In this document: piece by piece, positions 1-64,000 of the stretch
How the letters are laid out: every line of letters begins with the position of its first letter
How positions within the stretch are numbered: the stretch's first letter is position 1
Source of the DNA: a filamentous cyanobacterium Phorm 6
GTDB taxonomy: Bacteria; Cyanobacteriota; Cyanobacteriia; Cyanobacteriales; Microcoleaceae
Length of the DNA stretch: 64,000 nt
Direction: 5' to 3'
Assembly: GCA_003003725.1 (NCBI GenBank)
Contig: PVWI01000001.1
Location: forward strand, 1 to 64,000
Notes under the pieces: generated by a model
Database searches by the model: none
What the model saw: only the letters and a program-made list of their open reading frames with translations
What the model was told of the DNA's origin: nothing
Program-made: the position numbers and the translations under genes

Positions 1-14
1 ATAAACAAGATTTA

Positions 15-1307
15 TTATGGCGTATCTTCTAAATTAAGTTCCGCAACTTTTGCCAGAGCTTCTAAACGCTTGTTTAATGTTTTATGCCTGGGACATTCTA
101 CAGCGTACTCGTATTTAGCACCCGTATGTTGAAGTTCGGAAATCTGGCAGTCAATTAAGTTACTAAGATGACCGACTAGCTTTTTAACACGTATTAGCCA
201 CGCCTTAGCTAATGCTTTAGTGCGGAATCCTATCCAAGCTCTAAAGTAAGACCCGTTTTCGCTAATTTGATATGCTACGTTGGGCGATAATTTAACAATA
301 GGTTCAATTCGGGTCACACCCAAACATTTGAGTTCTGTTAAGGTGTAGTTTTGAATATCCCCATTGTCCCAATGAATTTTTATGGACCGTAGTACCTCAA
401 TATTCAAACTAATAATTGTCCCCATTCGTTGAGTTCCTTCTCGCTGCTGTAAAAGGCGAGTTTCCTCTCTAAATCCGTTCCATCCTTGTTTTTTAACTAA
501 ACTTTCAATGCAGTGCTTCCAGGCTTCTTCCCAAGCTATCTCAAAGTCAGAAAGATTGAGGTGTGGAGAGTAAAAATTAGGAAGCTTCCCTGCTTCCCAC
601 TCCCCACTCTCCACTCCCCCCCTTTCTTCGTTCAATTGTCGAGCCAGTTTTTCTTTTAACTGCTGTTTGTGGATGGGCATAGCGAATTCTAAAAAGTTGT
701 CGGGTACTTCGAGAGCTAAATGCGTTTTAGCTCGGATTCTGATATCGGTAACAGATAAATAGCTGGCGTCTTTTAATTGCTGGGGTGCAGGAATATCTAT
801 AGTACAACTTGTCGGGTACCCGGGAAACAAGTTGATGGGAAAGAGATAAGATTGGTCGAGAGTAGAGATGAGAATGTGGTGTTCGCTCAGCGATTCTACT
901 TTGAAACGAGTTGCATTGCTGAATTGTACCTGGTCGGAATTAGCGAGTACGATGGTTGTGCAAGTGGGAAGTTCTCCAGCAGTCTTTTTAGGGATAAACT
1001 GAGGAACGAGGGAGATTGTGAGGGCGCGGATTTCGTCGAGGTTATAAGTCCAAGAAAATGAATCTTCGCCGGGACTTGCGTCCCAAGTAATTGTCACAGG
1101 TTTTTCAGTTTTGTTGAGAGAAGTAACAGTACCGTATTGGTTGCCAGTTTTAACGATATCGTTTAACCTGAAGGGATGTTCTTCAGCAGGTACATCCGGG
1201 AGGAAAGGGAAAATTACTGCAACTACTTCTTGGATTTGAGAGGAGTGCTGGCTGGCTGATTCAGGAAAGGTTTTGTGGGGGTTAATATTAGAATTATTAG
1301 TATTCAT
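15..1307 (-). CDS. Hypothetical protein with two small beta-barrel-like repeats
   Basis: A 430-residue protein that I do not recognise. Two segments resemble each other (residues about 57-97 and 292-330). Each reads G-T-(V/I)-x-S-L-N, then an I-x-W-D strand, then Y-x-L-x-E-(I/L), which suggests a duplicated SH3/KOW-like barrel of the kind that binds nucleic acid or protein; this is inference. A Gly/Glu-rich linker near residues 225-240 is encoded by a C-rich tandem repeat (CCCACTCCCCACTCTCC-like, about 594-623), so a short repeat has entered the reading frame. No signal peptide or membrane segment is seen. The start ATG at 1307 has no clear Shine-Dalgarno sequence. No functional link to the neighbours is visible. 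Confidence 0.7.
   Translation of the reverse strand: MNTNNSNINPHKTFPESASQHSSQIQEVVAVIFPFLPDVPAEEHPFRLNDIVKTGNQYGTVTSLNKTEKPVTITWDASPGEDSFSWTYNLDEIRALTISLVPQFIPKKTAGELPTCTTIVLANSDQVQFSNATRFKVESLSEHHILISTLDQSYLFPINLFPGYPTSCTIDIPAPQQLKDASYLSVTDIRIRAKTHLALEVPDNFLEFAMPIHKQQLKEKLARQLNEERGGVESGEWEAGKLPNFYSPHLNLSDFEIAWEEAWKHCIESLVKKQGWNGFREETRLLQQREGTQRMGTIISLNIEVLRSIKIHWDNGDIQNYTLTELKCLGVTRIEPIVKLSPNVAYQISENGSYFRAWIGFRTKALAKAWLIRVKKLVGHLSNLIDCQISELQHTGAKYEYAVECPRHKTLNKRLEALAKVAELNLEDTP
594..623. repeat. C-rich short tandem repeat inside a coding sequence
   Basis: Near-heptameric CCCACTC/CCCCACT units lie inside the 15-1307 gene and encode a low-complexity linker in frame. Such short tandem repeats are common in filamentous cyanobacteria. 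Confidence 0.5.
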
Positions 1308-1854
1308 AACGGTAAAAAGTTGGTTATCCCTTAACTTCTCCCGCTAGGGAATAGCTTTTAATTTAGAGGTTTCCTCAACCAATAGTTATTGCTTAAATTG
1401 CAGGAAATGACTTAGCTGTTGTTAGAGGGGAGGCTCAGTTGCGATCGCCAACTATACTGGTATCAGCCAGCCCTAGGAGCGTACAGCTATCAACTTTAGG
1501 ATTATTACTCATATAATTAGAGAAATCGATACAAAATGCGATCGCTAGGTCGCGTCAATCAAGACTAGAATAACAAGCTATACACTTAGTACACTTTAAC
1601 AAGCCTGCCTTTGACAATCTATCGAGTTAACAGCACCTAATTGATAAAAAATTCTCCCAGTTATCAGTTGCTTCTATAACTGGGAGAATTTGCGGGAAAG
1701 CCGATATATTCAGGACTTACGCAAAAATTGGCTTAACACAACTCATAGCGGTAACGTGCGCCAAGTGCACCTACGGATAGAGTCTGTGGGTAATTCCTGA
1801 TATTAATCTAACGCAGGTATCTCGATTAATTCGATTTTAAACAGAGCTGCGTCG
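1308..1854. other. Intergenic region without a gene
   Basis: Five hundred bases with frequent stops in all frames. It contains two HIP1 octamers (around 1440 and 1540), one strong hairpin listed separately, and near 1712 a CAGGACTTACGCA motif that recurs near 57770 (and, less exactly, near 59010). No coding potential is seen. Confidence 0.6.
1645..1689 (-). terminator. Rho-independent terminator of the minus-strand small-gene operon
   Basis: ATTCTCCCAGTTAT (1651-1664) and its exact reverse complement (1676-1689) form a perfect 14-bp stem around an 11-nt loop. Read on the minus strand the stem is followed by a run of six T, the classical intrinsic terminator form. It lies about 165 bases downstream of the 1855-2103 gene and would end that operon. 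Confidence 0.8.
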
Positions 1855-2103
1855 TTATTCTTTAGGCAAAGTAGGCTTTGGTGGGATGTCAAAAACAATC
1901 ACAAATGTGAATTCTTTGACAAACCGTTGCAAAACCCGAAAATGATCGTCTGCATCCCTCCTGCTGCGAAATCGCGCCACAACAATACGCTGACAATTAG
2001 GAAGCAGCTTAATGATGCACCACGGATGCAATCTCTCAAAATAAGTCATTTTAACCTCACCAGCGACAGTAATAGGTTGCGTTCTTTTTTCCTTGCTTGC
2101 CAT
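1855..2103 (-). CDS. Small conserved-looking hypothetical protein
   Basis: A basic protein of 82 residues from the ATG at 2103; an upstream ATG at 2130 would add nine residues. It carries the pattern HPWCIIKLLPNCQRIVVARF followed by R-x-x-D-A-D-x-H and a hydrophobic strand, which looks like a small alpha/beta fold. I do not recognise a family. It is the last gene of a minus-strand group with the HTH protein (2193) and the 2479 protein, ahead of the terminator at 1645-1689. No motif supports a specific function. Confidence 0.55.
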   Translation of the reverse strand: MASKEKRTQPITVAGEVKMTYFERLHPWCIIKLLPNCQRIVVARFRSRRDADDHFRVLQRFVKEFTFVIVFDIPPKPTLPKE

Positions 2104-2192
2104 TACGCTAGTTGAGAGAATATTCTTCAAGACAGGTCACGCTGACCTTGACAATTAATTAGGTTTGTGCTTTCAACCGCTCAAATTCTTTT

Positions 2193-2513
2193 CTAACGCA
2201 CCTTCTTATCTTCGGAATGCGGACACAGCAAGTTCGCCAGTACGTCGGGAATCTCCTCAAAGTGTTCCAGCAGAAAATCCATTACTGCCAAATGGCGCAA
2301 ATCAACAGCAGTAGGAAATCTTCGATTTTTTCCGCGTTTAAACCAACCCTGTACCGTCGAATCAGAGCGGGAACAAATGGAGGCAATTTGCTCGTAACTT
2401 ACGCCCCACTTGACATAAAACTGTTTCGGCGTCATGCCCAATTGGCATTGGCTGTAAACTGCAATCAAATTGCGTTCTCTATCTGTCAAAGTATGCGGCT
2501 TTTTCATCCTCAC
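2193..2513 (-). CDS. Helix-turn-helix DNA-binding protein
   Basis: A protein of 106 residues. Residues about 30-60 (SYEQIASICSRSDSTVQGWF) have the spacing of a helix-turn-helix: a first helix with Q-I-A, a turn, then a recognition helix ending in the W-F-K-R-G commonly seen in such domains. The C-terminal half is helical. The start at 2513 overlaps the end of the upstream 2479-2826 gene by 35 bases, so the two are probably translated together. A role as a transcription regulator of this small operon or of the neighbouring recombinase is plausible but not shown. Confidence 0.65.
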   Translation of the reverse strand: MRMKKPHTLTDRERNLIAVYSQCQLGMTPKQFYVKWGVSYEQIASICSRSDSTVQGWFKRGKNRRFPTAVDLRHLAVMDFLLEHFEEIPDVLANLLCPHSEDKKVR

Positions 2514-2826
2514 ACCTCTCTAAATCTTCCTCCCACGCCGTATCAAATTGACACCAAGCTGCACTCTTGGAATCAGGAGCCAACCAAATTATGTAGCACC
2601 ACATCCAACAGCAACGGCGCGGTTCGTAGTTGTAAAAATTGCCAATAACTATTCCCCAATCGGCTTCTTCGCCAACATCGGCCCAGCGCACCATCTCGCC
2701 ACACTCAAAGCGCGGGGGATGAATTTGGGCAAAATTTGCAGGCAACTCAGTTGAAGGTGGTATATCCTTCAACTGTTTTAGTGGCAGGCCCGAAATCAAA
2801 TCTCGCTTTCCTTTTGAGATTGACAT
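2479..2826 (-). CDS. Hypothetical protein, 115 residues
   Basis: A Trp- and Cys-rich acidic protein. The central part (FECGEMVRWADVG then DWGIVIGNFYNYEPRR) looks like a small beta-barrel entry found in short cyanobacterial hypothetical proteins, but I cannot name a family. It overlaps the downstream HTH gene by 35 bases and is the probable first gene of the 2826-to-1855 minus-strand unit. No membrane segment or signal is seen. Confidence 0.55.
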   Translation of the reverse strand: MSISKGKRDLISGLPLKQLKDIPPSTELPANFAQIHPPRFECGEMVRWADVGEEADWGIVIGNFYNYEPRRCCWMWCYIIWLAPDSKSAAWCQFDTAWEEDLERCEDEKAAYFDR

Positions 2827-3327
2827 GAGTTCTCAACTGTGCATCGACTGCAACAGATTTGTTTTGATAGGTTTTTAGACCAATTTCTTGATAAAGAAAT
2901 TGCAGCGCGATTTTCGTCAGCGAGGTGCGATGATCGACAAACGTCTCCAAATCGAACCACACCGGGAAGTAGAAGAACTATTGGAGAATATTGAGGACTT
3001 GTTCTTCAGAATATAACCAGCCAGCAAAAAAGGTTGCCGGTAGAATCAAACAATAGTATAATTAGATTAGTTACTAATAATTTTCTTGGTGGCGCGGTGT
3101 TATGAACGCCCAAAAACCTGTTACCTTCAGAGACCTCATCGACGCGATCGCCCGGAATGCCGATTATCAACTTTCCCGAGAATTCGAGTCAGTTGAATAG
3201 CAATAAGCGGAAGTGAGTTGCAACAAGCGCCTCCGATTGCCCAGAAAGCGATTGAGCCGGATTTGGTTGGCCATCAAAGAATAGAAGCCAGTTAGCCTAC
3301 TTGACGTAACATCCCTTTCGTCCAATA
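2827..3327. other. Gene debris between the small operon and the recombinase
   Basis: Short broken coding stretches only. A 28-codon plus-strand stretch (2930-3016) ends in an acidic helix, ELLENIEDLFFRI. A separate 32-codon ORF lies at 3102-3200. On the minus strand 2747-2962 is open but overlaps the 2479 gene. These look like remnants of decayed small genes of the kind found next to recombinases; no intact gene can be supported. Confidence 0.4.
3102..3200 (+). CDS. Possible 32-residue peptide or gene fragment
   Basis: The ATG at 3102 opens 32 codons (MNAQKPVTFRDLIDAIARNA...), amphipathic and helix-like, with no clear ribosome-binding site. It could be the N-terminus of a decayed antitoxin-like gene. 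It is listed because it is the only plausible start in this gap; confidence is low. Confidence 0.2.
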   Translation: MNAQKPVTFRDLIDAIARNADYQLSREFESVE

Positions 3328-3903
3328 ATGAAGGAATTTACCCTAAGAGGCTGCGCCGTGAAGGTTCAAGGGAATGGGCGCGCTAAGATTTTGACGCCTG
3401 CAGAAATTGACCGACTGTTTGACCGGGGTTTTATGACAGCAAGGGACAGGCTTTTGTTTGCTGTAACTTTTTACTGCGCCTGCCGCATTTCAGAGGCGTT
3501 AGCTTTAACAACTCACGACATTGTTGGGGGGTCAGTCACGTTGCGGAAAGCGACGACAAAGGGGAAATCAGCAACGCGAACGCTGCCGCTCCATCCTATG
3601 CTGGCTAAGTATTTAAAGGCTTACAATCCAGATGTGGGTTTTTTGTTTCCGGGGCGAGACAATACGAAGCCTTTGACTCGCGCCGCATCGGATGTGATTT
3701 TTAAAGAAGCTTGCAAGCGGGTAAGAATTAAGGGGGCTTCAACACATTCGATGCGGCGGACGGCGCTGACTAATTTGAGCAATGCGGGGGTGCCGCTGCG
3801 GGTGATTATGGAGATTTCGGGACACAAAAATTTGTCGAGTCTCCAGCGCTATTTGGAGGTACAGCCGGAACAGCTTGTCAAGGCGATCGCGCTTTTGAAG
3901 TGA
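3328..3903 (+). CDS. Tyrosine recombinase, catalytic domain only
   Basis: A tyrosine-recombinase catalytic domain of 191 residues. All catalytic residues are visible: Arg in CRISEALAL (about residue 53), Lys in the beta-hairpin TTKGKSATR, H-x-x-R in HSMRR, His in SGHKN and the Tyr nucleophile in LQRYLEV. The usual N-terminal SAM-like core-binding domain is absent, so the protein is about half the length of an XerC-type integrase, as in small cyanobacterial integrase-like proteins. Its place between debris and the DISARM locus suggests a role in mobility of this island (inference). No attachment sites could be identified. Confidence 0.85.
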   Translation: MKEFTLRGCAVKVQGNGRAKILTPAEIDRLFDRGFMTARDRLLFAVTFYCACRISEALALTTHDIVGGSVTLRKATTKGKSATRTLPLHPMLAKYLKAYNPDVGFLFPGRDNTKPLTRAASDVIFKEACKRVRIKGASTHSMRRTALTNLSNAGVPLRVIMEISGHKNLSSLQRYLEVQPEQLVKAIALLK

Positions 3904-4243
3904 GCCGTTCAACAGTGAAATTATTTAGTCCTAGCCGCACGCTTCCACATTATGTCATTCGCTCGCCCAGCGCGCGAAGAATCTCAAACCTTTACAAAAC
4001 CGCCCGCTTAGTGCGTCCAAGACTGTTAGTTTGACGGGCGAAGGGGAGCAAATTTTTATTCCTACCCCCAGATGGGGACTTTCCGTACAAAGGGCTGCGC
4101 TTCTTTGGTGTTGAAGATGCTCCCCCTGACTTGTTTATGAACCAGAAGTATTGACCCAATTAAACCAGCAAGCGAGCTGGGGATAGCCGAAAAATATCAT
4201 TAAAAATATTTACAGAAAAAACGATCGCAAGTACAGTAGCAAA
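3904..4243. other. Intergenic region with a possible gene-tail remnant
   Basis: No intact gene. A plus-strand open stretch ending at the TGA of 4152-4154 translates to PDGDFPYKGLRFFGVEDAPP and has coding character without a start, so it may be a leftover 3' end. The region holds the promoter of drmD, but no convincing -35/-10 pair stands out. Confidence 0.35.
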
Positions 4244-7200
4244 ATGCAACTAAAAACTGGGCAAATTGTCAAGGTGCGATCGCGCCAATACCTCGTCGAA
4301 GAAGTCGCACCCAAATTCTCCGAGGATACAGACACCTTAGTGCGACTGTCGTGCTTAGAAGATGATGCCTTGGGAGAAAGCCTCGAAGTCCTGTGGGAGC
4401 GAGAAGTTGACGCCGTAGCGATCGGCAATAACTCCTGGGATTCCGTCGCGAAGCGGGGATTCGACAATCCTAAACTCTTCTCAGCTTACCTGCACACCCT
4501 GCGTTGGAACTGCGTTACTTCAACCGAACCCAAGCTATTTCAATCCCCCTACCGAGCAGGCATCGAAGTTAAAGCTTACCAGTTAGAACCTCTCCGCAAA
4601 GCCTTACTCATGCCGAGAGTTGGGTTATTTATTGCCGACGACGTAGGCTTGGGCAAAACGATCGAGGCGGGACTGATTTTGCGGGAAATGCTGATCCGCC
4701 AGAAAGTGCGACGGGTGGTAATTTCTTGCCCCCCTACTGTGGTGCGGCAGTGGCAAGAAGAAATGGAAAGCCGCTTCGGGCTCAGTTTCATAATTTGCGA
4801 TCGCTCCTTTGTGGCCACCTGCAGGCGCGATCGCGGGTACGGCATCAACCCCTGGACAACTCACACCCGCTTCATCATCTCCCATGCTTTGCTCAGAGAT
4901 GAAACCTACACCGGCCCACTGCGAGATTGGCTGGGCGAATTTGCAGCCGCATCGATGCTGATTTTAGATGAAGCGCACAATGCCGCCCCTGCCAGCGGCG
5001 CTAAATATGCCGTTGATTCCCAGCTAACTCGCACTGTGCGAGATTTAGCGCCTCGTTTTGAACATAAGTTATTTCTCTCAGCAACGCCTCACAACGGCCA
5101 TTCTAATAGTTTTGCAGCGTTGTTAGAAATTTTAGATCCGCAGCGGTTTTGCCGGGGTGTCCCCGTGCGCGATCGCAAATTACTCGACTCGGTAATGGTG
5201 CGCCGTCTCAAGCGAGACTTGCGGGAAATTGGCGATGATTTTCCGAGAAGGGAAGTGATTGCGATCTCGATCGACAACCTGCCTGAAACTGCACCCGAAC
5301 TCCAACTTTCGCGCTTGCTGCAACACTATCGACAATTGCGAGAAGAGCGATTGCAAGGTGAATCTCGCAGCAACCAAGCAGCGGCGATGTTAGTAATTAC
5401 CAATTTGCAAAAGCGCTTGCTGTCATCTATCGAAGCCTTTACTCGCACGTTGAAAGTTCACCGAGTAGCTTTAGAAAAGCAAGTTTCTAAACAGCCAATT
5501 TTGCGGTTAGAACGCTTACAACTGCTGTCTGAATCGGCGGGAGGTGATGATGAGCGGGCGGAACTGCCAGAGGAAGAAGTGCAGGCAGAAGAAGACGCAC
5601 AAATGGCAGCGGCAACTGCTAATAGTTTATCACAAATTACCCAGCGAGAACAAGAGATTTTGTCAGAAATGGCGGAAATTGCCAATGCTGCTCGTTATCA
5701 ACCTGACCCGAGAATTATTAAGTTAATTGACTGGATTAGACAAAATCTGTGTCCTGATTTAGGGCAGCCAAATGCTCAATGGTTAGAGCGGCGCGTCCTA
5801 ATTTTCACAGAATATACGGATACCAAACGTTACTTAGAAGAACAATTGCGATCTGCCTTCGCCAATTCTCACTTAGAACACCAACGAATCGGCGTTTTTC
5901 ATGGTGGCATTGGCGAGGAACGGCGCGAGGCTATTAAACAGGCATTTAACAGCGACCCAGCCAACAATCCTCTCCGCATTCTGATTGCCACAGATGCAGC
6001 ACGAGAAGGGATAAACTTACAAAATTATTGTGCTGATTTATTCCATTTTGACATACCTTGGAATCCCAGTCGCATGGAACAACGCAACGGTCGAATTGAT
6101 AGGAAGCTTCAGCGTTCGCCGGTTGTTAATTGCCATTATTTTGTATTGCCGCAGCGAATTGAAGATAGAGTTTTAGAGGTTTTAATTCAGAAGACAAAAA
6201 CCATTCAAGCAGAGTTGGGAACTTTGACACCTGTTGTTGAAAAAAGTATGTCTCGTTTGCTGCAAAATGGGATTATTCATAAAGAACTGGGGAAAATTAC
6301 TCAATCCATTGAACAAATATCCGTAGGGTGCGTCAGTCCTAATTCAAGTGGGCAGTTAGAAACATTTAATACTGACGCACCCTACACAATCAACTCAGAA
6401 ACAATTAATCCTAACACATCCACCGCCATTGGCGAAGAATTAGAAGAAATTCGCCTTCGCAAACAAGACCTCATTAAACAGATTTCCGAACTCCAAGAAA
6501 TGCTCAAGAAATCGCGGGATTGGTTAGGTTTAGATGACCGCCATTTTCGGGATGCAATCTCAGCTTCCTTGGAAATTTTAGGTGCACAGCAACTCAAACC
6601 CATTGACGTAATCGCAGCAAACCACAATCCAGAAACAGCGAAATGGGAAATTCCTGCACTTAACCAACGAGTCGGGGCAGATCCAACTTGGACAGTGACG
6701 CTGGATACCTTGAGAAAACCTCGCCAAAGAAGTCAACAACTGTGGGATTGGCGCAGGGAATCTCCCATCCGACCAGTAGTTTTTCGTGACCCAGGTTCTC
6801 TGGATGGCGAAGTGGTACACTTGCATTTAGAACACAAAATTGTGCAGCGATTATTGGGACGATTTTTAGCCCAAGGATTTCTGCATGATGAATTAACTCG
6901 CGCTTGTATTTGTCTCACGGATGACCCGATTCCTAAAGTTATTGCCTTGGGGAGATTGTCACTTTATGGAGAAGGTGCTACCCGACTTCATGATGAAGTA
7001 ATTGCCGTTGCTGCGGAGTGGACAGATCCGGCAAATAGGGGGCGGAAAAAACTGAAGCCTTTGGGAGAGGGAGAGAAAGAAAATGTATTGGAATTGCTAG
7101 AAAATTCTTTGGCAAATCCGCGATTGCGAGAGGTTTCTGAAGGGGTAAAAATTCGCCTAAAGGAAAGTGCGTCTCAGGATGTTGAGGAGTTAATTCCGAA

Positions 7201-7534
7201 CCTCGAAAGTCGGGCAGAAGTATTAGCCCAAAGGGCAAAGCGGAAGTTAAATGAGCGCGGTTTGAAAGAAGCAACTGAGATGAAGAAAATTTTAGAACAG
7301 CAGCAACAGCGCATTTTAGCACGGCAACAAGAAACTCAAGCGATTCAGTTATCTCTTTTTCCAGAAGAGGAACAGCGACAAGTGGATGCTGATAGGCGTT
7401 ATTGGCAGAAACGTCTGCAAAGTTTGTCTGAGGAATTAGTGAAAGAACCGGCTCGAATTGAAGCGATTTATCAGGTAAAAGCGGTGCGAATTGAACCAGT
7501 GGGGTTAATGTATTTATATCCGGTGTCGGGTTGA
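4244..7534 (+). CDS. drmD: DISARM DrmD, SNF2-family helicase
   Basis: A large SNF2-type ATPase/helicase of 1096 residues, the class 1 DISARM helicase thought to act on incoming phage DNA with the other Drm proteins. Visible motifs: Walker A DVGLGKT at about residue 133, DEAH at about 242, SATPHNG (motif III), and the C-terminal helicase core with FTEYTDT, ATDAAREGINLQ (about 582) and RNGRIDR (motif VI). The C-terminal third is helical and coiled-coil-like. It starts at ATG 4244. A palindromic repeat of 63 bases (6323-6385) is inserted in frame at about residues 694-714, between the helicase core and the C-terminal part. It is followed by drmMI on the same strand after a tandem repeat block. 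Confidence 0.93.
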   Translation: MQLKTGQIVKVRSRQYLVEEVAPKFSEDTDTLVRLSCLEDDALGESLEVLWEREVDAVAIGNNSWDSVAKRGFDNPKLFSAYLHTLRWNCVTSTEPKLFQSPYRAGIEVKAYQLEPLRKALLMPRVGLFIADDVGLGKTIEAGLILREMLIRQKVRRVVISCPPTVVRQWQEEMESRFGLSFIICDRSFVATCRRDRGYGINPWTTHTRFIISHALLRDETYTGPLRDWLGEFAAASMLILDEAHNAAPASGAKYAVDSQLTRTVRDLAPRFEHKLFLSATPHNGHSNSFAALLEILDPQRFCRGVPVRDRKLLDSVMVRRLKRDLREIGDDFPRREVIAISIDNLPETAPELQLSRLLQHYRQLREERLQGESRSNQAAAMLVITNLQKRLLSSIEAFTRTLKVHRVALEKQVSKQPILRLERLQLLSESAGGDDERAELPEEEVQAEEDAQMAAATANSLSQITQREQEILSEMAEIANAARYQPDPRIIKLIDWIRQNLCPDLGQPNAQWLERRVLIFTEYTDTKRYLEEQLRSAFANSHLEHQRIGVFHGGIGEERREAIKQAFNSDPANNPLRILIATDAAREGINLQNYCADLFHFDIPWNPSRMEQRNGRIDRKLQRSPVVNCHYFVLPQRIEDRVLEVLIQKTKTIQAELGTLTPVVEKSMSRLLQNGIIHKELGKITQSIEQISVGCVSPNSSGQLETFNTDAPYTINSETINPNTSTAIGEELEEIRLRKQDLIKQISELQEMLKKSRDWLGLDDRHFRDAISASLEILGAQQLKPIDVIAANHNPETAKWEIPALNQRVGADPTWTVTLDTLRKPRQRSQQLWDWRRESPIRPVVFRDPGSLDGEVVHLHLEHKIVQRLLGRFLAQGFLHDELTRACICLTDDPIPKVIALGRLSLYGEGATRLHDEVIAVAAEWTDPANRGRKKLKPLGEGEKENVLELLENSLANPRLREVSEGVKIRLKESASQDVEELIPNLESRAEVLAQRAKRKLNERGLKEATEMKKILEQQQQRILARQQETQAIQLSLFPEEEQRQVDADRRYWQKRLQSLSEELVKEPARIEAIYQVKAVRIEPVGLMYLYPVSG
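6323..6385. repeat. In-frame palindromic repeat inside drmD
   Basis: GTAGGGTGCGTCAGT (6323-6337) and its perfect reverse complement (6371-6385) flank 33 bases. The element is 63 bases, 21 codons, and is read through as VGCV...DAPYT without a stop. The same repeat family occurs between the DISARM genes. Confidence 0.9.
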
Positions 7535-7561
7535 GTCTGAGTAGGGTGCGTCAGAGTCTAG

Positions 7562-7780
7562 GTAGGGTGCGTCAGGTGATTATTCATAGTTATAGTTGGG
7601 TATTTTAAAGCTGACGCACCTTACAATTTAGGAAAGTAGGGTGCGTCAGCGGTTATTCATAGTTATAGTTGGGTATTTTAAAGCTGACGCACCTTACAAT
7701 TTAGGAAAGTAGGGTGCGTCAGGCGGTTATTCATAGTTATAGTTGGGTATTTTAAAGCTGACGCACCTTACAATTATACA
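7562..7780. repeat. Three tandem copies of a 73-74 bp palindromic unit
   Basis: Units start at 7562, 7636 and 7709. Each contains GTAGGGTGCGTCAG, then TTATTCATAGTTATAGTTGG, then CTGACGCACCTTAC, so each can fold into a hairpin. A further half unit lies at 7546-7559. The block separates drmD from drmMI and could act as an attenuator or a recombination hot spot; this is inference. Confidence 0.9.
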
Positions 7781-7811
7781 ATTTAGGGACAAGGTAAAGT
7801 CAGGAGGAACA

Positions 7812-10800
7812 ATGGCACAAGATCCAGAATTAATCAGACATAAAGAATGGTTGGGATTCTTGCAACCAGTGGGACTTGTTGTGTCGCCTCCCGCCTTAGT
7901 GAAATTTCAGTGCGTGCCGAATCGCAATATCGTTGAATTGCAGCAAGCTTTGCAAGAAATTATTACCACAAATAGCGACGAAAGTCAAGCATTAATTTCA
8001 GATTTTCCCGCGTTTGTTGCCGAGGTTTTGGGGTGGGAACCCTATGATTTAGTGGCAGAAATTGCTCCAGAATTCACGGTGCCACTTCCTGACTACGGCG
8101 AGACTTTAAAACCAACTTATACAGTTCTAGATCCAGAAGCCGTTCGCCCCTGTATATTAGTCCAAATTATAGAAAATAATCGCCCTTTTGATGAATTAGA
8201 TTTAGAATCAGAAAAAGCAGGTCAGTGGAATGCTTCGCCACAAGCAAAATTTGAACGCTTATTGCGCGAAACGAGCGTTAACGTGGGGTTATTGTGCAAC
8301 GGTTCGCTATTGCGCTTGGTTTATGCGCCGCGTGGCGAATCGTCGGGGTATTTGACGTTTCCGGTGGCGGCGATGTGCGAAGTGGCTGGCCGCCCAATTT
8401 TAAGTGCGATGGTAATGCTGTTAGGTTCGGATCGCCTTTTTGTTGCGCCACCGGAACGCCGTTTGCCAGCTTTGTTGCAGGAAAGCCGCAAATATCAAAG
8501 TGAAGTTTCAACAAAATTAGCCGAACAGGTTTTAGATGCCCTCTGGGAATTGCTGCGGGGATTTCAGACTGCGGATGAGGCGAGTAATGGTAAGTTATTG
8601 AGTGAAATTGCTCAAACAGAACCGCAGCATATTTATGGGGGATTGATTACAACTTTAATGCGGTTGGTGTTTTTGTTGTACGCCGAAGATGAGGGATTGA
8701 TGCCGCAAGATTCGGTGTATGCGCGGAATTATGCGGTGACGGGACTGTATGAACGGTTGCAAATTGATGCGGGAAATTATCCCGATACGATGGATCAGCG
8801 GTATGGGGCTTGGGCGTGGTTGTTAAGTTTGTTTGGGTTGGTTTATGAGGGCGGTGGCCATTTACCTCAGTATTTACCGGCCCGTCACGGTCAGTTATTT
8901 GACCCGGATGAATACCCGTTTTTACTAGGTAAAAAAGTAGGGTGCGTCGCCGCCGAAAATCTCAGTAAAATGTCAAAAACTGAACAAGCGACGCACCAAA
9001 CAAACTCAGTAGGGTGCGTCGCCGCCGAAAATTCGGGTGAGATGTCAAAAACTGAACAAGCGACGCACGAAACAACTCAAACAGCGACGCACGAAACAAA
9101 CTTAGAAACAGCAACGCATCTTACAGAAGTGCCGCGTATTTCCGATGGGGTGATTTTTCGCGTATTAAATCGGTTGTTGATTTTGGACGGAGATAGACTT
9201 TCTTACCGTGCTCTTGATGTAGAACAAATTGGTTCGGTTTACGAAGCGGTGATGGGTTACGAAGTCGAACGGGCCCAGAGTCCATCTATAGGAGTGTGGA
9301 GTAAACCTAAAAGTTCAAAAGTCTCAGTTACGGTTGTGGTTAGCGTCGAGGAAATTCTCAAAACTAAGGCAAATGACCGGGCTAAATATTTAAAAGAAGT
9401 GGCGGGATGCGAAATTACTGGTAATTCCCTCAAAGAGTTAAAGGAAGCGAAAACCGCCGATGATATAGTCGCGGCGTTAGGGCGGAAAGTATCAGCGCAA
9501 ACTCCTACTTTAATGCCTGTTGGTTCTCTTTATTTGCAACCAGGCGAAGAACGGCGGCGCAGCGGTTCCCACTATACCCCGCGCGCGATGACGGAACCAA
9601 TTGTTAAGGAAACTCTCAGACCGATTTTAGCAGCATTGGGAGAAGATGCCACGCCAGAAGAAATTTTAGAGTTAAAAGTTTGCGATTTGGCGATGGGTTC
9701 GGGGGCGTTTTTGGTGGAAACTTGCCGCCAGTTAGCAGAAAGGTTAGTGGAAGCTTGGAACAAACACAATTCTTTGCCGGAAATTCCCCTTGATGAATAT
9801 CCTTTGTTGTATGCGCGGCGGTTGGTAGCGCAACGGTGTTTGTATGGGGTGGATAAAAATCCGTTTGCAACTAATTTGGCGAAGCTGTCGCTATGGTTGG
9901 TGACTTTGGCGAAAAAACATTCGTTTACTTTTTTAGATCATGCGTTGAAATGTGGCGATTCTTTGGTGGGGTTGAATCGGGCAGAAATTGGGGAATTTGT
10001 TAAAGCAACTGATATTTATAATGCGCCTTTGTTATCCTTGCTGAAAAATCGGGTAGACCAAGCTAAGATTTATCGAGATGAGATTGGTAAGTTAGCTGAT
10101 GATCAAGATGAGGAAAAATGGGAACGTTTCCAAAAAGCCGAACAGGAATTAGAGGAAGCTAGGTTAACGGGAAATATTGCTGTCGCGGCTTTCTTTGCTG
10201 GGGAGAAAGATAAGGAACGCAAGGAAAAAAGAATCGAGTTTTCGCAGAAAATTAATGATTGGCGTTCAGGGGTTGTTAATCTCAAGCAAATAGAAGGTAT
10301 TGCTGAAAGTTTGCAGAGGTTAGAAAAGCCGATTCAGCCGTTTAATTGGGAGATAGAATTTCCCGAGGTGTTTGACAAGAAAAATCCTGGTTTTGATGCG
10401 ATTATTGGAAACCCACCGTTTGCTGGTAAGAATACAGCAATTAATGCTAACGCGCCCGGATATATGGATTGGTTAAAGGTAATTCATCCCGAATCGCACG
10501 GAAATGCTGATATAGTAGCGCACTTTTTTAGACGAGGGTTTACGATTCTGCGAAAAGGTGGTTGTTTTGGTTTAATTGCGACAAATACCATTGCCCAAGG
10601 TGACACGCGCAGCACTGGTTTAAGATATATCTGTCAGAAGGGTGGCACAATTTACAATGCAACAAAGCGGTTTAAATGGATTGGTTCTGCCGCCGTTGTA
10701 GTCAGTATTGTGAACGTCCAAAAAGTAGATACAGTAAGGTGCGTCGCTACAGAAAATCTCGATTCATCTCGAATATCTCCCGCAGCGACGCACCCTACGC

Positions 10801-12002
10801 AACTCGCGACGATGCACCCTACACTCGACGGGCGACAAGTTTCGCTAATTTCTGCATTTCTGTTTCATGCGGGGGGTAATGAAAATCCCCAACCTTTACT
10901 AGCAAATGCTGATAAAAGTTTTCAAGGTAGCATTGTACTAGGTATGGGTTTTACATTTGACGATACAAATCCCGATGCGACACCGATTGCAGAAATGCAC
11001 CGCCTAATTGAACAAAATCCTAAAAATCAAGAGCGTATTTTTCCTTATATTGGCGGTGAGGAGGTTAATTCTAGTCCAACTCACGCCCATAATCGCTATG
11101 TGATTAATTTTGGGGAGATGAGTGAGGCTGAGGCGTGGGAATATCCAGATTTGATGCAAATTGTAGAAGAAAAGGTTAAGCCTGCAAGATTAAAGCAAAA
11201 TCGAGAAATTCGGGCGCGTTATTGGTGGCGTTTTGGAGAAACTACACCTGCTTTGTTTAAAACGATCGCCAAGTGCGATCGTGTACTTGTTAATCCTTTA
11301 TATGGCAAATATCTTAATTTTGTATTTTTATCAAATAAAATGGTATTTGCCAATAAATTAAATGTAATGCCTTTTGATAAATATTCTGCATTTTGTATTT
11401 TACAAAGTAGAATACATGAAATTTTTGCTTGGTTTTTCAGTTCAACTTTAAAAGACGATCTTGCATACGCACCATCAGACTGCTTTCAAACCTTTCCCTT
11501 CCCCGAAAACTGGGAAACCAACCCCACTCTAGAAGAAATAGGCAAAACCTACTACGAATATCGCGCCGCCTTAATGATACGCAACAACCAGGCGCTCACC
11601 GACACCTACAACCGCTTCCATAACCCGGAAGATCGCCACCCGGATATAATAAAACTGCGACAATTACATCAAGAATGCGATCAAGCTGTATTAAAAGCCT
11701 ACGGGTGGACAGACATCGCCACCGACTGCGAATTCATCCTTGACTACGAAGAAGAGGAAGAAAGCGAAGGAATTAGCAAACGCCAGAATAAAAAACCTTG
11801 GCGGTATAGATGGCCCGAAGAAATCCACGATGAAGTGTTAGCGAGGTTGCTTGACTTGAATCTGAAACGCCATCAAGAGGAAAGTCTGGGAGGGAAAGCA
11901 GCCGAGGGGAAAGCGAAAGGAGGTAAAAAGACAGCTTCTAAATCTCGCAAAAAAGTTTCAGATAAGCCACCTAGTATTCCCGGTTTTCCTGATAGTCTGT
12001 AG
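7812..12002 (+). CDS. drmMI: DISARM DrmMI, N6-adenine DNA methyltransferase
   Basis: Class 1 DISARM methylase, expected to modify host DNA at N6-adenine so that self is distinguished from phage. I chose ATG 7812 because AGGAGG lies at 7802-7807; the open frame also reaches an upstream TTG at 7743, but that lies in a repeat. This gives 1396 residues. Motif I (MGSGAF) is at about residue 626 and the catalytic NPPF at about 866, with helical target-recognition regions on either side. Two tandem 72-bp repeat units (8937-9080) and a further palindrome (10734-10798) are translated as inserts (VGCVAAEN...QATH). The stop codon itself lies in another copy of the repeat. The C-terminus is Lys-rich. Confidence 0.92.
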   Translation: MAQDPELIRHKEWLGFLQPVGLVVSPPALVKFQCVPNRNIVELQQALQEIITTNSDESQALISDFPAFVAEVLGWEPYDLVAEIAPEFTVPLPDYGETLKPTYTVLDPEAVRPCILVQIIENNRPFDELDLESEKAGQWNASPQAKFERLLRETSVNVGLLCNGSLLRLVYAPRGESSGYLTFPVAAMCEVAGRPILSAMVMLLGSDRLFVAPPERRLPALLQESRKYQSEVSTKLAEQVLDALWELLRGFQTADEASNGKLLSEIAQTEPQHIYGGLITTLMRLVFLLYAEDEGLMPQDSVYARNYAVTGLYERLQIDAGNYPDTMDQRYGAWAWLLSLFGLVYEGGGHLPQYLPARHGQLFDPDEYPFLLGKKVGCVAAENLSKMSKTEQATHQTNSVGCVAAENSGEMSKTEQATHETTQTATHETNLETATHLTEVPRISDGVIFRVLNRLLILDGDRLSYRALDVEQIGSVYEAVMGYEVERAQSPSIGVWSKPKSSKVSVTVVVSVEEILKTKANDRAKYLKEVAGCEITGNSLKELKEAKTADDIVAALGRKVSAQTPTLMPVGSLYLQPGEERRRSGSHYTPRAMTEPIVKETLRPILAALGEDATPEEILELKVCDLAMGSGAFLVETCRQLAERLVEAWNKHNSLPEIPLDEYPLLYARRLVAQRCLYGVDKNPFATNLAKLSLWLVTLAKKHSFTFLDHALKCGDSLVGLNRAEIGEFVKATDIYNAPLLSLLKNRVDQAKIYRDEIGKLADDQDEEKWERFQKAEQELEEARLTGNIAVAAFFAGEKDKERKEKRIEFSQKINDWRSGVVNLKQIEGIAESLQRLEKPIQPFNWEIEFPEVFDKKNPGFDAIIGNPPFAGKNTAINANAPGYMDWLKVIHPESHGNADIVAHFFRRGFTILRKGGCFGLIATNTIAQGDTRSTGLRYICQKGGTIYNATKRFKWIGSAAVVVSIVNVQKVDTVRCVATENLDSSRISPAATHPTQLATMHPTLDGRQVSLISAFLFHAGGNENPQPLLANADKSFQGSIVLGMGFTFDDTNPDATPIAEMHRLIEQNPKNQERIFPYIGGEEVNSSPTHAHNRYVINFGEMSEAEAWEYPDLMQIVEEKVKPARLKQNREIRARYWWRFGETTPALFKTIAKCDRVLVNPLYGKYLNFVFLSNKMVFANKLNVMPFDKYSAFCILQSRIHEIFAWFFSSTLKDDLAYAPSDCFQTFPFPENWETNPTLEEIGKTYYEYRAALMIRNNQALTDTYNRFHNPEDRHPDIIKLRQLHQECDQAVLKAYGWTDIATDCEFILDYEEEEESEGISKRQNKKPWRYRWPEEIHDEVLARLLDLNLKRHQEESLGGKAAEGKAKGGKKTASKSRKKVSDKPPSIPGFPDSL
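8937..9080. repeat. Two in-frame 72-bp tandem repeat units inside drmMI
   Basis: Copies start at 8937 and 9009 and are nearly identical: GTAGGGTGCGTCGCC at the left and GCGACGCAC at the right. Each is 24 codons, so the frame is kept. Degenerate partial arms (GCGACGCAC, GCAACGCAT) follow to about 9120. Confidence 0.92.
10734..10798. repeat. Palindromic repeat inside drmMI
   Basis: GTAAGGTGCGTCGCT and AGCGACGCACCCTAC are complementary apart from one position. The copy is read as VRCVATEN...AATHPT. A partial third arm (GATGCACCCTAC) follows at about 10811-10822. Confidence 0.85.
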
Positions 12003-12061
12003 GGTGAGTCAGGGGAAGATTTATCGCTAATAGCAAAGAATTGATGAGTGACGCACCCTAC
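11999..12061. terminator. Palindromic repeat between the convergent drmMI and DUF3037 genes
   Basis: Imperfect arms GTAGGGTGAGTCA (11999-12011) and TGACGCACCCTAC (12049-12061) bracket 37 bases. The drmMI stop TAG is in the left arm and the DUF3037 stop touches the right arm, so the repeat probably serves as a bidirectional transcription barrier. There is no T-tract. Confidence 0.5.
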
Positions 12062-12895
12062 TCACACCATTGCAACTAACTTATCAATAGTCTGAGATGC
12101 CCAAGGTTGTACTTCATTTTCTTGCAAAACTTCCGCCCCCAAATCCCTGTAAGTTGAGATAGTTGTTTGATACACTTTGTTTAGTTTTTCATAATCCTGC
12201 CACTCTTGTTTTGGGGGAAGTGCAACAATTCCTATGGGCAATTTAGGATCAGATTCTTTGACATCTGAAATCATCCAAGAAATAGAATCTTGGAGACTTT
12301 CAGGAATGTGAACCTCAAAGGATATTCCGTGGGCGGCAAAGTAAGGTTGACCGTTAGCAACAACCGCATCAAACTTGTGTTCTTTATGACTTCCTTTTAC
12401 AGGAAAATCATTTTTTAGCATTTCTTTTAAAGCAGGTTTATCATCATAGGATATAAGAGTTTTTCTAATTATAGAAGTTGTAATTCTCGCAGCATCTTGG
12501 CGATTTCGCTTAGTTTTTGTAGGAACTACATTAACCAGGTAAGTCTGCGCGATATCTTCTAATAAATTCTCGACATTATCTAAAGATCCGTGAGGTTCTG
12601 TGAATTGAATACTGTTAATCCAACCCCGTGCAATTTTTTTTAATCGCTCATGTTTAGGAGTGCCATCTGGCTCATCTCCGGGAAAAAGCAAACCCTCACT
12701 GGCGGCGAAGTTCATTCGTTTTGCAAAGTCTCTGAGAAAATGAATATCTTCACGCCCAAAAGCCTGGACTCGACTCCAATTATTCAAAAATTGTACGCGC
12801 ACATCATTGTCATCAAAAGCAACAACACCAATATTAATCCGTTCATCAGTGATGGGATTGGGGACGTATTGAACGATACTATATCTGCTTGCCAT
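12062..12895 (-). CDS. DUF3037 family protein
   Basis: A protein of 277 residues. The N-terminus, RYSIVQYVPNPITDERINIG followed by VVAFDD, is the characteristic opening of DUF3037 proteins. The remaining 170 residues are longer than the usual DUF3037 protein and carry an alpha/beta region (FDAVVANGQPYFAAHGISFE). Its biochemical role is unknown. It lies 29 bases downstream of the HipA-like gene on the same strand; from general knowledge DUF3037 genes often pair with HipA-like kinases, which supports a two-gene unit. The pair is inserted, in reverse orientation, between drmMI and drmA, so it may be a toxin-antitoxin-like or regulatory passenger of the DISARM locus (inference). Confidence 0.75.
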   Translation of the reverse strand: MASRYSIVQYVPNPITDERINIGVVAFDDNDVRVQFLNNWSRVQAFGREDIHFLRDFAKRMNFAASEGLLFPGDEPDGTPKHERLKKIARGWINSIQFTEPHGSLDNVENLLEDIAQTYLVNVVPTKTKRNRQDAARITTSIIRKTLISYDDKPALKEMLKNDFPVKGSHKEHKFDAVVANGQPYFAAHGISFEVHIPESLQDSISWMISDVKESDPKLPIGIVALPPKQEWQDYEKLNKVYQTTISTYRDLGAEVLQENEVQPWASQTIDKLVAMV

Positions 12896-12924
12896 TGCTT
12901 TTGACTCCCTCTATAAGAAAGTGC

Positions 12925-13701
12925 TTACAAAAAAGTTAATAATTGTTGTTGCTGTCTAGTTAAGTATTCTACTAGAGTAACACGCTCGTCAAGAGTTAGC
13001 CCCCACTCGCTAGGCGGAGCCGCCACTGCTTGAATGATTGTTGCTTCACTGACGCTTTCAAGTTCCCGGAGTGCCGAGCTAATCTCATCTGGGGTAAAGT
13101 TGCAATTTTCACACAAATATGAGTTTAATTCAGCTTGGGGTGCTTGTATCAGATCACGCTCTGTCCAATTGGGGCCACCGGGAAAGAAATGACCATGATC
13201 CACCGAGTAAACTAATCGCGGTGGATTTTTCTTGAAAATAAACTGGATGTCGTTAGCATAGACCCATCCGTACAACACAGCAAGCAGAGCAAACCTGGAT
13301 CTATTTTCAGGTTCGCTAGTTGCAATCAAACCACAATCATCACGGCAATCTGGTATAAAGAGAGTAGCGTGTGCTGTGCCTGAAGGAATATGAGAGAGAC
13401 GAGGTTCAATCGCAATAAGTTCAGCCGACACTTCAACAATCTTAGGTTCGCCAACGGGTGCACCTATTGCAAAGCCAATCCTTGCAGTAATCTGGTCATT
13501 TACAATTTGTCTGCCTGCTTGCTGACCTTTAACGACATACTCTCCACCATCATTACACTTAAGCAAAACTGGTTCTGCTTTCGTCCTCCATCCTCTGCGA
13601 AAAGTTGTTGCCATGATGGGTATTCCAGGTTGTGAAAGCGCCTCGTTTAGCTTTCGCTTCCAGTTTTCCCTCGCGTTTTCTCTATTTTCGCTTTTGCCCA
13701 C
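12925..13701 (-). CDS. HipA-like kinase domain protein
   Basis: Resembles the short HipA-like (HipA_2) family: RRGWRTKAEPVLLKCNDGG followed by EYVVKG with the probable ATP-binding Lys, ITARIGFAIGAPVGEPKIVE, and SVDHGHFFPGG in the catalytic region. The open frame starts with GTG at 13701 (258 residues); the ATG at 13614 (229 residues, MATTFRRGW) fits the usual family start better, so the first 29 residues are doubtful. The classical HipA catalytic motif is not obvious, so kinase activity is not assured. It is the first gene of a two-gene unit with DUF3037. Confidence 0.7.
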   Translation of the reverse strand: MGKSENRENARENWKRKLNEALSQPGIPIMATTFRRGWRTKAEPVLLKCNDGGEYVVKGQQAGRQIVNDQITARIGFAIGAPVGEPKIVEVSAELIAIEPRLSHIPSGTAHATLFIPDCRDDCGLIATSEPENRSRFALLAVLYGWVYANDIQFIFKKNPPRLVYSVDHGHFFPGGPNWTERDLIQAPQAELNSYLCENCNFTPDEISSALRELESVSEATIIQAVAAPPSEWGLTLDERVTLVEYLTRQQQQLLTFL

Positions 13702-13782
13702 AAAAAAAAGTATAAAATTTAGGTATATCCTCCCAAATTATCCTATTGCTATCTGCTTTGTCAATTTATTTAACGAAAAAAC

Positions 13783-13811
13783 TTGACGTAATACCCAGAG
13801 CTTAAGATAAT
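13783..13811 (+). promoter_or_regulatory. Candidate sigma-70 type promoter
   Basis: TTGACG (13783-13788), a 17-base spacer and GATAAT (13806-13811) make a good -35/-10 pair pointing towards the structured leader and the 13955 gene, and possibly drmA-drmB. Confidence 0.55.
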
Positions 13812-13836
13812 AAAGAGGAACCTGCGTTATACAAAG

Positions 13837-13917
13837 GATTGGCAAGAAAAGTGAAACTTTATAAATCCCCAGATTTTCGAGAGGCTATCTGGGCGGGTTG
13901 AAGACCTTTTGCCAATC
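13837..13917 (+). ncRNA. Candidate three-way-junction leader RNA
   Basis: Closing stem GATTGGCAA (13837-13845) pairs with TTGCCAATC (13909-13917). Inside it are AAAGT-GAA-ACTTT (13848-13860) and CCCAGAT (13868-13874) with ATCTGGG (13887-13893). All three helices are perfect. The element begins about 25 bases after a promoter-like sequence and ends about 38 bases before the start of the membrane protein, as a 5' regulatory RNA would. It does not match a tRNA. Function unknown. Confidence 0.45.
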
Positions 13918-13954
13918 TCGGTAAAGTAATTAAACTTCAATGAGGTATTACATA

Positions 13955-14656
13955 ATGTTTGATGCTTTTAAATCTTGGCTATCATCTTTAACGACTCAAC
14001 TCCAAACATACCAACCCTTATTCTATATTGTTTTTGGATTAATCACTATTTTTTTTGGATTAGTTAATCTAAGTAAAGTTATTTATGACTGGAATAAAGA
14101 TAAAACAAAAATAACCATTCAACTTAGGCGAGATAGTGTTAGTTTACCAGCCATCCAACAGCCCTCAAGAAATTATTTATTAATTGAAGTTGTAAACAAA
14201 GGTTATAAGGATGTAATAATTAATGAAATAGGAATTGCGGTGTCAGGTAAAAACGATATTAATGTTGTAGATATGCCTTGGACATTTCCTATATTAAAAG
14301 GATATGAAAATAAAATAATGGGAAGTCTGGAATGGGTAGCCATTCCCGGTACAGTGAATCCACAATCTATAGGGATAGCTCAAATTTTATTTTCTAACTT
14401 AGAAGAAGCTTATAAAAATATAAAAAAAGAAAAACAACTGTCGCTTGAAGAGCCAGGATACCTGCGAACACGTAATCTTATCAATGCGTATGAAGAATTG
14501 ATGAAGTCGTATAACGCTAGCACTCAAGTGCTGACGGTCAAACCTTATACAGTGACTACTACAGGTCAGCGTTTTCTTGGAAAAAAAACAAAGATTCAGT
14601 TAGGAAACCTTCATACAGCCGTGCAAGCTACGACTCAAAAAAAAAGATTCCTTTGA
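13955..14656 (+). CDS. Single-pass membrane protein of unknown function
   Basis: A protein of 233 residues from the ATG at 13955, chosen because GAGG lies nine bases upstream; the ATG at 13940 would add five residues. One hydrophobic helix (residues about 22-44, LFYIVFGLITIFFGLVNL) is followed by a mainly beta-stranded soluble domain with a conserved-looking VVNKGYKDVIINEIGIAVSG segment, then a Lys-rich end. I recognise no family. It is AT-rich compared with drmA and is the first gene of the second DISARM half, ahead of drmA by 76 bases. It might tether a component to the membrane (inference). Confidence 0.65.
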   Translation: MFDAFKSWLSSLTTQLQTYQPLFYIVFGLITIFFGLVNLSKVIYDWNKDKTKITIQLRRDSVSLPAIQQPSRNYLLIEVVNKGYKDVIINEIGIAVSGKNDINVVDMPWTFPILKGYENKIMGSLEWVAIPGTVNPQSIGIAQILFSNLEEAYKNIKKEKQLSLEEPGYLRTRNLINAYEELMKSYNASTQVLTVKPYTVTTTGQRFLGKKTKIQLGNLHTAVQATTQKKRFL

Positions 14657-14732
14657 TACAAGTAAGGAATCATTTAGGGATTAAAGTTTGGACTAATTAT
14701 TAAACAATCTAATTAAAGGTAAAGACATATTA

Positions 14733-17700
14733 ATGAATATCAATGCAACCCCGACAACCCCCGCCCAAGTTCGCCAACACCTAATCGACGCTTTACAACT
14801 CGACCTGATCGGCCCCATCCCCGACGACGAAGCCCACGCCGCAGAAATCATCAACCAACCCCCTTCCCGCTGGTATCTCAGCGGTTTTCTCGTACCCTAC
14901 GGGGCCGGCCTCGAACAGCGCAGCGACGACACCAGCAATGACGAACTCGACGAACTCAGTCGCCCCAGTCCCGGCGACGACGAAAACCCCCCGGAAAAAT
15001 CCTCCGCCCGCAGAGCATTTTTTCCCTCTTCAATGGGGCTGAGTTTCCTGGTTCCCAAAGAAGCAACTCACTTCCGGGCGATCGCATCTTGGGGCGACTA
15101 CTCGCCCATTCCCACCGAAGAGGAAAAAACAGAAACCAAACTGCAAAGTCTCGTCTCCGGTGATTGGCTGCGGAAACCTCAACAGGTAGAAGTAGATGTT
15201 CCCATCAAAAGCAGCATCTCGCCCTACACCTTGGATATTCCCGACAGCGGCGGCTTAAAACTCGTCATTTCCGTTCGCCCCGTCTTGTCCCAGATTAAGT
15301 TACCCCCCGGTACCCGTTCCGTCTCCGCTTTCCTTGTCAACTACCGCACTCCCACCACCGACGACTCCTTGCGAGATACCACTTACATCTTCCAAGCAAC
15401 TTTAACTATTCACACCCCCTACCCCCTCGTCCCCCGCCCGAATTTGCGGGGACAAACCGATGATGATTGGGATGAAAAGGTGGCAGACTTGCAGTATCGG
15501 GAAGACTGCGAATTTGCTGTTGGCCACAACATTTCGGCGATCGCCCTCGTCCACTCCGACTCGATTTGCAAGGAAATTCGCACCGCCTGGATACCCACGG
15601 CTGATGTAGAAAAAGTCATCGCGGCTGTTGTACCCGGAACTGAACTGGAAATGGAGGCGATCGCTGCGGCACCCAGTCCCGCAGCTTTGCGGTCAATGCT
15701 AGAGCCAATGGTAACAGCTTACGGCGATTGGATTGCAGACCAGCGGCACAAATTCCCCCTCGATCCCAACCGAGCTCAAATTGCCCAAAAGTTGCTCAAC
15801 CGCGCCCAAGTCGCGCGCGATCGCATCGCTGCGGGCCTCGACGCTATGAATGACCCCGAAGTGTTCGAGGCTTTTAGAATTGCCAATTTGGCGATCGCCA
15901 GATCCATCCGTCAACGCGCCACCCATGACAGTGAGAAAACCCCCGCAGAAATCCACGCCCCCAAATGGCGGCCGTTTCAGCTAGCATTCCTGCTGATGAA
16001 CTTAGCTGGAATTGCCGACCCAGAAATGGGCGATCGGGAAATCGTAGATTTGCTATTTTTCCCTACCGGCGGCGGTAAAACCGAAGCATATTTAGGGTTA
16101 GCCGCATTTACTTTAGTTCTGCGACGGTTGCGAAATCCAGGGCTTAGCGGGGCCGGGGTTAGTGTCTTAATGCGCTACACTTTACGACTGTTAACCTTAG
16201 ACCAACTGAGTCGCGCCGCCACTCTGATCTGCGCTTTAGAGTTAGAACGGCAAAACAATGTTCAAAAACTAGGCACTTGGCCTTTTGAAATCGGGTTGTG
16301 GGTCGGACAAGCAGCCACGCCAAACCGCATGGGACGCAAAGGGGACAACAACCCAGAAAGTGCCCGTACCCGCACCATTGCCTATCAAAACGACGATCGT
16401 AATAAACCCTCACCCATTCCCTTAGAAAACTGCCCTTGGTGCGGTGAAAAATTCACCTATGAATCCTTTAAATTACTCCCCAATGCAGACAACCCCACGA
16501 ATTTAAGCATCCTCTGCAAGAACCGCAAACGCCTTGCCAATGGCCAACCGCAATGTACTTTTAAAGGAAATAATCCCTTGCCCATTGTTGCGGTTGATGA
16601 CCCCATCTATCGTCGTGTCCCCTGCTTTATCATCGCCACAGTCGATAAATTTGCCAACCTACCTTGGGTCGGAGAAACTGGGGCTTTATTCGGAAAAGTC
16701 GATCGCTATGATGACAACGGATTTTACGGGCCGGCTACTATTGGCATCGGTCGGACACTAGAAAAACCTCTCCTACCACCCGATTTAATTATACAAGATG
16801 AATTGCACCTAATTTCCGGGCCGTTAGGCACGATGGTCGGACTTTATGAAACGGCTATTGACGCCTTATCAGCTATTGACAAAAATGGCAAAAAAATCTA
16901 TCCTAAAATAGTTGCTTCAACTGCAACCGTGCGACGAGCAACAAAACAAATTCGCGCCTTATTTGGTCGCACCGAAGTCGATGTTTTTCCGCCTCCTGGC
17001 CCAGACCGCCGCGATTCATTTTTCGCTAAAACTGTCCCCGCCACGGAACAAAACCCCCGCACTTATATCGGTATTGCCGCTCAAGGTCGCAGCTTAAAAG
17101 TCATATTGCTGCGGACTTATTTAGCTGTATTAGGGGCGGCTCAAAAACATTGGGATGCCAACGGCGGCGCAAGGAATAAAAATAATCCGGCTGACTCTTA
17201 CATGACCTTATTGGGTTATTTTAACTCCCTGCGAGAACTGGGGGGAAGTCGGCGCATTGTTGAAGATGAAGTCAAATCTAGATTGTTAGGATATAGCCAG
17301 AGAAAACGGGAAAATGAGCAGTCAGGATGTTTTGCTAACCGCCGAATTAACGATGAACCTTTAGAATTAACTTCTCGCGTTAGCACTAGCCAAGTTTCGG
17401 AAGCAAAGCGCTGTTTAGCCTTAGCTTTTTCAGACGCACACCGGGTGGACGCTGCACTAGCAACTAATATGATTTCTGTGGGTTTAGATATCACTCGCCT
17501 CGGATTAATGGTCGTATTAGGACAGCCAAAAACAGCCGCCGAGTACATTCAAGCAACCTCGCGAGTAGGGCGAGACGAACAGCGACCGGGATTAGTGGTA
17601 ACATTATTAAATGTACACAGACCGCGCGATCGCTCTCACTACGAACGTTTTGGCGCGTGGCACAACACTTTTTACCGGGCAGTCGAAGCAACCAGCGTCA

Positions 17701-18164
17701 CGCCTTTTTCCCCCCGCGCCATTGACCGAGGAATTGCTGCGATTACCGTTGCTTTAGCGCGTCTAGGCAATCCAGAAATGACCGCACCTTTAAATGCAAT
17801 TAAAATTATAGAACAGCGCTCAAATTTAGATTTTGTTGCTGATATCATTGCCCAGCGTTCTGAAATCCACGACCAAGACCGAGACACCGAAGAAACCGAA
17901 GAATTGCGTCTGAAACTAAAAGAGCGAGTCAAAGATTTGCTGGACACTTGGCAATACATAGCTTCGGAAAAAGGCAGTTTGCAATATCAGCAAGAAGTGG
18001 GAGTTGCACCGCCTTTATTATTTGACCCCCTTGACCCAGACTTGCAGAGGCAACCGCAACTCGCTAAAAAGTTTAAAGCACAGCGTAGTTTGAGAGATGT
18101 GGAACCTGTTGTCAATTTGTGGGTGAAAAATCCAGATGGCTTAGAGATTGATGAGGAGGATTAA
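14733..18164 (+). CDS. drmA: DISARM DrmA, superfamily 2 helicase
   Basis: The core DISARM helicase, 1143 residues, which with DrmB forms the complex that loads on phage DNA ends. Walker A FFPTGGGKTEAYLGL is at about residues 441-455, the motif II box DELH at about 690, and the second RecA domain carries TRLGLMVVLGQPKTAAEYIQ and TSRVGRDEQRPGL. A Cys-containing insert (CPWCGEKF about residue 568, with further Cys) could bind zinc. The ATG at 14733 has AAAGGTAAAG upstream. It is GC-richer than the preceding membrane-protein gene. It is followed by two palindromic repeats and drmB. Confidence 0.93.
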   Translation: MNINATPTTPAQVRQHLIDALQLDLIGPIPDDEAHAAEIINQPPSRWYLSGFLVPYGAGLEQRSDDTSNDELDELSRPSPGDDENPPEKSSARRAFFPSSMGLSFLVPKEATHFRAIASWGDYSPIPTEEEKTETKLQSLVSGDWLRKPQQVEVDVPIKSSISPYTLDIPDSGGLKLVISVRPVLSQIKLPPGTRSVSAFLVNYRTPTTDDSLRDTTYIFQATLTIHTPYPLVPRPNLRGQTDDDWDEKVADLQYREDCEFAVGHNISAIALVHSDSICKEIRTAWIPTADVEKVIAAVVPGTELEMEAIAAAPSPAALRSMLEPMVTAYGDWIADQRHKFPLDPNRAQIAQKLLNRAQVARDRIAAGLDAMNDPEVFEAFRIANLAIARSIRQRATHDSEKTPAEIHAPKWRPFQLAFLLMNLAGIADPEMGDREIVDLLFFPTGGGKTEAYLGLAAFTLVLRRLRNPGLSGAGVSVLMRYTLRLLTLDQLSRAATLICALELERQNNVQKLGTWPFEIGLWVGQAATPNRMGRKGDNNPESARTRTIAYQNDDRNKPSPIPLENCPWCGEKFTYESFKLLPNADNPTNLSILCKNRKRLANGQPQCTFKGNNPLPIVAVDDPIYRRVPCFIIATVDKFANLPWVGETGALFGKVDRYDDNGFYGPATIGIGRTLEKPLLPPDLIIQDELHLISGPLGTMVGLYETAIDALSAIDKNGKKIYPKIVASTATVRRATKQIRALFGRTEVDVFPPPGPDRRDSFFAKTVPATEQNPRTYIGIAAQGRSLKVILLRTYLAVLGAAQKHWDANGGARNKNNPADSYMTLLGYFNSLRELGGSRRIVEDEVKSRLLGYSQRKRENEQSGCFANRRINDEPLELTSRVSTSQVSEAKRCLALAFSDAHRVDAALATNMISVGLDITRLGLMVVLGQPKTAAEYIQATSRVGRDEQRPGLVVTLLNVHRPRDRSHYERFGAWHNTFYRAVEATSVTPFSPRAIDRGIAAITVALARLGNPEMTAPLNAIKIIEQRSNLDFVADIIAQRSEIHDQDRDTEETEELRLKLKERVKDLLDTWQYIASEKGSLQYQQEVGVAPPLLFDPLDPDLQRQPQLAKKFKAQRSLRDVEPVVNLWVKNPDGLEIDEED

Positions 18165-18206
18165 TTCGCCCACGTCGCGTCAGATTGAGCATCAAGATTA
18201 ACTCGC

Positions 18207-18343
18207 TTAGGGTGCGTCAGAAAAAAAGATTATTTAATTGCGAGCAAATTTCTCTCTGACGCAGCCTACAAATAAACTCAGTAGGGTGTATCAGAAAAAA
18301 AGATTATTTGCCTAGCGGAAGATTTCTCCCTGACGCACCCTAC
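18207..18343. repeat. Two palindromic repeats between drmA and drmB
   Basis: Units at 18207-18269 and 18281-18343 share TCAGAAAAAAAGATTATTT internally and have TAGGGTGCGTCAG-type left and CTGACGCACCCTAC-type right arms. A third, half unit runs from 18353 to 18387. Same family as the repeats at 7562-7780 and 6323-6385. Confidence 0.88.
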
Positions 18344-18411
18344 TAAGTAACTAATTGCGAACAAATTTCCGGCTGACTTACCCTACCAACTACAAACTAA
18401 CTAAAATCAAT

Positions 18412-20250
18412 ATGAAAATCCCATCAGGACAAATTCGCCAAAGTCAAATTTTAACCACCTTCGGGCCAGGGGCAATGGTCGATTTGCCCAACTATTCGAT
18501 TATTATTGGCGGGTTAAACCACTGGCGGGGCGATAAATCGCGCATCCACGAAGAGCGCCTGGAAGAGCGAGTTGCCGAAATTCTCGGCCTGGCCCGCGTT
18601 GCCCTGTACGCTCCCCCTGTAGATGAACAAGACCCCAGCGCCCCTCGCACAGGCATCACCGCCTTCACATTTCCCACTTGGTTTGTAGCGCAAGAGGATA
18701 GCACTTGGAAAGCTTCCAACGGCAAAGAATACCGCACCAGACCTTTAATTCGTTGGGGGAGTTTAGTTAAGGGAAAATATCTGAATGCTGAGAGGAAGAA
18801 AAAGCCTGTTGTTCCGGTGCGCTTCGTGCAAGCTTGCGCCAACGGACATATCAGCGATATCAATTGGAATGCTTTTGCCCACAACAATTTGGACGCTATA
18901 TGCCGAGGGCAATTGTGGCTCGATGAAAGCGGTTCTGGCAATGATTTCGCTGAAATCTTCGTCCGGTGCGAAGCTTGCAAAGCCCGTCGCCCCCTTTCTG
19001 ATGCCACTGTCCCGTATTCTAAAGTGCTCGGCAGGTGCTTGGGAGAGCGTCCTTGGCTCGGCCCTGTTGCAAAAGAACCCTGCCTTTCTAAAGAGGGCGA
19101 TCGCCCGTTGTATAATCGACTGTTAGTGCGATCGGCGAGTAATGCTTATTTTGCTCAAGTGCTTAGCGTGATTTCTCTGCCGGACACCGACGCCAAACTC
19201 AGGGAAGCTGTCAATCAAGTTTATGAAGATTTCCTGCAATATGCTGAAGACCTAAATGATATCAGAAAAGAGCGAAAAAAACAAAAAGTTCTTAATGCTT
19301 TAGAAGGTTTAAGCAACGAAGCGGTTTGGGCAGAAATACAGCGAAGGAAGGCAGGATTTTCTAATACAAAAAAGAGCATTAAGCAAGTGGAGATTGAAAC
19401 TTTACTTGCTAGTCCTGATGAAGTTGGGGAGGATGTGTCCGAAGGAGATTTTTACGCCCGCGCTCGCAAGTTAGAGGGGCTAAATCCTCTTGCAACAGCT
19501 CGCATTGAACGCATTATTCTAGTGCATCGGCTCCGAGAAGTCGTGGCGCAAGTCGGATTTACTCGTTTTGAAGCAGCTATGCCGGATATTGAGGGTGAAT
19601 TAGATATTAACGTGCGACGGGCAGCTCTTGACATCGATCCGACGTGGGTACCGGCGATTGAAAATAGGGGTGAAGGAGTATTTATAGCCTTTAAAAAAGA
19701 GGCAATTGACCAATGGCTGAAGCAAAAAGCTGTTCGAGAAAGAGGAGAAGAGTTGCATAGGGGTTTCCAGAAATGGTGTAACACTAGAGGGATTCCGCAG
19801 GACAAAGCCAACTTTCCGGGGTTGCCTTACATTATGTTGCACTCCCTGTCTCACTTATTAATTACGGCTGTTTCTCTGGAATGTGGCTACGCGGCTAGTG
19901 CCATCCGCGAACGCATTTATGCTGGGGATTCAGGCTACGGTATTTTGCTCTATACCGGCACCTCTGGTAATGATGGAACTTTGGGGGGATTGGTGCAAAT
20001 TGGCAAACGCATTGAATTACTGTTAATCAGCGCATTGGAGTTAGGAAGGCTTTGCTCTAACGACCCTGTGTGTGCTCAACACGGGCCCGAAAATGATGCC
20101 GAAGACCGTTTCTTACATGGGGCTGCTTGTCATGGGTGTTTGTTGATTGCTGAGACTTCTTGCGAACGGCGCAACGATTTTCTCGATCGGGCTTTGGTGG
20201 TAAACACAGTTAGTGGTAACGGTGCTGCTTTTTTCCCCGATGAATGGTGA
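18412..20250 (+). CDS. drmB: DISARM DrmB, DUF1998 protein
   Basis: DISARM DrmB, 612 residues from ATG 18412. The frame is open to a TTG at 18355, but that start falls in a repeat and the family begins near KIPSGQIRQSQI. The C-terminal DUF1998 part is clear: LHSLSHLLI, YAASAIRERIY, GILLYTGTSGNDGTLGGL and several Cys/His (CSNDPVCAQH, AACHGCLLIAETSC) that probably bind zinc. A second Cys pair (VRCEACKARRP) lies near residue 182. DrmB is the partner of DrmA in DNA binding. No drmC follows; the next gene is on the other strand. Confidence 0.92.
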   Translation: MKIPSGQIRQSQILTTFGPGAMVDLPNYSIIIGGLNHWRGDKSRIHEERLEERVAEILGLARVALYAPPVDEQDPSAPRTGITAFTFPTWFVAQEDSTWKASNGKEYRTRPLIRWGSLVKGKYLNAERKKKPVVPVRFVQACANGHISDINWNAFAHNNLDAICRGQLWLDESGSGNDFAEIFVRCEACKARRPLSDATVPYSKVLGRCLGERPWLGPVAKEPCLSKEGDRPLYNRLLVRSASNAYFAQVLSVISLPDTDAKLREAVNQVYEDFLQYAEDLNDIRKERKKQKVLNALEGLSNEAVWAEIQRRKAGFSNTKKSIKQVEIETLLASPDEVGEDVSEGDFYARARKLEGLNPLATARIERIILVHRLREVVAQVGFTRFEAAMPDIEGELDINVRRAALDIDPTWVPAIENRGEGVFIAFKKEAIDQWLKQKAVRERGEELHRGFQKWCNTRGIPQDKANFPGLPYIMLHSLSHLLITAVSLECGYAASAIRERIYAGDSGYGILLYTGTSGNDGTLGGLVQIGKRIELLLISALELGRLCSNDPVCAQHGPENDAEDRFLHGAACHGCLLIAETSCERRNDFLDRALVVNTVSGNGAAFFPDEW

Positions 20251-20777
20251 TCTCTAAGGAATACAGGCAACGGAAATTTCCCCCGTGGGGAATTCCGTTT
20301 AATATTACCGAAGTTTATAGATATTCCGAAACCGACAGCATTCAGCATCAAACAGCAACTTAACCGTTCCTTGATTAAGTCACTGCCTTCGAGAGTGAAT
20401 AAGCTTTCCCACGGCTCTTCTTGTCTCATAATATGAGCAGCAAAAATCAGGTGCAACTTGGCAGCGGTCAGCCCAAACTTTTCAATAATTTGCATGGCCT
20501 CGTCTAAGGGCAGCAGCGTGATGTCACCGGGGTTGGCGATGTAATGCTCGATAATGTTGTTGGGGTTGCCCTTGGCTCGGTGTTGGAAGTAGCCGACACC
20601 TGAAGGGTATTGCTGCCACAAGTCTGTTCTCAGTTGTGCGTGGAGGCCCGATACCATAGGAGGGGGTGTCGCAACAGGGGCGATCGGTCTATTATGGTAA
20701 AGACGAGGTTCTGTAATGGGTTTGTCTGGGGTATCTCTAACTTCAGCCAGATTTTCTGAGCTGGTGCTGTCAGTCAT
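20130..20777 (-). pseudogene. Truncated gene abutting the DISARM locus
   Basis: From 20777 the first about 135 residues look genuine (LPLDEAMQIIEKFGLTAAKL, LHLIFAAHIMRQEEPWESLF, TLEGSDLIKE). This resembles a cyanobacterial family common on plasmids and mobile elements that normally continues with a longer C-terminal domain; that comparison is from memory. After about position 20370 the frame loses this character and then runs antisense through the drmB end, so the true 3' part is missing. It appears to be a gene cut by insertion of, or deletion next to, the DISARM island. Confidence 0.6.
20271..20297 (+). terminator. Hairpin after drmB
   Basis: CGGAAATTTCCCC and GGGGAATTCCG form a GC-rich stem with a small bulge, 20 bases after the drmB stop and followed by TTTAATATT. 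It is a probable terminator of the DISARM transcript. Confidence 0.45.
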
Positions 20778-20867
20778 AGTTTAGTCAATGGAAGAGAGGG
20801 CATAGCTATTTCGATCTCACGATTAGTCCTGAAGGGAAACATGAAGAATCGCAACATTAACTTCAAG

Positions 20868-20881
20868 GGCTCGCGCGAGCC
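20868..20881. promoter_or_regulatory. 14-bp perfect palindrome upstream of the truncated gene
   Basis: GGCTCGCGCGAGCC is exactly self-complementary and lies about 90 bases upstream of the 20777 start, in an otherwise featureless gap (20778-21073). It could be an operator; no independent support. Confidence 0.2.
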
Positions 20882-21073
20882 GCACGATAACGGCTTGTTG
20901 GTGCATTTAAATCTGCTATGCTACAGCATTCTGGATTCACAATGGCGATCAGGCGCTCTAAAGCAATATAGAAAATAGGCGACTATAGGCGTTCAGTTTG
21001 GGTAGCCAAGGAGCGATATTTATTGAAATTAAGTGAGTAGCTTGCTCGGTCAAATGAAAAATCAACTAGAAAA

Positions 21074-23650
21074 CTAATCTAACTTCTTCACTTTTTTAAG
21101 TGTACCATCTTCCTTAAGTTGGATAACTTTAACTTGAACAATTTGATTCTCTAATAAGTATTTTGAATTCTTTGGTTCTTTCTCTGTTAGCTTAATTGTT
21201 CCGACAATCTCATAAGTAACTTTGTTTCCTTTAATGCTAGTAACCTTCGCTTCTAAAACTTGTCCGACCCGAAAAGAATGGGTAGGAGAACTTACAGAAA
21301 GTTCTTTTTGTTCCTGTTCTGGTATTCCTAATTTTTTAACGATAGCGAGATATTGTTCGCGAATTTCTAAATTATTGGGATGTTCTTGTAGCCAAGCAGC
21401 CGTTTGGGAAAGTGCGTCATTCTGCTGTTCTACAGTTCCACATTTTTCTACTAATTTAAGGTACTGCTGACGCACATCAAAATCCTCAGTATGTGCTTGC
21501 AACCAAGCAGCCGTATAAATTATAACCTCTTGCTCTTCTTGTAGAATTCCTCTTTGTAAAACACTTTTTAAGTAGTCTTTTAATCTATCATAATTATTTG
21601 GTTCTTTTTGCTTAAAAATATAAAAACCATATCTCCAATTTATAGCGTTAATTAGTAGAGTTTGATCGTAGTTTTTTGAAACTCCCCACAAGTCAGCGAC
21701 GAGATCGAAACTCCCATCCGAGTTCTGACACCAGCCTAGATCGCAATCCCCTTCCAGAACAGCCACAATATCAGCCTGAGTTCTTATGTTTTTACTACCC
21801 CGCACATAATCATTAATTTTAACCTTAATACCTAGAGCGCTGATGGCAGCTTTCAAAATTTCCTTATCTTTGATTTTTGTACGGAGAGTAGAGAAATGAG
21901 CTGATAAATCGCTCCAAGTCGGAGGTGTGGCTGCTGGATGTTGAACAATTACTGGCAGCCAACTCGCACAGGGATTTACACCTTCTAATTTTTGCAACAT
22001 TTCCCTTGCCTGTTTTACTGAAAGGTACAAAGACATACCTTTTGAAAAAGCACCAATAAAATACTCTAAAAAGTGTTGGGCTAATACATCACTCACCAGA
22101 TCTCGCATGGTAATAATATGTGGAATCCCTAAGTCACCAAACTCTGCTTTACCTAAGCCTACTCCTTCGCAAGTATTGAATATACCTAGTTGTAATCCAC
22201 GTTCAATAGATGGCTTAAAACCATCTTTTAGTTCGCTGATGGTTAAGCTTTCCTGTGGATTTATACGCAGGATTCCAGTTTCAACATCTACTGTTCTCAA
22301 ACCATGTCCGGCGAATAAAAAAATATCCCAACCCTTTTCATCCCAAAGCTTTTTATATAGATTTTCTTTGCTTGGTTCTACCATAAACTCTATTTCTGCG
22401 TCTAATTTTTCAATCGTTTTTCTCTCAAGTTCAACATCTATTGATTTAGTGTCAACCAAAAGAGCTAAGATGCGGGCTTTTAAACGAGAAGAGTATAGTT
22501 TTTTCGCTGGTTCAGTTACTCTAGCACTGAGAGCCACTTCGCTTTGAGGAAAATGGTCTAAAATATCCCAGAGATGCCAAGGCAATCGGCGCAATAAGTT
22601 ATCTTCAGCTTTAATTATTACTCGCACTCGATTGGAACCTGACAAATTCTTAATTAGTGCATCTTGAATAGGGTGAAATAATTTTGATTTAAGCCAATTA
22701 TTTAGAGCTTCTTGTAACAATTGGGCTGCAATCTGAAGATCGTCACGCGAAAAGTTAGTTTGTACTGCTGCATTTGGTTCAAGCCTTACTAAATTTTGAT
22801 TCATCCGATAAAGGAATTGCCACTTTTGATAGCGATCGATAATTTCTGAGGCTAAGGGAAGCCTACCTCTCTGCTTAATGAAGGGGATATCACCTTCTAA
22901 GCTAATTTCAAGCAACACATTAAATCCGTTATCAACATCACCAACGAATGTGAGAAGAGCTAACTTTTCAACTATTGGCTTTGGTTTAAAAGCATAGTAA
23001 CCTGAAGGAACATTAGTAATTTTTTTGCTATCTTGTTTGTTAGGTTTATTATCATCTTCACTCTTTCCTTTCCTAATCTCATTAACCAAAACCAACAGCG
23101 GCTCAAATTCTACTAAAGGTTCTGCAAAAGCTTCTACCAATGACACCAACCGGAGTTGTTCCGACTTATCTTGTTTATAAGCTTGTTCGAGCATCGCTCT
23201 TAACTCTTGTGCAGCCTCAGTGGGGCGCACATACGCCAAAGCTGTCCACCGCTGCGCCTGAGCAAAATCCCGCACCTCTTGGTCATTACTCTGAAGTTGC
23301 TGTCGCACATAAACTAATAGAAAATCAGACAACTCATTAATCCGCTGCTGCCCAAAATTCTCATTCTCTTTCAACCGATTCAACAGCGAATTTCGTACCG
23401 CTGTATCCATTTCATAGAGTTCTCGCCCTACCTCATCGCACAAACTCGAAAGTAGCAAATCCGCCACAGCTACCCAAGGAATTCCTAACACAAATCCGTG
23501 AATATCTCGCTGAAAATTAGCCCACAACTTGTATAACAAATCCGGTGTTAAAGCCAAGGGAAATGCCGCATGACACGCAAAAATTAAGTGCGTTCTTCCA
23601 AAACGCTTCTCGAAAGCTTCAATTCGTCTGCGGGCTACTTCAGGTTTCAT
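21074..23650 (-). CDS. CHAT protease with Ycf35-like, TPR-like and S1-like domains
   Basis: An 858-residue multidomain protein, last gene of the CHAT-iSTAND/MoxR/vWA operon. Residues 1-220 form a helical domain (FGRTHLIFACHAAFP). The array-typical CHAT module follows, with LRRLPWHLWDI; the catalytic pair is His in FAGHG (about 450) and Cys in NTCEG (about 494). Residues about 580-690 closely resemble Ycf35/DUF1257 (AHFSTLRTKI, CDLGWCQNSDGSFDLVADLW), followed by two TPR-like repeats and a C-terminal S1/OB-like domain (FRVGQVLEAKVTSIKGNKV). In vWA-MoxR ternary systems a third protein carries the effector; this one would be a protease effector possibly directed to RNA or ribosomes (inference). 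Confidence 0.8.
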   Translation of the reverse strand: MKPEVARRRIEAFEKRFGRTHLIFACHAAFPLALTPDLLYKLWANFQRDIHGFVLGIPWVAVADLLLSSLCDEVGRELYEMDTAVRNSLLNRLKENENFGQQRINELSDFLLVYVRQQLQSNDQEVRDFAQAQRWTALAYVRPTEAAQELRAMLEQAYKQDKSEQLRLVSLVEAFAEPLVEFEPLLVLVNEIRKGKSEDDNKPNKQDSKKITNVPSGYYAFKPKPIVEKLALLTFVGDVDNGFNVLLEISLEGDIPFIKQRGRLPLASEIIDRYQKWQFLYRMNQNLVRLEPNAAVQTNFSRDDLQIAAQLLQEALNNWLKSKLFHPIQDALIKNLSGSNRVRVIIKAEDNLLRRLPWHLWDILDHFPQSEVALSARVTEPAKKLYSSRLKARILALLVDTKSIDVELERKTIEKLDAEIEFMVEPSKENLYKKLWDEKGWDIFLFAGHGLRTVDVETGILRINPQESLTISELKDGFKPSIERGLQLGIFNTCEGVGLGKAEFGDLGIPHIITMRDLVSDVLAQHFLEYFIGAFSKGMSLYLSVKQAREMLQKLEGVNPCASWLPVIVQHPAATPPTWSDLSAHFSTLRTKIKDKEILKAAISALGIKVKINDYVRGSKNIRTQADIVAVLEGDCDLGWCQNSDGSFDLVADLWGVSKNYDQTLLINAINWRYGFYIFKQKEPNNYDRLKDYLKSVLQRGILQEEQEVIIYTAAWLQAHTEDFDVRQQYLKLVEKCGTVEQQNDALSQTAAWLQEHPNNLEIREQYLAIVKKLGIPEQEQKELSVSSPTHSFRVGQVLEAKVTSIKGNKVTYEIVGTIKLTEKEPKNSKYLLENQIVQVKVIQLKEDGTLKKVKKLD

Positions 23651-23661
23651 CTCATCCCCCT

Positions 23662-25107
23662 TTATTCATTCCCAACAAAAACCGAATTCTGACTTTTTCC
23701 CCGCAACAAGCCGATCGCCTCCTGCAATCCTCGCCGCGCCATCTCAAACATCGGCACTAAACGCGCCACCTTACCCGCAGTCGTCCCCTCCCAGCGCGAT
23801 TCCGGCATCGGATTTAGCCAAGCTACATACCGCACCTTTGTCTTAATTTGCTGGAGAAACGCCGCCGTCAACTCCACCCTTTCCTCACTGTAACCCCCGC
23901 GAGCCGCCCCAGCATCGCTAAAAATTAACATAGCAGACCTCTCAGGCCGCAGGTTAGCCAGCAAGCGATCGATTTTCTCGGCTTCCAACTGATAGGGGTC
24001 ATGGTAGAGATACTCCACCGGACAATTTTGAAAATAATAAATGCCAGCAGTCCCCAAACGCCCGCCTCGCACCGCCGTTTCTGCCAATCGCTGGGACAAG
24101 TCGTGGAAGGGAACCATCGAACCGTCGCGATCGATTAATAACAGCAATTGCGATCGATTTACCCGACGCGGCACCAACACCGGACTTAACAAAATGCCCT
24201 GTCGCCCAATCTGGTTAACTGTGGCTTCCACATCCAATTCTACAGGTGGCCCTTCCCGCACGGGACGGCGCAAGTAACGCCAACTTTGCTTCATCTGTCG
24301 GCGCGTCACTGGAAAATATTCGGATGTCAGGATGAATTGGCGATCGGAAATTGCCTCATATTTATTAGTAGCTTGCATCACTGCTTTTGCAGCTTGCACC
24401 TCATCTTCTATTGCCTCTATTAATTCAGGATGCGGGGCAGAGATAATTCGTTCGCTTGTTTGCTCAGTTAGTTTTGGTGCTGTTTCAATTATACCAGAAT
24501 CCTCTGTTTCCGGTGCAGAAATCTCTGGTTTTTCTGGGATTGCTGGTATAGCCTCCTGACTCTCTTTGACAATCAGGTCAAAGTGGTAGTCAAATAGGCG
24601 CTTATCCTCAGTAGATTTTACCCATAAAGTTTTGCACAGGCGGTATAAAGAAGTGCGATCGCTCGTTCCAAAACCCTTTTGTAAAGCTTCCAGTAACAGC
24701 TTATATTCACCGATGCCAAGGGGAAATCCAGCTTCTCGCAGTTGACTAAAAAGCTCAATCAGGGGTAGTTCCTCCACAATAGGCTTCACTAGAAAACCAA
24801 CGGGAACGGGCGGGTCATCCTGCTTCCTTCTTAAGTATCGCTTGATGACTGACTGAAGATTATTTTTTCCAACCTCTTCGCCAAATAATATTGAAAGTTG
24901 CCTCCAGAGTTTAGATCCAATGTGCATGATATGACCCGGTGCACGATGGCTGATTTGGGCTATTTCCTGATAGGATTTTCTTTCCCAAGACAGGCGAAAG
25001 ACAATTTCTTGAACTTCGTTAAAACGCTCGCCATCCATTACAGACTTTACAATTGCCAGTGCTTCATCAACGGTAATTGCTAAATCAAAATTCAGATGTT
25101 TAATCAC
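23662..25107 (-). CDS. vWA domain protein with N-terminal VMAP-type HTH
   Basis: A 481-residue protein of the vWA-MoxR type. Residues 1-95 form a helical HTH-like domain (YQEIAQISHRAPGHIMHIGS) that matches the N-terminus of the 62195 NB-ARC protein and is known from vWA-MoxR-associated proteins. Residues about 310-440 form a vWA domain with a variant metal site D-R-D-G-S instead of D-x-S-x-S, plus LRPERSAMLIFSDAGAARGG. The start is GTG at 25107, overlapping the MoxR stop (GTGA), so translation is coupled. The role is likely substrate recognition for the MoxR ATPase. Confidence 0.85.
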   Translation of the reverse strand: MIKHLNFDLAITVDEALAIVKSVMDGERFNEVQEIVFRLSWERKSYQEIAQISHRAPGHIMHIGSKLWRQLSILFGEEVGKNNLQSVIKRYLRRKQDDPPVPVGFLVKPIVEELPLIELFSQLREAGFPLGIGEYKLLLEALQKGFGTSDRTSLYRLCKTLWVKSTEDKRLFDYHFDLIVKESQEAIPAIPEKPEISAPETEDSGIIETAPKLTEQTSERIISAPHPELIEAIEDEVQAAKAVMQATNKYEAISDRQFILTSEYFPVTRRQMKQSWRYLRRPVREGPPVELDVEATVNQIGRQGILLSPVLVPRRVNRSQLLLLIDRDGSMVPFHDLSQRLAETAVRGGRLGTAGIYYFQNCPVEYLYHDPYQLEAEKIDRLLANLRPERSAMLIFSDAGAARGGYSEERVELTAAFLQQIKTKVRYVAWLNPMPESRWEGTTAGKVARLVPMFEMARRGLQEAIGLLRGKSQNSVFVGNE

Positions 25108-26045
25108 AATTCACCCCCAGCCCGCCTTTGCTTAGCATAGCGATTGTAATCATCCCAGCTTTTCAACAGCACGCCCGGATACAAAAGTTTTTTACCCAAT
25201 TCATCCAGAACCTTATCTTCTGGATAATGGCGCAGTATCCGAAACCAATCCATTAATTCACTGGTACTCACTTTTTTTCCAGCTTCTCCCTTATCTTTCC
25301 GCATCTCCTCACGCAACTGCAAAAACCTGTCAATAATTGCATTTACTAGCGCTTCAGGAGATGCCACAAAGTGAGCATTGATAATTTCAATTAACTGCTG
25401 GCGCTTGGGAAATTCAAGATAATGAAACAAGCACCGCCGCAAAAAAGCATCGGGCAAATCTTTCTCATCATTGCTAGTAATAAACACAATCGGTGTTGCC
25501 TTAGCTTGAATTTTATCTCCCGTTTCTTCGATGGCAAACCGCTGTTCGTCAAGTTCCAAGAGCAAATCATTAGGAAAATCAATATCAGCCTTATCTATTT
25601 CATCAATCAGCACCACCGTCGTTTGTTCCTTCAGAAAAGCTCGCCCTAACGGCCCCCATTTAATGTAAGTCTCAGATTTATCAATTTCTTGAATTTTATC
25701 TTCGCTGAGACGGCCGGCAGCCGCTAATTGAGCATCTCGCAAACGGCCCACAGCATCGTAGGTGTAAAGTCCATCTTTTGCCCTGCTTGTAGACTTAATA
25801 TTCCAAGTTTCATAAGGCAGTCCTAACTCATAGGCAACAGCACGGGCTAACTTAGTTTTGCCACACCCCGGTTCGCCTTTAATCAGCAGGGGACGTTCTA
25901 ATTGAATGGCTAAGTTAACAGCTTCAATTAAATCGTCGTCAGGAAGATAAGGATAAAATATTTGACCGTTTTCATCGACTTCTCCTAGTTGAGGCTGTAC
26001 TTTACCTGTGTATTTCAAGCCTTCTCTGTTCAGTATTTCAGCCAT
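25104..26045 (-). CDS. MoxR-family AAA+ ATPase
   Basis: A 313-residue AAA+ ATPase. Walker A GEPGCGKTKLARA is at about residues 56-68. Walker B VVLIDEIDKADIDFPNDLLL, the E-L-D-E-Q-R-F hairpin, and sensor PIVFITSNDEKDLPDAFLRR are all canonical for MoxR proteins, as is the C-terminal helical lid. MoxR ATPases act as remodelling motors with vWA partners; here the partner is the next gene. It starts inside the end of the CHAT-iSTAND gene (16-base overlap) and overlaps the vWA gene by four bases. Confidence 0.93.
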   Translation of the reverse strand: MAEILNREGLKYTGKVQPQLGEVDENGQIFYPYLPDDDLIEAVNLAIQLERPLLIKGEPGCGKTKLARAVAYELGLPYETWNIKSTSRAKDGLYTYDAVGRLRDAQLAAAGRLSEDKIQEIDKSETYIKWGPLGRAFLKEQTTVVLIDEIDKADIDFPNDLLLELDEQRFAIEETGDKIQAKATPIVFITSNDEKDLPDAFLRRCLFHYLEFPKRQQLIEIINAHFVASPEALVNAIIDRFLQLREEMRKDKGEAGKKVSTSELMDWFRILRHYPEDKVLDELGKKLLYPGVLLKSWDDYNRYAKQRRAGGEL

Positions 26046-27895
26046 ACTTTCTCCCAGTCATACCAATTACAATCGCACAATTCACAAATCCTGTAGATAG
26101 CTGCTTGAGGCAAACCGCCATCGCTGTTTTCCAGAATATATCGCACTGACTCCTCAACTTTAGCAGTCAATTTAAGGGGTAAGTCATCAAGAGCATTTTC
26201 AATCCAAAATGTCAAATCTTGTTCGCACAGTAGAGTAATTTTGGGCAGCTTAACGGGGATGTGCGGTTCCCAAGTGGGGGAGAGTGTTTCAGCAAAATCG
26301 ACACAATCCGATTCTTCAACATAACCGCTATGGTCAATTAAAAACATTAGTAACCCAGACGGCGATTGAGTTACGCCGGACACGCTTTTTACGAGTGGCA
26401 ACCAAAATTGTCCCATAAATTGACTCATACATTCCTCTGGCATTTCATCGAGTCTATCGAAGATTAAAACCACAGTTCTATTTTGACATAATTGAGCAAC
26501 TTTATCTATAATTTGTGTCTGTGAAGGTTGATTAATTAAACCGACACGACCGCCTAGTTCTTGCCACAAAGCTTTCGTATAAGTAGCGCGAGATATTCTA
26601 TTGATTGTCACTGAAATTACTTTGGCATTTGTCCAATGAGGAACCTGTTTCATCAGCCGATTTAACAGCCATTTTTGACCGCTGTCTTCTTCGCCATGAA
26701 TCAAATAAGCACCGATGGGATGCTGTTCAACAAATGTTCGGAATAATTTAACTTGATGAGTATAATTTAACCGCTGTAAAGCTTGGTGAAGTTTATCATA
26801 AGATTGTTGAGGTGGAGGTGAAGATAAGTCAGTGGTAGTTGGCATTTTCTGTTCGACTGGAATCCTCCGTAACTGTTCCCATGTAGGGGGTATCATAGCA
26901 GGATTTTGGTAGATAACAGGCAACCAATTAGCACAAGGAAACTCATTACCTAGTTCTTCCCGTAATCTATTTTTAGCCTCCTTGACTGCTAAATATAAAG
27001 TTTGACCGTTTTGGGAAAAAGCTCGTAAAAAATGCTTCAAAAAATCTTGAGCCACTTTATCTGGGATAGGTTGACGCATCACGATTACTTGCGGAATATT
27101 CAAGGCGGCTAAGCTTCTAGCTAATCCTAAGCCATCGCAGGAATTGAATATGGCTAACTTCAACCCCCGATTGATGGCTGTTTTGAGTCCTTCTTGTAAT
27201 TCTTCTATTGTCAAGAATTCATGATTGTTTATGTAAATGCGTCCGGTTCCTTGTTCAGTTTTACTATGTCCCGCAAAAAAAAGAATGTCCCAATTTTCCT
27301 GCCAAAGCTGAGTGCTGATTTCTGAGCGAGGGCGTTGGCATAAAAATAGCGGTTCTTCTACGTTAGGGAGTTGTTTAATTACTCCTTTGTCAGGTTCAAG
27401 ATCAATTCCCGTACTATCGCCGATAATGGCTAAAATCCTAATCTTTTTATTCAGCGGACTGTTGATAAATTCATACTCTGGCAAGCTGAATGCCATTTCA
27501 GCTTGTGGGTAAATTTGAAAAAAATCCCAAAATTGCCAAGGTATCTGTTGCAGTTCCCACAATTCAGTTTGAAAAATTACGCGGATTTGATCTTTATGAG
27601 TGCAGTAGGATAACAGTTTGTTCCAGTCCGAATAAAATGGTTCTGATTTCAACCAATCATTAAGAGTATTACTGAAAGCTTGAGAGGCTGTCTTCCAAGA
27701 CCTCGATGGAGTTGGAAAGCATTTATCGAGCCATTTGCTATAATCGTCAACAATCTCAGGTTTTTCTGGCAGCTTGGTGGGCAGTGCCTTTTGATAAGAC
27801 TTATTATCGTCTTCGAGCCGCAATGTTATGCTGTTAAAACCTAGATTGAGGTTTCCCGAACCAAAATTGATAATAATTAATTTTCCTATACCCAT
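26030..27895 (-). CDS. CHAT protease fused to an inactive STAND-like domain
   Basis: A 621-residue protein, first gene of the four-gene operon. The N-terminal part is the array CHAT module (GKLIIINFGSG, LQQIPWQFWDFF, IRILAIIGDSTGID); catalytic pair His210 (FAGHS) and Cys253 (FNSCDG). Residues about 385-610 look like the iSTAND domain of vWA-MoxR systems: the P-loop is degenerate (HGEEDSGQKWLL lacks G-K-S/T spacing) while a Walker B-like VVLIFDRLDEMPEE is kept. It may signal through the domain rather than hydrolyse ATP (inference). The end overlaps the MoxR start by 16 bases. Confidence 0.85.
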   Translation of the reverse strand: MGIGKLIIINFGSGNLNLGFNSITLRLEDDNKSYQKALPTKLPEKPEIVDDYSKWLDKCFPTPSRSWKTASQAFSNTLNDWLKSEPFYSDWNKLLSYCTHKDQIRVIFQTELWELQQIPWQFWDFFQIYPQAEMAFSLPEYEFINSPLNKKIRILAIIGDSTGIDLEPDKGVIKQLPNVEEPLFLCQRPRSEISTQLWQENWDILFFAGHSKTEQGTGRIYINNHEFLTIEELQEGLKTAINRGLKLAIFNSCDGLGLARSLAALNIPQVIVMRQPIPDKVAQDFLKHFLRAFSQNGQTLYLAVKEAKNRLREELGNEFPCANWLPVIYQNPAMIPPTWEQLRRIPVEQKMPTTTDLSSPPPQQSYDKLHQALQRLNYTHQVKLFRTFVEQHPIGAYLIHGEEDSGQKWLLNRLMKQVPHWTNAKVISVTINRISRATYTKALWQELGGRVGLINQPSQTQIIDKVAQLCQNRTVVLIFDRLDEMPEECMSQFMGQFWLPLVKSVSGVTQSPSGLLMFLIDHSGYVEESDCVDFAETLSPTWEPHIPVKLPKITLLCEQDLTFWIENALDDLPLKLTAKVEESVRYILENSDGGLPQAAIYRICELCDCNWYDWEKVWLKY

Positions 27896-28007
27896 ATTTT
27901 GTTAAAGGCGGTTTTGTTAAAGGCGGTTTCGTTTAAGTCCGATCGCCCTTTTTACCCGATTTTTCAAACATTCCCCCAAACCTCTACATTACCAGACGAT
28001 CGCAGCA

Positions 28008-28047
28008 GAAAGCCCCAGAGGAAAGCATTTGTTCCCCTGGGGCTTTC
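28008..28047 (-). terminator. Strong hairpin downstream of the JAB-E1 gene
   Basis: GAAAGCCCCAG and CTGGGGCTTTC, extended by GGAA/TTCC with one mismatch, form a stem of about 15 bp, 29 bases after the stop of the 28076 gene. There is no long T-run, so termination is probable rather than certain. It separates the E1/E2 unit from the CHAT-iSTAND operon. Confidence 0.55.
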
Positions 28048-28075
28048 TATCGCATGAATAATATTCAGCTTCGAC

Positions 28076-29965
28076 TTAAGAACGAGAAGCGTTCAATGCA
28101 GCCCGAATTCCATCAACTTGCACACTCCGCAGCGCGATCGATCGCGGGTCAACCCGATGGTGTACAGTACCGCAGACGGGACATTCCTCCCGACTCTTTG
28201 CCGTCAACCAAACGCTTTGATAAGCGTACTGTCCCGGCGTATCCCCAAATACCCCTGGATAAAACCAATAATTCGGAACCATCGACAGCGTGAGATAATT
28301 TAATCCCCCATCGATCGCCGGATTCAAGAAACCTTTAAGTTTCGCCTCAGCATCCTCCGGCAACAGCAGCGACAGAGCCATTTTCACCGCGACACTGGTA
28401 ACATGGTGAATATCCGCTGCGATCGCCACTTCACCCATCACTCGACCGTTATTCCCGTAGTCTGCCTCCACACTCACCCGTCCCAAATCCGCTTCGGCTT
28501 TGTGGCGGTTGGCCGTAGCACAAAGATAGCAAGGAGTGCGATCTGGGATAGTCACAATTACCTCTCCTCCTTCCGCACCTTTGTAAAGCCCGACAAACAA
28601 AGCAGGTTTGTGGTGAAAATAAGCAAAGCGGTTGAGAATCCGCTGGGCGGCGGGGTCATCGGTAGTAGCAACTATCAAGTCGGCTTGTTGCACCAAAGCA
28701 TCAAAGGTTTCAACCTCATAGTCTGACAAGCTTTTAGGCTGTACCGTCAATTCCAACAGCGGGTTGATGTGCAGCAGTCGCTTCGCCAGCGCTTCCACTT
28801 TGGGACTACCCAAATCGGTAAAATCGTAGGTAGTGCGGCACAGATTCGCTGTTTCAACGGTTTCTGGATCGATGAGAGTGAGAGCACCGACACCGCTGCG
28901 AACCAGTTGTTCGGCGAAGTAGGAACCCACAGAACCTGTCCCCGCAATCAACACCCGTTTGGTGCTGATGTGCTGGCTGAGAATTCCTTGACTGCGCGCA
29001 AATAATCCTTGCTGGATTTCGGCGGCGGCAATTTTGGGGTCAACGCCCGAATAGCAACCACTCCAGCCAGCCAAGCGCGCGCGATCCGCGTCGGCTGTGA
29101 TTGGGGACTTTCCCAAAGGGCCGTACACCTTCTGGTAGGGGCCAGAACCTGCGATCGCACTTTTGACTGCTGTTAACAAACGGTCTTCTGGTGGCGTTTC
29201 CAACGACCAATCTAACTTGATTTCTTCTGTGTTTCCGCCCTCTGGTGTTACCATCAGCAGAGGTGGCGTGACGGGATAAGACTCGCTGACGAGAAACAGC
29301 AGTTCCAAACCGCCGTCGAGAATAACGCGACCGGCGGGTATGGCCTGTCCTTCAATCTCGGTGATAAATACTTCCGGTGGTTTACTGCTACCAAAAGTAC
29401 GGCAAAGTTGCTGTAGGTTTTCCAACAGCGGTATGCGTTTGGGTGCAGCCGTCGGTTCTAGTGTTTGCAGGATACGGGGTAAATCGCGATCTGACACTTC
29501 CTTGACTGGCATCATTTCTACTCGCAAATAATTGCGATCGCGGGAAGCGACATAACAGGAAATTTTACCTTGTGCGATCGGCAATTCATGTTCGCGCAAT
29601 TGCCCCCAAGGACGCTGTAAAGTGACGATCGGGGCTACAAAGTAGGGAATGTGAGGGTTGAGGTTCAGCCCTTCTAGCATCGCAGTTTCATCGGGGCCGG
29701 AAGGACGGTCTAGACCGCCTGGGTGCGAGTGGATAACGCCTTTAAACTCCAGTCCTTGATTGAGTTCTAGCTGCTGCACCCGCTGAGTTAATTGCGGGGA
29801 TGGCAAGTAGCTAGCACCGCTGGTATGGGCTTCTTCGTCCAAAAGAAAGCGGGTGATGATTGGCTGACCTACGGGGCCTAGAATCGCCCCTCCGCGTTCG
29901 GGAGGATGGTTGGCGATCTCAGTTTCAATGTCGTGCAAAACTGACTGTGAAATGTATAACATCAT
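28076..29965 (-). CDS. JAB protease / RWD-E2-like / E1 (ThiF) fusion
   Basis: A 629-residue ubiquitin-like pathway protein. Residues 1-125 form a JAB/JAMM metalloprotease with all ligands: Glu23, His79-x-His81, Ser89, Asp92 (HSHPGGLDRPSGPDE), expected to remove ubiquitin-like tags. Residues about 190-275 look like an RWD/E2-like fold (SESYPVTPPLLMV then LDWSLETPP) without a catalytic Cys. Residues about 325-600 are an E1-like ThiF domain with GTGSVGSYFAEQL at 342, TLIDPETVE and R-x-x-Y; paired C-x-x-C (CYLC at 479, CPVC near the end) probably bind zinc. A stand-alone E2-like gene lies upstream. No ubiquitin-like modifier gene is visible nearby. Confidence 0.88.
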   Translation of the reverse strand: MMLYISQSVLHDIETEIANHPPERGGAILGPVGQPIITRFLLDEEAHTSGASYLPSPQLTQRVQQLELNQGLEFKGVIHSHPGGLDRPSGPDETAMLEGLNLNPHIPYFVAPIVTLQRPWGQLREHELPIAQGKISCYVASRDRNYLRVEMMPVKEVSDRDLPRILQTLEPTAAPKRIPLLENLQQLCRTFGSSKPPEVFITEIEGQAIPAGRVILDGGLELLFLVSESYPVTPPLLMVTPEGGNTEEIKLDWSLETPPEDRLLTAVKSAIAGSGPYQKVYGPLGKSPITADADRARLAGWSGCYSGVDPKIAAAEIQQGLFARSQGILSQHISTKRVLIAGTGSVGSYFAEQLVRSGVGALTLIDPETVETANLCRTTYDFTDLGSPKVEALAKRLLHINPLLELTVQPKSLSDYEVETFDALVQQADLIVATTDDPAAQRILNRFAYFHHKPALFVGLYKGAEGGEVIVTIPDRTPCYLCATANRHKAEADLGRVSVEADYGNNGRVMGEVAIAADIHHVTSVAVKMALSLLLPEDAEAKLKGFLNPAIDGGLNYLTLSMVPNYWFYPGVFGDTPGQYAYQSVWLTAKSREECPVCGTVHHRVDPRSIALRSVQVDGIRAALNASRS

Positions 29966-30002
29966 GGTTTTCAGTTGATAGTAGGTAAATTTTGGGAACC
30001 CA

Positions 30003-30064
30003 GAAACCGGGTTTTTGGCTAAATACTTGGTTGCAGCCGACAGATGCGGTAAAAACCCGGTTTC
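30003..30064. repeat. GAAACCGGGTTTTT palindromic repeat
   Basis: GAAACCGGGTTTTT at the left and AAAAACCCGGTTTC at the right, 62 bases overall. It lies between the E2-like and JAB-E1 genes and is the first of a tandem pair. Confidence 0.88.
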
Positions 30065-30085
30065 TTTGGTCTGGATGGGGGGCGA

Positions 30086-30148
30086 GAAACCGGGTTTTTG
30101 GCTAAATACTTGGTTACAGCCCGCAGATTTGCTTAAAAACCCGGTTTC
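30086..30148. repeat. GAAACCGGGTTTTT palindromic repeat, second copy
   Basis: Same as 30003-30064, including an identical GGCTAAATACTTGGTT interior segment, 63 bases. The tandem pair occupies most of the gap between the E2-like and JAB-E1 genes. Confidence 0.88.
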
Positions 30149-30181
30149 TTTGCTCGGAGTGGATCGGCTGCGATCTCGTTT

Positions 30182-30739
30182 TTAGAGGGTGTTGTCCGGG
30201 AGGTTGTTGATGGAGAATGGGAATAGATCGGTACGCAGATAACTGCTGAAGCCAGTTGCCCAGAGGACTGATTTGGCAAAGGCTTGTTCTAGGGTGGGCA
30301 AGCCGCCTGCATCGCCGAAGCAGATGCGACCATCGCTAAACAGGTGGGCATCGTGGACATCGAATTTGCCGGCGACTGCTGGAAACAAAACCATCACTTG
30401 GTATAGGCTGCCGTCGCTGTAAGCGAACATGGTATACTGGTCGCCGAGCTCGCTGGTGATGCTGTATGTCCAACCTGTAACGCCGCTGACGGACAGTTCC
30501 TGAGTGTTGTTGGGGAGTTTTTGAGCTACAATTTGGCGATCGGCTGTCACAGTGGCTGCGAAGGTTTTCTGGGGAACGCGGGATAGTTGGCGTTCTGTAC
30601 CGGGTTGGGGGCGGAGGATGATGTTACCTTCGGAGTCTACAAACACGCTGCGATCTGTTGCATTGGGCAAGTCGGTGCCGCTGTGTTGGTTGGTGAGTAC
30701 GCGGTTTCTGACTTCATTGAGATCTACTTGGTTCGTCAT
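30182..30739 (-). CDS. Stand-alone prokaryotic E2-like protein
   Basis: A 185-residue protein. Residues about 88-160 carry the E2 signature of bacterial ubiquitin-like systems: a strand pair (YTMFAYSDGSLYQVMVLFP), then H-x-F-S-D-G-R-I-C-F-G with His132 and Cys140. Cys140 is the only Cys in the protein and sits where the E2 active-site Cys is expected. The first 80 residues are a separate unassigned region. It lies upstream of the JAB-E1 fusion on the same strand, with two palindromic repeats between. It should receive a ubiquitin-like protein from the E1 and pass it to a target; target and modifier are unknown. Confidence 0.75.
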   Translation of the reverse strand: MTNQVDLNEVRNRVLTNQHSGTDLPNATDRSVFVDSEGNIILRPQPGTERQLSRVPQKTFAATVTADRQIVAQKLPNNTQELSVSGVTGWTYSITSELGDQYTMFAYSDGSLYQVMVLFPAVAGKFDVHDAHLFSDGRICFGDAGGLPTLEQAFAKSVLWATGFSSYLRTDLFPFSINNLPDNTL

Positions 30740-30912
30740 AAGTACCTCTGGATTGTTCTCTGTTATTGAGTCCTGTGGAGTTTTCAGTTTTATGCAGCGT
30801 TAGCCTGGTTTTGTTGCGGCTAGTTGCTGTGGAATCGCCTGATATTGCTTTATCGCTGGTGGGTGGGGGAGTTATGCGAAGTGGGGAGAATTTTTTGGGG
30901 TGCGATCGTTAT

Positions 30913-33618
30913 TTATAACTGTTCTAGCTTGCTGATACTTTGTTGCAATTGCTCTTTCACAGATGGGTTAGTTTCCTTAATTAGTAAATGTCGAAGTATT
31001 TGGGAAAATTCTTGATTCCCAGAATTGGTTATTTGTTCTATACATTTTTCTTTTATATGTAGGTCTTTTTCAAATTTTTGAAATATTTCTATAATAGACT
31101 CGTACTCTTTTAAATCTCCCAGAACCGAAAGACATCCAGATATTTCCCACATACTGAAGCCGAAGTGAGCACGGGGGTCTGGATCGTATCCTGCATATAC
31201 AATTGTATTAATCCAACTTTTTAATTCAGTAATAGCTATTTTTCCTCCTAATGCTTTTAATGTTGCTAGCCAAGTTTGCCAAGAGTAATACCAATCTTGA
31301 GCATAATAGGGATCGACTAAGTTTTGTTGTGAATCATACCAAAGTTGATTGGCAATAGTATTAACTGCTTCTTTGATTTGAGCTTCTGATAAATATTTTT
31401 TGTATTGTACTAGATAATCACCAACATATCCTATATTTGAGGTATAATAACCTGTCTGACGTTTAATCAAACGAGAAACAGCACTAGCAATAAATTCACC
31501 ACAAATTTCTAGCTCTTGTATTGCGTATTCTTTCGTTAGAGGTAGCAGGCTAAAATTATTTCCTTCCTTATTAACAAGGGAAAGTATTTGCAGATATTCT
31601 AATCCCTCATCTCGGCTAACTTCATCTTCTCCAAACCCAGCAATCTCTCCTAGCGCCTCTCGATTAGCATTACCCTTGCATAATGCAAGTGCCAGCAACA
31701 CTTTGTAAGCGTCTTTATCCTTAATTTTTTCTACCGTTTCCTCAAAACAAAAGCGGGCAATATCACCTTTTCGACTACCAAGCCTCGCTAGTACATTATC
31801 CACACTTGCACCAAAGCCAATCTTAGCAATAGTCCAAACAATTGCTAATGGTACGCCACCCGTTCTATCATAGATTTTGCGCTTGTTTTCATTACTAATA
31901 GATACTTCTTTCTTATGAGATTCCTGCTCAATTAATCTTTCAGCATCTTCCCACGGCATTCCACGCAATCTTACTGGATAGGCAACATCAATGCGGTGAC
32001 GGGTAGTGACAATTGCCTTAGTTGGTGCAGGGAGTAAGTCTTGTAAAAGTTCCATTACTGCTTCATCATCTACGGTCTCTAGATTATCTACAATTAGCAA
32101 TGTGCGTTGCTTTGTTAGCTGCCTACAAACTAACTCAACCATTTCTTTGGGTTGAGTGCGGATTGGGATCTCAATACCCAAGGTTATAGTAATGGTTTTA
32201 CAGATATCATCTAATGTTTGCAGCACTTGCCGACGACTAACAATTCCCCTATCTGCTCTAAGTACAGTCCGTTTCGCTGAAGTCCATATAATTGCTTCAA
32301 ATCGCTCTTCTGTGGATAGTTGAGCGTAGTTACGTCGAAAACAATGTGCAATTTCTAGAGCAAGAGCGCTCTTACCGATTCCTCCTATACCATCAACAGT
32401 AATTACTGAATTTTGAGAATGAGGATAGGGGCGTAATTTTTCTAATATCTTGTTAACCTCCTGTTCTCGTCCGATGAATAAACCATAATCTGGCTGAGGT
32501 AAATTGTGACGTAGTTTTTCTGGCAGATCTTGAGACTTATAATTCCGCAAGTGTTCCCATGCTAAGGGAATTACGGCTAAATTCTGACAAATTACTGGCA
32601 ACCAACTAGCACAGGGAAACTGATTCTCTAAGCCGTGCAATCTTTGCCGTGCCTCCTTGACAGCTAAATAAAAAGACTGACCTCCCGAAAAAGAACGAAG
32701 AAAATATTTTAAAAATTCCTGTGCTACTTTGTCAGGAACAGGCTCTCGCATGACAATCATTTGAGGTAGATTCAAATCAGCCAAATCTTGAGCCAAACCC
32801 AAACCATCACAAGAGTTAAAAATAGCCAGTTGCAAACCTTTTTCGATTGCTTTTTTTAACGCATATTTTAAATCAGGGATAGTTAAACTCTCAGTCTTAT
32901 TAATATATATGATTCCTGTCTCTCCTTCAGTGCAGCTATGTCCTGCAAAAAATAGAATCTCCCAAGACTGTTCCCATAGTTTATTGGTGACTATTTCACG
33001 ATTTGGGTTAACCAAAAACTCAATTTTAACCCCCGGAATCGAATTTAAAAGTCTTCTATCTTCTTCAACATTAATCCCCTCAGAGTCGCCCAGAATTGCC
33101 AAAATATTCACTTGATTATTAACAAGTTTGGCTGATGTGACTTGTTTAAACTTGGGTGCACTGACACTAATTTCTGCTTTAGGGTAACGTTCCAAGATAT
33201 CCCAAAGATGCCACGGAAGTTGCCGTAGCTGAATATTTGAAGTTTGGATAATCAACTGCACTTCATCATCTTGTTTTAAATGGGCAATCAATTCTTCTCT
33301 AATATGACTAAATTGCTGCGATTTTAACCAGTGATTAAAGTTTAGACTCAAATTCTTAGCTTGGGCATTAACATCACCAATTGAAAAATTAGTAGTTTGT
33401 GCAACTTTTGCTTCTAATTTTCTAACCTTTACTCCAATAAACCCATAATAAGTTACCTTCCAACTGGTATAAGACTCAACCAGTTCAGGGTTAGGCGGTA
33501 AAGATCCCATTTCCTGAAGAGTTGCAGGTTTCGCCTCCTCCCCTAGTTGTAATGTGACCGAAAAGCCTCTCTTGTCCAAATCTCCCTCTGCAAAAGTCAG
33601 AACCACTAACTTTCCCAT
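30913..33618 (-). CDS. CHAT protease fused to an NB-ARC STAND ATPase
   Basis: A 901-residue protein. The array CHAT module (MGKLVVLTFAEGD, LRQLPWHLWDIL, NILAILGDSEGIN) has the catalytic pair His227 and Cys270. An NB-ARC-type ATPase follows: Walker A DGIGGIGKSALAL at about 407-419, Walker B RTLLIVDNLE, TKAIVTTRHR, and a GxP-like GGVPLAI. The C-terminal 270 residues are helical with HEAT-like character and probably form the sensor arm. AGGAGA precedes the ATG at 33618. STAND ATPases with protease effectors typically oligomerise on ligand sensing; here it would activate the CHAT domain (inference). Confidence 0.88.
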   Translation of the reverse strand: MGKLVVLTFAEGDLDKRGFSVTLQLGEEAKPATLQEMGSLPPNPELVESYTSWKVTYYGFIGVKVRKLEAKVAQTTNFSIGDVNAQAKNLSLNFNHWLKSQQFSHIREELIAHLKQDDEVQLIIQTSNIQLRQLPWHLWDILERYPKAEISVSAPKFKQVTSAKLVNNQVNILAILGDSEGINVEEDRRLLNSIPGVKIEFLVNPNREIVTNKLWEQSWEILFFAGHSCTEGETGIIYINKTESLTIPDLKYALKKAIEKGLQLAIFNSCDGLGLAQDLADLNLPQMIVMREPVPDKVAQEFLKYFLRSFSGGQSFYLAVKEARQRLHGLENQFPCASWLPVICQNLAVIPLAWEHLRNYKSQDLPEKLRHNLPQPDYGLFIGREQEVNKILEKLRPYPHSQNSVITVDGIGGIGKSALALEIAHCFRRNYAQLSTEERFEAIIWTSAKRTVLRADRGIVSRRQVLQTLDDICKTITITLGIEIPIRTQPKEMVELVCRQLTKQRTLLIVDNLETVDDEAVMELLQDLLPAPTKAIVTTRHRIDVAYPVRLRGMPWEDAERLIEQESHKKEVSISNENKRKIYDRTGGVPLAIVWTIAKIGFGASVDNVLARLGSRKGDIARFCFEETVEKIKDKDAYKVLLALALCKGNANREALGEIAGFGEDEVSRDEGLEYLQILSLVNKEGNNFSLLPLTKEYAIQELEICGEFIASAVSRLIKRQTGYYTSNIGYVGDYLVQYKKYLSEAQIKEAVNTIANQLWYDSQQNLVDPYYAQDWYYSWQTWLATLKALGGKIAITELKSWINTIVYAGYDPDPRAHFGFSMWEISGCLSVLGDLKEYESIIEIFQKFEKDLHIKEKCIEQITNSGNQEFSQILRHLLIKETNPSVKEQLQQSISKLEQL

Positions 33619-33631
33619 CGCTTTCTCCTAA

Positions 33632-33798
33632 TTAGATAACAAAATTTTTCACAATACTACGACGGTCTCAAGTTACTTTAACACTAAACTGCTTCCCAGG
33701 TTTGCGGCTGAACTCCAATTGAATCCAATTATCCGCTTGGCGCGACGATCATCGCACTTCCAGAACAAACTACCAGTATTATCCAGTATAATCAGCAT
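33632..33798 (-). pseudogene. Remnant of a DUF1822 gene 3' end
   Basis: Read on the minus strand this stretch gives LIILDNTGSLF, then after a frameshift QADNWIQLEFS and GKQFSVKV, an in-frame TGA, and NFVI-stop. This matches the end of the intact DUF1822 protein at 42409 (MIVLDDAGEVF, QADNWIQLEFS, EDFVI-stop). The gene upstream of this CHAT gene was evidently a DUF1822 copy that decayed. Confidence 0.85.
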
Positions 33799-33852
33799 AG
33801 TGCTTTTAATCTATGAAATCTTTTGAACAGACCCTCTTCATATTTTCTCAAT

Positions 33853-36771
33853 TTATTTCTCAGCCAAACGAACTTGCAATAACTTATGGATGAACTGATA
33901 ACGTCCACCAACTCGTTGCAAAAACTTTCGTTCGGTGGCATAATCTAAGAAACGCGCGTAGTTCCAAGGTATGTATCCATTGCACCAAAGAATTAAACGC
34001 AAGGTGAAGTGTTGAATGCCCGCCATCCCTGCTTGAGTGAATCCAAAAAGTGCGCCAACAATAATAGCCGATAGCACAATATTTGCCGTACCAATTTTAT
34101 TCTGTAAAACTGATGATTCTACGATCATCGCCAGAAGTTGTTTGCTCATCATCGCTGCTGGTATTGCCATGCTAGTTGCACCGATAAGTGCAAATAAACT
34201 CGCATTTTTGACTGATTGCCAAATACTTTGATTGGGAATTTTTATTTTATTTATATTAGAACCACTCAGTCCATCAATCAATCCTACAACCAATCCGACA
34301 CTCAAGAATACCATCATTCCTGATAATTTCCAAGTAATTAGTCCAGCTATCAAGCCTCCAATTAAAGATTTCAATAATTTTTTGTATAAAAAAATCAGAG
34401 TTTCTACAGGTTCTATTGTTTGAGCTTGCCCAACTGTTAGAAAAGCCCACAGACTAGATAGTAGCATTACAAATAGCGCTAAAGCCAAAATGATGACTGC
34501 TCCCCAAAAAGGCTCAAACAGTACGCCAACTGTTAACCAAACAATACTGCCAACAATCACCCCCAGATTTGAACCAAAAATTAGTCCCACTCCCAAAGCA
34601 TAAATTTGTTTATAACCATGTGGGAGCCAATGGGGCTGCATTTGTTCCAGTGAAAATCCTGAAAACTCTGTCTGAGATTTGTCCTGATATTTATTAGCTA
34701 GAAATGCCAGCCACTTCTGAGTTTTTTTAGCGGATGGTGCTGTTTGTTGCGAATAGGATACATTTTTAATTTTCTGTTTTAGCATTTGCTGAATATAGAC
34801 ATCCAACAGACTTTCTTCTAGTTCCTGAGTCGATTTGAACGTTACCTCATCTTCAAGTAACATTTCCTGACCGACTAAAACCATAAGATTTAGCATCAGT
34901 GGAGACTCTAACAATTTCAAGAAAGCGTCAGAGTTTTTAATTGTTTGCCATAGTTGTAGGCACTTCATATCTGCGAAATATTTTTGAACTTCTGCCTTAG
35001 CTACTGATTGCAAACAGATTGCTCCGTTCAGTTTGAGCTTGGCATTAATAAATTCGTATCCTTCCTTGCGACTGCATACAACTAAACCAGGAGGGCGATA
35101 GGCACTTTCTAGAAATTGATTAATCGCCTCTACACAGCTTTCTTGCCAGGGTGTTTCATCTAAGCCGTCAAGCAGTGGTAATATGCGGTGATTTTCTAAC
35201 AATTCCTCAGCAATATTTAGGCTGACATCATATTTAGAGACAAGTTCAGCAATCAGCCACTGGAGTAGAGGTTGCTTTTCATCTTTCCATGATGAAAGGT
35301 TTAACAAAATAGGAATTGCCCGATTTGTGTCGTCTTCCGCCTGGGTAATTAGCTGCTTTGCTAGTTCTAACAAAGTGATTGTTTTACCGTTTCCTGGATC
35401 ACCTATAACTAATAGTTTGCTATCGATATTACTTTGCTGAAAAACATCGACTAATCTTGTTTCTGGACTTAAGAGTTGATTTGGCAAATGATTGAGTCTG
35501 ACCTCTACACCCCAAGGTTTTTCTACTTGTTTGGGTTGAAGTTCCTTTGGTTGTTGAATAACTACGTGATTGTGCAGTGACTGTGCCCAGCGACTCTCTA
35601 CTTCATCCTTTACCTTTGCTAGTAAGCGATTTCGATTCTCTGACTCTTGAGAATCGCGGTTTCTAGTCCAGATTGTCGATCGAGTTTTTGTACCTGAAGC
35701 CCCACGCAACTTATCCCAAGTTGGCATTAACTGACTCGGATTTTGGCAAATGACCGGCAACCAAGAAATACTAGGCGGATGTGCATCTAAATATTGCAAC
35801 TTTTGCCGTGCTTCATTTACTGATAGATAAAGGGATTTACCGCTGGCAAAAGCATTCAGAAAATACTTTAAAAATGCTTGAGCTACCTTGTCGGGAACTG
35901 GCTCTCGCATAACGATAATTTGAGGGATTTGCAAATCTGCAAGTTCTTGTGCTAAACCCAATCCATCACAGGAGTTAAAAATAGCTAATTTGAGACCTTT
36001 TTTAATGGCTTTTGCCAGTTCATATTTTAGCTCGCCGATTGTGAGGCTATCAATTTTGTTGATATATATCCGGCCACTTTTACCTTCAGTTTGACTGTGA
36101 CCGGCGAAGAATAAAATATCCCAGGAATATTTTAAAAGATGGTGATTGATTTGTTTCCGATTCGGTTGAGGTAGAAACACGGTTTCGACACCGGGTAATT
36201 GCTCTAATAATTCTCGGTCTTTTTCGGTGTCAATGCCCTTGCTGTCACCTAAAATGGCTAAAATTCTGACTTTATTTCGCGATTTTTTAGCTGGGGATAC
36301 TTGACCGTAGTTTGGTGCGCTTAGGGCAATTTCTGCCAAGGGGTAGTCTTTAAACAAATCCCAAAGATGCCAGGGAAGTTGCTGTAGTTGAATGGTTGGT
36401 GCTTGAATAATAAACCGTACTTCATCATCGGGTTTCAGACTGAGCACCAATTCCTCTCGAATCAGACTGAATTCCTGGGAGTTCAGCCATTGATTCATGA
36501 TTATAGTTAAATTTTCTGCTTGTGCGTTAATTTCACCAGTAGAGAATTGAGACTTTTGTGCTTTTGGTTTGTCTAATCTGGGCGTGCCTACTATATGAGT
36601 ATGATATGCTGACTGCCAACTTCTATAATAATTGGGAATTTTTGGGTTTGGCGGAAGATATCCATTGATAGGCGTAGACAGGCGTTCGCCCTCTAATCCA
36701 ATTTGTAACTTGACAGGAAAACCTTGCTGAAAGTCTTCTTGTTCTAGAGTCAAAATAACTAATTTACCCAT
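33853..36771 (-). CDS. CHAT protease fused to NACHT and membrane helices
   Basis: A 972-residue protein. The array CHAT module (LQQLPWHLWDLF, RILAILGDSKGID) has catalytic His225 and Cys268. A NACHT ATPase follows: Walker A VIGDPGNGKTITLLEL at about 458-473, Walker B ILPLLDGLDETPW. Residues about 720-930 hold several hydrophobic helices (roughly six) in pairs rich in Gly and Val, then a short soluble tail (FLQRVGGRYQFIHKLLQVRL) typical of cyanobacterial NACHT membrane proteins. The protein therefore probably acts at a membrane. It starts 22 bases after a short DUF1822 tail remnant. Confidence 0.88.
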   Translation of the reverse strand: MGKLVILTLEQEDFQQGFPVKLQIGLEGERLSTPINGYLPPNPKIPNYYRSWQSAYHTHIVGTPRLDKPKAQKSQFSTGEINAQAENLTIIMNQWLNSQEFSLIREELVLSLKPDDEVRFIIQAPTIQLQQLPWHLWDLFKDYPLAEIALSAPNYGQVSPAKKSRNKVRILAILGDSKGIDTEKDRELLEQLPGVETVFLPQPNRKQINHHLLKYSWDILFFAGHSQTEGKSGRIYINKIDSLTIGELKYELAKAIKKGLKLAIFNSCDGLGLAQELADLQIPQIIVMREPVPDKVAQAFLKYFLNAFASGKSLYLSVNEARQKLQYLDAHPPSISWLPVICQNPSQLMPTWDKLRGASGTKTRSTIWTRNRDSQESENRNRLLAKVKDEVESRWAQSLHNHVVIQQPKELQPKQVEKPWGVEVRLNHLPNQLLSPETRLVDVFQQSNIDSKLLVIGDPGNGKTITLLELAKQLITQAEDDTNRAIPILLNLSSWKDEKQPLLQWLIAELVSKYDVSLNIAEELLENHRILPLLDGLDETPWQESCVEAINQFLESAYRPPGLVVCSRKEGYEFINAKLKLNGAICLQSVAKAEVQKYFADMKCLQLWQTIKNSDAFLKLLESPLMLNLMVLVGQEMLLEDEVTFKSTQELEESLLDVYIQQMLKQKIKNVSYSQQTAPSAKKTQKWLAFLANKYQDKSQTEFSGFSLEQMQPHWLPHGYKQIYALGVGLIFGSNLGVIVGSIVWLTVGVLFEPFWGAVIILALALFVMLLSSLWAFLTVGQAQTIEPVETLIFLYKKLLKSLIGGLIAGLITWKLSGMMVFLSVGLVVGLIDGLSGSNINKIKIPNQSIWQSVKNASLFALIGATSMAIPAAMMSKQLLAMIVESSVLQNKIGTANIVLSAIIVGALFGFTQAGMAGIQHFTLRLILWCNGYIPWNYARFLDYATERKFLQRVGGRYQFIHKLLQVRLAEK

Positions 36772-36792
36772 TGTTTGCTCTATTACCTTGCA

Positions 36793-36822
36793 TTAGATAA
36801 CAAAAAATTTTACGATACTGGC
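36793..36822 (-). pseudogene. Ten-codon DUF1822 tail remnant
   Basis: The minus strand reads ASIVKFFVI-stop, matching ASLVEDFVI-stop at the end of the intact DUF1822 gene (42409), at the same distance (about 22 bases) before a CHAT start. It is short, but the TTAGATAACAAAA sequence is the same as at 33632 and 42410. Confidence 0.6.
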
Positions 36823-36828
36823 ATTCCG

Positions 36829-39066
36829 TTAATTCAGTTCATTTATCCAAGTTTGGAGAGCACCCAGGAGGTTAGGTTGCTGTGGGGGAAAACCGCGCAA
36901 AGGTGCATCGAGGGGTGTGTCGGTTATCCAGAGGATGTGCAAACCCAGGTTAGCATCGGCAATTTTGCGGCAGCAGGTGATGAGTGCTGGATGAGGGGTA
37001 CATTCATGTAGAATTAGGGCTAGGTGGCGTTTTTGCAGTTGGCGTTTTGCTGTGAGAATGTGGCGTTTGAGTTCGGCGAAGTTGTTGGCGGGGGGGATGT
37101 CTGCATCGGGGAGTGCTAGGTAGTAAATTTGGGTGCAGATTTCTTGGCAAATAGCGATCGTGTCTGTTTCGTCTGCTAGGGATTGAATGTTGATAGGTAG
37201 GGGGTAAGTTTGGGGAGTTGGTTGTAGTTGAGAGAAGTTAGGGGTGATTTGGTTTTCAATAGATTTAGTTAAAACAGTGTTGCCAACTGGGATGTTATCG
37301 GGTGCTTCAGGATGAGTGCTTGTTAGTTGGTGATGCCATGCAATGTAGAATTGTGGGTAAGTGAGATTTTGAGAGCAGTCCCAGAGGAGTTCGTAACAGC
37401 GTTCAAAAAGGTCAAAGTTGTTTTTGTAAGTTTCATGGTTGAGGTGGGGTTTGAGTGCAGTGACAATATCTTGCCGTTGCTCTGTAGTCGTGATTATTCT
37501 CTGTAATGCAGAGACAGAATTGATAAAAATATGTTCATGCTCAGCAGTTTCCAGAAGTGTGAGCAATTTAGCAATAATCAGGGGATGACCGGGTTGAATT
37601 TTTTCTAAAAGATTGGCGATTTCCAAAGGTATATTGGTGGTCAAACGCAATAATCCGAATTCACCCTCAGCAGTTTCTAGAAGTGTGAGCAAGGTGGTAA
37701 TAACTTCGGCATGATATTGTTTGATCTTCTCTAAAACCTCAGCATTTTGTGGATAAATAAATTCAACTTTTTTGTTTTGAATAATCTTACTTAAATCAGT
37801 AATTAAATCTGCACTTATTCCAATTTTGCATAATATTTCAGCAATTTCCACGCGACTAGATTCATTCTCTATTGTTTTAAGGACTTTAACTAAAGCAGCT
37901 ATAATTTGGATATACCACTGTTGGACTTTGCCTAACAAATCAGAATTTTTCAGCCGGATAGATTCATCCTCCGTCAGTTCAAAATTTTCAATAAAATAAA
38001 AAATGTGTTCGTCAGCGTTTTGTCCCATTTCTCCTAAAATTTTGGCAATTGCCAAACGTATTGATTCATCTTCAGTCTTTCTTTCAATAACGTGGCTAAA
38101 AGTAGTAATGGCTTGGGTGGTACTAACTTTCCGTAGGCTCTTGGCAGCTTCCAAACGGATATTTTCGTCTTCAGTAGTTTCCAAAACTTTGACCAAGGTA
38201 GTAGTAACTTGAGAAGTACCAGGGGCAATTTTTGCTAAACTAGCGGCCGCTTCCAAGCTGACTTCTTCGTCTTCAGTATTTTCCAAAACTTGAATTAACG
38301 CGGGAATAATTTGAGGAGTACCAGGAGCAACTTTTGCTAAACTCTCAGCAGCCCAAAGGCGAATAGCTTCGTCTTCAGTAGTTTCAAGAACTTTAACCAG
38401 AGTAGTAATAACTTGAGGAGTACCAAGAGCGATTTTTGCTAAACTATTAGCGGTTTCCAAGCGGATAACTTCATCCTCAGTAGTTTCCAGAAGTTTAACC
38501 AAAGCGGCAATAGCTTGAGGATTACCGGGTGCAATTTTTCCTAAAAGCCTAGCAGCTTGCTGGCAAATTTGAGTATCACTATTTTCGAGACATCTGATGA
38601 CAGTAGCAATAACTTGAAAATTAATTGGGGCGATTTTATCTATAACTGGGGCGATTGTATCTAAAAAGACCCCTAACAACTTGGCTAATTTTATCCAAGC
38701 ATACTTATTGTTAGTAGTTTCGAGAAATGTAACCAAAACCTCAAAAGTTTTTTGGGGGTTACGCAGTAATATTGTTGATAAAAGGCTGAATTCATTACGT
38801 TTGAAGGAAGGCGATTTATCAGTTTCGATAAATTTAATAAAAGTAGGAAGAATGTGGGGATGACCAGGAGAAAGTTTCTCCAAACTATTAAGTGCCTCCC
38901 AACAGGTATCTAGACCTTTACGGGAATTTCGATCTTTACGGGAATTTCGATCGGGAACAGTTTCAAGAAGTGTAACTAAAGCTTCCACAGCCTGGGGATG
39001 ACCGGGGGTGGTTTTCCCTAAAATTGTGGCTACTCGTGAAAGTGTAGGTTTTTTAGTGTGAGGCAT
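36829..39066 (-). CDS. HEAT-repeat protein, probable split C-terminal half of the 39053 NACHT protein
   Basis: A 745-residue protein made of about 16 HEAT-type repeats of about 30 residues (pattern ETTEDE-IRLEAA-SLAKIAPGTPQ-ITTLVKVL), followed by an alpha/beta domain (residues about 620-745, ending NLLGALQTWINELN) like the C-terminal domains of cyanobacterial NACHT-HEAT proteins. The ATG at 39066 overlaps the stop of the CHAT-NACHT-HEAT gene by 14 bases and the repeats continue across the junction in another frame. It is either a translationally coupled partner or the second half of a frameshifted gene. The role would be ligand sensing. Confidence 0.8.
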   Translation of the reverse strand: MPHTKKPTLSRVATILGKTTPGHPQAVEALVTLLETVPDRNSRKDRNSRKGLDTCWEALNSLEKLSPGHPHILPTFIKFIETDKSPSFKRNEFSLLSTILLRNPQKTFEVLVTFLETTNNKYAWIKLAKLLGVFLDTIAPVIDKIAPINFQVIATVIRCLENSDTQICQQAARLLGKIAPGNPQAIAALVKLLETTEDEVIRLETANSLAKIALGTPQVITTLVKVLETTEDEAIRLWAAESLAKVAPGTPQIIPALIQVLENTEDEEVSLEAAASLAKIAPGTSQVTTTLVKVLETTEDENIRLEAAKSLRKVSTTQAITTFSHVIERKTEDESIRLAIAKILGEMGQNADEHIFYFIENFELTEDESIRLKNSDLLGKVQQWYIQIIAALVKVLKTIENESSRVEIAEILCKIGISADLITDLSKIIQNKKVEFIYPQNAEVLEKIKQYHAEVITTLLTLLETAEGEFGLLRLTTNIPLEIANLLEKIQPGHPLIIAKLLTLLETAEHEHIFINSVSALQRIITTTEQRQDIVTALKPHLNHETYKNNFDLFERCYELLWDCSQNLTYPQFYIAWHHQLTSTHPEAPDNIPVGNTVLTKSIENQITPNFSQLQPTPQTYPLPINIQSLADETDTIAICQEICTQIYYLALPDADIPPANNFAELKRHILTAKRQLQKRHLALILHECTPHPALITCCRKIADANLGLHILWITDTPLDAPLRGFPPQQPNLLGALQTWINELN

Positions 39067-42000
39067 TAGCGACTCCGATAATTTTAATCAACTCAGTAAT
39101 AGCTTGGGGATTTCCAGGATCGATTTCCACCAAAATCTCGATCGCATCTAAACGAGTGTCATAATCGTCAGTAGTTTCAATAACTTTGACCAAAGAGGCA
39201 ATAACTTGGGGATTTATCCGTCCCATGTTCTCCAATTTTTTTGCGACCTCCTTACGATATGTAAATTTTGTATTTTCGATAAGTGAAATCAAAGTAGCAA
39301 TAACTTGGGAGTGATCGGGGGCGATTTTCTCTAGTCTCTCGACTGCCCACATAAGCCTGAAGTGGCCTGTATTCGACAGTCTTCTGTCTATTTCCCTAGG
39401 GGTATATTGCTCGCCAGTGGCTTTAAGAAATGTAACCAAGCCAGTAATAACTTGAGGATGACCAGGAGCGATTTTCTCTAAAGTATCGACCGCTTCTTTA
39501 AGGATATTCTCATCCTTAGTGGTTTCGATCGCCCTGACTAATTCAAAAATAGCTTGAGGATGGCGGGGGGCTAATAGCCCCAAAGCGTCAGCAGCGTTGA
39601 TTCGGATAAGTTCAGGACAATGAGGGTGTTTGAGGATACGACAAAGTTCTTCAATGGTACGTTTGCGATCTGTTTGAAGGAGGGTTTCACCTACATCGTT
39701 TTCAATTAAATAGATAAAATCGAGCCATTCCTGTTTTTCAATGTTGAAACAACCAAAGAGTTCCTTTACTAACTGCTGAACGATCGCATCAGCAAGGGAA
39801 CAAGTTTTAAATTCACCAATTCCTGCTGCTGCTAGAAAAAAAGCTCGATACTTATAAAGCCCTCTGTCAATTTTCTCAAATTTCCATTCCCCACACCCAT
39901 CATCAAAATCCACCAACGCCTTGATAAACCCTTCCTTCTTCTCATGTCTAACATCCTCCTGCCCAAACCACAGCAAAATAACCTGTTTCCACTGTAACTC
40001 AAAAATCCGATAAGTTCCCAACCCAGGATGATCCGATACATAATGTAAAAAATAACGCCAATCATCGACACCCAAAGCCGCAAAATACTCCTGAAATGTG
40101 GGATGATAAAACGCATAAACCTGTTCCTCTGGCCTTTCTGCCGCCACACCAACCCGATTAATCCAACCCAACTGCAAAGCTAACTCACACAAAGGTTCAT
40201 CCGTTTCCCCCAACACCTCCCGCACCCAACCCTGACGCAACCGAAACCGCGATTCTTCTTCTTCCATTCCCCGCAAAGCTAACGTCGCCAAAGCTTTATT
40301 TAGCTCCCGTCGCTGCTGGGAAGTTGTGGGGAATTTCTCGCGCTTCCACTCATACACCGCCTCGGTAAACTGCGCGTATAAATCCGCCTGAGTTTTAGTA
40401 GTAAAATCTCCTTGACGGATGTGCCAAGCCAAACATAACAACGTCAGCCGCAAAGGATTTTTCACCGTATCCCGCAACCGTGCATTTTCCGATTCTGCTA
40501 ACTTCTGGCACAACCTTTCCCCTAAATCTGACTGCTGAAAAACACTTCTAATAAATTGGGGAATTTGTTCCTCTTCATCAAAATCCAAATTGCGATAAAC
40601 ATCAAAGTCAGCTAAAGTATTTTTCCCCGCATCCCACACATTGTAGCGACAAGTCAACACCACCCGCGCCTCAGCCATCCATCCCCGCAATTGCGATTTA
40701 ATCTCATCCAAAGGATTGCCGGCGCTCATCTCATCTGCGCCATCCAGCAATAACCAAACTTGATGATTATTAAAAAGTGTCACCAAATCTTGGCGCATTT
40801 CCAGCGTGACATCCGCTACATTTAAGGCAACTTTCAGCCACTTTTGAAGTAAATAATCTTCTAAGCTAAACTTCCCTAAATCCGCTAAGGAAACCCAAAC
40901 CGGCACAGCTTCAGTTTCTGCCAACACCCAATCGGCGATTCTTTGTAATAGCGTCGTTTTTCCCGAACCCGGTTCGCCAATAATGCCGATGCGTTTGCCT
41001 TTACTTTTATCAGTTTGTCCTTGCTTTAATACTTGCTCAAAAAACTCATCATTTTTAAATGTCTTGGTGACTTCATACTGAGTTTCTGATCCGTATAATT
41101 GGGAACCTTGTTCGGGTTTAATTTCTCTGTCTGGCTTAGGCTTCTGCTTTCTCTCCACTAAACCCAAGGGTACATAAACGTCATCGACATTCAAATTCAA
41201 TCCATCATTTGCTACCAAGGAATTACTGGTCAATTTACCTCGTTCTGGTATGGTTTTCAGACAGGCATCACGCCAATTTATCCCAGTTGCAATTCCCCGT
41301 AATCCTTGCCAAGTAAGGGGATTTTCTGCGGGATTTTGACAGATTACAGGCAACCAAGAAGCACAGGGAGACTCTTTTTCTACTCCATGTAACCGTTCCC
41401 GCGCTTCTCTGACAGCTAAATCTAAAACCCTCCCGCTAGAAAAGGAAGTTAAAAAATATTTCAAAAATTCTTTAGCTACAGAATCGGGTACAGGTTCCCG
41501 CATCGCGATGATTTGGGGAATCTGCAACTCGGCTAAATCTCTAGCAATTCCCAACCCATCGCAGGAATTAAAAATCGCTAATTGCAACCCTCTTTCGATC
41601 GCTTTTTTCAGAGCTAATTTTAAATTTTCAACCGTCAAACTTTCTTGAGAATTGATATACATTTTCCCGGTAGTACCATCAGGTTGACTGCTACTGTGTC
41701 CGGCAAAAAATAAAATATCCCATCCCCGCTCGTCCCAAAGTTGCTCGTGAAATTCGTGGCTTTTTGGTTCAACCAAAAATACGACTTCCGCATCGGGCAA
41801 ATTCTCCAAAAACTGCTTGTCTGCATTGATACCGAGGCGGATTCCAGTTAGAGGATCGGGGGGAGAGGAATCGCCTAAAATAGCCAATATTCTCACCTTA
41901 GCTTTGGGCTGAACCGATTTGTGAGCGCGATCGAATGTAGGGGAAGAAAGCGCCACTTCTGCAAAACGGTAACGTTCAACAAATAAGTCCCACAAATACC

Positions 42001-42388
42001 AAGGCAGTCGCCGCAACTGGGGATTTTCAGTCTGGACAATTACTCGCACAGTCTCTCTGGTGTTTACCTTTTCCAGGAACTTCTCTTTTATGGGGCGAAA
42101 TGTCTCGGAATTGAGCCAGTTATTTAACTCGTCTTTTAAAAGCTTGCTGTTTGCGATTAAATCAGTATCTGAACGGTTGCTGACTTGTGCTGGATTTGGT
42201 TTCATTCTGCCAGACACCTTTTGGCGGTAATCTGACTGCCATCGATCGTACAATGAATCGATCGCAGATGCCGGGAGTTTTCCGAGGAAGGAGGTGTGAA
42301 AACTGCCCTCTTCCCACACCTGTAACGTCACGGGAAAACCCCGTTGAAAGTCTCCCTCTCCCAGACTCAAAACAACTAATTTACCCAT
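39053..42388 (-). CDS. CHAT protease fused to NACHT and HEAT repeats
   Basis: A 1111-residue protein. The array CHAT module (MGKLVVLSLGEGDF, LRRLPWYLWDLF, RILAILGDSSPPD) has catalytic His231 and Cys276. NACHT ATPase: Walker A IGEPGSGKTTLLQRI at about 469-483, Walker B VWLLLDGADEM, and VVLTCRYNVWD. After a helical region (TFQEYFAALGV) come HEAT repeats, GHPQVITGLVTFL and relatives, up to the last codon, where the frame stops in mid-repeat and the 36829 gene continues. AAAGGG precedes the ATG. It follows the intact DUF1822 gene by 20 bases in one operon. Confidence 0.9.
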   Translation of the reverse strand: MGKLVVLSLGEGDFQRGFPVTLQVWEEGSFHTSFLGKLPASAIDSLYDRWQSDYRQKVSGRMKPNPAQVSNRSDTDLIANSKLLKDELNNWLNSETFRPIKEKFLEKVNTRETVRVIVQTENPQLRRLPWYLWDLFVERYRFAEVALSSPTFDRAHKSVQPKAKVRILAILGDSSPPDPLTGIRLGINADKQFLENLPDAEVVFLVEPKSHEFHEQLWDERGWDILFFAGHSSSQPDGTTGKMYINSQESLTVENLKLALKKAIERGLQLAIFNSCDGLGIARDLAELQIPQIIAMREPVPDSVAKEFLKYFLTSFSSGRVLDLAVREARERLHGVEKESPCASWLPVICQNPAENPLTWQGLRGIATGINWRDACLKTIPERGKLTSNSLVANDGLNLNVDDVYVPLGLVERKQKPKPDREIKPEQGSQLYGSETQYEVTKTFKNDEFFEQVLKQGQTDKSKGKRIGIIGEPGSGKTTLLQRIADWVLAETEAVPVWVSLADLGKFSLEDYLLQKWLKVALNVADVTLEMRQDLVTLFNNHQVWLLLDGADEMSAGNPLDEIKSQLRGWMAEARVVLTCRYNVWDAGKNTLADFDVYRNLDFDEEEQIPQFIRSVFQQSDLGERLCQKLAESENARLRDTVKNPLRLTLLCLAWHIRQGDFTTKTQADLYAQFTEAVYEWKREKFPTTSQQRRELNKALATLALRGMEEEESRFRLRQGWVREVLGETDEPLCELALQLGWINRVGVAAERPEEQVYAFYHPTFQEYFAALGVDDWRYFLHYVSDHPGLGTYRIFELQWKQVILLWFGQEDVRHEKKEGFIKALVDFDDGCGEWKFEKIDRGLYKYRAFFLAAAGIGEFKTCSLADAIVQQLVKELFGCFNIEKQEWLDFIYLIENDVGETLLQTDRKRTIEELCRILKHPHCPELIRINAADALGLLAPRHPQAIFELVRAIETTKDENILKEAVDTLEKIAPGHPQVITGLVTFLKATGEQYTPREIDRRLSNTGHFRLMWAVERLEKIAPDHSQVIATLISLIENTKFTYRKEVAKKLENMGRINPQVIASLVKVIETTDDYDTRLDAIEILVEIDPGNPQAITELIKIIGVANASH

Positions 42389-42408
42389 GACTTACCCTTT
42401 ACTCTCAG

Positions 42409-43593
42409 TTAGATAACAAAATCTTCCACAAGACTCGCATCACCTAAAGCTACTTTAACACTAAATCTTTCCCCAGGTTCGCCGCTAAACTCCAATTGTA
42501 TCCAATTATCCGCTTGGCGCGATCGCGCTTCCAAAAACACCTCACCAGCATCATCCAATACAATCATCTGCACGTCGGGCGGCAAGTAAGTTTGACCGCC
42601 ACCTGGTCTTAACTGTAAAAGGATATTCCATTTATTGTTTGATTCAGGACTTAAATAGACAATTAATGCGACCGGATGACCTACTAATTGAATTCCTAAA
42701 TCTATCATCCTACCCCGTACTTGGGAAGGTCGATCGCCCTCATTTCCTCCCGATCGATTTTCCCCTCTAGCTGATGCAAAATTGACACCGTGAACTGCCA
42801 CTAATTCATCCAAAAACACCCACAAGTTAGAATAAATACTTTTAGTCAAATTCACAAGTTTTTGCAGGGCATCTTCCTTTGCTATTCTGCGGTGATAAAG
42901 CTGTTCCCTAAAATCCTCAGTGGCTAAAAGCGCCCCCCACTGGGCAAATGGCATCTTCAATCTAGGTGAATAAAGTGAAGGTTTGCCCAACTCACCTATG
43001 AACCTTTCTATTTGGTTATGAGATAATGTCGGTAATGGTTGAATTTCGGCTTTCTCGGCTGGACAAAGTTGCTGAGAAACCCAGAGAGTATTCAGGTTTT
43101 CAAACAGATCCTCTACATCCAGGGAATAAGTGCGATCGCCCCCATCATACCTTCCCTCAGTTTTCAGTTTGCGATGGGTGCTGAAACCCCACACCCGCAA
43201 CCATCTATCCTCGAAATTCACCTGCACAGCCAGATAATAATCAGCGGCTAATGCAGGAATATCCACCCATTCTTGAGGCACGGAAAATTCATCAGTATCG
43301 ATGGTTTCACTGGGAATAATTACTAGGCGACTTTTGCCCAAATTCAAGGCAAAACCAGTCACAAATTCCCACAGGTTTTCTGAGGATGCAATTTGAGCAG
43401 AGGTTTCGGATGCGGCTGAAAATTCAGGTGACAAAACTGCCAGGGTTAGCCGATTTAAGAAAGCGCGATGACGTGCTGCTTCATAGGAGTAATCTTGGGT
43501 TGCAGGCAAAGCTATTTCCTGTGCGCTTTCGGAAAACTCTAGCCAGAGTTGATCGGGACAGGCTAGGCTTAATTGTGCTAAGGTTAATGTCAT
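42409..43593 (-). CDS. DUF1822 family protein
   Basis: A 394-residue cyanobacterial DUF1822 protein, soluble, of unknown biochemistry. The N-terminus (MTLTLAQLSLACPDQLWLEF) and C-terminus (FLEARSRQADNWIQLEFSGE) are typical; the C-terminal about 100 residues form a beta-rich domain also present in the second copy at 49492. It lies five bases after the sigma-like gene and 20 bases before a CHAT-NACHT gene, so the three are one transcription unit. In cyanobacteria these proteins recur next to sigma-like factors and CHAT proteins; a regulatory or anti-sigma-like role is possible but unproven. Confidence 0.85.
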   Translation of the reverse strand: MTLTLAQLSLACPDQLWLEFSESAQEIALPATQDYSYEAARHRAFLNRLTLAVLSPEFSAASETSAQIASSENLWEFVTGFALNLGKSRLVIIPSETIDTDEFSVPQEWVDIPALAADYYLAVQVNFEDRWLRVWGFSTHRKLKTEGRYDGGDRTYSLDVEDLFENLNTLWVSQQLCPAEKAEIQPLPTLSHNQIERFIGELGKPSLYSPRLKMPFAQWGALLATEDFREQLYHRRIAKEDALQKLVNLTKSIYSNLWVFLDELVAVHGVNFASARGENRSGGNEGDRPSQVRGRMIDLGIQLVGHPVALIVYLSPESNNKWNILLQLRPGGGQTYLPPDVQMIVLDDAGEVFLEARSRQADNWIQLEFSGEPGERFSVKVALGDASLVEDFVI

Positions 43594-43598
43594 GGTAA

Positions 43599-45107
43599 TT
43601 ATCTCCGTTCTAGTGTTAACAGGGCGTAGGGGGCGTTGGCTAAAAATTGTTCTACTAACAATGCTGATGACTTATCGATCGCGCTGAGAGAACAGGGTTT
43701 GAGTGCAAGATTTTGGTGCAACCAATTGTGTAATTCCGTTTGCAAAGTTGTTTTAACTTGCACTAATTTTGCTTGCAATTGAGTTGGTGTTATGTTAAGA
43801 CTGTGGGCGATCGCTCTTTCGTCTACTCTCTCACATCCATAGTAGCGGCACAGCAGCGTAATTTCCAAATTCAGGGCTGGATGCAGCCTTAAGGTGGTTT
43901 GCAAGAACTTGTACAGAATTGCATTTTGGCAATACCAAGTCAGCCATTCATCAAGCAGAATTGATAGGCGATCGACATCTTTTACACTGAAGGTAACATT
44001 AACTTGGGTTTGACTCCACTTCACCAAACTTGTTAACAGATATTTTTTGTAGCTAGTTAACTGTCGCGAAATTTTATATTGCTTGATGCCAAATTCTTTA
44101 CCGATGTAACTTTGGTTAAATCCAGTAAAGCCATGTTCCAAGATTAACATTTTTTTGGCATCAGGAAAGTCACGAGAGAGGGAGACAATCGCACTTGCTA
44201 ATTCAGTTGTCATCTGTTGCAGGCGATCGGATCGCTCCGTGTCTTGCTGTCTGTTCGATGCTTGCTGCTCAAATTGCTCAGTCGTTTCTGATTCTAAATT
44301 CCAGTTTTCTGCATCCAGGGAATGAAATTGAATGTGAGTAGATGCCCGTAGCGCATCAACACAAATTTGCAACAATGCTTTGACTTCTGGCACTGTGAAT
44401 GGTTGAATGGAGTGGGGGAATTGTTGTTCGGTGCAAAATTGGGCGATCGCCTCCCATTGTTCCGCCGTTGGCTCTGGTAATCGCTGATTTTTGCCTGCTT
44501 TAACTGGGGCATAAACTTCTAAAAAAGCTTGCCAAGTTAGGAAGCAACGAGATAATTGGGGATCTCGAATTGCGAAGTTCTGTAAAGCAGTTTTCAGACC
44601 TTTTTTCGAGGTGCTCCGTAGCAGTCCCCAGTCACTTTGCCTTTGTGTTGGTTCATTTTTACGTACTTCGCTCATAATAGCGTCGCGCAGAGGAGGACTG
44701 AGATAGGTTTCGATTTTGCTTTGGGTGCGATCGAACTTAGTGCACAATTCTACTGCTCGGTTAGCCATGTAACTTCTGGCAATTTGCAAATAATCTGCCA
44801 AAATCAGATCCGGTGTCTGGAAGGCATCATAAGTGGATTTCGCCGCTAAGTAGCAAGCCATATCCACATAAGCCAGCAGATAGCTGAGTGCTAACAAATC
44901 CGAGTTACTTTTAGCAGCTTGGTTGCAGAAATATCTCAGCAAAACTGTTTCATCATGTAGCTCTGGATGCTGTTGCAGCAAGCGTATTAAATGTTGTCTT
45001 AGGCGATAATCCTGCACTGGGCGAGGATGGGGATTGACTTGATAATAAGTGGAAAATCGATCGATTATGTTTGTCATTCTATGTGTCATTCTAGTGACTA
45101 CTCCCAA
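43599..45107 (-). CDS. Divergent sigma-70-like protein
   Basis: A 502-residue protein, probably a very divergent sigma-70 family factor. Most of it is helical; a region 4-like HTH is suggested by QSYIGKEFGIKQYKISRQLT (about 350-370) and a second HTH-like segment by DERAIAHSLNITPTQLQAKL near the C-terminus. Starts are possible at TTG 45107, ATG 45089 and ATG 45077; the ATG at 45077 (MTNIIDRFSTYYQ) is a good candidate. It is the first gene of the sigma/DUF1822/CHAT cassette. The assignment rests on pattern and context; promoter recognition residues are not obvious. Confidence 0.6.
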   Translation of the reverse strand: MGVVTRMTHRMTNIIDRFSTYYQVNPHPRPVQDYRLRQHLIRLLQQHPELHDETVLLRYFCNQAAKSNSDLLALSYLLAYVDMACYLAAKSTYDAFQTPDLILADYLQIARSYMANRAVELCTKFDRTQSKIETYLSPPLRDAIMSEVRKNEPTQRQSDWGLLRSTSKKGLKTALQNFAIRDPQLSRCFLTWQAFLEVYAPVKAGKNQRLPEPTAEQWEAIAQFCTEQQFPHSIQPFTVPEVKALLQICVDALRASTHIQFHSLDAENWNLESETTEQFEQQASNRQQDTERSDRLQQMTTELASAIVSLSRDFPDAKKMLILEHGFTGFNQSYIGKEFGIKQYKISRQLTSYKKYLLTSLVKWSQTQVNVTFSVKDVDRLSILLDEWLTWYCQNAILYKFLQTTLRLHPALNLEITLLCRYYGCERVDERAIAHSLNITPTQLQAKLVQVKTTLQTELHNWLHQNLALKPCSLSAIDKSSALLVEQFLANAPYALLTLERR

Positions 45108-45376
45108 ATGATTTTTGAGTGGCTGAAGTTATATCGGGAGCAATCGGCAAATTATGCCATGAGGAAATGGTCAAAGTTTTTGGCGGCGACTTCAGTAAGG
45201 ATGGGGAGTTGGGGATTGGGAGGGGTATTTGGAGCAGGGGTTTTCCAGAAACCGGGCTATCTGGGCTAGGGTGGCGCATGAGTACCTCGTTGGGGGGCTG
45301 TATGGCTTGCTATATATGTATCGTGGGGAATTGGGAAAATTATGCAGTTTCGTTGGGAAGTTGTTTTTGGGGGGTG

Positions 45377-48199
45377 TTAGGGATTTTGGAGCGATCGCCA
45401 TGTCGGGGGCACTTCGGCGGGGTTTTGGCAGATAACCGGCAGCCACGAAGCACAAGGAAAGTAATTTTCCAGAGCTTCCAACTTCTCTCGTGCTTCTCTG
45501 ACTGCTAGATAGAAAGATTTACCGCTGGCGAAGGCGGTGAGGAAGTTTTTCAAGAATTCTTGTGCAACTACATTGGGCACCAGTTCTCGAAAAACAATAA
45601 TTTGTGGAATGTGCAATTGAGCCAGTTGATTCGCTAATCCTAAGCCGTCGCAAGAGTTAAAAATTGCAATTTGCAAGCCCCTTTCAATGGCTGTGCTGAG
45701 AGCATTTTTTAGATCGGGAATGCTTAGCTTATCCGTATCGTTGATATAAATATAACCAGTGCTACCATCCATTTCGCTGGAACTGTGACCGGAAAAACAG
45801 AGAATATCCCAACCTTTTTCATCCCACAATTGTTCATCTAATTCTTGGCGACTGGACTTGACAATAAAAAATGTTTCTGCATCTAAGTGTGTTAGTAACT
45901 CTTGGTCTTTATTCAGATTAATTCCTTTATCGTCGCCCAAAATTGATAAGATTCTGATTCTGTCTCTGGTAACAGCAGTTTTTAAAGGTCGATCGTAAAA
46001 AGGTGAACTTAAAGCAATTTCAGCTTTGCGGTAAGCTTTAAAAAAATCCCACAGATGCCAAGGGAGGCGACGCACATCGATATTTTGTGATTGGATGATT
46101 ACCTGAACTTCATCATAACGGTTTAATTTCTCACGCAGGATTCGATCTATGAGCCGAAATTGCTCGGCATTAAGCCATTTATTTAGTTTTTCTTCTAACT
46201 CTTCAGCTAATTTGTCAATTGTAAATTCAGAAGCATTGGTTACTTGTATGATATTTTTTTGCATTCGAGCTGCTTTTTTCTCTACTTCTATAAAACGGTT
46301 ATATTGTGAATGCCAAAGATGATAAAAATCAACTAGATATGGTGCTGGTGGCAACTCACCTGGATGTTGAGTAGGCAATCTTTCATCCTCAGTCCAAATT
46401 TGAGCGATGACAAAGGGAAATCCTGTTTCAAAGTCACCAGATATCAGTGTGAGGATAACTAAATTAACCGCTGTTGGGCCTTCGGCTATAGCTTGAACTT
46501 CAGACTCGTTAACGGGAACATTAAGGGCTGGTTTCGCCAGGATATCAATAATTTTTTCCATATTGGAACTTTGCTGAATCTCTCTCTGACGAGAATCTTC
46601 TAGCTGCTGGCGATAAACCGTAATCTGCTCATCTTTGCTTTCTAGTTTAGCTTGATACTTTTCCTCTATGGCTTTGAGTGCAATTTCGTAGTTTTGGGTA
46701 AATTCCCTATGAATCTTTTCTTTGTTGGTATCTGGGGGAACGCTGACTCTAACAACCACAACCCCATCGCCTTTGTTTTCGATGCTTTGGATAGTGAGTT
46801 CGGTGTCTTCATTCTCAACTTGCACTTGTTGGAAGGCGGGGATAAAGGCTTTCCAGTCAACGCCGTTGCGGAAAATTAAGTCAACAGTCGTGAGAACTTC
46901 TTGGAATAGTTTGGTAAATTCTCCGGGTGCAAATTCACCACTGTTGGGACGGCGTTCGCGGTCATCGGTTCCGGGTTTTGAAGATTCTAAAAGATAAATA
47001 TATCGACAATCGACATTATCCAAATTAGTATTACTTTTTATATTCCAGGCTTCAAGGGAAGCACCTGTCATTTGAGCGCTGGTAAAGTCAGTGCCAATTG
47101 CTTCAGTGAGCGTTAAATTAGCCGCTTCTAAATTAGCGGCTTGGAAATTAGCCTCACTGATATTAGCTCCTTTTAGATTAGCGCTATTTAGGTCAGATCC
47201 TATCAAATTGGCTCCTTTGAGATTAGCGCCAAGGTAAGATTTTCCAGCACCATTGCCAGTGACGAGTAAGTCTCGAATCAAGGGCTTGGCTAAAATAGTG
47301 TTATCTGCTTTAGCCCGATCTAGTTTTTGTGCCTTATTAAACCAAGCGCGCGTCAAATTTGCGTTGCTAAAATCAGTATTATTGAGAGTAGCTTTAGTAA
47401 AATTAGCATGGGTTAAATCGCTTCCTTGAAAGTAAGTACCTTTTATAGCTGCATATTCGACGGCTAGATTTTTTAGCCATAAAAATCTGATATCTTCAGC
47501 TAAAGCTCTCCAGCTAATATAAGTGGATATAAAAGTAACACTATAAGTACCAAATAGCATCCCAATTGCAGCCCCTGCCCTCACGTCTGCAAATTTGGGA
47601 CCAAAAGTTACAAGTAAAAGCCCGATCGCAGAGCCACACAACGTCAAAGTCACAGCAAAAGTAAACTTTTCAGCTACAGCTTCAGCAAAAGTTAAAGCTA
47701 ATGCTAAAGCAAAGATAAAAGCCAAAATTAAAATTAAAACTAAAGCAAAACCTACAGGCCCAGCTACTTCTACGGACAAACCAAAACTAAATGTTAAAAC
47801 CAAAATAAAGGTAAAAGCTATGCCCATAGATAAAGTAAAAACTGATTTAACCTCCTTAAAGACAAGAAGGCTGATAAAACCGATGCAGGCTATAAAATAA
47901 AATATGCCCGGATAGGTGAAAAACTTTTCATATTTAGTGGCTAGAAAAGAGCCGACAAAAGCGCCCCCAACGGCTGCGGCAAATCCTGCTAAAAATGCGA
48001 CAACTAATGAAAATGCTAGTAGTAAAAATTTCCATTGGCTTGGTAATCCTGCTTTAGCATGGCTAAAATTCGCACCTATCAAGATAGAATCAGTAAAATT
48101 TGCTCCTCGGATATCTGCATAGGAGAAGTTTGCACCCGTAAAGTCTTGACTTTTGAAATTGCGTCCTCGGAGATTTTGACCAGAGAAGTCTTGAGTCAT
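45377..48199 (-). CDS. Pentapeptide-repeat membrane protein with a C-terminal CHAT protease
   Basis: A 940-residue protein. Pentapeptide repeats (NFSYADIRGANF) occupy residues 1-50, then about six hydrophobic helices (about 55-240), then a second pentapeptide block (ANLKGANLIGSDLNSANLKG, about 255-390), a coiled coil (about 500-560), and the array CHAT module at the end (VRRLPWHLWDFF, RILSILGDDKGIN) with catalytic His805 (FSGHS) and Cys850. This is the only array CHAT at the C-terminus of a membrane protein, so the protease faces one side of a membrane and could be released or clustered there (inference). It is the last gene of the upstream sigma cassette. Confidence 0.88.
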   Translation of the reverse strand: MTQDFSGQNLRGRNFKSQDFTGANFSYADIRGANFTDSILIGANFSHAKAGLPSQWKFLLLAFSLVVAFLAGFAAAVGGAFVGSFLATKYEKFFTYPGIFYFIACIGFISLLVFKEVKSVFTLSMGIAFTFILVLTFSFGLSVEVAGPVGFALVLILILAFIFALALALTFAEAVAEKFTFAVTLTLCGSAIGLLLVTFGPKFADVRAGAAIGMLFGTYSVTFISTYISWRALAEDIRFLWLKNLAVEYAAIKGTYFQGSDLTHANFTKATLNNTDFSNANLTRAWFNKAQKLDRAKADNTILAKPLIRDLLVTGNGAGKSYLGANLKGANLIGSDLNSANLKGANISEANFQAANLEAANLTLTEAIGTDFTSAQMTGASLEAWNIKSNTNLDNVDCRYIYLLESSKPGTDDRERRPNSGEFAPGEFTKLFQEVLTTVDLIFRNGVDWKAFIPAFQQVQVENEDTELTIQSIENKGDGVVVVRVSVPPDTNKEKIHREFTQNYEIALKAIEEKYQAKLESKDEQITVYRQQLEDSRQREIQQSSNMEKIIDILAKPALNVPVNESEVQAIAEGPTAVNLVILTLISGDFETGFPFVIAQIWTEDERLPTQHPGELPPAPYLVDFYHLWHSQYNRFIEVEKKAARMQKNIIQVTNASEFTIDKLAEELEEKLNKWLNAEQFRLIDRILREKLNRYDEVQVIIQSQNIDVRRLPWHLWDFFKAYRKAEIALSSPFYDRPLKTAVTRDRIRILSILGDDKGINLNKDQELLTHLDAETFFIVKSSRQELDEQLWDEKGWDILCFSGHSSSEMDGSTGYIYINDTDKLSIPDLKNALSTAIERGLQIAIFNSCDGLGLANQLAQLHIPQIIVFRELVPNVVAQEFLKNFLTAFASGKSFYLAVREAREKLEALENYFPCASWLPVICQNPAEVPPTWRSLQNP

Positions 48200-48255
48200 A
48201 TTTAGTTACAAATTGGTAAGTAAGAAAATTAGTTTTCGGAGTTATTATGAATCAA

Positions 48256-49461
48256 TCAATTCCGCAGTGGATAACCACAATTTTCGCAAAAAATAACATC
48301 TACCACATTTTCATACTCGCAACACTTACAACGAATTCTAATTTTTGTAGAAGGCGGCGCAACGGCAGATTTTACCCCACATAACTCCTGCCAACTCACC
48401 GGCTCCTCAGCAAGGTTTTGACAAATAACCGGCAGCCAAGTTGCACAGGGAAATTCACGCTGCACACTTTCCAACCTTTCTCGCGCCTCCCGCACCGCCA
48501 AATACAAAGATTCGCCGCGAGCAAACGCCTCAAGAAAATATTTCAAAAATTCTTGAGCCACCATATCGGGTACAGGCTCTCGCATCACAATTACTTGTGG
48601 CATATTCAAATCGGCTAACTGGTTGGCAATTCCCAACCCATCACACGAGTTGAAAATTGCCAACTTTAAGCCCCTCCCTATTGCCTTTCTCAGAGCAAAC
48701 TTTAAATCGCCAATTTCTACACTTTTACCATTTTTAATAAAAAGTTTTCCTGTAGTAGCATCAGGTTCACTCACACTATGACCGGCAAAAAATAAAATAT
48801 CCCATCCCGGCCCCCGCAAATCCCAAATCACGGGAGAAACCTCTTTTTCTTCTGGTTCCTTGACAAAAACAATTTCCGCCTCCGGTAACTTTTCTTCTAA
48901 TTCGCGCTGATCCCTCTCTAATTTAATTCCCGTACTATCACCAATAATTGCCAAAACTCTCACCTTATTTCTAGTTTTAGGCGAATTTTGTCGCTGACAG
49001 ACGGGAGAACTCAAAGCTACTTCCGCTTTCAGGTGGTGGTCAAAAAACTCCCACAAATGCCAAGGTAAGCGTCGTAAGTGGGAATCTTCAGTTTGAATAA
49101 TGAACCGCACTTCTTCATCTGGCTTAACGTTCCTCAGCAAACCTGCGTTCGCAGGATAAAATTCCGGTGATTTGAGCCAATCATTAAGCTGCTGTTTTAA
49201 AGCATCGCTGTCGGCTTCTAAATCGCGACGAGAAAAATTTGTTACCTGTGTTGGCTTCGCTTCAATTCGCAACATTGAACCCATTTGACGGTATTTTGAC
49301 TGCCAAGTATTATATAGCTGCGGAATCTGCGGTGCAGATGGCAATTTGCCAGTAAATGTCCCTACTAAGCGCTGGTTATCTTCCTTAATTTCTAATCTGA
49401 CGTGCTGAAATCCTTGCTGGCAATCACCAGCTATAAAACTCAAGACAACTATTTTACCCAT
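48256..49461 (-). CDS. CHAT protease with C-terminal zinc ribbon
   Basis: A 401-residue protein, the smallest array member. Chosen start: ATG 49461, because it gives the family MGKIVVLSF start and GGGG lies upstream; the ATG at 49467 would add two residues. CHAT module LRRLPWHLWEFF and RVLAIIGDSTGIK; catalytic His (FAGHS) at about 228 and Cys (FNSCDG) at about 273. After a short linker the protein ends in a four-Cys zinc ribbon (CKCCEYENVVDVIFCENCG). There is no ATPase domain, so it is a bare protease plus ribbon. It follows the DUF1822 copy by about 30 bases. Confidence 0.9.
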   Translation of the reverse strand: MGKIVVLSFIAGDCQQGFQHVRLEIKEDNQRLVGTFTGKLPSAPQIPQLYNTWQSKYRQMGSMLRIEAKPTQVTNFSRRDLEADSDALKQQLNDWLKSPEFYPANAGLLRNVKPDEEVRFIIQTEDSHLRRLPWHLWEFFDHHLKAEVALSSPVCQRQNSPKTRNKVRVLAIIGDSTGIKLERDQRELEEKLPEAEIVFVKEPEEKEVSPVIWDLRGPGWDILFFAGHSVSEPDATTGKLFIKNGKSVEIGDLKFALRKAIGRGLKLAIFNSCDGLGIANQLADLNMPQVIVMREPVPDMVAQEFLKYFLEAFARGESLYLAVREARERLESVQREFPCATWLPVICQNLAEEPVSWQELCGVKSAVAPPSTKIRIRCKCCEYENVVDVIFCENCGYPLRN

Positions 49462-49491
49462 TCTCATTCCCCTAGAGATTTTGAATTAAAA

Positions 49492-50856
49492 TTAGATAGC
49501 AAAATGTTCAGTAATTTCGGCATCTTCCAGCGCTACCTTAATACTGAAAGGCTCTCCTGCTTCACCGCTGAATTCCAATTGAATCCAATTATCGGCACTC
49601 CGCGCTTGAGCCTCCAAAAAAACATCTCCCAATTCACTATCAATTACAATCAGTTTTGTCCCTGCTGGCAGATAGGTTTGTGCAGCAGATAGGGGATACA
49701 GTCTGATGAGAATATCGGTTTTTTCGGCATTTTTTTGGCAATTGACAATCAATACAACAGGATAGCCAGCCAAGGAGATTTCTCTCACCTTACTTGCGCT
49801 AAGGGTTGGCGATTCGGTGTCAGCAGTGCGGGAACGGGGGGCGCTGGCAAATCTAAAAATTAGATTTCCTTCTTGGTTGCTTAAAAATGATTCCAGACTC
49901 TGCCAGTTGTATTGAGAATTACTTTCAGATTTTTGCAACCATTCATTTAAACTAATTAAACCAGTAGTAGTTGGGGATGGGGGAACCATTACAGGTTGTG
50001 GAATTTGCCCTGTGGCATCAGTGCTTTCATTAGTTGGAGTTCCGGGATTAACCGATTCATCTGAGTCATCACCACCCCAGATTTCATCCAACTTTTCTAG
50101 CAACTCTTCTGCTAAATCTTGCAACTCAGTTTGTTGTGAATCATCAGACTCTTCTCTATCCACAATAGGTGCGCTACCTCTGAAGGCAAAACCAGGTTTT
50201 GCAGGCACGTAACTCGCTAAGAACTCCCCGCCCGCATAGCGTCGCTCGTATTTGTTATAGGTGCGGTATATTCGCTCCATTTCCGCGATAATTTCAGGCA
50301 GAGATTGCTCGTTCAATCTCTCTCGAACTTTAACAGCTACGGGGTTATGACCTTGAAAAAAATCCAGCGCCGTTTCCAGTCGGTGCAGGTGGTCTAAAAA
50401 TGCTTCTAACGGCTGAAAACTCTCGCAAGAAAGTTGTTCCATCATTTCTAAAGGGTTGATGGTTGGGTAAAATCCAAAGAGAGTTGCTTCTCTCGATGAT
50501 TCATCTATTTCTACCGCCACATAGCCGATCCGATTTTCCCAAGTATCAGCCGGAATATAACAGTTTTCATCTGCCGGTAACACGGGACGGCATTCTAGCT
50601 TCCCAATACCTGCTATTTCTAAATCGGCGACATCCATCAAAGGCTGCATGGCTGGATTTAGACTATCGGAAGCTTCTAAATCGGTTTTAATGCCCAAACA
50701 CTGACAGTAGGTATCCACTGCATAAACTGCTAAAGTATTTAGATAAACTTGTCTGGCTTTTGCTGGACTTTCATATTGCTCTTGAAAGGATTTTGCTAGT
50801 TTCAATGCTTTGGATGTCAGGGGTACTGCAAACATCGGGCGACTGGTGTATGTCAT
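49492..50856 (-). CDS. DUF1822 family protein, second copy
   Basis: A 454-residue DUF1822 protein. The N-terminus (FAVPLTSKALKLAKSFQEQY) and the middle (PADENCYIPADTWENRIGYV) are family-typical. The last about 100 residues match the 42409 copy (FLEARSRQADNW versus FLEAQARSADNW, then IQLEFSGE). An acidic Ser/Thr/Pro linker occupies about residues 225-300. It lies 17 bases after the 50874 sigma-like gene and 30 bases before the CHAT-ribbon gene, repeating the order of the other cassette. Confidence 0.87.
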   Translation of the reverse strand: MTYTSRPMFAVPLTSKALKLAKSFQEQYESPAKARQVYLNTLAVYAVDTYCQCLGIKTDLEASDSLNPAMQPLMDVADLEIAGIGKLECRPVLPADENCYIPADTWENRIGYVAVEIDESSREATLFGFYPTINPLEMMEQLSCESFQPLEAFLDHLHRLETALDFFQGHNPVAVKVRERLNEQSLPEIIAEMERIYRTYNKYERRYAGGEFLASYVPAKPGFAFRGSAPIVDREESDDSQQTELQDLAEELLEKLDEIWGGDDSDESVNPGTPTNESTDATGQIPQPVMVPPSPTTTGLISLNEWLQKSESNSQYNWQSLESFLSNQEGNLIFRFASAPRSRTADTESPTLSASKVREISLAGYPVVLIVNCQKNAEKTDILIRLYPLSAAQTYLPAGTKLIVIDSELGDVFLEAQARSADNWIQLEFSGEAGEPFSIKVALEDAEITEHFAI

Positions 50857-50873
50857 GGCTGTTTTATCCTAAT

Positions 50874-52145
50874 TTACTCTTGGTTGTTGTTTTTATTTCT
50901 GCGGGTTCGATTCGGCGGTTTGGGTATGAGTTGAAAGTAATTGATACCGTCAAGGTAAAAATATATCAGTTCCGTGACATTGACTTGTAACGGTCTGGCG
51001 AGAATTGTCCAAGATTGCACTCCCTCCAATCGCGATTGAATTATTCCTTTAAAAGTAATTTGAGGGCGATCGGGCATTGTTCTTCTATTATACTCCCCTT
51101 CAGAGTCGGTAACAATTTGTTCGATCGCAGATTGTGGCAAGGCTAGTCTTGCTTCTAAATACTCTTCGATAATTGGCTTGAAATAAGAGCAGGTACGGGT
51201 GTAAAAAGGACTGATTGTTGTCTGAGCATTGACTCTATTCCCAAATTTTCTATCTATTTCCGTTAAGCTAGCCTGTTGAAACTTTAAAATGGCGATTGCA
51301 CGAAAGTTAACATCAGGAAAACCTCTAATATGCTTGCCCGTAAAAATGCCATCTGGATCTTGATGGATGATTTTAATCACCTCTGGAGATAGCCTTGAGT
51401 CGGCTTTTATTTTAATTCGATCAAATCTCGTTTCACTTGGGCTATCACCATCTGGATCTGCAATTTGTGCATCCCCTGAAACTACGTTGAGTCGCTTGCG
51501 GATGATATCAATAAACCTGAATTGTAAATAACGAGCAAACCAGTTCCAAAACTTGAGAGGTCGATAAAGTTGCTGGACTTCATCGCAGAAAGTATTCCAA
51601 GTTTGTTGTAAATCAACATCGCTATTTTGAATTTTTTGGCATAAATTTTTACAGGATTGAGCTAGAAGTTGAGCTTTTTCTGGCGGATATGTTTGAGTCT
51701 GGTTGTTTATTCGTCTTTGTATAAAGCTGCGGCGAAATTTTTCTACTTGTTGGTTGAATTCAGAATAAACTTCGGGAGTTCGCTGTGATGGTGATACTTC
51801 GCTAAACTTCAGCCATGCTTTATACAGCTTGGAATTTACTCCTTTATTGAAAATATTAATGTTATTCAATATCTCTTTTTGAGTAATTTGTATAACATCC
51901 AACCAATCCTCCTCAAAATCACCTTCTAAAATTGCCATATATCTGTCGCGACACCGCTTTTTGATGCCACCTAATCGCCGTTTTGCCTCATCATCTGTAG
52001 GTTTTTTGCGACCTCGTAAGCTTGATCCAGGAAACATAATTTCCCACAACTGTGGTATAATTTTGCGCCATTTTGGATCGGTATTTTTGGGATATAATTG
52101 GGCCTGGGATACAAGTTCTTGGAGGAGGCGATCGAGTTCGTGCAT
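50874..52145 (-). CDS. Divergent sigma-70-like protein, second cassette
   Basis: A 423-residue protein. The N-terminus (MHELDRLLQELVSQAQLYPK) and the region with FWNWFARYLQFRFIDIIRKR resemble the region 2 part of cyanobacterial sigma-70-like proteins found beside DUF1822 genes. LTEIDRKFGNRVNAQTTISP aligns loosely with the HTH of the 43599 protein. No membrane segment; the C-terminus is basic. It is the first gene of a cassette with DUF1822 (17-base gap) and CHAT genes. The sigma assignment is moderate only, based on pattern and conserved context. Confidence 0.55.
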   Translation of the reverse strand: MHELDRLLQELVSQAQLYPKNTDPKWRKIIPQLWEIMFPGSSLRGRKKPTDDEAKRRLGGIKKRCRDRYMAILEGDFEEDWLDVIQITQKEILNNINIFNKGVNSKLYKAWLKFSEVSPSQRTPEVYSEFNQQVEKFRRSFIQRRINNQTQTYPPEKAQLLAQSCKNLCQKIQNSDVDLQQTWNTFCDEVQQLYRPLKFWNWFARYLQFRFIDIIRKRLNVVSGDAQIADPDGDSPSETRFDRIKIKADSRLSPEVIKIIHQDPDGIFTGKHIRGFPDVNFRAIAILKFQQASLTEIDRKFGNRVNAQTTISPFYTRTCSYFKPIIEEYLEARLALPQSAIEQIVTDSEGEYNRRTMPDRPQITFKGIIQSRLEGVQSWTILARPLQVNVTELIYFYLDGINYFQLIPKPPNRTRRNKNNNQE

Positions 52146-52225
52146 GGGCGATCGGGTTCAGCAAAAAAGGGATGCTCTCAATTATACCAAGAGAACACCC
52201 CCCACTTCATCCATTCCCGATTCTC

Positions 52226-53530
52226 TTAAGCCGCGTCGCCCAAGTCGCCCCCAAAGTCGTCATGGCCTTCCTTCCAGTTGCGGTAGGCTTCGTCATACCG
52301 CTGCTGCGCCGCCATGATGTCCTCCTCACATTGTTTAATTTGCGTTCCGTAACGGTGGGCGATTATCTTCAAGTCTTGCGCTAAAATCTCTTCCAACTCA
52401 GCGCTTTTCTGCTGCACCCACTGCTGCCGCATTCGATCGACCTTTTGCTGCTTTTCCTTGATTTCGTGAGGTGCACCAATCATTTCAATGTCTGGCGCAA
52501 CAAAGGCGTTTTCCAGTTCGGTTTTCTCGGCGCGAGATTGAAATAACCGCTGTTCGATCGCCCGATCGCGCTCCAGTTCCAACTCTTTTTTGCGATCGCG
52601 ACCCATGCTAATATCATAGTCCGCTTCCGCCATCGCCATATTCTTCAGCCGCCCGTTGCTATCCCCCTCAGCAATGTATTTCATTAAATAGTCCAAACGT
52701 GTTTCTTGGCTATCTTTATCAGCAAGGAGTTTTTCAACTTCAACTTCTGGCATTCCTTCCCGTGGTAACATATGGCCGAAATACTTTTCAATTAAATCGG
52801 CATAGTGTTCTGGTAACTCAAAGCGATCGCTCTGAAAAGCGGCGGCTAACCAAACAATAGTAACAGGCAAACTGGCGGCGATCGCTTCTATTAAAATCCC
52901 CCCCGGCAGGCCCATTTGTACTACAATCCACAGCGCTGTTGAAAATTCCGCCGCACTCAGCGTTCCTGCTAAAATGGCATCGATAGCCAACTGTTGCTGT
53001 AGATTTTTGCCTTCGACTTGTTGGATCAGTGCCTTTTGAGTGCGGTAAAATAGTTCGTCCAATTCATTAATTGGAGATTGCCCTTGCTGTGCGATCGCGC
53101 TAATTTCCTGTTTTGTACCGTGAGCAATTCGCATATTTGTAAATACTTTAGTAGCGCGATCGTCTACCAAAAAACTAGCCAATGCACCACCACCCATTGC
53201 TGCTGGTAAAGCCGCCGCACCTAAACGCGAAGTTAACACTTGAGTTCCCGCACTAAAGGTGAGCGCACCTATTATTACTACCACAAATTTCGTGGCTTGT
53301 TTGGTAGCCGGTGAAGATTGCCGGGAGGCGATGGGATTCATGTCTTGAATGCGGGCTTCGGCAATGCGGGCTTCGGCTGATTTGGCAACTCTTTCGCTGA
53401 TATTTGCTCGTAGTCCTCTGGGGAGGCGTTTAACTACTTCTTGGGGAAATTGCCGCCAGCGATCGACTATTTGCCAGATATGAAGTTGAATTTGATTATG
53501 CTCGTTATTCTGCGGTTGATTTGAATTCAT
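52226..53530 (-). CDS. Membrane protein with C-terminal coiled coil, unknown function
   Basis: A 434-residue protein from ATG 53530, chosen because AAAGGAAAG precedes it; the open frame extends 31 residues further to 53623. Two hydrophobic regions (about 72-120, Ala/Gly-rich, and about 182-235, PGGILIEAIAASLPVTIVWL) are separated by a basic loop. The C-terminal 140 residues are a charged coiled coil (EIKEKQQKVDRMRQQWVQQK). I recognise no family. It lies between the sigma cassette and a TM protein, all on one strand, and could be a membrane partner of the array. Confidence 0.7.
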   Translation of the reverse strand: MNSNQPQNNEHNQIQLHIWQIVDRWRQFPQEVVKRLPRGLRANISERVAKSAEARIAEARIQDMNPIASRQSSPATKQATKFVVVIIGALTFSAGTQVLTSRLGAAALPAAMGGGALASFLVDDRATKVFTNMRIAHGTKQEISAIAQQGQSPINELDELFYRTQKALIQQVEGKNLQQQLAIDAILAGTLSAAEFSTALWIVVQMGLPGGILIEAIAASLPVTIVWLAAAFQSDRFELPEHYADLIEKYFGHMLPREGMPEVEVEKLLADKDSQETRLDYLMKYIAEGDSNGRLKNMAMAEADYDISMGRDRKKELELERDRAIEQRLFQSRAEKTELENAFVAPDIEMIGAPHEIKEKQQKVDRMRQQWVQQKSAELEEILAQDLKIIAHRYGTQIKQCEEDIMAAQQRYDEAYRNWKEGHDDFGGDLGDAA

Positions 53531-53631
53531 GGTCTTTCCTTTGATTTTACTGACAATGTTTAATCGTTTAATTTGTGAGGAGTTATGCGGATTTTTGAGG
53601 AAGTTACTTAGTCCTGGATGCAAGGGGGGCA

Positions 53632-53694
53632 GAAACCGGGTTTTTGCCTGAATCTGCGGGATGCAACAAAGTATTTTGAGAAAAACCCGGTTTC
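53632..53694. repeat. GAAACCGGGTTTTT palindromic repeat
   Basis: 63 bases, GAAACCGGGTTTTT left arm and AAAAACCCGGTTTC right arm. First of a tandem pair in the gap between the 52226 and 53786 genes. Confidence 0.88.
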
Positions 53695-53715
53695 TTTGGT
53701 CACATTGGAGGGGCA

Positions 53716-53778
53716 GAAACCGGGTTTTTCACTGAATCTGCTGGCTACAACGAAGTATTTTGGTAAAAACCCGGTTTC
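53716..53778. repeat. GAAACCGGGTTTTT palindromic repeat, second copy
   Basis: 63 bases, same arms. A further half copy (GAGAACCCGGTTTACG) at about 53791-53806 forms the last codons and stop region of the 53786 gene. Confidence 0.88.
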
Positions 53779-53785
53779 TAGGCTC

Positions 53786-54526
53786 CTATCGAGAACCCGG
53801 TTTACGAGCGGTTTCCAAGGCTAAACTGACGCAGTTAGAAATGTCTTTGAAATCGCAAATTTGCACCTTGCCTTCGGATGTTAAATTAGTCTCTAGCTGG
53901 TTTTTGAGGGTTTCGTCTTCAACCATAAAAGCGATCGCCCCATTGTTTTCGGTAATCTTGTGGACAACGGTTTTAATCCGCTGAACGTCTTTCGGATTGG
54001 GTTGGTTTGGACCCGGCTCATCGTCTTGAATGGCGATGGTTACTACGACAGGATTGAGATTGTGGCGGGCGCGTTCTTTTTGGATGGTGCTTTGGATGCG
54101 ATCGAGGAGTAAAATTAAAGAGGTTCCTGGGTGTTTGTTGGCGATCGCCCGTTTTGGATCTTTACACTGACCGAGTAGAGATAAACTGTTAGAAATGGAG
54201 ATATTTTGGGTCGTGACAGGGCGATCGGCAAAAGACATGGAAATTGCGACATCGCCCGGTTTATAATGTTGAATACTGGCTTGACAGTGTTGTTGTCGCT
54301 GGGCTGTATAAGTTTCAGCCGAATCGGAATTGTCGTCAGCCCGGATGTGGATGATGCGCTGGGTGGTAAACTCAACAAATAAGGTAGCACCGACTACGCC
54401 TAAGCCTAAAAGAATTGCGGATAAAATAAGGGGGGATTTGAACCAAGATTGATTAATTTGGGTGCGTGCGGCTGGGGGTTGCGGGCTGCGACTGGTGTAG
54501 CGCGTGGGGTGGTAGTATCGGCTCAT
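53786..54526 (-). CDS. Single-pass membrane protein, unknown function
   Basis: A 246-residue protein from ATG 54526 (MSRYYHPTRYT); a GTG at 54574 would add 16 residues. A basic Pro-rich N-terminus is followed by one strong membrane helix (about 31-55, SPLILSAILLGLGVVGATLF), then a soluble alpha/beta domain with an RRTGD-free Rossmann-like pattern (VVVTIAIQDDEPGP, NNGAIAFMVEDET). A vWA-like or periplasmic sensing fold is possible but no metal motif is visible. The last codons (RKPGSR-stop) are encoded by a fragment of the GAAACCGGG repeat, so the C-terminus has been rewritten by the repeat. Confidence 0.65.
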   Translation of the reverse strand: MSRYYHPTRYTSRSPQPPAARTQINQSWFKSPLILSAILLGLGVVGATLFVEFTTQRIIHIRADDNSDSAETYTAQRQQHCQASIQHYKPGDVAISMSFADRPVTTQNISISNSLSLLGQCKDPKRAIANKHPGTSLILLLDRIQSTIQKERARHNLNPVVVTIAIQDDEPGPNQPNPKDVQRIKTVVHKITENNGAIAFMVEDETLKNQLETNLTSEGKVQICDFKDISNCVSLALETARKPGSR

Positions 54527-54650
54527 GGCTGTTGGTTTGCTAACTGTGCTACTGGTATTATCGAAGGGAGTCACCGTTGTTATGCGGAGTTGCTGAAAAC
54601 GATCGAAATGTCACACTGAAATCAATTTGTATTGTATTTAATAAAGTTTT

Positions 54651-54844
54651 GTAGGGGCGGGTTCGCCGAGATATTTGCCACCAACCAACCAACGATCAAA
54701 ACCCGCCCCCACCCACCAAAAATTTGAAAATAAATTGAATTTAAGCGTGAAGCGGGGATGTTGGTTTGGGGCTATCGGTTGGGTGGGGGGGGGTTTATTA
54801 AGATTATTCGTGGGTGAAAAGTATCTTGGCGAACCCGCCCCTAC
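54651..54844. mobile_element. MITE-like element with 23-bp terminal inverted repeats
   Basis: The left end (54651-54673, starting GTAGGGGCGGGTTCGCC) and right end (54822-54844) are inverted copies with a single mismatch over 23 bases. The 194-base element encodes no protein. This fits a miniature inverted-repeat element or a large hairpin repeat. Related but broken sequence occurs at about 60139-60200. Confidence 0.6.
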
Positions 54845-54864
54845 AGGCCATATAATACAGGTCA

Positions 54865-54928
54865 GAAACCGGGTTTCTGCGTAGATATCTATTGATAAAC
54901 CAAAGATTTTGCCGAGAAACCCGGTTTC
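54865..54928. repeat. GAAACCGGGTTT palindromic repeat
   Basis: GAAACCGGGTTTC at the left and GAAACCCGGTTTC at the right, 64 bases, just downstream of the TPR-CHAT gene, where it could act as terminator. Confidence 0.85.
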
Positions 54929-54944
54929 TTTTCGTAAGTTCTAA

Positions 54945-57737
54945 TTAACGCAAACCAGAACAAATGAAACCGGCCCAATAGTAAGGCGTTGCAAAGGGTA
55001 ATTCTTGACGACAGAGATTTTTCAGACTTTCTTTCACCTTGAAAATACGAGACGAAATCGCATCCCACTGTTTATATTCTTCATCCCATCGCTGATACTC
55101 AGGCGTTCCTTCAAATAATCTTTTACGATTTTTATCAGCTTTTTTTCGCTTTTCTGCCGCTTGTTCAAATTGCTTTTGCAAGTTGGTTTCGAGTTCACCT
55201 TTGTAATCGCTTTCTAGGGTTTTCCCTGGTAAATTTCTCAGTTTGTTTTGCGCTTTTCTCAAGGCTTCAGGACGATTTAACCGTTGACGATACTGATAGT
55301 AAAAGATGGAAAATAAAGCTGTGGCTAAATCATCAACTGACCACAATGTACTGACAACACTCCGCGCCCCCGCACATAAAAAGCCGGTGGATAATGATAA
55401 AATATCATCACTAATACCCGCAAGACCCAAGTTAGTTTCGCAACAGGAAAGGAAGACATCGGAGAGATTGGGAAGTCGAAAACCGGGACTCATTATTTGA
55501 CCTAAAGTAATCTTCCCATCAGCAAGAAGTAGGCAGGATTCTAAGGGACTATCGAGGCGAGATTGGGCGTGGTGGCTGGAGTGTAAGACTTGCACTTGTT
55601 TCGCCAGTTGGCGATAATTGATCACTGTAGCTTGGCTGCGACCTTTTAAGCGTAGGTTTTCGGGAATGTTGTATAATTTCGCGATTTGTTCGCATTCAAA
55701 TTGGGCGTTTGGTAGGGTATCATCGGCATTTTCTACAGTGCCGTAATTAATCTCAGAAAGTGGCTTACGTTGTTGGCAATATTGCAAGATTTGGCTACTG
55801 GGAACATAGCGAATGCGAAATTTATCGCCTAAGTATTCGGTTGAGATTGTTTCACTTTCCGGTGGAATACTTATATTAGTGATAGTATTCTTTTTTTCCA
55901 GGCGGGTGAAGGTTTCGATGACTTGGCGCATCATTCCTGATGGCTGGTTTTCCGGTGGCTGAGAATTGTTCTGATTGGGAACAGTTAAAGGTAAGGCGGC
56001 AAAGGGGATTTGATGCCAATATAAATGGGGGATAATAATCAGTTCCTCAATATCCTTGAGATAGGTTTGCACTAAGGTTTTGAGTTGCAGTTTTTCGGCT
56101 AATTGCTGCAAGAAATCCGAGATTTTTGCTTGCCAAATGCCGTCTTCCCTGTTAGAATAGGGAGTTAGCCACTCGTCAACAACTAAATCGCGTAAAGTTT
56201 CAGAGCCAAAGCCGGTGCAAGTGTACAGTTTGGCTTTTTTGTGCTTGTATATGATGAAAATGTGGGTGTCATTCTTGGTGGTGAAGAAATTGATAATGGC
56301 GGTTTTTGGTTGTTCGATGAGTTGCTGGATGGTGCGAAAATCTAGCGGAGTTACTTGAATTTCTCCGGCCAAAACTGGATCTTCGCGGCGCATTTGTTCC
56401 CAAATTTGTTGTTTTTGCGCTTCCAAAGTTTTGAGGGTGGCGGTGGCGGCTTTTACAGCGTCGCGAGTCAGGGCAAAACTGCGTTTATCTGTTGGTTGTT
56501 GGCTAGAGTTGGTGTCACCTTGGAGGGGTTTACGTTCGGTATCAATTTGGGCTTGGATGTTGTCGTATTGTTGCAAATATTCCTGAACTTCGCTCCGAAT
56601 TTCACCGCCTGCGTAGAGGTCGTTACTTGCCATTAAGTCTACCAGACGTTTGGATCTTGAACGGTCTACATATTCTATGGCTTTGTTCACGTTGCCGCTA
56701 TTGATGTAGGCTTGAATGATGTTTTGATAAACATCAATTGAATCAGCGATAATTTTTTGGCGACTGACATCGGTGGTTGACCAAATGCGGCTTTGTTCGA
56801 CAGCAAGAATGGCTGCTGCGTAGCCCTCAATGGCAATCTTCCACAAGCCTTTATTGAAGGCAAAATTGCCGAGGTTTCTGCCAGATTGCAGACAATCTAA
56901 TGGTAAAGTGGTGGGAGTCCGAAATTCTAAGGCTAACCGGAAAAAACGAATCGCCCTATCTATATTCTCTGCCCCATTGCCCGTGATTTTGTCTCCGTAG
57001 GCAATTGCCAGATTATTTTGAGTCTCTGCCCATTTTTCAGGAAAATCCTCACGGGTTCTAACTTCTAATCCCTTTTGATAACAAGCGATCGCCCTATCTA
57101 TATTCTCAGCCCGGTTGCCCGTGATTTTGTCAGAGTAGGCAGTTCCCAGATTATTTTGAGTCGTTGCCCAATTTTCACGAAAATCCTCACGGGTGAAGAT
57201 GGTTAAAACTAATTCGTAACCAATAATAGCAATGTCTAAGTTACTCGCTATGTTGCCTAAAGGGAACTGCTGAATTAAATTGCTGAAATTACCAAAATCT
57301 GCTGCAACTCTTAGGACTTCTTCGGGTGCGACTTGGGAGAGAATGTTGTTAGCCAAATTTGGGTACAGTTTAACTAAGGTCTGATTTAATTTATCTTGGT
57401 TAGCAGCTAGGATGGGATAAACGACTTGTTTGTTGCCATTACTGTCAGACGTGGCTATCAATACTTCAAGCAAAAATGCCATATATTCTTCTGGGGATGC
57501 TGGCGATGAGGTGTTACCCAAATAATCTGCTATTTGCTGTGCCAAATACGTTAAAAATCTAGCATTATTTTCATTCCCCTGTTGCGCTATCATTTCTGCC
57601 ACTTGTGCCATCACCTGCACTAAATCTGCATCGATCAGGTGTGGATGGGCATTGAGAATATTACTCTCTTCCCCATTGGGACAAGTCAGTAACGCTTGAA
57701 TCAAATTAAGATAATCTTGCTGGCGTTGTTCGTTCAT
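54945..57737 (-). CDS. TPR-CHAT protein
   Basis: A 930-residue protein of the common TPR-CHAT type, different from the array module. Helical N-terminus; TPRs of about 40 residues at about 190-310 (WAETQNNLAIAYGDKITGN, TREDFPEKWAETQ); a helical linker; and a C-terminal CHAT domain with catalytic His722 (LHSSHH) and Cys766 (LSCCETNLG), followed by GFLCAGARSVVSTLWSVDD. TPR-CHAT proteins include gasdermin-activating and CRISPR-linked proteases, so a caspase-like protease role is well founded, but no gasdermin or CRISPR genes are visible here. It ends with QELPFATPYYWAGFICSG, as usual for the family. Confidence 0.92.
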   Translation of the reverse strand: MNEQRQQDYLNLIQALLTCPNGEESNILNAHPHLIDADLVQVMAQVAEMIAQQGNENNARFLTYLAQQIADYLGNTSSPASPEEYMAFLLEVLIATSDSNGNKQVVYPILAANQDKLNQTLVKLYPNLANNILSQVAPEEVLRVAADFGNFSNLIQQFPLGNIASNLDIAIIGYELVLTIFTREDFRENWATTQNNLGTAYSDKITGNRAENIDRAIACYQKGLEVRTREDFPEKWAETQNNLAIAYGDKITGNGAENIDRAIRFFRLALEFRTPTTLPLDCLQSGRNLGNFAFNKGLWKIAIEGYAAAILAVEQSRIWSTTDVSRQKIIADSIDVYQNIIQAYINSGNVNKAIEYVDRSRSKRLVDLMASNDLYAGGEIRSEVQEYLQQYDNIQAQIDTERKPLQGDTNSSQQPTDKRSFALTRDAVKAATATLKTLEAQKQQIWEQMRREDPVLAGEIQVTPLDFRTIQQLIEQPKTAIINFFTTKNDTHIFIIYKHKKAKLYTCTGFGSETLRDLVVDEWLTPYSNREDGIWQAKISDFLQQLAEKLQLKTLVQTYLKDIEELIIIPHLYWHQIPFAALPLTVPNQNNSQPPENQPSGMMRQVIETFTRLEKKNTITNISIPPESETISTEYLGDKFRIRYVPSSQILQYCQQRKPLSEINYGTVENADDTLPNAQFECEQIAKLYNIPENLRLKGRSQATVINYRQLAKQVQVLHSSHHAQSRLDSPLESCLLLADGKITLGQIMSPGFRLPNLSDVFLSCCETNLGLAGISDDILSLSTGFLCAGARSVVSTLWSVDDLATALFSIFYYQYRQRLNRPEALRKAQNKLRNLPGKTLESDYKGELETNLQKQFEQAAEKRKKADKNRKRLFEGTPEYQRWDEEYKQWDAISSRIFKVKESLKNLCRQELPFATPYYWAGFICSGLR

Positions 57738-57791
57738 GGTTGTGCTGCCTCGATAAAGTTGTAAAAACAGGACTTACGCACTCCGATCAAA

Positions 57792-57855
57792 GAAACCGGG
57801 TTTTTTACTGAATCTACGAGTCACAACCGAGATTTCTCGTAAAAAACCCGGTTTC
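57792..57855. repeat. GAAACCGGGTTTTTT palindromic repeat
   Basis: 64 bases with GAAACCGGGTTTTTT and AAAAAACCCGGTTTC arms, in the 162-base gap before the TPR-CHAT gene; CAGGACTTACGCA precedes it at 57769-57781. Confidence 0.85.
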
Positions 57856-57899
57856 TGCTACCCCGCGCGCAAGTCATAAAAAATCCAAATCACTCATCC

Positions 57900-58925
57900 C
57901 TAAACCTTGCAAATCTTCCCCTTAATCTCCTCCAAATCCACATAAGAATCCGCCACATCAATCAACGCCTCACTCGTCATCGATCGCAAACTGACCACCT
58001 CCACCCTAGCCCTGCAATCGCTTACCTTATGCAGCGCGCAAGCCAAATCTCCATCCCCACCAACCAAAACCACCGTGTCATATTGCCCCGCCAAACTCAC
58101 AATATCCATCGCCATCTCTACATCCAAATTCGCTTTTTTCGATCCATCCGGCCGCTGCAATACCGGCTTAGACACTACCCGGAAACCGTGATGCCGCATC
58201 CACAACAAAAAGCCCCGCTGTTTCTCATCCGCAGCTTCTACTCCAGTATAGTAAATAGCCCGAAATAAAGTATCGTCTCCTACTAAATATTTCAGGAATT
58301 TGGTATAATCAATTCTGATTCCCAATTCCCCGATCGCATAAAACAGGTTAGCGCCATCAATAAATATGGCAACTCGCCCGCGACCTGTTTTTGCCGGTAC
58401 GGATGTTAACCGTTTGAGTGCGGCTAGTTGCTGCTGCATTTCATCGAGTTTCTGAGTTCGATCGCCCAATTCATCCGCGCGATCGTCCAAATCAATTGCC
58501 CACTGTTGCAATTGCGTAATTTGCCCCTGCAACTGTGCTTTCTCCAAAGTCAAAACTCGTTCCTGAATCGAACTGATAGCCATCGCATCCAGCCGATTTT
58601 CCCTTGTGCTAACCGCCGCTATTTCTACTGTGGTAGTGGCGAGACGCTGCTGCAAAATTTCCTCAAAACGGAGGCGGTTAATTAAACTCAGCCCGCAGCA
58701 CAAAGATAGGGGAATTGCAACCATTGTCTGTTGAGAAACCGCCGCGATCGCCGCTGTGGCCACAGTTCCCCAAAACGCCGTCTGTTCCGCGATTTTGAGT
58801 TGCTGCGAGCCGATCGCCCGCAACAGTTGTTTACCCCAAAATTCATTTTCCGACAGTCGCAGCCCCTCAGACGGGGCGGTAACAGGTGGGCGCCGAAGTG
58901 CGATTAGATTAGCCATTTGATTCAC
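57900..58925 (-). CDS. NYN (LabA-like PIN) domain protein with membrane and coiled-coil regions
   Basis: A 341-residue protein. A hydrophobic segment (about 50-80, MVAIPLSLCCGL) and a coiled coil (about 125-170, QITQLQQWAIDLDDRADELG) precede a NYN domain (about 180-335) with the acidic residues expected in PIN-like nucleases: AIFIDGANLFYAIG, LDVEMAMDIV and VVLVGGDGDLACAL. LabA-type NYN proteins are common in cyanobacteria and are thought to be RNases. Its neighbours are a TPR-CHAT gene downstream and a small YbjN-like gene upstream, all on one strand. Membrane attachment of a nuclease would be unusual but matches the array's other anchored effectors. Confidence 0.85.
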   Translation of the reverse strand: MNQMANLIALRRPPVTAPSEGLRLSENEFWGKQLLRAIGSQQLKIAEQTAFWGTVATAAIAAVSQQTMVAIPLSLCCGLSLINRLRFEEILQQRLATTTVEIAAVSTRENRLDAMAISSIQERVLTLEKAQLQGQITQLQQWAIDLDDRADELGDRTQKLDEMQQQLAALKRLTSVPAKTGRGRVAIFIDGANLFYAIGELGIRIDYTKFLKYLVGDDTLFRAIYYTGVEAADEKQRGFLLWMRHHGFRVVSKPVLQRPDGSKKANLDVEMAMDIVSLAGQYDTVVLVGGDGDLACALHKVSDCRARVEVVSLRSMTSEALIDVADSYVDLEEIKGKICKV

Positions 58926-59023
58926 GATCCTGAGTAGTAGTTATGATATTTAATCGACTGGGTACAGAACATTTATGCAAAACAATTCAGGCCCAGGCGA
59001 TCGCAGCATCCACAGGACTTACC

Positions 59024-59094
59024 CAAAAAAAACCCGGTTTCTACCAAATTTCGTGCATTTCTCCGAGAAATATTGAGGTAGAAACCGGGTTTTT
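59024..59094. repeat. Palindromic repeat in reverse order (AAACCCGG ... CCGGGTTT)
   Basis: AAAACCCGGTTTC at the left and GAAACCGGGTTTTT at the right: the same family with the arms exchanged. It lies in the gap between the 59123 and 57900 genes. Confidence 0.8.
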
Positions 59095-59122
59095 GGGCCC
59101 CGATGCGTAGGTCTCGATCCAT

Positions 59123-59656
59123 TTAGCTGTCGAGTTGCCGGCGATGGGCGATCGCATCTCCCAGCAAATTCAAAAACTCATCGGGCATCCCATCTAACAA
59201 CTGTTCGGCCAAATCTTTTCGCCCCGGATCGACACCCGTTGCTAACACCGCATTTAATCTGGGCATCGCGTTCGAGTCCACCAACTGAATTAAACCGCTC
59301 AAACACCGATTAAACAAGCATTCTGTTACGTGGGCATCCTCGATGGGCAACTCAATAGAAGCGCGAACTTCGCCATCTGTAGGATCGTATTCAAACCGCA
59401 GCATCTTGACTTCCCAGCTAATAGCCAGCATTGTCTGAAACAGGAGGCCCTTATAAAGGCAGTCTTTCACCGCCAGCAATTGCGGCGCAACGAATTGCAG
59501 AAATTCGCCATTTTCGCTAAGCTGGATGAAGATTACAAAATTATCGAAATTTTCAGCTTTGACACCAGTAATGACGCGAGTATTATCAGCATCAAATTTG
59601 TACTTCCAGCCGCGTTGTTCGAGACAGTGGGCGATAAAAGGGAGTGTGGTAGCCAT
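59123..59656 (-). CDS. YbjN/CesT-like small protein
   Basis: A 177-residue protein. I chose ATG 59656 (MATTLPFIAHCLEQRGWKYK); the frame is open to 59740 but the extra 28 residues have no family character. The sequence has the alternating alpha/beta pattern of YbjN or type III chaperone-like proteins (KYKFDADNTRVITGV, NFVIFIQLSENGEFLQFVA, EVRASIELPIEDAHVTECLF). Such proteins bind other proteins rather than catalyse. GGAACAC lies upstream of the start. No direct link to the CHAT array beyond being on the same strand. Confidence 0.7.
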   Translation of the reverse strand: MATTLPFIAHCLEQRGWKYKFDADNTRVITGVKAENFDNFVIFIQLSENGEFLQFVAPQLLAVKDCLYKGLLFQTMLAISWEVKMLRFEYDPTDGEVRASIELPIEDAHVTECLFNRCLSGLIQLVDSNAMPRLNAVLATGVDPGRKDLAEQLLDGMPDEFLNLLGDAIAHRRQLDS

Positions 59657-59765
59657 GAGTTTTGTGTTCCTAATATATAGATGATTTTCAGGTTGACAGC
59701 AGCGCCTTTGTGCGCTGCTATTTGTATATCGGTTAAGCAATCAAGAATTATGCGATCGATTTCTG

Positions 59766-59951
59766 TTACTTGCCCCCAGGTGGAGTTCTTGGACATTCGC
59801 ATTGCGCTGTGGTAGGGATAATAGATGAAGGGCGATCGCTCGGTGCAGCTACAGCAGCATTCGTTTTCGGTTCTAAGTACATACCGTTAATCAAATTGGC
59901 AACTAACAGCGAAATCAAAGCTGTTTCTAAGACTGTAAATGGCCTTTGCAT
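59766..59951 (-). CDS. Small membrane-anchored peptide, 61 residues
   Basis: The ATG at 59951 has GTAGGAG nine bases upstream, a good ribosome-binding site. A hydrophobic N-terminal helix (FTVLETALISLLVANLINGM) is followed by a Pro/Cys-containing tail (PTTAQCECPRTPPGGK). The tail could be processed outside the membrane. The strong start signal makes it more likely real than most short ORFs here. Function unknown. Confidence 0.5.
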   Translation of the reverse strand: MQRPFTVLETALISLLVANLINGMYLEPKTNAAVAAPSDRPSSIIPTTAQCECPRTPPGGK

Positions 59952-60274
59952 AATTGACTCCTACTTCAACAGGGGTAAAGAAACTTGAGGTTTTGCTTCC
60001 CTCTGTTTAGATATCGGTAGTATTGGGGGTTTTTTATGCAAAGGCGATCGTTTAATATCAAGTCAGCAAAGTTTGGCATCCCACGGTGGGCGGGTTTATT
60101 AATAAAACTGAGATATTGCACCCGCGGCCAAAAACTTGTAGGGGCTGCTTCACCAATAGCTTTAAAAGATACCCAAAGACTAAAAAACCCGCCCCCATCC
60201 CGCGCGAGAGTCCTTTGGGGATCTAACAGCGATCGCCCCGATTTTTAGCGATCGCCGATAAAAATCTTTGTAAA
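59952..60274. other. Intergenic region with degenerate repeat
   Basis: No gene. At about 60139-60200 GTAGGGGCTGCTTCACC and AAAAACCCGCCCCCAT resemble parts of the 54651-54844 element. HIP1-like cores occur near 60046 and 60230. Confidence 0.5.
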
Positions 60275-61990
60275 TCAAGGTTTTGGGATACTTGTCACCC
60301 CATCAGTCCCTTGAACTTCCAAGCGGTTTTTTGCTTCAATAACCCACTTGTCCAGTTCCGGCTGATATTTTTCCTTTGGAGCGTATTTCAGGCAGTTGTG
60401 CCAAGCCGTAAATGCCCCGCTGCGATCTTTTTGAGCTTCTCGCACCCGCGCTAGCAGACAGTACGCAGAAGCGCGATCGCTATCAAGTGCGATCGCGCCA
60501 TTTAATTGTATTGCCGCCTGCTGATAATCCCCCATTTCCAACAGTGCCCAGCCCATATTCTTGTGCAAAGCCGACTTTAAATCCACTTCTTTGACAAGCA
60601 GCAATCCTCTTTGCAGTCGAGGAACAGCAGCCGAATACCGTTTTTCCAGAATATCCAATCGAGCTAAATTATTCAGGGATTTTTCTGGAACAATTATTAT
60701 CGCCTTTTCGTAGCTATTTCGCGCCGCATAAAAATTTTTATTGGCATCAAAAATTAAGCCTTGAGTATAATGAGATTCATCCAAACTCGGAACCATCATT
60801 AGTGCTAAATTTATACAAAGCTGAGCACCATCCAAGTTATCGGCTGCGTAATTATCAGTAGCGCAATTATTCAAAAAAACAGCTAACTGAGGCGCTGATA
60901 ATTTAAAAACGATAATACCCAAAAACAGTGACATACCTAACCCTAACTTAACAGGAAGAGAATTGAGATATTGAAATTTTATGTAACGGCTAATGAAATT
61001 ACTTTTACTTGCGGCTTTACGAAGAAAATTATAGACTGTAAAATTGCCACACTCAATTTCAGCTAAACGGTGCAAAACTATGCTGGGATTTTGAGGGCGA
61101 CGCTGAGATTCAGCAGCCATCATCTCGTCAATTAAATCTGCCAAATTTACTGAAATTTGCGGCGCTAATTCCCGCCAGATTAACTTTCCTGTTGCTGTTG
61201 CCGCTAAACAATCGGGGTGCTTGCCAGTTAGCAAATGTACAAAAGTTCGCCCCAAAGCAAACAAGTCTGATTTCGGAATAGCAGCGCGATTGACTTGTTC
61301 GGGAGGTGTATAACCGTGCGATAAAATCACCGTAGTATCGCAATTTTCATATTTATCAATATAAGTATCTGACGTTATTTTTCTTGCCGCACCAAAGTCA
61401 ACTAATACTAGGCTACCGTCAGGACGGCACATGATGTTGCTCGGTTTAATATCTCGGTGAAAAAAACCTTGATTGTGCACGCATTCCAAAAGTTGGGTGA
61501 TCTGTTTCAGCCAATCTAGGGCTTGTTCTTCAGAAATTGTCCTGTTTAATTTCAGCCAACGTTCGAGATTTTGACCGGGAATTCGTTCCATTACCAAACA
61601 GTGCAATATACAACAGCAAGTTATTTCAAAAGTAAAGTAGCCTCCCGGAAATACTTTAGGAATTCCCAGAGATTTCAGTTGTCGCAATATCAGTTCTTCT
61701 TGCTGAAACAGGCGAACTAGATTAGGATCGCCATCGTCCGTTAGCACTTTCAAAATCTTCGGAACTTCCCAACCTGCTGCCCCAAACCCCCAGTCTTCTA
61801 ATTCAAAAATTTCAGTGCGATCGTTTTGATATAGCTTTCTCACCGCTCGATAGCGGTTGTTGATTAATAATGGCGTGTTGCAAGCGAGACAATTATCCAA
61901 TCCGTAAGGATTGTGACGCTGCTGGCACTTAGGATTGATGCAGTAGCTAACACTCTCTTCTCCCAACATTTGCTCGTCAAACTTATCCAT
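60275..61990 (-). CDS. Ser/Thr protein kinase with zinc ribbon, membrane helix and TPRs
   Basis: A 571-residue eukaryote-like kinase. Residues 15-45 form a zinc ribbon (CINPKCQQ, CLACN), then the kinase domain: Lys in KILKVLTDD (about 80), FHRDIKPSNIM at about 174-184, LVDFGAARKI at about 195, and GYTPPEQV in the activation segment. A membrane helix (about 345-365) is followed by TPR-like repeats (about 385-550, GWALLEMGDYQQAAIQL). It is a typical cyanobacterial receptor-like kinase; the TPRs may bind partners outside or inside depending on topology. All catalytic residues are present, so it should be active. It sits in the same strand block as the CHAT array. Confidence 0.9.
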   Translation of the reverse strand: MDKFDEQMLGEESVSYCINPKCQQRHNPYGLDNCLACNTPLLINNRYRAVRKLYQNDRTEIFELEDWGFGAAGWEVPKILKVLTDDGDPNLVRLFQQEELILRQLKSLGIPKVFPGGYFTFEITCCCILHCLVMERIPGQNLERWLKLNRTISEEQALDWLKQITQLLECVHNQGFFHRDIKPSNIMCRPDGSLVLVDFGAARKITSDTYIDKYENCDTTVILSHGYTPPEQVNRAAIPKSDLFALGRTFVHLLTGKHPDCLAATATGKLIWRELAPQISVNLADLIDEMMAAESQRRPQNPSIVLHRLAEIECGNFTVYNFLRKAASKSNFISRYIKFQYLNSLPVKLGLGMSLFLGIIVFKLSAPQLAVFLNNCATDNYAADNLDGAQLCINLALMMVPSLDESHYTQGLIFDANKNFYAARNSYEKAIIIVPEKSLNNLARLDILEKRYSAAVPRLQRGLLLVKEVDLKSALHKNMGWALLEMGDYQQAAIQLNGAIALDSDRASAYCLLARVREAQKDRSGAFTAWHNCLKYAPKEKYQPELDKWVIEAKNRLEVQGTDGVTSIPKP

Positions 61991-62102
61991 TATTTCCTCC
62001 TTTTCAACCTCCGAGCGCAGAACAAAATATTATTTACCTGACAGGTAATTTTCCCTGTTTTTTTCGCTAAGCTGTGGAGCATTTAAACCACTAACGATCC
62101 AG

Positions 62103-62169
62103 GTAGGGTGCGTCAGCTAGAACACGATACGCTTACATGGGAAACGATGAAAGAACTGACGCACCCTAC
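62103..62169. repeat. GGGTGCGTCA palindromic repeat after the NB-ARC gene
   Basis: GTAGGGTGCGTCAG (62103-62116) and CTGACGCACCCTAC (62156-62169) are perfect inverted 14-base arms, 26 bases downstream of the 62195 stop. This is the only full copy of the DISARM-region repeat family outside that region, and a possible terminator. Confidence 0.85.
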
Positions 62170-62194
62170 AATCGTCTTTTAAATGCCGAACAGC

Positions 62195-63898
62195 TTAGCC
62201 TTGCGCGATATTTTTTTCTTCTGCTTGCATAAATGATAGCAAGTTTTGCAAGTTATCCTGAATGTATCCTTCCTGCCAAGGCTGATTTTGGATGGTAACA
62301 TAAACTTTATTTAACTGCTCACAACCTTTGCTATTGCTTTTAAACAACTTATTCAGATTCTCCTTAACAGCAATGGCGCTCGAATTTCCGGTACTAGCAT
62401 TTTTTACATTTGGAGCTAGCTGGGGATTTTTAAACACCAGATGACTTCTAAGTAGTTTAACTTTGCTGTTATCAGGTTTTTGGTTTTTGAGCATCGAAAA
62501 AATTTCGGTGCAAACCTGGTTTGTTAATTGCTCGGTCACGTACTGCATTAAAACTTTGTGCAACATAAACTCAGCTCGCTCGCTGCGACCGTTTTTGTCA
62601 ATCAACTCCCGGCGCAGCAAGGAAGATAAGGCTTCCAAAATATCCGACTCAGATATAAGATCCGATTCAGATATCGGAAATAAAAGATAGTTGGCTAACT
62701 GTTCTAAAGAAAGGGGAGAGCCTTCGCTCGCCAACCAATAGAGAATCGCTTTTTCTAAATATAACAGCCGTTGAAACTGGTCATTCAATAAAGCTTTTAT
62801 CCCTCCAAATACAAAAGTTTGGCGTTTGAGAAATTCGGAAACTTTGCCGTTAAACAATTCGCTAATAGCGGAAGCTACAATTTTCAACTCCCAGGGATTA
62901 CCTTGATAAATCTTAATGAGTTCCGGCCATTTTTCTTCATCTGACAAATCTTGATATTGAAAAATGTCTCGTGCTTCTGTCTCATTCAAACCAGCCAGTT
63001 TTAAAAATCGAACTGGCGAACGATCGCCCACTAGCAGCTCGATCGCCTCCGGTACTTCCCGCGTGACGATGACTAAGCAGCTTTGATGCTGTTGTTCTGC
63101 AATTCTTTGGATTAATTCACCATACTTCTCATAGCCTTCTCGATAATGTCCGGCTAGCTTAGTCGGCTCTAAGATTGTTTCCAAACCGTCCAGCACGATC
63201 AGACATTTGGAATGTCGCAAATTTTCTATTAGTTGTGAGATTTTTTCATCCACATCAACTGATAAGTTAATTTGGGGCGATCGCTTGAAACATTGCATCA
63301 GGTCAGTTAACAAATGGGCGAGTGTTGGTGCTTGACGGAGCGATCGCCAAATCACGCAATTAAATTCCCCCTGAAGTTGTTGGGCTAGCTTTACCGACAG
63401 AGTGGTCTTCCCAATTCCGCCTACTCCGCTCAACACTACCAAGCGACAGCGTTCTTTGACAATCCACTGAGCGATCGCACTAATTTCTTGAGTGCGGCCA
63501 CAAAATTTGGAAATATCTGGGGCTTCACCCCAATCCACTAGCGGGCTCTGAGGACTTTCGCCATAAATCAACGCAGAGTCAGACAGCAGCGGTGTTTGAG
63601 GCGATATCGTCTGGGGCGACATTTGTCTGGAGGGCGATCGTAAATGTCGCCACAATGCGGCGCGGAAATTAGCTTTGCTGACTTCTTCTCCAAAAGCTTC
63701 GGAGAGCAACTTCCAGAACTTCGGTCCGACATCTCGCATCAGGTAATTGACTTTATATTGAGAAATCTCGGCCATTTGCTCGTAGGTCATCCCCAGACAC
63801 GCCCCACGCAAAATCGTTACTTCCGGGTCGCTGAGGTGTCTTTCCGTTTCGGCAAAAACCGCTGTATCTATAAGTTTGAGGGTTTCTTCAAATTCCAT
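62195..63898 (-). CDS. HTH-NB-ARC STAND ATPase
   Basis: A 567-residue protein. Residues 1-95 form the VMAP-type HTH domain (LGMTYEQMAEISQYKVNYLM, EAFGEEVSKANF), similar to the N-terminus of the vWA protein at 23662. The NB-ARC ATPase has Walker A SGVGGIGKTTLSVKLAQQ (about 154-171), Walker B CLIVLDGLETI, and a GNPWELKIVAS (GxP-like) motif. The C-terminal 200 residues are helical (winged-helix-like) with no WD40 or TPR sensor, so it is either compact or has lost its sensor. The shared HTH suggests homotypic contact with the vWA protein. Confidence 0.85.
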   Translation of the reverse strand: MEFEETLKLIDTAVFAETERHLSDPEVTILRGACLGMTYEQMAEISQYKVNYLMRDVGPKFWKLLSEAFGEEVSKANFRAALWRHLRSPSRQMSPQTISPQTPLLSDSALIYGESPQSPLVDWGEAPDISKFCGRTQEISAIAQWIVKERCRLVVLSGVGGIGKTTLSVKLAQQLQGEFNCVIWRSLRQAPTLAHLLTDLMQCFKRSPQINLSVDVDEKISQLIENLRHSKCLIVLDGLETILEPTKLAGHYREGYEKYGELIQRIAEQQHQSCLVIVTREVPEAIELLVGDRSPVRFLKLAGLNETEARDIFQYQDLSDEEKWPELIKIYQGNPWELKIVASAISELFNGKVSEFLKRQTFVFGGIKALLNDQFQRLLYLEKAILYWLASEGSPLSLEQLANYLLFPISESDLISESDILEALSSLLRRELIDKNGRSERAEFMLHKVLMQYVTEQLTNQVCTEIFSMLKNQKPDNSKVKLLRSHLVFKNPQLAPNVKNASTGNSSAIAVKENLNKLFKSNSKGCEQLNKVYVTIQNQPWQEGYIQDNLQNLLSFMQAEEKNIAQG

Positions 63899-64000
63899 TG
63901 CTTTGCTAGAGGTTGCGATGCACTGTCTCGAATGACTTCACCATAACCCTAAGTTAACAAAGCTTTTTAGTTGACTGACTTATGCTGTATTATTTTTTAG

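Follow-up and report, generated by a model that had tools for sequence, protein, structure and literature searches.

The palindromic segments carried in frame by drmD and drmMI are most probably (probability about 0.85) copies of a Microcoleus-wide, ~64-bp palindrome; they sit in linkers between domains of the two proteins, where they are tolerated as neutral passengers. The window, a stretch of 64,000 nucleotides, contains the following genes and copies.

4244–7534, + strand: drmD, SNF2-type helicase of DISARM (PADLOC DrmD, E 0; Pfam Helicase_C, SNF2)
6323–6385, + strand: in-frame palindrome in drmD, residues 694–714 (63 bp, perfect 15-bp arms)
7541–7771, + strand: intergenic array between drmD and drmMI (lone left arm 7541–7552; units 7562–7624, 7636–7697 and 7709–7771)
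7812–12002, + strand: drmMI, the DISARM adenine methyltransferase, Type IIG/MmeI-like (PADLOC DrmMI, E 0; 1396 aa)
8937–9080, + strand: drmMI site 1, residues 376–423 (a tandem pair of 72-bp palindromic units, in frame)
9081–9130, + strand: extra right-arm fragments continuing the site-1 insert (from the sequence and the homologue alignment)
10734–10798, + strand: drmMI site 2, in-frame palindrome, residues 975–996 (65 bp)
10799–10829, + strand: continuation of the site-2 insert by a second right-arm fragment (from pairwise alignment)
11999–12061, + strand: palindrome overlapping the end of drmMI, whose GTAG supplies the TAG stop (12000–12002)
18207–18343, + strand: two palindromes between drmA and drmB (18207–18269 and 18281–18343)
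62103–62169, + strand: single further intergenic copy in the remainder of the window

The drmMI product has Eco57I, MmeI_Mtase and MmeI_TRD domains (Pfam). ATG 7812 is more likely to be its start than TTG 7743, because AGGAGG lies upstream and homologues support it; the TTG sits within the intergenic palindrome array. The site-1 insert reaches about 9130, beyond the two 72-bp units, and the site-2 insert about 10829, with two right-arm fragments in the window versus one right-arm-like fragment in a congeneric genome, G336.

The coordinates, unit lengths (63, 72 + 72 and 65 bp) and frames given in the initial annotation agreed with the sequence. All four copies are read with the left arm in one frame, as it had stated: GTA begins a codon at 6323 (counting the frame from 4244), 8937, 9009 and 10734, and the left-arm peptide is V-G-C-V three times and V-R-C-V once. 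The annotation argued that a shifted frame would put TAG in the left arm, so that the uniform frame would be a signature of stop-free survival. This is correct for one shifted frame, but the other (xGT AGG GTG CGT) is open about as often as the frame used, and in non-genic copies the three frames were open in 74, 73 and 13 of 178 element-strands. Because two of the three frames are equally open there, the argument is weak; by hand computation, the probability that three independent sites fall in that particular frame by chance is ~0.1, and ~0.2 if any shared frame is counted, and we do not take frame uniformity as evidence of selection.

The family consists of ~64-bp inverted repeats with arms GTAGGGTGCGTC, present at no fewer than 120 places in the source genome that group into 95 clusters; this count excludes the window copy at 7541, which overlaps 7562, and the weak match L091:530. 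The arms are 12–15 bp long, constituting terminal inverted repeats as in MITEs, and span 61–69 bp around a large, variable centre, so that a single unit forms one long stem-loop. Copies often occur singly or in tandem, and paired inverted units are common (e.g. L040 3975/4101 and L047 1057/1125). GTAG was present at the start of 61 of 65 aligned copies, CTAC at the end of 28 and both in 24, in an alignment whose rows had been oriented beforehand with the better GTAG end first. In the openly accessible literature searched, the strings TAGGGTGCGTC or TAGGGTGCGTT occurred only in unrelated papers, and no published family name was found.

A strict-pattern search of the genome gave 103 matches (56 forward, 47 reverse), whereas the reversed control pattern gave 0, which is independent evidence for the family. 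A covariance model built on 65 rows found 150 matches among the best 150 of 3167 candidates in the same genome, and all 20 congeneric genomes searched (20 of 20) had matches, 65–150 each. When 194 kb were searched, the four drmD/drmMI copies had E values between 1.5e-16 and 7.5e-13, but they match the model by construction because three or all four of them are among its training rows. These copies are not chance likenesses to the family.

By our scan, 116 of the 120 places listed lie outside any coding frame. The only in-gene copies found among the at least 120 places were the four in drmD and drmMI, a point that the initial annotation did not contain; the model had scored the best 150 of 3167 candidates, and strict-pattern matches were taken among those listed. 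A copy was called in-gene when the frame stayed open for at least 15 codons past each side and the codon score, trained on 21 window ORFs including drmD and drmMI, was positive on both sides. The scan flagged 5 of 95 rows, of which window 21407–21480 was then dropped: there are 3 and 4 mismatches in its arms, and it is not among the matches of the model. Further decayed in-gene copies may exist elsewhere in the genome.

To judge from homologues, the segments in drmD and drmMI are insertions of this dispersed element. Peptides shared with distant homologues would have argued for ancestry, but of the 78 homologue rows spanning both flanks of site 1 (median linker 14 aa) and the 80 spanning site 2 (median linker 9 aa), the family peptide occurred only in L270, the locus of Microcoleus sp. 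LEGE 07076, which has the same inserts in the same places at 96% nucleotide identity. Across 80 DrmMI loci of other genomes the model gave 15 matches, 14 in L270 and a marginal one in L298; apart from L270, it reported no in-gene family copy in any of the 80. The drmD insert is missing from aligned homologues except that of G336; the L270 copy matches that of the window at 60 of 63 nt.

In G336, the second congener, a decayed drmD copy was detected (E 6.5e-6; its two arms carry 2 and 1 mismatches). The site-2 copy was barely recognisable (12.8 bits, E 0.1), with 2 mismatches in the left arm and no right arm within 2 mismatches, and site 1 held no family copy. As judged from these sequences, two of the three inserts, those in drmD and at site 2, predate the split from G336, a second point absent from the initial annotation. 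No clean pair of filled and empty sites, and no target duplication, was found among 58 congener stretches plus L270, because the stretches had mostly been picked for carrying the element; a flank search in 29 congeners returned divergent intergenic regions.

Mapping on predicted structures (AlphaFold) placed all three inserts in very-low-confidence, predicted disordered interdomain loops. The pLDDT was < 50 at DrmD residues 650–733, which include the insert, at model residues 180–236 for site 1 (protein 379–435), and at model residues 777–786 and 788–800 for site 2, although a sequence that has no aligned homologues is in any case expected to score low.

The rate of change was compared between the window and L270. 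In the drmMI inserts, 15 changes were non-synonymous and 4 were synonymous (pN/pS 1.2), against 42.5 and 70.5 in the rest of the gene (pN/pS 0.17; Fisher p 0.0009), a comparison of two genomes only with small change counts in the inserts. The drmD insert had 3 changes in 63 nt, falling in two codons and altering the residue in both, whereas the part of drmD compared gave a pN/pS of 0.11. Thus, the inserts drift without detectable selection while the enzymes stay conserved. The initial annotation's statement that the elements add peptide loops to defence enzymes is valid as anatomy; because the loops evolve neutrally, there is no sign that they do anything. Neutral inserts in low-confidence loops of constrained genes are therefore best regarded as tolerated selfish DNA, a status also reported for Rickettsia proteins and for proteins that carry REPs.

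In the mechanism that we propose, a GTAG-tagged REP/MITE-like element, presumably mobilised in trans, inserted in frame into drmD and drmMI linkers. The copies would have survived because they chanced to contain no stop, left the reading frame intact and fell in loops whose lengthening the enzymes can accommodate. Local duplication would then have enlarged the inserts, giving the tandem unit at site 1 and the right-arm fragments at both drmMI sites, and they now drift without detectable selection. We infer that the element moves by transposition, that the loops are translated and that enzyme activity is unimpaired.

Neutral drift leaves the concentration of in-gene copies in drmD and drmMI unaccounted for. 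The 12.1-kb DISARM island holds 6 of the 95 clusters (Poisson p 2e-8 if this stretch is specified in advance, about 1e-5 once every stretch is taken into account). One explanation, to which we give a little under an even chance, is an insertion hotspot: the element favours island DNA, or an element-rich donor was the source of the island, and the in-gene copies are the in-frame survivors of numerous hits. Consistent with this, 10 of the 120 listed places fall in the 12-kb island, mostly between genes or at gene ends; an ORF with an integrase domain lies immediately upstream (3328–3903); and DISARM is patchy, with DrmMI in 17 of 386 genomes of the phylum and lacking from 5 of 7 congeneric genomes drawn. 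However, no target motif was identified, and the 19.5-kb DISARM stretch of G336, with the same genes, carries only the two old in-gene copies, so the island has been hit unequally in the window and in G336. The hotspot is compatible with tolerated neutral passengers; both can hold.

It is improbable that the loops or mRNA hairpins were recruited for DISARM, for example to control drmD–drmMI expression or tune the enzymes. The concentration of clusters in the island and the retention of two inserts since before the G336 split would fit recruitment, but the insert pN/pS of about 1.2, the decayed arms at drmD and site 2 in G336 and the lack of such an insert in nearly all other DrmMI proteins argue against it. 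Two further explanations can be dismissed as extremely unlikely: that the peptides are ancestral parts of DrmD/DrmMI resembling the repeat, which two of three sites common to another species might suggest but which is ruled out, at the scale tested, by the homologue rows and the nucleotide-level match to a dispersed family; and that they are a short-read artefact of a repeat-rich assembly in 526 contigs, which is refuted by the independent LEGE 07076 genome and the two decayed copies in G336.

DrmMI linkers at the same positions in other bacteria hold unrelated palindromes, a third point absent from the initial annotation, and in three genomes drmMI is split at the second linker, with toxin–antitoxin (TA)-type genes between the halves in two. 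Palindromes with arms of at least 12 and spans of at most 90 numbered 10 in 314.6 kb of DrmMI versus 5 in ~529.6 kb of flanking ORFs, a count leaving out 4 runs of N (p 0.029); 3 of the 5 flanking ones were in DrmD homologues. With arms of at least 10, DrmMI had 53 versus 36.8 in codon shuffles (86 rows, window included). A general palindrome excess in DrmMI over its neighbours is thus weak. We tentatively suggest, while considering it rather doubtful, that DrmMI/DrmD linkers have repeatedly and convergently received unrelated palindromes and whole TA-type genes across bacterial phyla, and that DrmMI can be lengthened or split between its methyltransferase and target-recognition parts. If so, DISARM would be a preferred refuge for selfish DNA within coding sequence and would supply methyltransferases that are split in nature. 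If both the in-gene concentration and the linker recurrence hold, DrmMI offers experimentally useful permissive sites, and the tolerance of a defence operon for selfish DNA becomes a testable question.

Among known systems, the family is like the small dispersed repeats described from cyanobacteria (Elhai 2008, cited in PMC3116915) in being a very small, presumably mobile repeat. REPINs (Bertels and Rainey 2011, PMC3116915, in part) resemble the present family in its paired inverted units, but here the unit is a single long stem-loop, single or tandem copies are frequent and no RAYT link was seen. No RAYT-flanked donor and no transposase carrying these arms was found: around the two Y1_Tnp genes of the genome, no arm with up to 2 mismatches occurred in the surrounding 6.4 kb and 3.9 kb. 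A RAYT may be elsewhere in the genome, lost or associated with other arms; REPtrons can be missing from genomes (Di Nocera, PMC3733652).

The GTAG-tagged REPs, which include cyanobacterial GTAG-12, GTAG-15 and GTAG-16 as well as intragenic REPs (Di Nocera 2013, PMC3733652), share the terminal GTAG, the palindrome, dimers and arrays, a mostly intergenic or gene-end location, TAG stop codons, and occasional in-frame copies encoding 20–30 residues. The likeness to those three families rests on their descriptions rather than their sequences. Units here are 62–69 bp with a large variable centre, compared with 20–40 bp.

The closest parallel in behaviour is with the Rickettsia palindromic elements (RPEs) found in proteins (Ogata 2000, 2002; PMC2229807, PMC10969869, each in part), as the initial annotation had proposed. 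In both cases, a dispersed palindrome lies between genes and in frame within functional proteins, adds an extra loop and is apparently neutral, and here homologues without the insert exist; the one tested RPE insert, in gmk, is described in parts of the latter two sources as neutral or slightly detrimental. Sequence and host are unrelated, RPEs proper being CGTC-tagged by description (PMC3733652), and the family unit is 62–69 bp versus 105–146 bp for RPEs. In-gene copies occupy 3 sites in 95 clusters, whereas almost half of the RPEs initially described from R. conorii lie within genes (PMC10969869, in part). We found no earlier report of palindromes in DISARM genes in the openly accessible literature searched. 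Palindromes that insert into proteins are already known; the present case widens their range to a defence system of a cyanobacterium, and the rate test shows such loops to be neutral passengers within conserved enzymes.

The three insert sites in the drmD and drmMI genes of the window are copies of one dispersed inverted repeat, in which arms GTAGGGTGCGTC flank a variable centre. The genes drmD, drmMI, drmA and drmB lie at ~4.2-20.2 kb (PADLOC), in a DISARM set that we take to be of the class 1 type, and the assembly measures 6.64 Mb. The closest named DrmMI is that of Microcoleus sp. LEGE 07076 (locus L270; 95%), from which we infer that the genus is probably Microcoleus. Features of the locus are as follows.

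3328-3903: ORF encoding a phage integrase domain, immediately upstream of drmD; possible island end
6323-6385: copy in drmD
8937-9080: tandem copies in drmMI, site 1
10734-10798: copy in drmMI, site 2
11999-12061: palindrome whose GTAG end supplies the drmMI stop TAG (12000-12002)
12062-13701: DUF3037 gene and HipA-like kinase gene, opposite strand, between drmMI and drmA

A strict pattern gave 103 matches in the genome versus 0 for the reversed control pattern, and both searches combined identified at least 120 distinct places in 95 clusters. The aligned copies contain two subfamilies, CGTCAG (30/65) and CGTCGC (33/65), and the family was present in 20 of 20 congeneric genomes searched. Many congeneric matches of the CGTCGC copy L063:2480-2610 run to ~128-135 bp, indicating that some of this subfamily is contained in a longer unit whose tail is conserved. 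At ~1597-1735 of L270, a longer inverted-repeat element (ends CAATACGGTTCACTTAA) lies inside one palindrome of the drmD-drmMI array, flanked on either side by AGTTATAGTT, which looks like a target duplication. A second dispersed palindrome, AGAAACCGGGTTTTT ... AAAAACCCGGTTTCT, is intergenic in the window (30051-30149, 53626-53779, 54859-54928 and 57786-57855) and also occurs twice within drmMI of Planktothricoides (L298).

When the genome was scanned for copies within open frames having coding signal on both sides, 5 of 95 rows were flagged in a first set and none of 28 in a second. One of these (window 21407-21480) was dropped as a non-member, with arm mismatches of 3 and 4 and no match to the covariance model of the family. 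Among the 95 + 28 rows scanned, only four in-gene copies were thus left, all in drmD and drmMI, the two genes in which the initial annotation had placed them. The 12.1 kb here holds 6 of the 95 clusters, where 0.16 were expected (p 2e-8; ~1e-5 allowing for all stretches), and apart from stretches starting within the same island, none of this length in the set has more than two.

Comparison with homologues upheld the claim that these segments are insertions rather than ancestral sequence. DrmMI homologues were taken from 80 loci of named genomes, with 78 rows spanning site 1 and 80 spanning site 2; the median linker is 14 residues at site 1 and 9 at site 2, and only L270 carries the family peptide at these sites. 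A search of 386 genomes of the phylum gave DrmMI matches in 17 and DrmD matches in 27, and in alignments of the returned loci a second congener, G336, was the only one to share inserts. Its drmD copy is decayed but still recognisable, its site 2 copy is barely recognisable and site 1 has no insert, indicating that two insertions predate the split from G336 and that the site 1 tandem is younger.

The inserts had been proposed to share a frame because a shifted frame puts TAG in the left arm. Among 89 non-genic copies read on both strands (178), 74 were open in the frame that reads GTA as a codon, 73 were open one frame further on, and 13 in the frame that places TAG in the left arm. Two frames are about equally open, so the frames need no explanation beyond the survival of open copies. 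Of the two shifted frames, only one puts TAG in the left arm.

AlphaFold models of DrmD and DrmMI (23 and 33 sequences; mean pLDDT 72.8 and 71.0) agree with the proposal that the inserts form loops. In DrmD, pLDDT falls below 50 at residues 650-733, a stretch exceeding the insert (694-714), which suggests that the linker would be disordered anyway. In DrmMI, pLDDT is below 50 at model residues 180-236 and 777-800 (protein 379-435 and 976-999), coinciding with the inserts (376-440 and 975-1005). The best structural matches are RapA for DrmD and MmeI (5hr4) and BrxX/PglX for DrmMI, which by sequence matches MmeI only. Site 2 lies where the methyltransferase part ends, right behind the stretch aligning with MmeI residue 580.

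The window and L270 drmMI genes differ at 132 of 3369 nt. By Nei-Gojobori counts, 15 of the changes in the inserts are non-synonymous and 4 synonymous, versus 42.5 and 70.5 in the remainder (Fisher p 0.0009). In drmD, 3 of 63 insert nucleotides differ, in two codons, with the residue altered in both, and the ratio over the part compared, insert included, is 0.11. The main mechanistic result, from one genome pair, is that constraint acts on the enzymes but not on their loops.

Most DrmMI homologues have no palindromes, repeats or splits at the linkers, and the excess of palindromes in DrmMI relative to neighbouring ORFs is weak (p 0.029); recurrent use of these linkers by other repeats or genes is a lead, not a result. 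Site 1 holds palindromes with 17-bp arms in Dolichospermum (L285) and 13-bp arms in UBA11153 (L284), and in Hydrococcus (L272) and genome G131 (L157) a repeat with more copies in the same locus. The 20-residue site 1 linker of Rubripirellula (L328), with peptide GIGFQPVDTNDRQDAHPT, looks repeat-derived. Site 2 of an Isosphaeraceae MAG (L295) holds a palindrome with 17-bp arms; the arm has 24 matches in Rubripirellula (G409) and was not found elsewhere in its own MAG. At site 2, genomes G191 and G042 carry a 47-residue repeat peptide in one or two copies; at the DNA level it has 10 matching places in G042, 2 in G191 and 36 in G048. Strong palindromes also occur in two further DrmMI linkers (~651-659 and 818-836; L298, L282, L284, L331 and L287). 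In G116, the drmMI halves are on two contigs. The gene is split at site 2 in G002 (L155), with adjacent 917-aa and 427-aa frames and no insert, probably a naturally two-part DrmMI. It is likewise split in G368 (L156:2516-3799), with UPF0175 and nucleotidyltransferase ORFs in the gap, and in G131 (L157:1-1480), with MazE-like, PIN and Phd-like ORFs and a copy of the palindrome family (169-232). In both, the split separates the methyltransferase part from the target-recognition part, and the gap genes are of toxin-antitoxin type.

No earlier description of the palindrome family, or of such inserts in DISARM, was found in the literature searched. Two papers describe in-frame palindromes in Rickettsia and Wolbachia proteins (PMC2229807, PMC10969869). 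According to a third, GTAG/CGTC REPs lie in frame in proteins of several phyla, many in DNA synthesis or repair genes, and REP termini often supply TAG stops (PMC3733652), as the palindrome end does at window 12000-12002.

Follow-up and report, generated by a model that had tools for sequence, protein, structure and literature searches.

A locus of the filamentous cyanobacterium Phorm 6 raises the question of what two adjoining genes coding for E1-like, E2-like, and JAB domains might conjugate, given that a preliminary description saw no modifier gene beside them. The locus lies within a window of 64,000 nucleotides (positions 1 to 64,000 of contig PVWI01000001.1), which is the whole stretch of DNA analyzed here. 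Checking of the open reading frames revealed a two-gene cassette on the minus strand, in which a gene for a JAB/RWD-like/E1 fusion protein of 629 aa (28076-29965) accompanies a gene for an E2-like protein of 185 aa (30182-30739), the latter composed of an N-terminal module and a UBC-fold domain. Both frames are as originally described, one chain uniting a JAB, an RWD-like, and a ThiF/E1 part and the other being a separate E2-like protein; they are backed by homologs, conserved residues, and AlphaFold models and, for the fusion, also by Pfam matches. The intergenic spacer holds two copies of an ~71-nt direct repeat (AACCGGGTTTTTGGCTAAATACTTGGTT; 29993-30162), which is not conserved as a part of the cassette, and the spacer is just ~10 to 20 bp long in some other lineages.

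The N-terminal part of the fusion protein (residues 1 to 145; 29531-29965, minus strand) is a JAB domain with a Prok-JAB match in Pfam (residues 18 to 100; E = 1e-10). Its JAMM motif, E...HxH(7)SxxD, is made up by E23, H79, H81, S89, and D92, and all five residues are invariant in 13 divergent fusions and nearly so when split forms are added, which bears out the complete JAMM site of the preliminary description. The middle segment (residues 179 to 290; 29096-29431, minus strand) contains the sequence SYPVTPPLL (residues 229 to 237), with invariant prolines P231 and P235, as well as a conserved W253, and has no conserved cysteine. In the AlphaFold model of the fusion (pLDDT of 86), this segment is predicted with high pLDDT as helix-strand-strand-strand-YPxxPP-strand-helix, an order as in E2/RWD domains. 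It gave no independent fold or profile match, the structural matches of the fusion mainly covering the E1 part, and its profile showed no similarity to that of the cassette family's own E2. The predicted topology is consistent with an inactive E2/RWD fold, so that the segment is a possible pseudo-E2; of the earlier proposal, the motif and the absence of a conserved cysteine stand.

The C-terminal domain (residues 314 to 604; 28154-29026, minus strand) is a ThiF/MoeB-type E1 adenylation domain, as previously proposed, with a Pfam ThiF match at residues 331 to 544 (E = 6e-36) and structural matches to MoeB, ThiF, and UBA5 at a Z score of ~26; BubCD (a JAB-E1 protein) and MccB are also listed. 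In fold, it is nearest to MoeB/ThiF, and by profile, it is nearest to the E1 profiles of CBASS; the E1-E2 profiles of PADLOC match best. The GxGxxG motif, D366, N374, R377, K389, D436, and the zinc cysteines 479, 482, 595, and 598 are invariant in the same 13 divergent fusions and nearly so when the split forms are included. A census of cysteines in the alignment found no other conserved cysteine in the E1 domain, and the column of the MoeB catalytic cysteine holds none. C376, considered as a catalytic cysteine, was rejected: it sits in the NLxR motif, and most other lineages have Ser, Ala, or Gly in its place. Since the ATP-site residues are kept and no cysteine beyond those of the zinc site is conserved, the sequence of this E1 looks adenylation competent but devoid of a thioester cysteine. 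Transfer to the E2 would therefore have to proceed by direct attack of the E2 on the adenylate or by way of a different nucleophile.

The E2-like protein has 9 close and about 18 distant homologs, belongs to no Pfam family, and has no significant sequence match in the PDB. Its linker and E2/UBC domain together span residues 62 to 176 (30212-30556, minus strand). The sole cysteine, C140 (codon at 30320-30322, minus strand), lies in the sequence HLFSDGRICFG and is the predicted active-site residue: all of the 19 divergent sequences compared share P120, H132, C140, and W160, and in a weak profile match to E2s, C140 is aligned with the catalytic cysteine. The PADLOC E2 match is weak as well. The AlphaFold model has a pLDDT of 83 to 94 at residues 71 to 170 (41 to 72 over the first 60 residues), and all 50 of the structural matches listed for residues ~59 to 182 (VIA) are to E2/UEV proteins or to proteins with a domain of this type, such as Cap2. 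They are headed by the CBASS E2 8yjy_B (Z of 8.0, rmsd of 4.5, 118 aligned residues) and include the UEV domain of TSG101 (Z of 8.0), Cap2 (Z of 7.2), and UFC1 (Z of about 6.8). Foldseek searches with the whole model gave no significant match. Although a Z score near 8 is middling, the list of matches is unmixed and hence supports the UBC fold, so that the separate E2-like protein with a single cysteine claimed at the outset is upheld in both fold and active site.

The genes adjoin each other in all of the cyanobacterial relatives found, and the dN/dS ratios, where estimable, are ~0.05 to 0.24 for the E2 module, the E2 domain, JAB, RWD, and E1; this selection, together with the constant adjacency of the pair, places the cassette far beyond chance. 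The JAMM residues, the E1 ATP site, and the His and Cys of the E2 are kept from cyanobacteria to Myxococcota, Chloroflexota, Actinomycetota, Pseudomonadota, Verrucomicrobiota, and Planctomycetota. Judged from these sequence features, the pair is likely a conjugation cassette of some kind, of the bacterial E1-E2-JAB type.

Searches with the E2 in a set of 99 related genomes (98 besides its own) retrieved nine other copies in 8 of the 98, in each case with the pair adjacent and on the same strand, and an even sample of the phylum yielded no further carrier among 386 genomes. A JAB-RWD profile scan of 84,980 species genomes found 25 loci, in Calothrix, Anaeromyxobacter, Thermoflexus, Anaerolineaceae, Kineosporiaceae, Acrocarpospora, Streptomyces, Akkermansiaceae, Hyphomicrobiales and other Alphaproteobacteria, Planctomycetota, and Babeliaceae, and in nearly all of them an E2-like gene directly adjoins the E1/JAB gene. 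Carriers amount to 1 of 301 sampled genomes in Chloroflexota, 3 of 346 in Actinomycetota at the strict cutoff (two of these being split or distant), and 10 of 117 in the Anaeromyxobacter order. The three-part fusion described earlier does exist but is one of several arrangements: besides JAB-RWD-E1, we found JAB-RWD with a separate E1 (L041 and L042), JAB-RWD with a module-RWD-E1 protein (L040), and JAB with RWD-E1 (L043). The GC content of the gene pair in Microcoleaceae (47 to 53%, against 38 to 45% in the flanks) and the patchy spread suggest horizontal transfer, and a serine resolvase gene just upstream of the cassette in two loci (L042 and L045) fits a mobile element. Searches of plasmids and of viral contigs with the E2 gave no match, and a Paenibacillus plasmid match proved to be an ordinary thiamine ThiF; a search of viral contigs with the fusion retrieved one phage-like contig (L074). 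From its sequence record, the cassette is rare, patchy, and probably mobile.

Several of these loci show further associations. On the phage-like contig, a JAB-RWD-E1 protein and an E2-like protein without the cysteine (16-2366) occur beside tail genes, with a tape measure protein at 7647-9644. In an Anaerolineaceae genome (L038), the gene (4157-5527) immediately upstream of those for the E2 and the JAB-RWD-E1 protein codes for a ClpB-type AAA+ ATPase joined to an E2-like domain that has no cysteine, and in Calothrix (L032) an AAA ATPase gene lies just upstream of the cassette. A Babeliaceae locus (L047, 9042-13508) has one run of genes for a small E2-like protein, a JAB protein, an E1, a Cys-rich (RING/treble-clef-like) protein of 176 aa, and a HerA-type ATPase. 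In an actinobacterium (L107, 3944-12509; with E2 and JAB) and on a gut contig (L112, 569-6305), an E1 is encoded next to FtsK/SpoIIIE-like and small helical proteins reminiscent of type VII secretion; these two apparently represent another, FtsK-linked E1 system.

Where, then, might the modifier be? The preliminary description, which saw no modifier gene, may be wrong on this point, as the E2 itself carries a candidate at its N terminus. Residues 1 to 61 of the E2-like protein (30557-30739, minus strand) form a module with the consensus DLNxxR...VxVDxxGxI...LSxVPxxxFA, here ending in LSRVPQKTFA, which is under purifying selection (dN/dS of 0.05 to 0.24) and is followed by a linker looser than the module itself. 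It has no Pfam match and resembles nothing known; AlphaFold predicts, at low confidence (pLDDT of 41 to 72), a helix followed by short strands, and the end is FA rather than GG. This module is separable in other lineages. The E2 of all 10 Anaeromyxobacter-type operons is without it, and there a separate module gene of 61 to 70 aa stands between the genes for E2 and JAB-RWD-E1; six of these free modules, all ten of which come from one clade, end exactly in VFA-stop, and four end 2 to 4 residues later (VFAAP, VFAAGQG, VFAAPRS, and VFAAPLR). A further free module protein of 83 aa (L049) ends in VMAGA. Three actinobacterial operons (L039, L048, and L106) have two tandem modules in front of the E2, and the locus L040 has one module on the E2 and a second on the RWD-E1 protein; the tandem copies share the ...FA or ...MA type of end, and in fused modules the next residue is mostly A, S, or G. 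All 30 listed instances of the module were verified verbatim against the DNA, and the small protein of the FtsK-linked locus L107, which is more distant and uncertain as a module, was kept apart. The free forms are nested among fused forms in the E1 tree, and hence the module has probably been separated at least once. Most carriers have the module, or its set of copies, once per genome; further copies in the Phorm 6 genome, sought as substrates, were not found. A Multi_ubiq (PF14452) gene, considered as a hidden source of the modifier, is absent from 23 of 24 carriers, including the Phorm 6 genome, and the single match is on another contig of its genome (G458).

On the basis of these observations, a pathway can be conceived in which the E1 domain would adenylate the C terminus of a small modifier, C140 of the E2 would accept the modifier and pass it to a target, the RWD-like segment would serve as a noncatalytic E2-fold scaffold between the protease and the E1, and the JAB domain would mature the modifier and later remove it again. 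The modifier would be the 61-residue module, freed by JAB after ...KTFA (F60-A61), and other lineages would supply the same module free, from a small gene of its own, or in tandem. This choice is favored by the non-beta-grasp tags of CBASS, the ...VFA ends of the free modules, the A, S, or G at the fused junction, the tandem junctions, and the precedent of Ubl-E2 fusions; the E2-tethered module has a little under an even chance of being the modifier. The abrupt C termini may reflect compact operons, as the E2 genes also end abruptly. As a whole, the locus is best, if tentatively, explained as a horizontally spread, self-contained E1-E2-JAB conjugation cassette with the E2-fused module as its modifier. 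The more specific claim, that of a pathway with an ~61-residue, non-beta-grasp, Pup-sized tag ending in -Phe-Ala, borne before its own E2 or in tandem and freed by the JAB of a JAB-RWD-E1 protein without a thioester cysteine, is more conjectural still. We found no earlier description of the module in the literature, and JAB-RWD-E1 fusions may have been covered before, e.g., in the survey of Burroughs 2011.

The main rival to the module as modifier also takes the pair for a conjugation cassette. Like the N-terminal extension of Ubc12, which binds to its E1, the module might be a docking or scaffold element that joins the E2 to the JAB-RWD-E1 protein, the true modifier being the C terminus of another cell protein, as in type II CBASS. 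The fusion of the module to the E2 in most lineages, and to both the E2 and the RWD-E1 protein in L040, agrees with such a role, which would also conserve the module under the purifying selection seen; no beta-grasp partner was found nearby, and the precedent of a non-Ubl tag in CBASS serves this alternative too. A docking arm should be tethered, yet the module is free in the 10 Anaeromyxobacter-type operons and in L049, and it is tandemly duplicated in three other operons with the same ...FA/...MA type of end. On balance, we regard docking as somewhat unlikely.

Two further explanations depart from this scheme. The E1 could be a MoeB/MccB-like enzyme that serves sulfur or amine chemistry by adenylating the module or some peptide, the JAB domain being a processing protease and proteins not being conjugated, as might be expected from a fold closest to MoeB/ThiF, the presence of MccB among the matches listed, and an E1 without a thioester cysteine; the occurrence of an E2 with invariant His and Cys beside the E1 nearly everywhere, and the lack of recurrent sulfur-transfer or cofactor genes among the cassette neighbors, make this improbable. 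The idea advanced in the preliminary description, that the cassette tags or primes adjoining CHAT/STAND proteins, drew on a proximity that is real: the window has CHAT genes on both sides of the cassette, and most other Microcoleaceae loci have them no more than a few kilobases away, which is above a rough expectation of <10% (39 CHAT matches in a genome of 6.64 Mb). CHAT neighbors are found mainly in Microcoleaceae, however, and their partners differ from locus to locus; three Anaeromyxobacter carriers have zero CHAT genes, other distant carriers have no listed CHAT match near the cassette, and in Calothrix the distance is ~27 kb. A CHAT association is therefore rejected as a general feature of the system, and we consider the tagging or priming of these proteins very unlikely.

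The surroundings of the cassette in the window contain other conflict-related genes. A complete class 1 DISARM system (DrmD, 4244-7534; DrmMI, 7743-12002; DrmA, 14733-18164; DrmB, 18355-20250) spans 4244-20250, 8 kb from the cassette, which therefore lies in a defense-rich region and may itself act in defense. Genes for a CHAT-iSTAND protein, a MadB-like MoxR/AAA ATPase, and a VWA (SAV_2336-type) protein follow one another at 23662-27895; this row is conserved in another locus (L014) and resembles the vWA-MoxR conflict systems of Kaur 2020. The protein encoded at 21074-23650 combines CHAT and DUF1257 with a C-terminal match to the PADLOC profiles of Csx21, which is associated with type III CRISPR (E of about 1e-24).

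Should the module prove to be the tag, enzymes of the ubiquitin type would here act on a small tag that is unrelated to ubiquitin and is provided by their own E2. The machinery of E1, E2, and JAB would then have an evolution separate from that of the ubiquitin fold, a link would exist between Pup-like tagging, CBASS cyclase conjugation, and ubiquitination, and the pair would offer a compact two-gene model system. Even with the module as a docking element, the cassette would represent a widespread unannotated family, whose E2 protein has no Pfam match.

Among known systems, the type 6e/Bub (bacterial ubiquitination-like) operons combine a polyUbl, an RWD-like protein, and a JAB-E1 protein (Iyer 2006, PMC1779556; Citrobacter BubCD, PDB 9ea4). 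As in these operons, the cassette has JAB and E1 on one chain and a Cys-less, RWD-like component, and BubCD is among the structural matches of its fusion. Unlike them, it has the RWD-like segment inside the fusion, a Cys-bearing E2, and a genome without a Multi_ubiq Ubl. Cyanobacteria also have the 6e/Bub kind, in an Oscillatoria plasmid operon, which we infer to be of one kind with BubCD; the E2 and module profiles of the cassette gave no match to the Bub-like proteins encoded there. The Bil system (BilABCD) shares with the cassette the logic of a tag, an E1, an E2, and a JAB protein but differs in BilA, a double ubiquitin-like protein whose reactive C-terminal residue is Gly, and in BilD, which has a catalytic cysteine (PMC11354881). 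In the FtsH ternary systems, a Ubl is fused to the E2, and the JAB protein has been proposed to free it, alongside an E1 and a RING protein (Kaur 2020, PMC7159879); the candidate tag of the cassette likewise precedes the E2 in the fusion, but a beta-grasp Ubl, RING, FtsH, and EAD1 were not found in the cassette.

With type II CBASS (Cap2/Cap3 and the stand-alone CBASS E2), the cassette has in common the presence of E1, E2, and JAB domains, the top fold match of its E2 (8yjy), and a candidate modifier that is not a known Ubl: the CBASS modifier is not a beta-grasp protein and may end in Ala, as the module ends in FA. Cap2 attaches a non-beta-grasp cyclase by the Gly/Ala at the C terminus of the cyclase, and a tandem fusion is cut by Cap3 at this position (PMC10097602); in Bacillus cereus, the cyclase tail is KPGGFA, whose Ala forms the link to PspA (PMC11153139). 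In the plasmid CBASS operons examined here, the cyclases end in ...ASA, ...KGFG, and ...PQG. The order of the cassette fusion differs from that of CBASS, its E1 lacks the conserved catalytic (thioester) cysteine, and Pfam and PADLOC scans of the neighbors on both sides found no CD-NTase or SAVED effector. Since the polyUbl and the CD-NTase, a defining feature of each system, are missing, the cassette falls outside both; we file it as a system of the E1-E2-JAB kind that would work like 6e/Bub and type II CBASS and is a member of neither.
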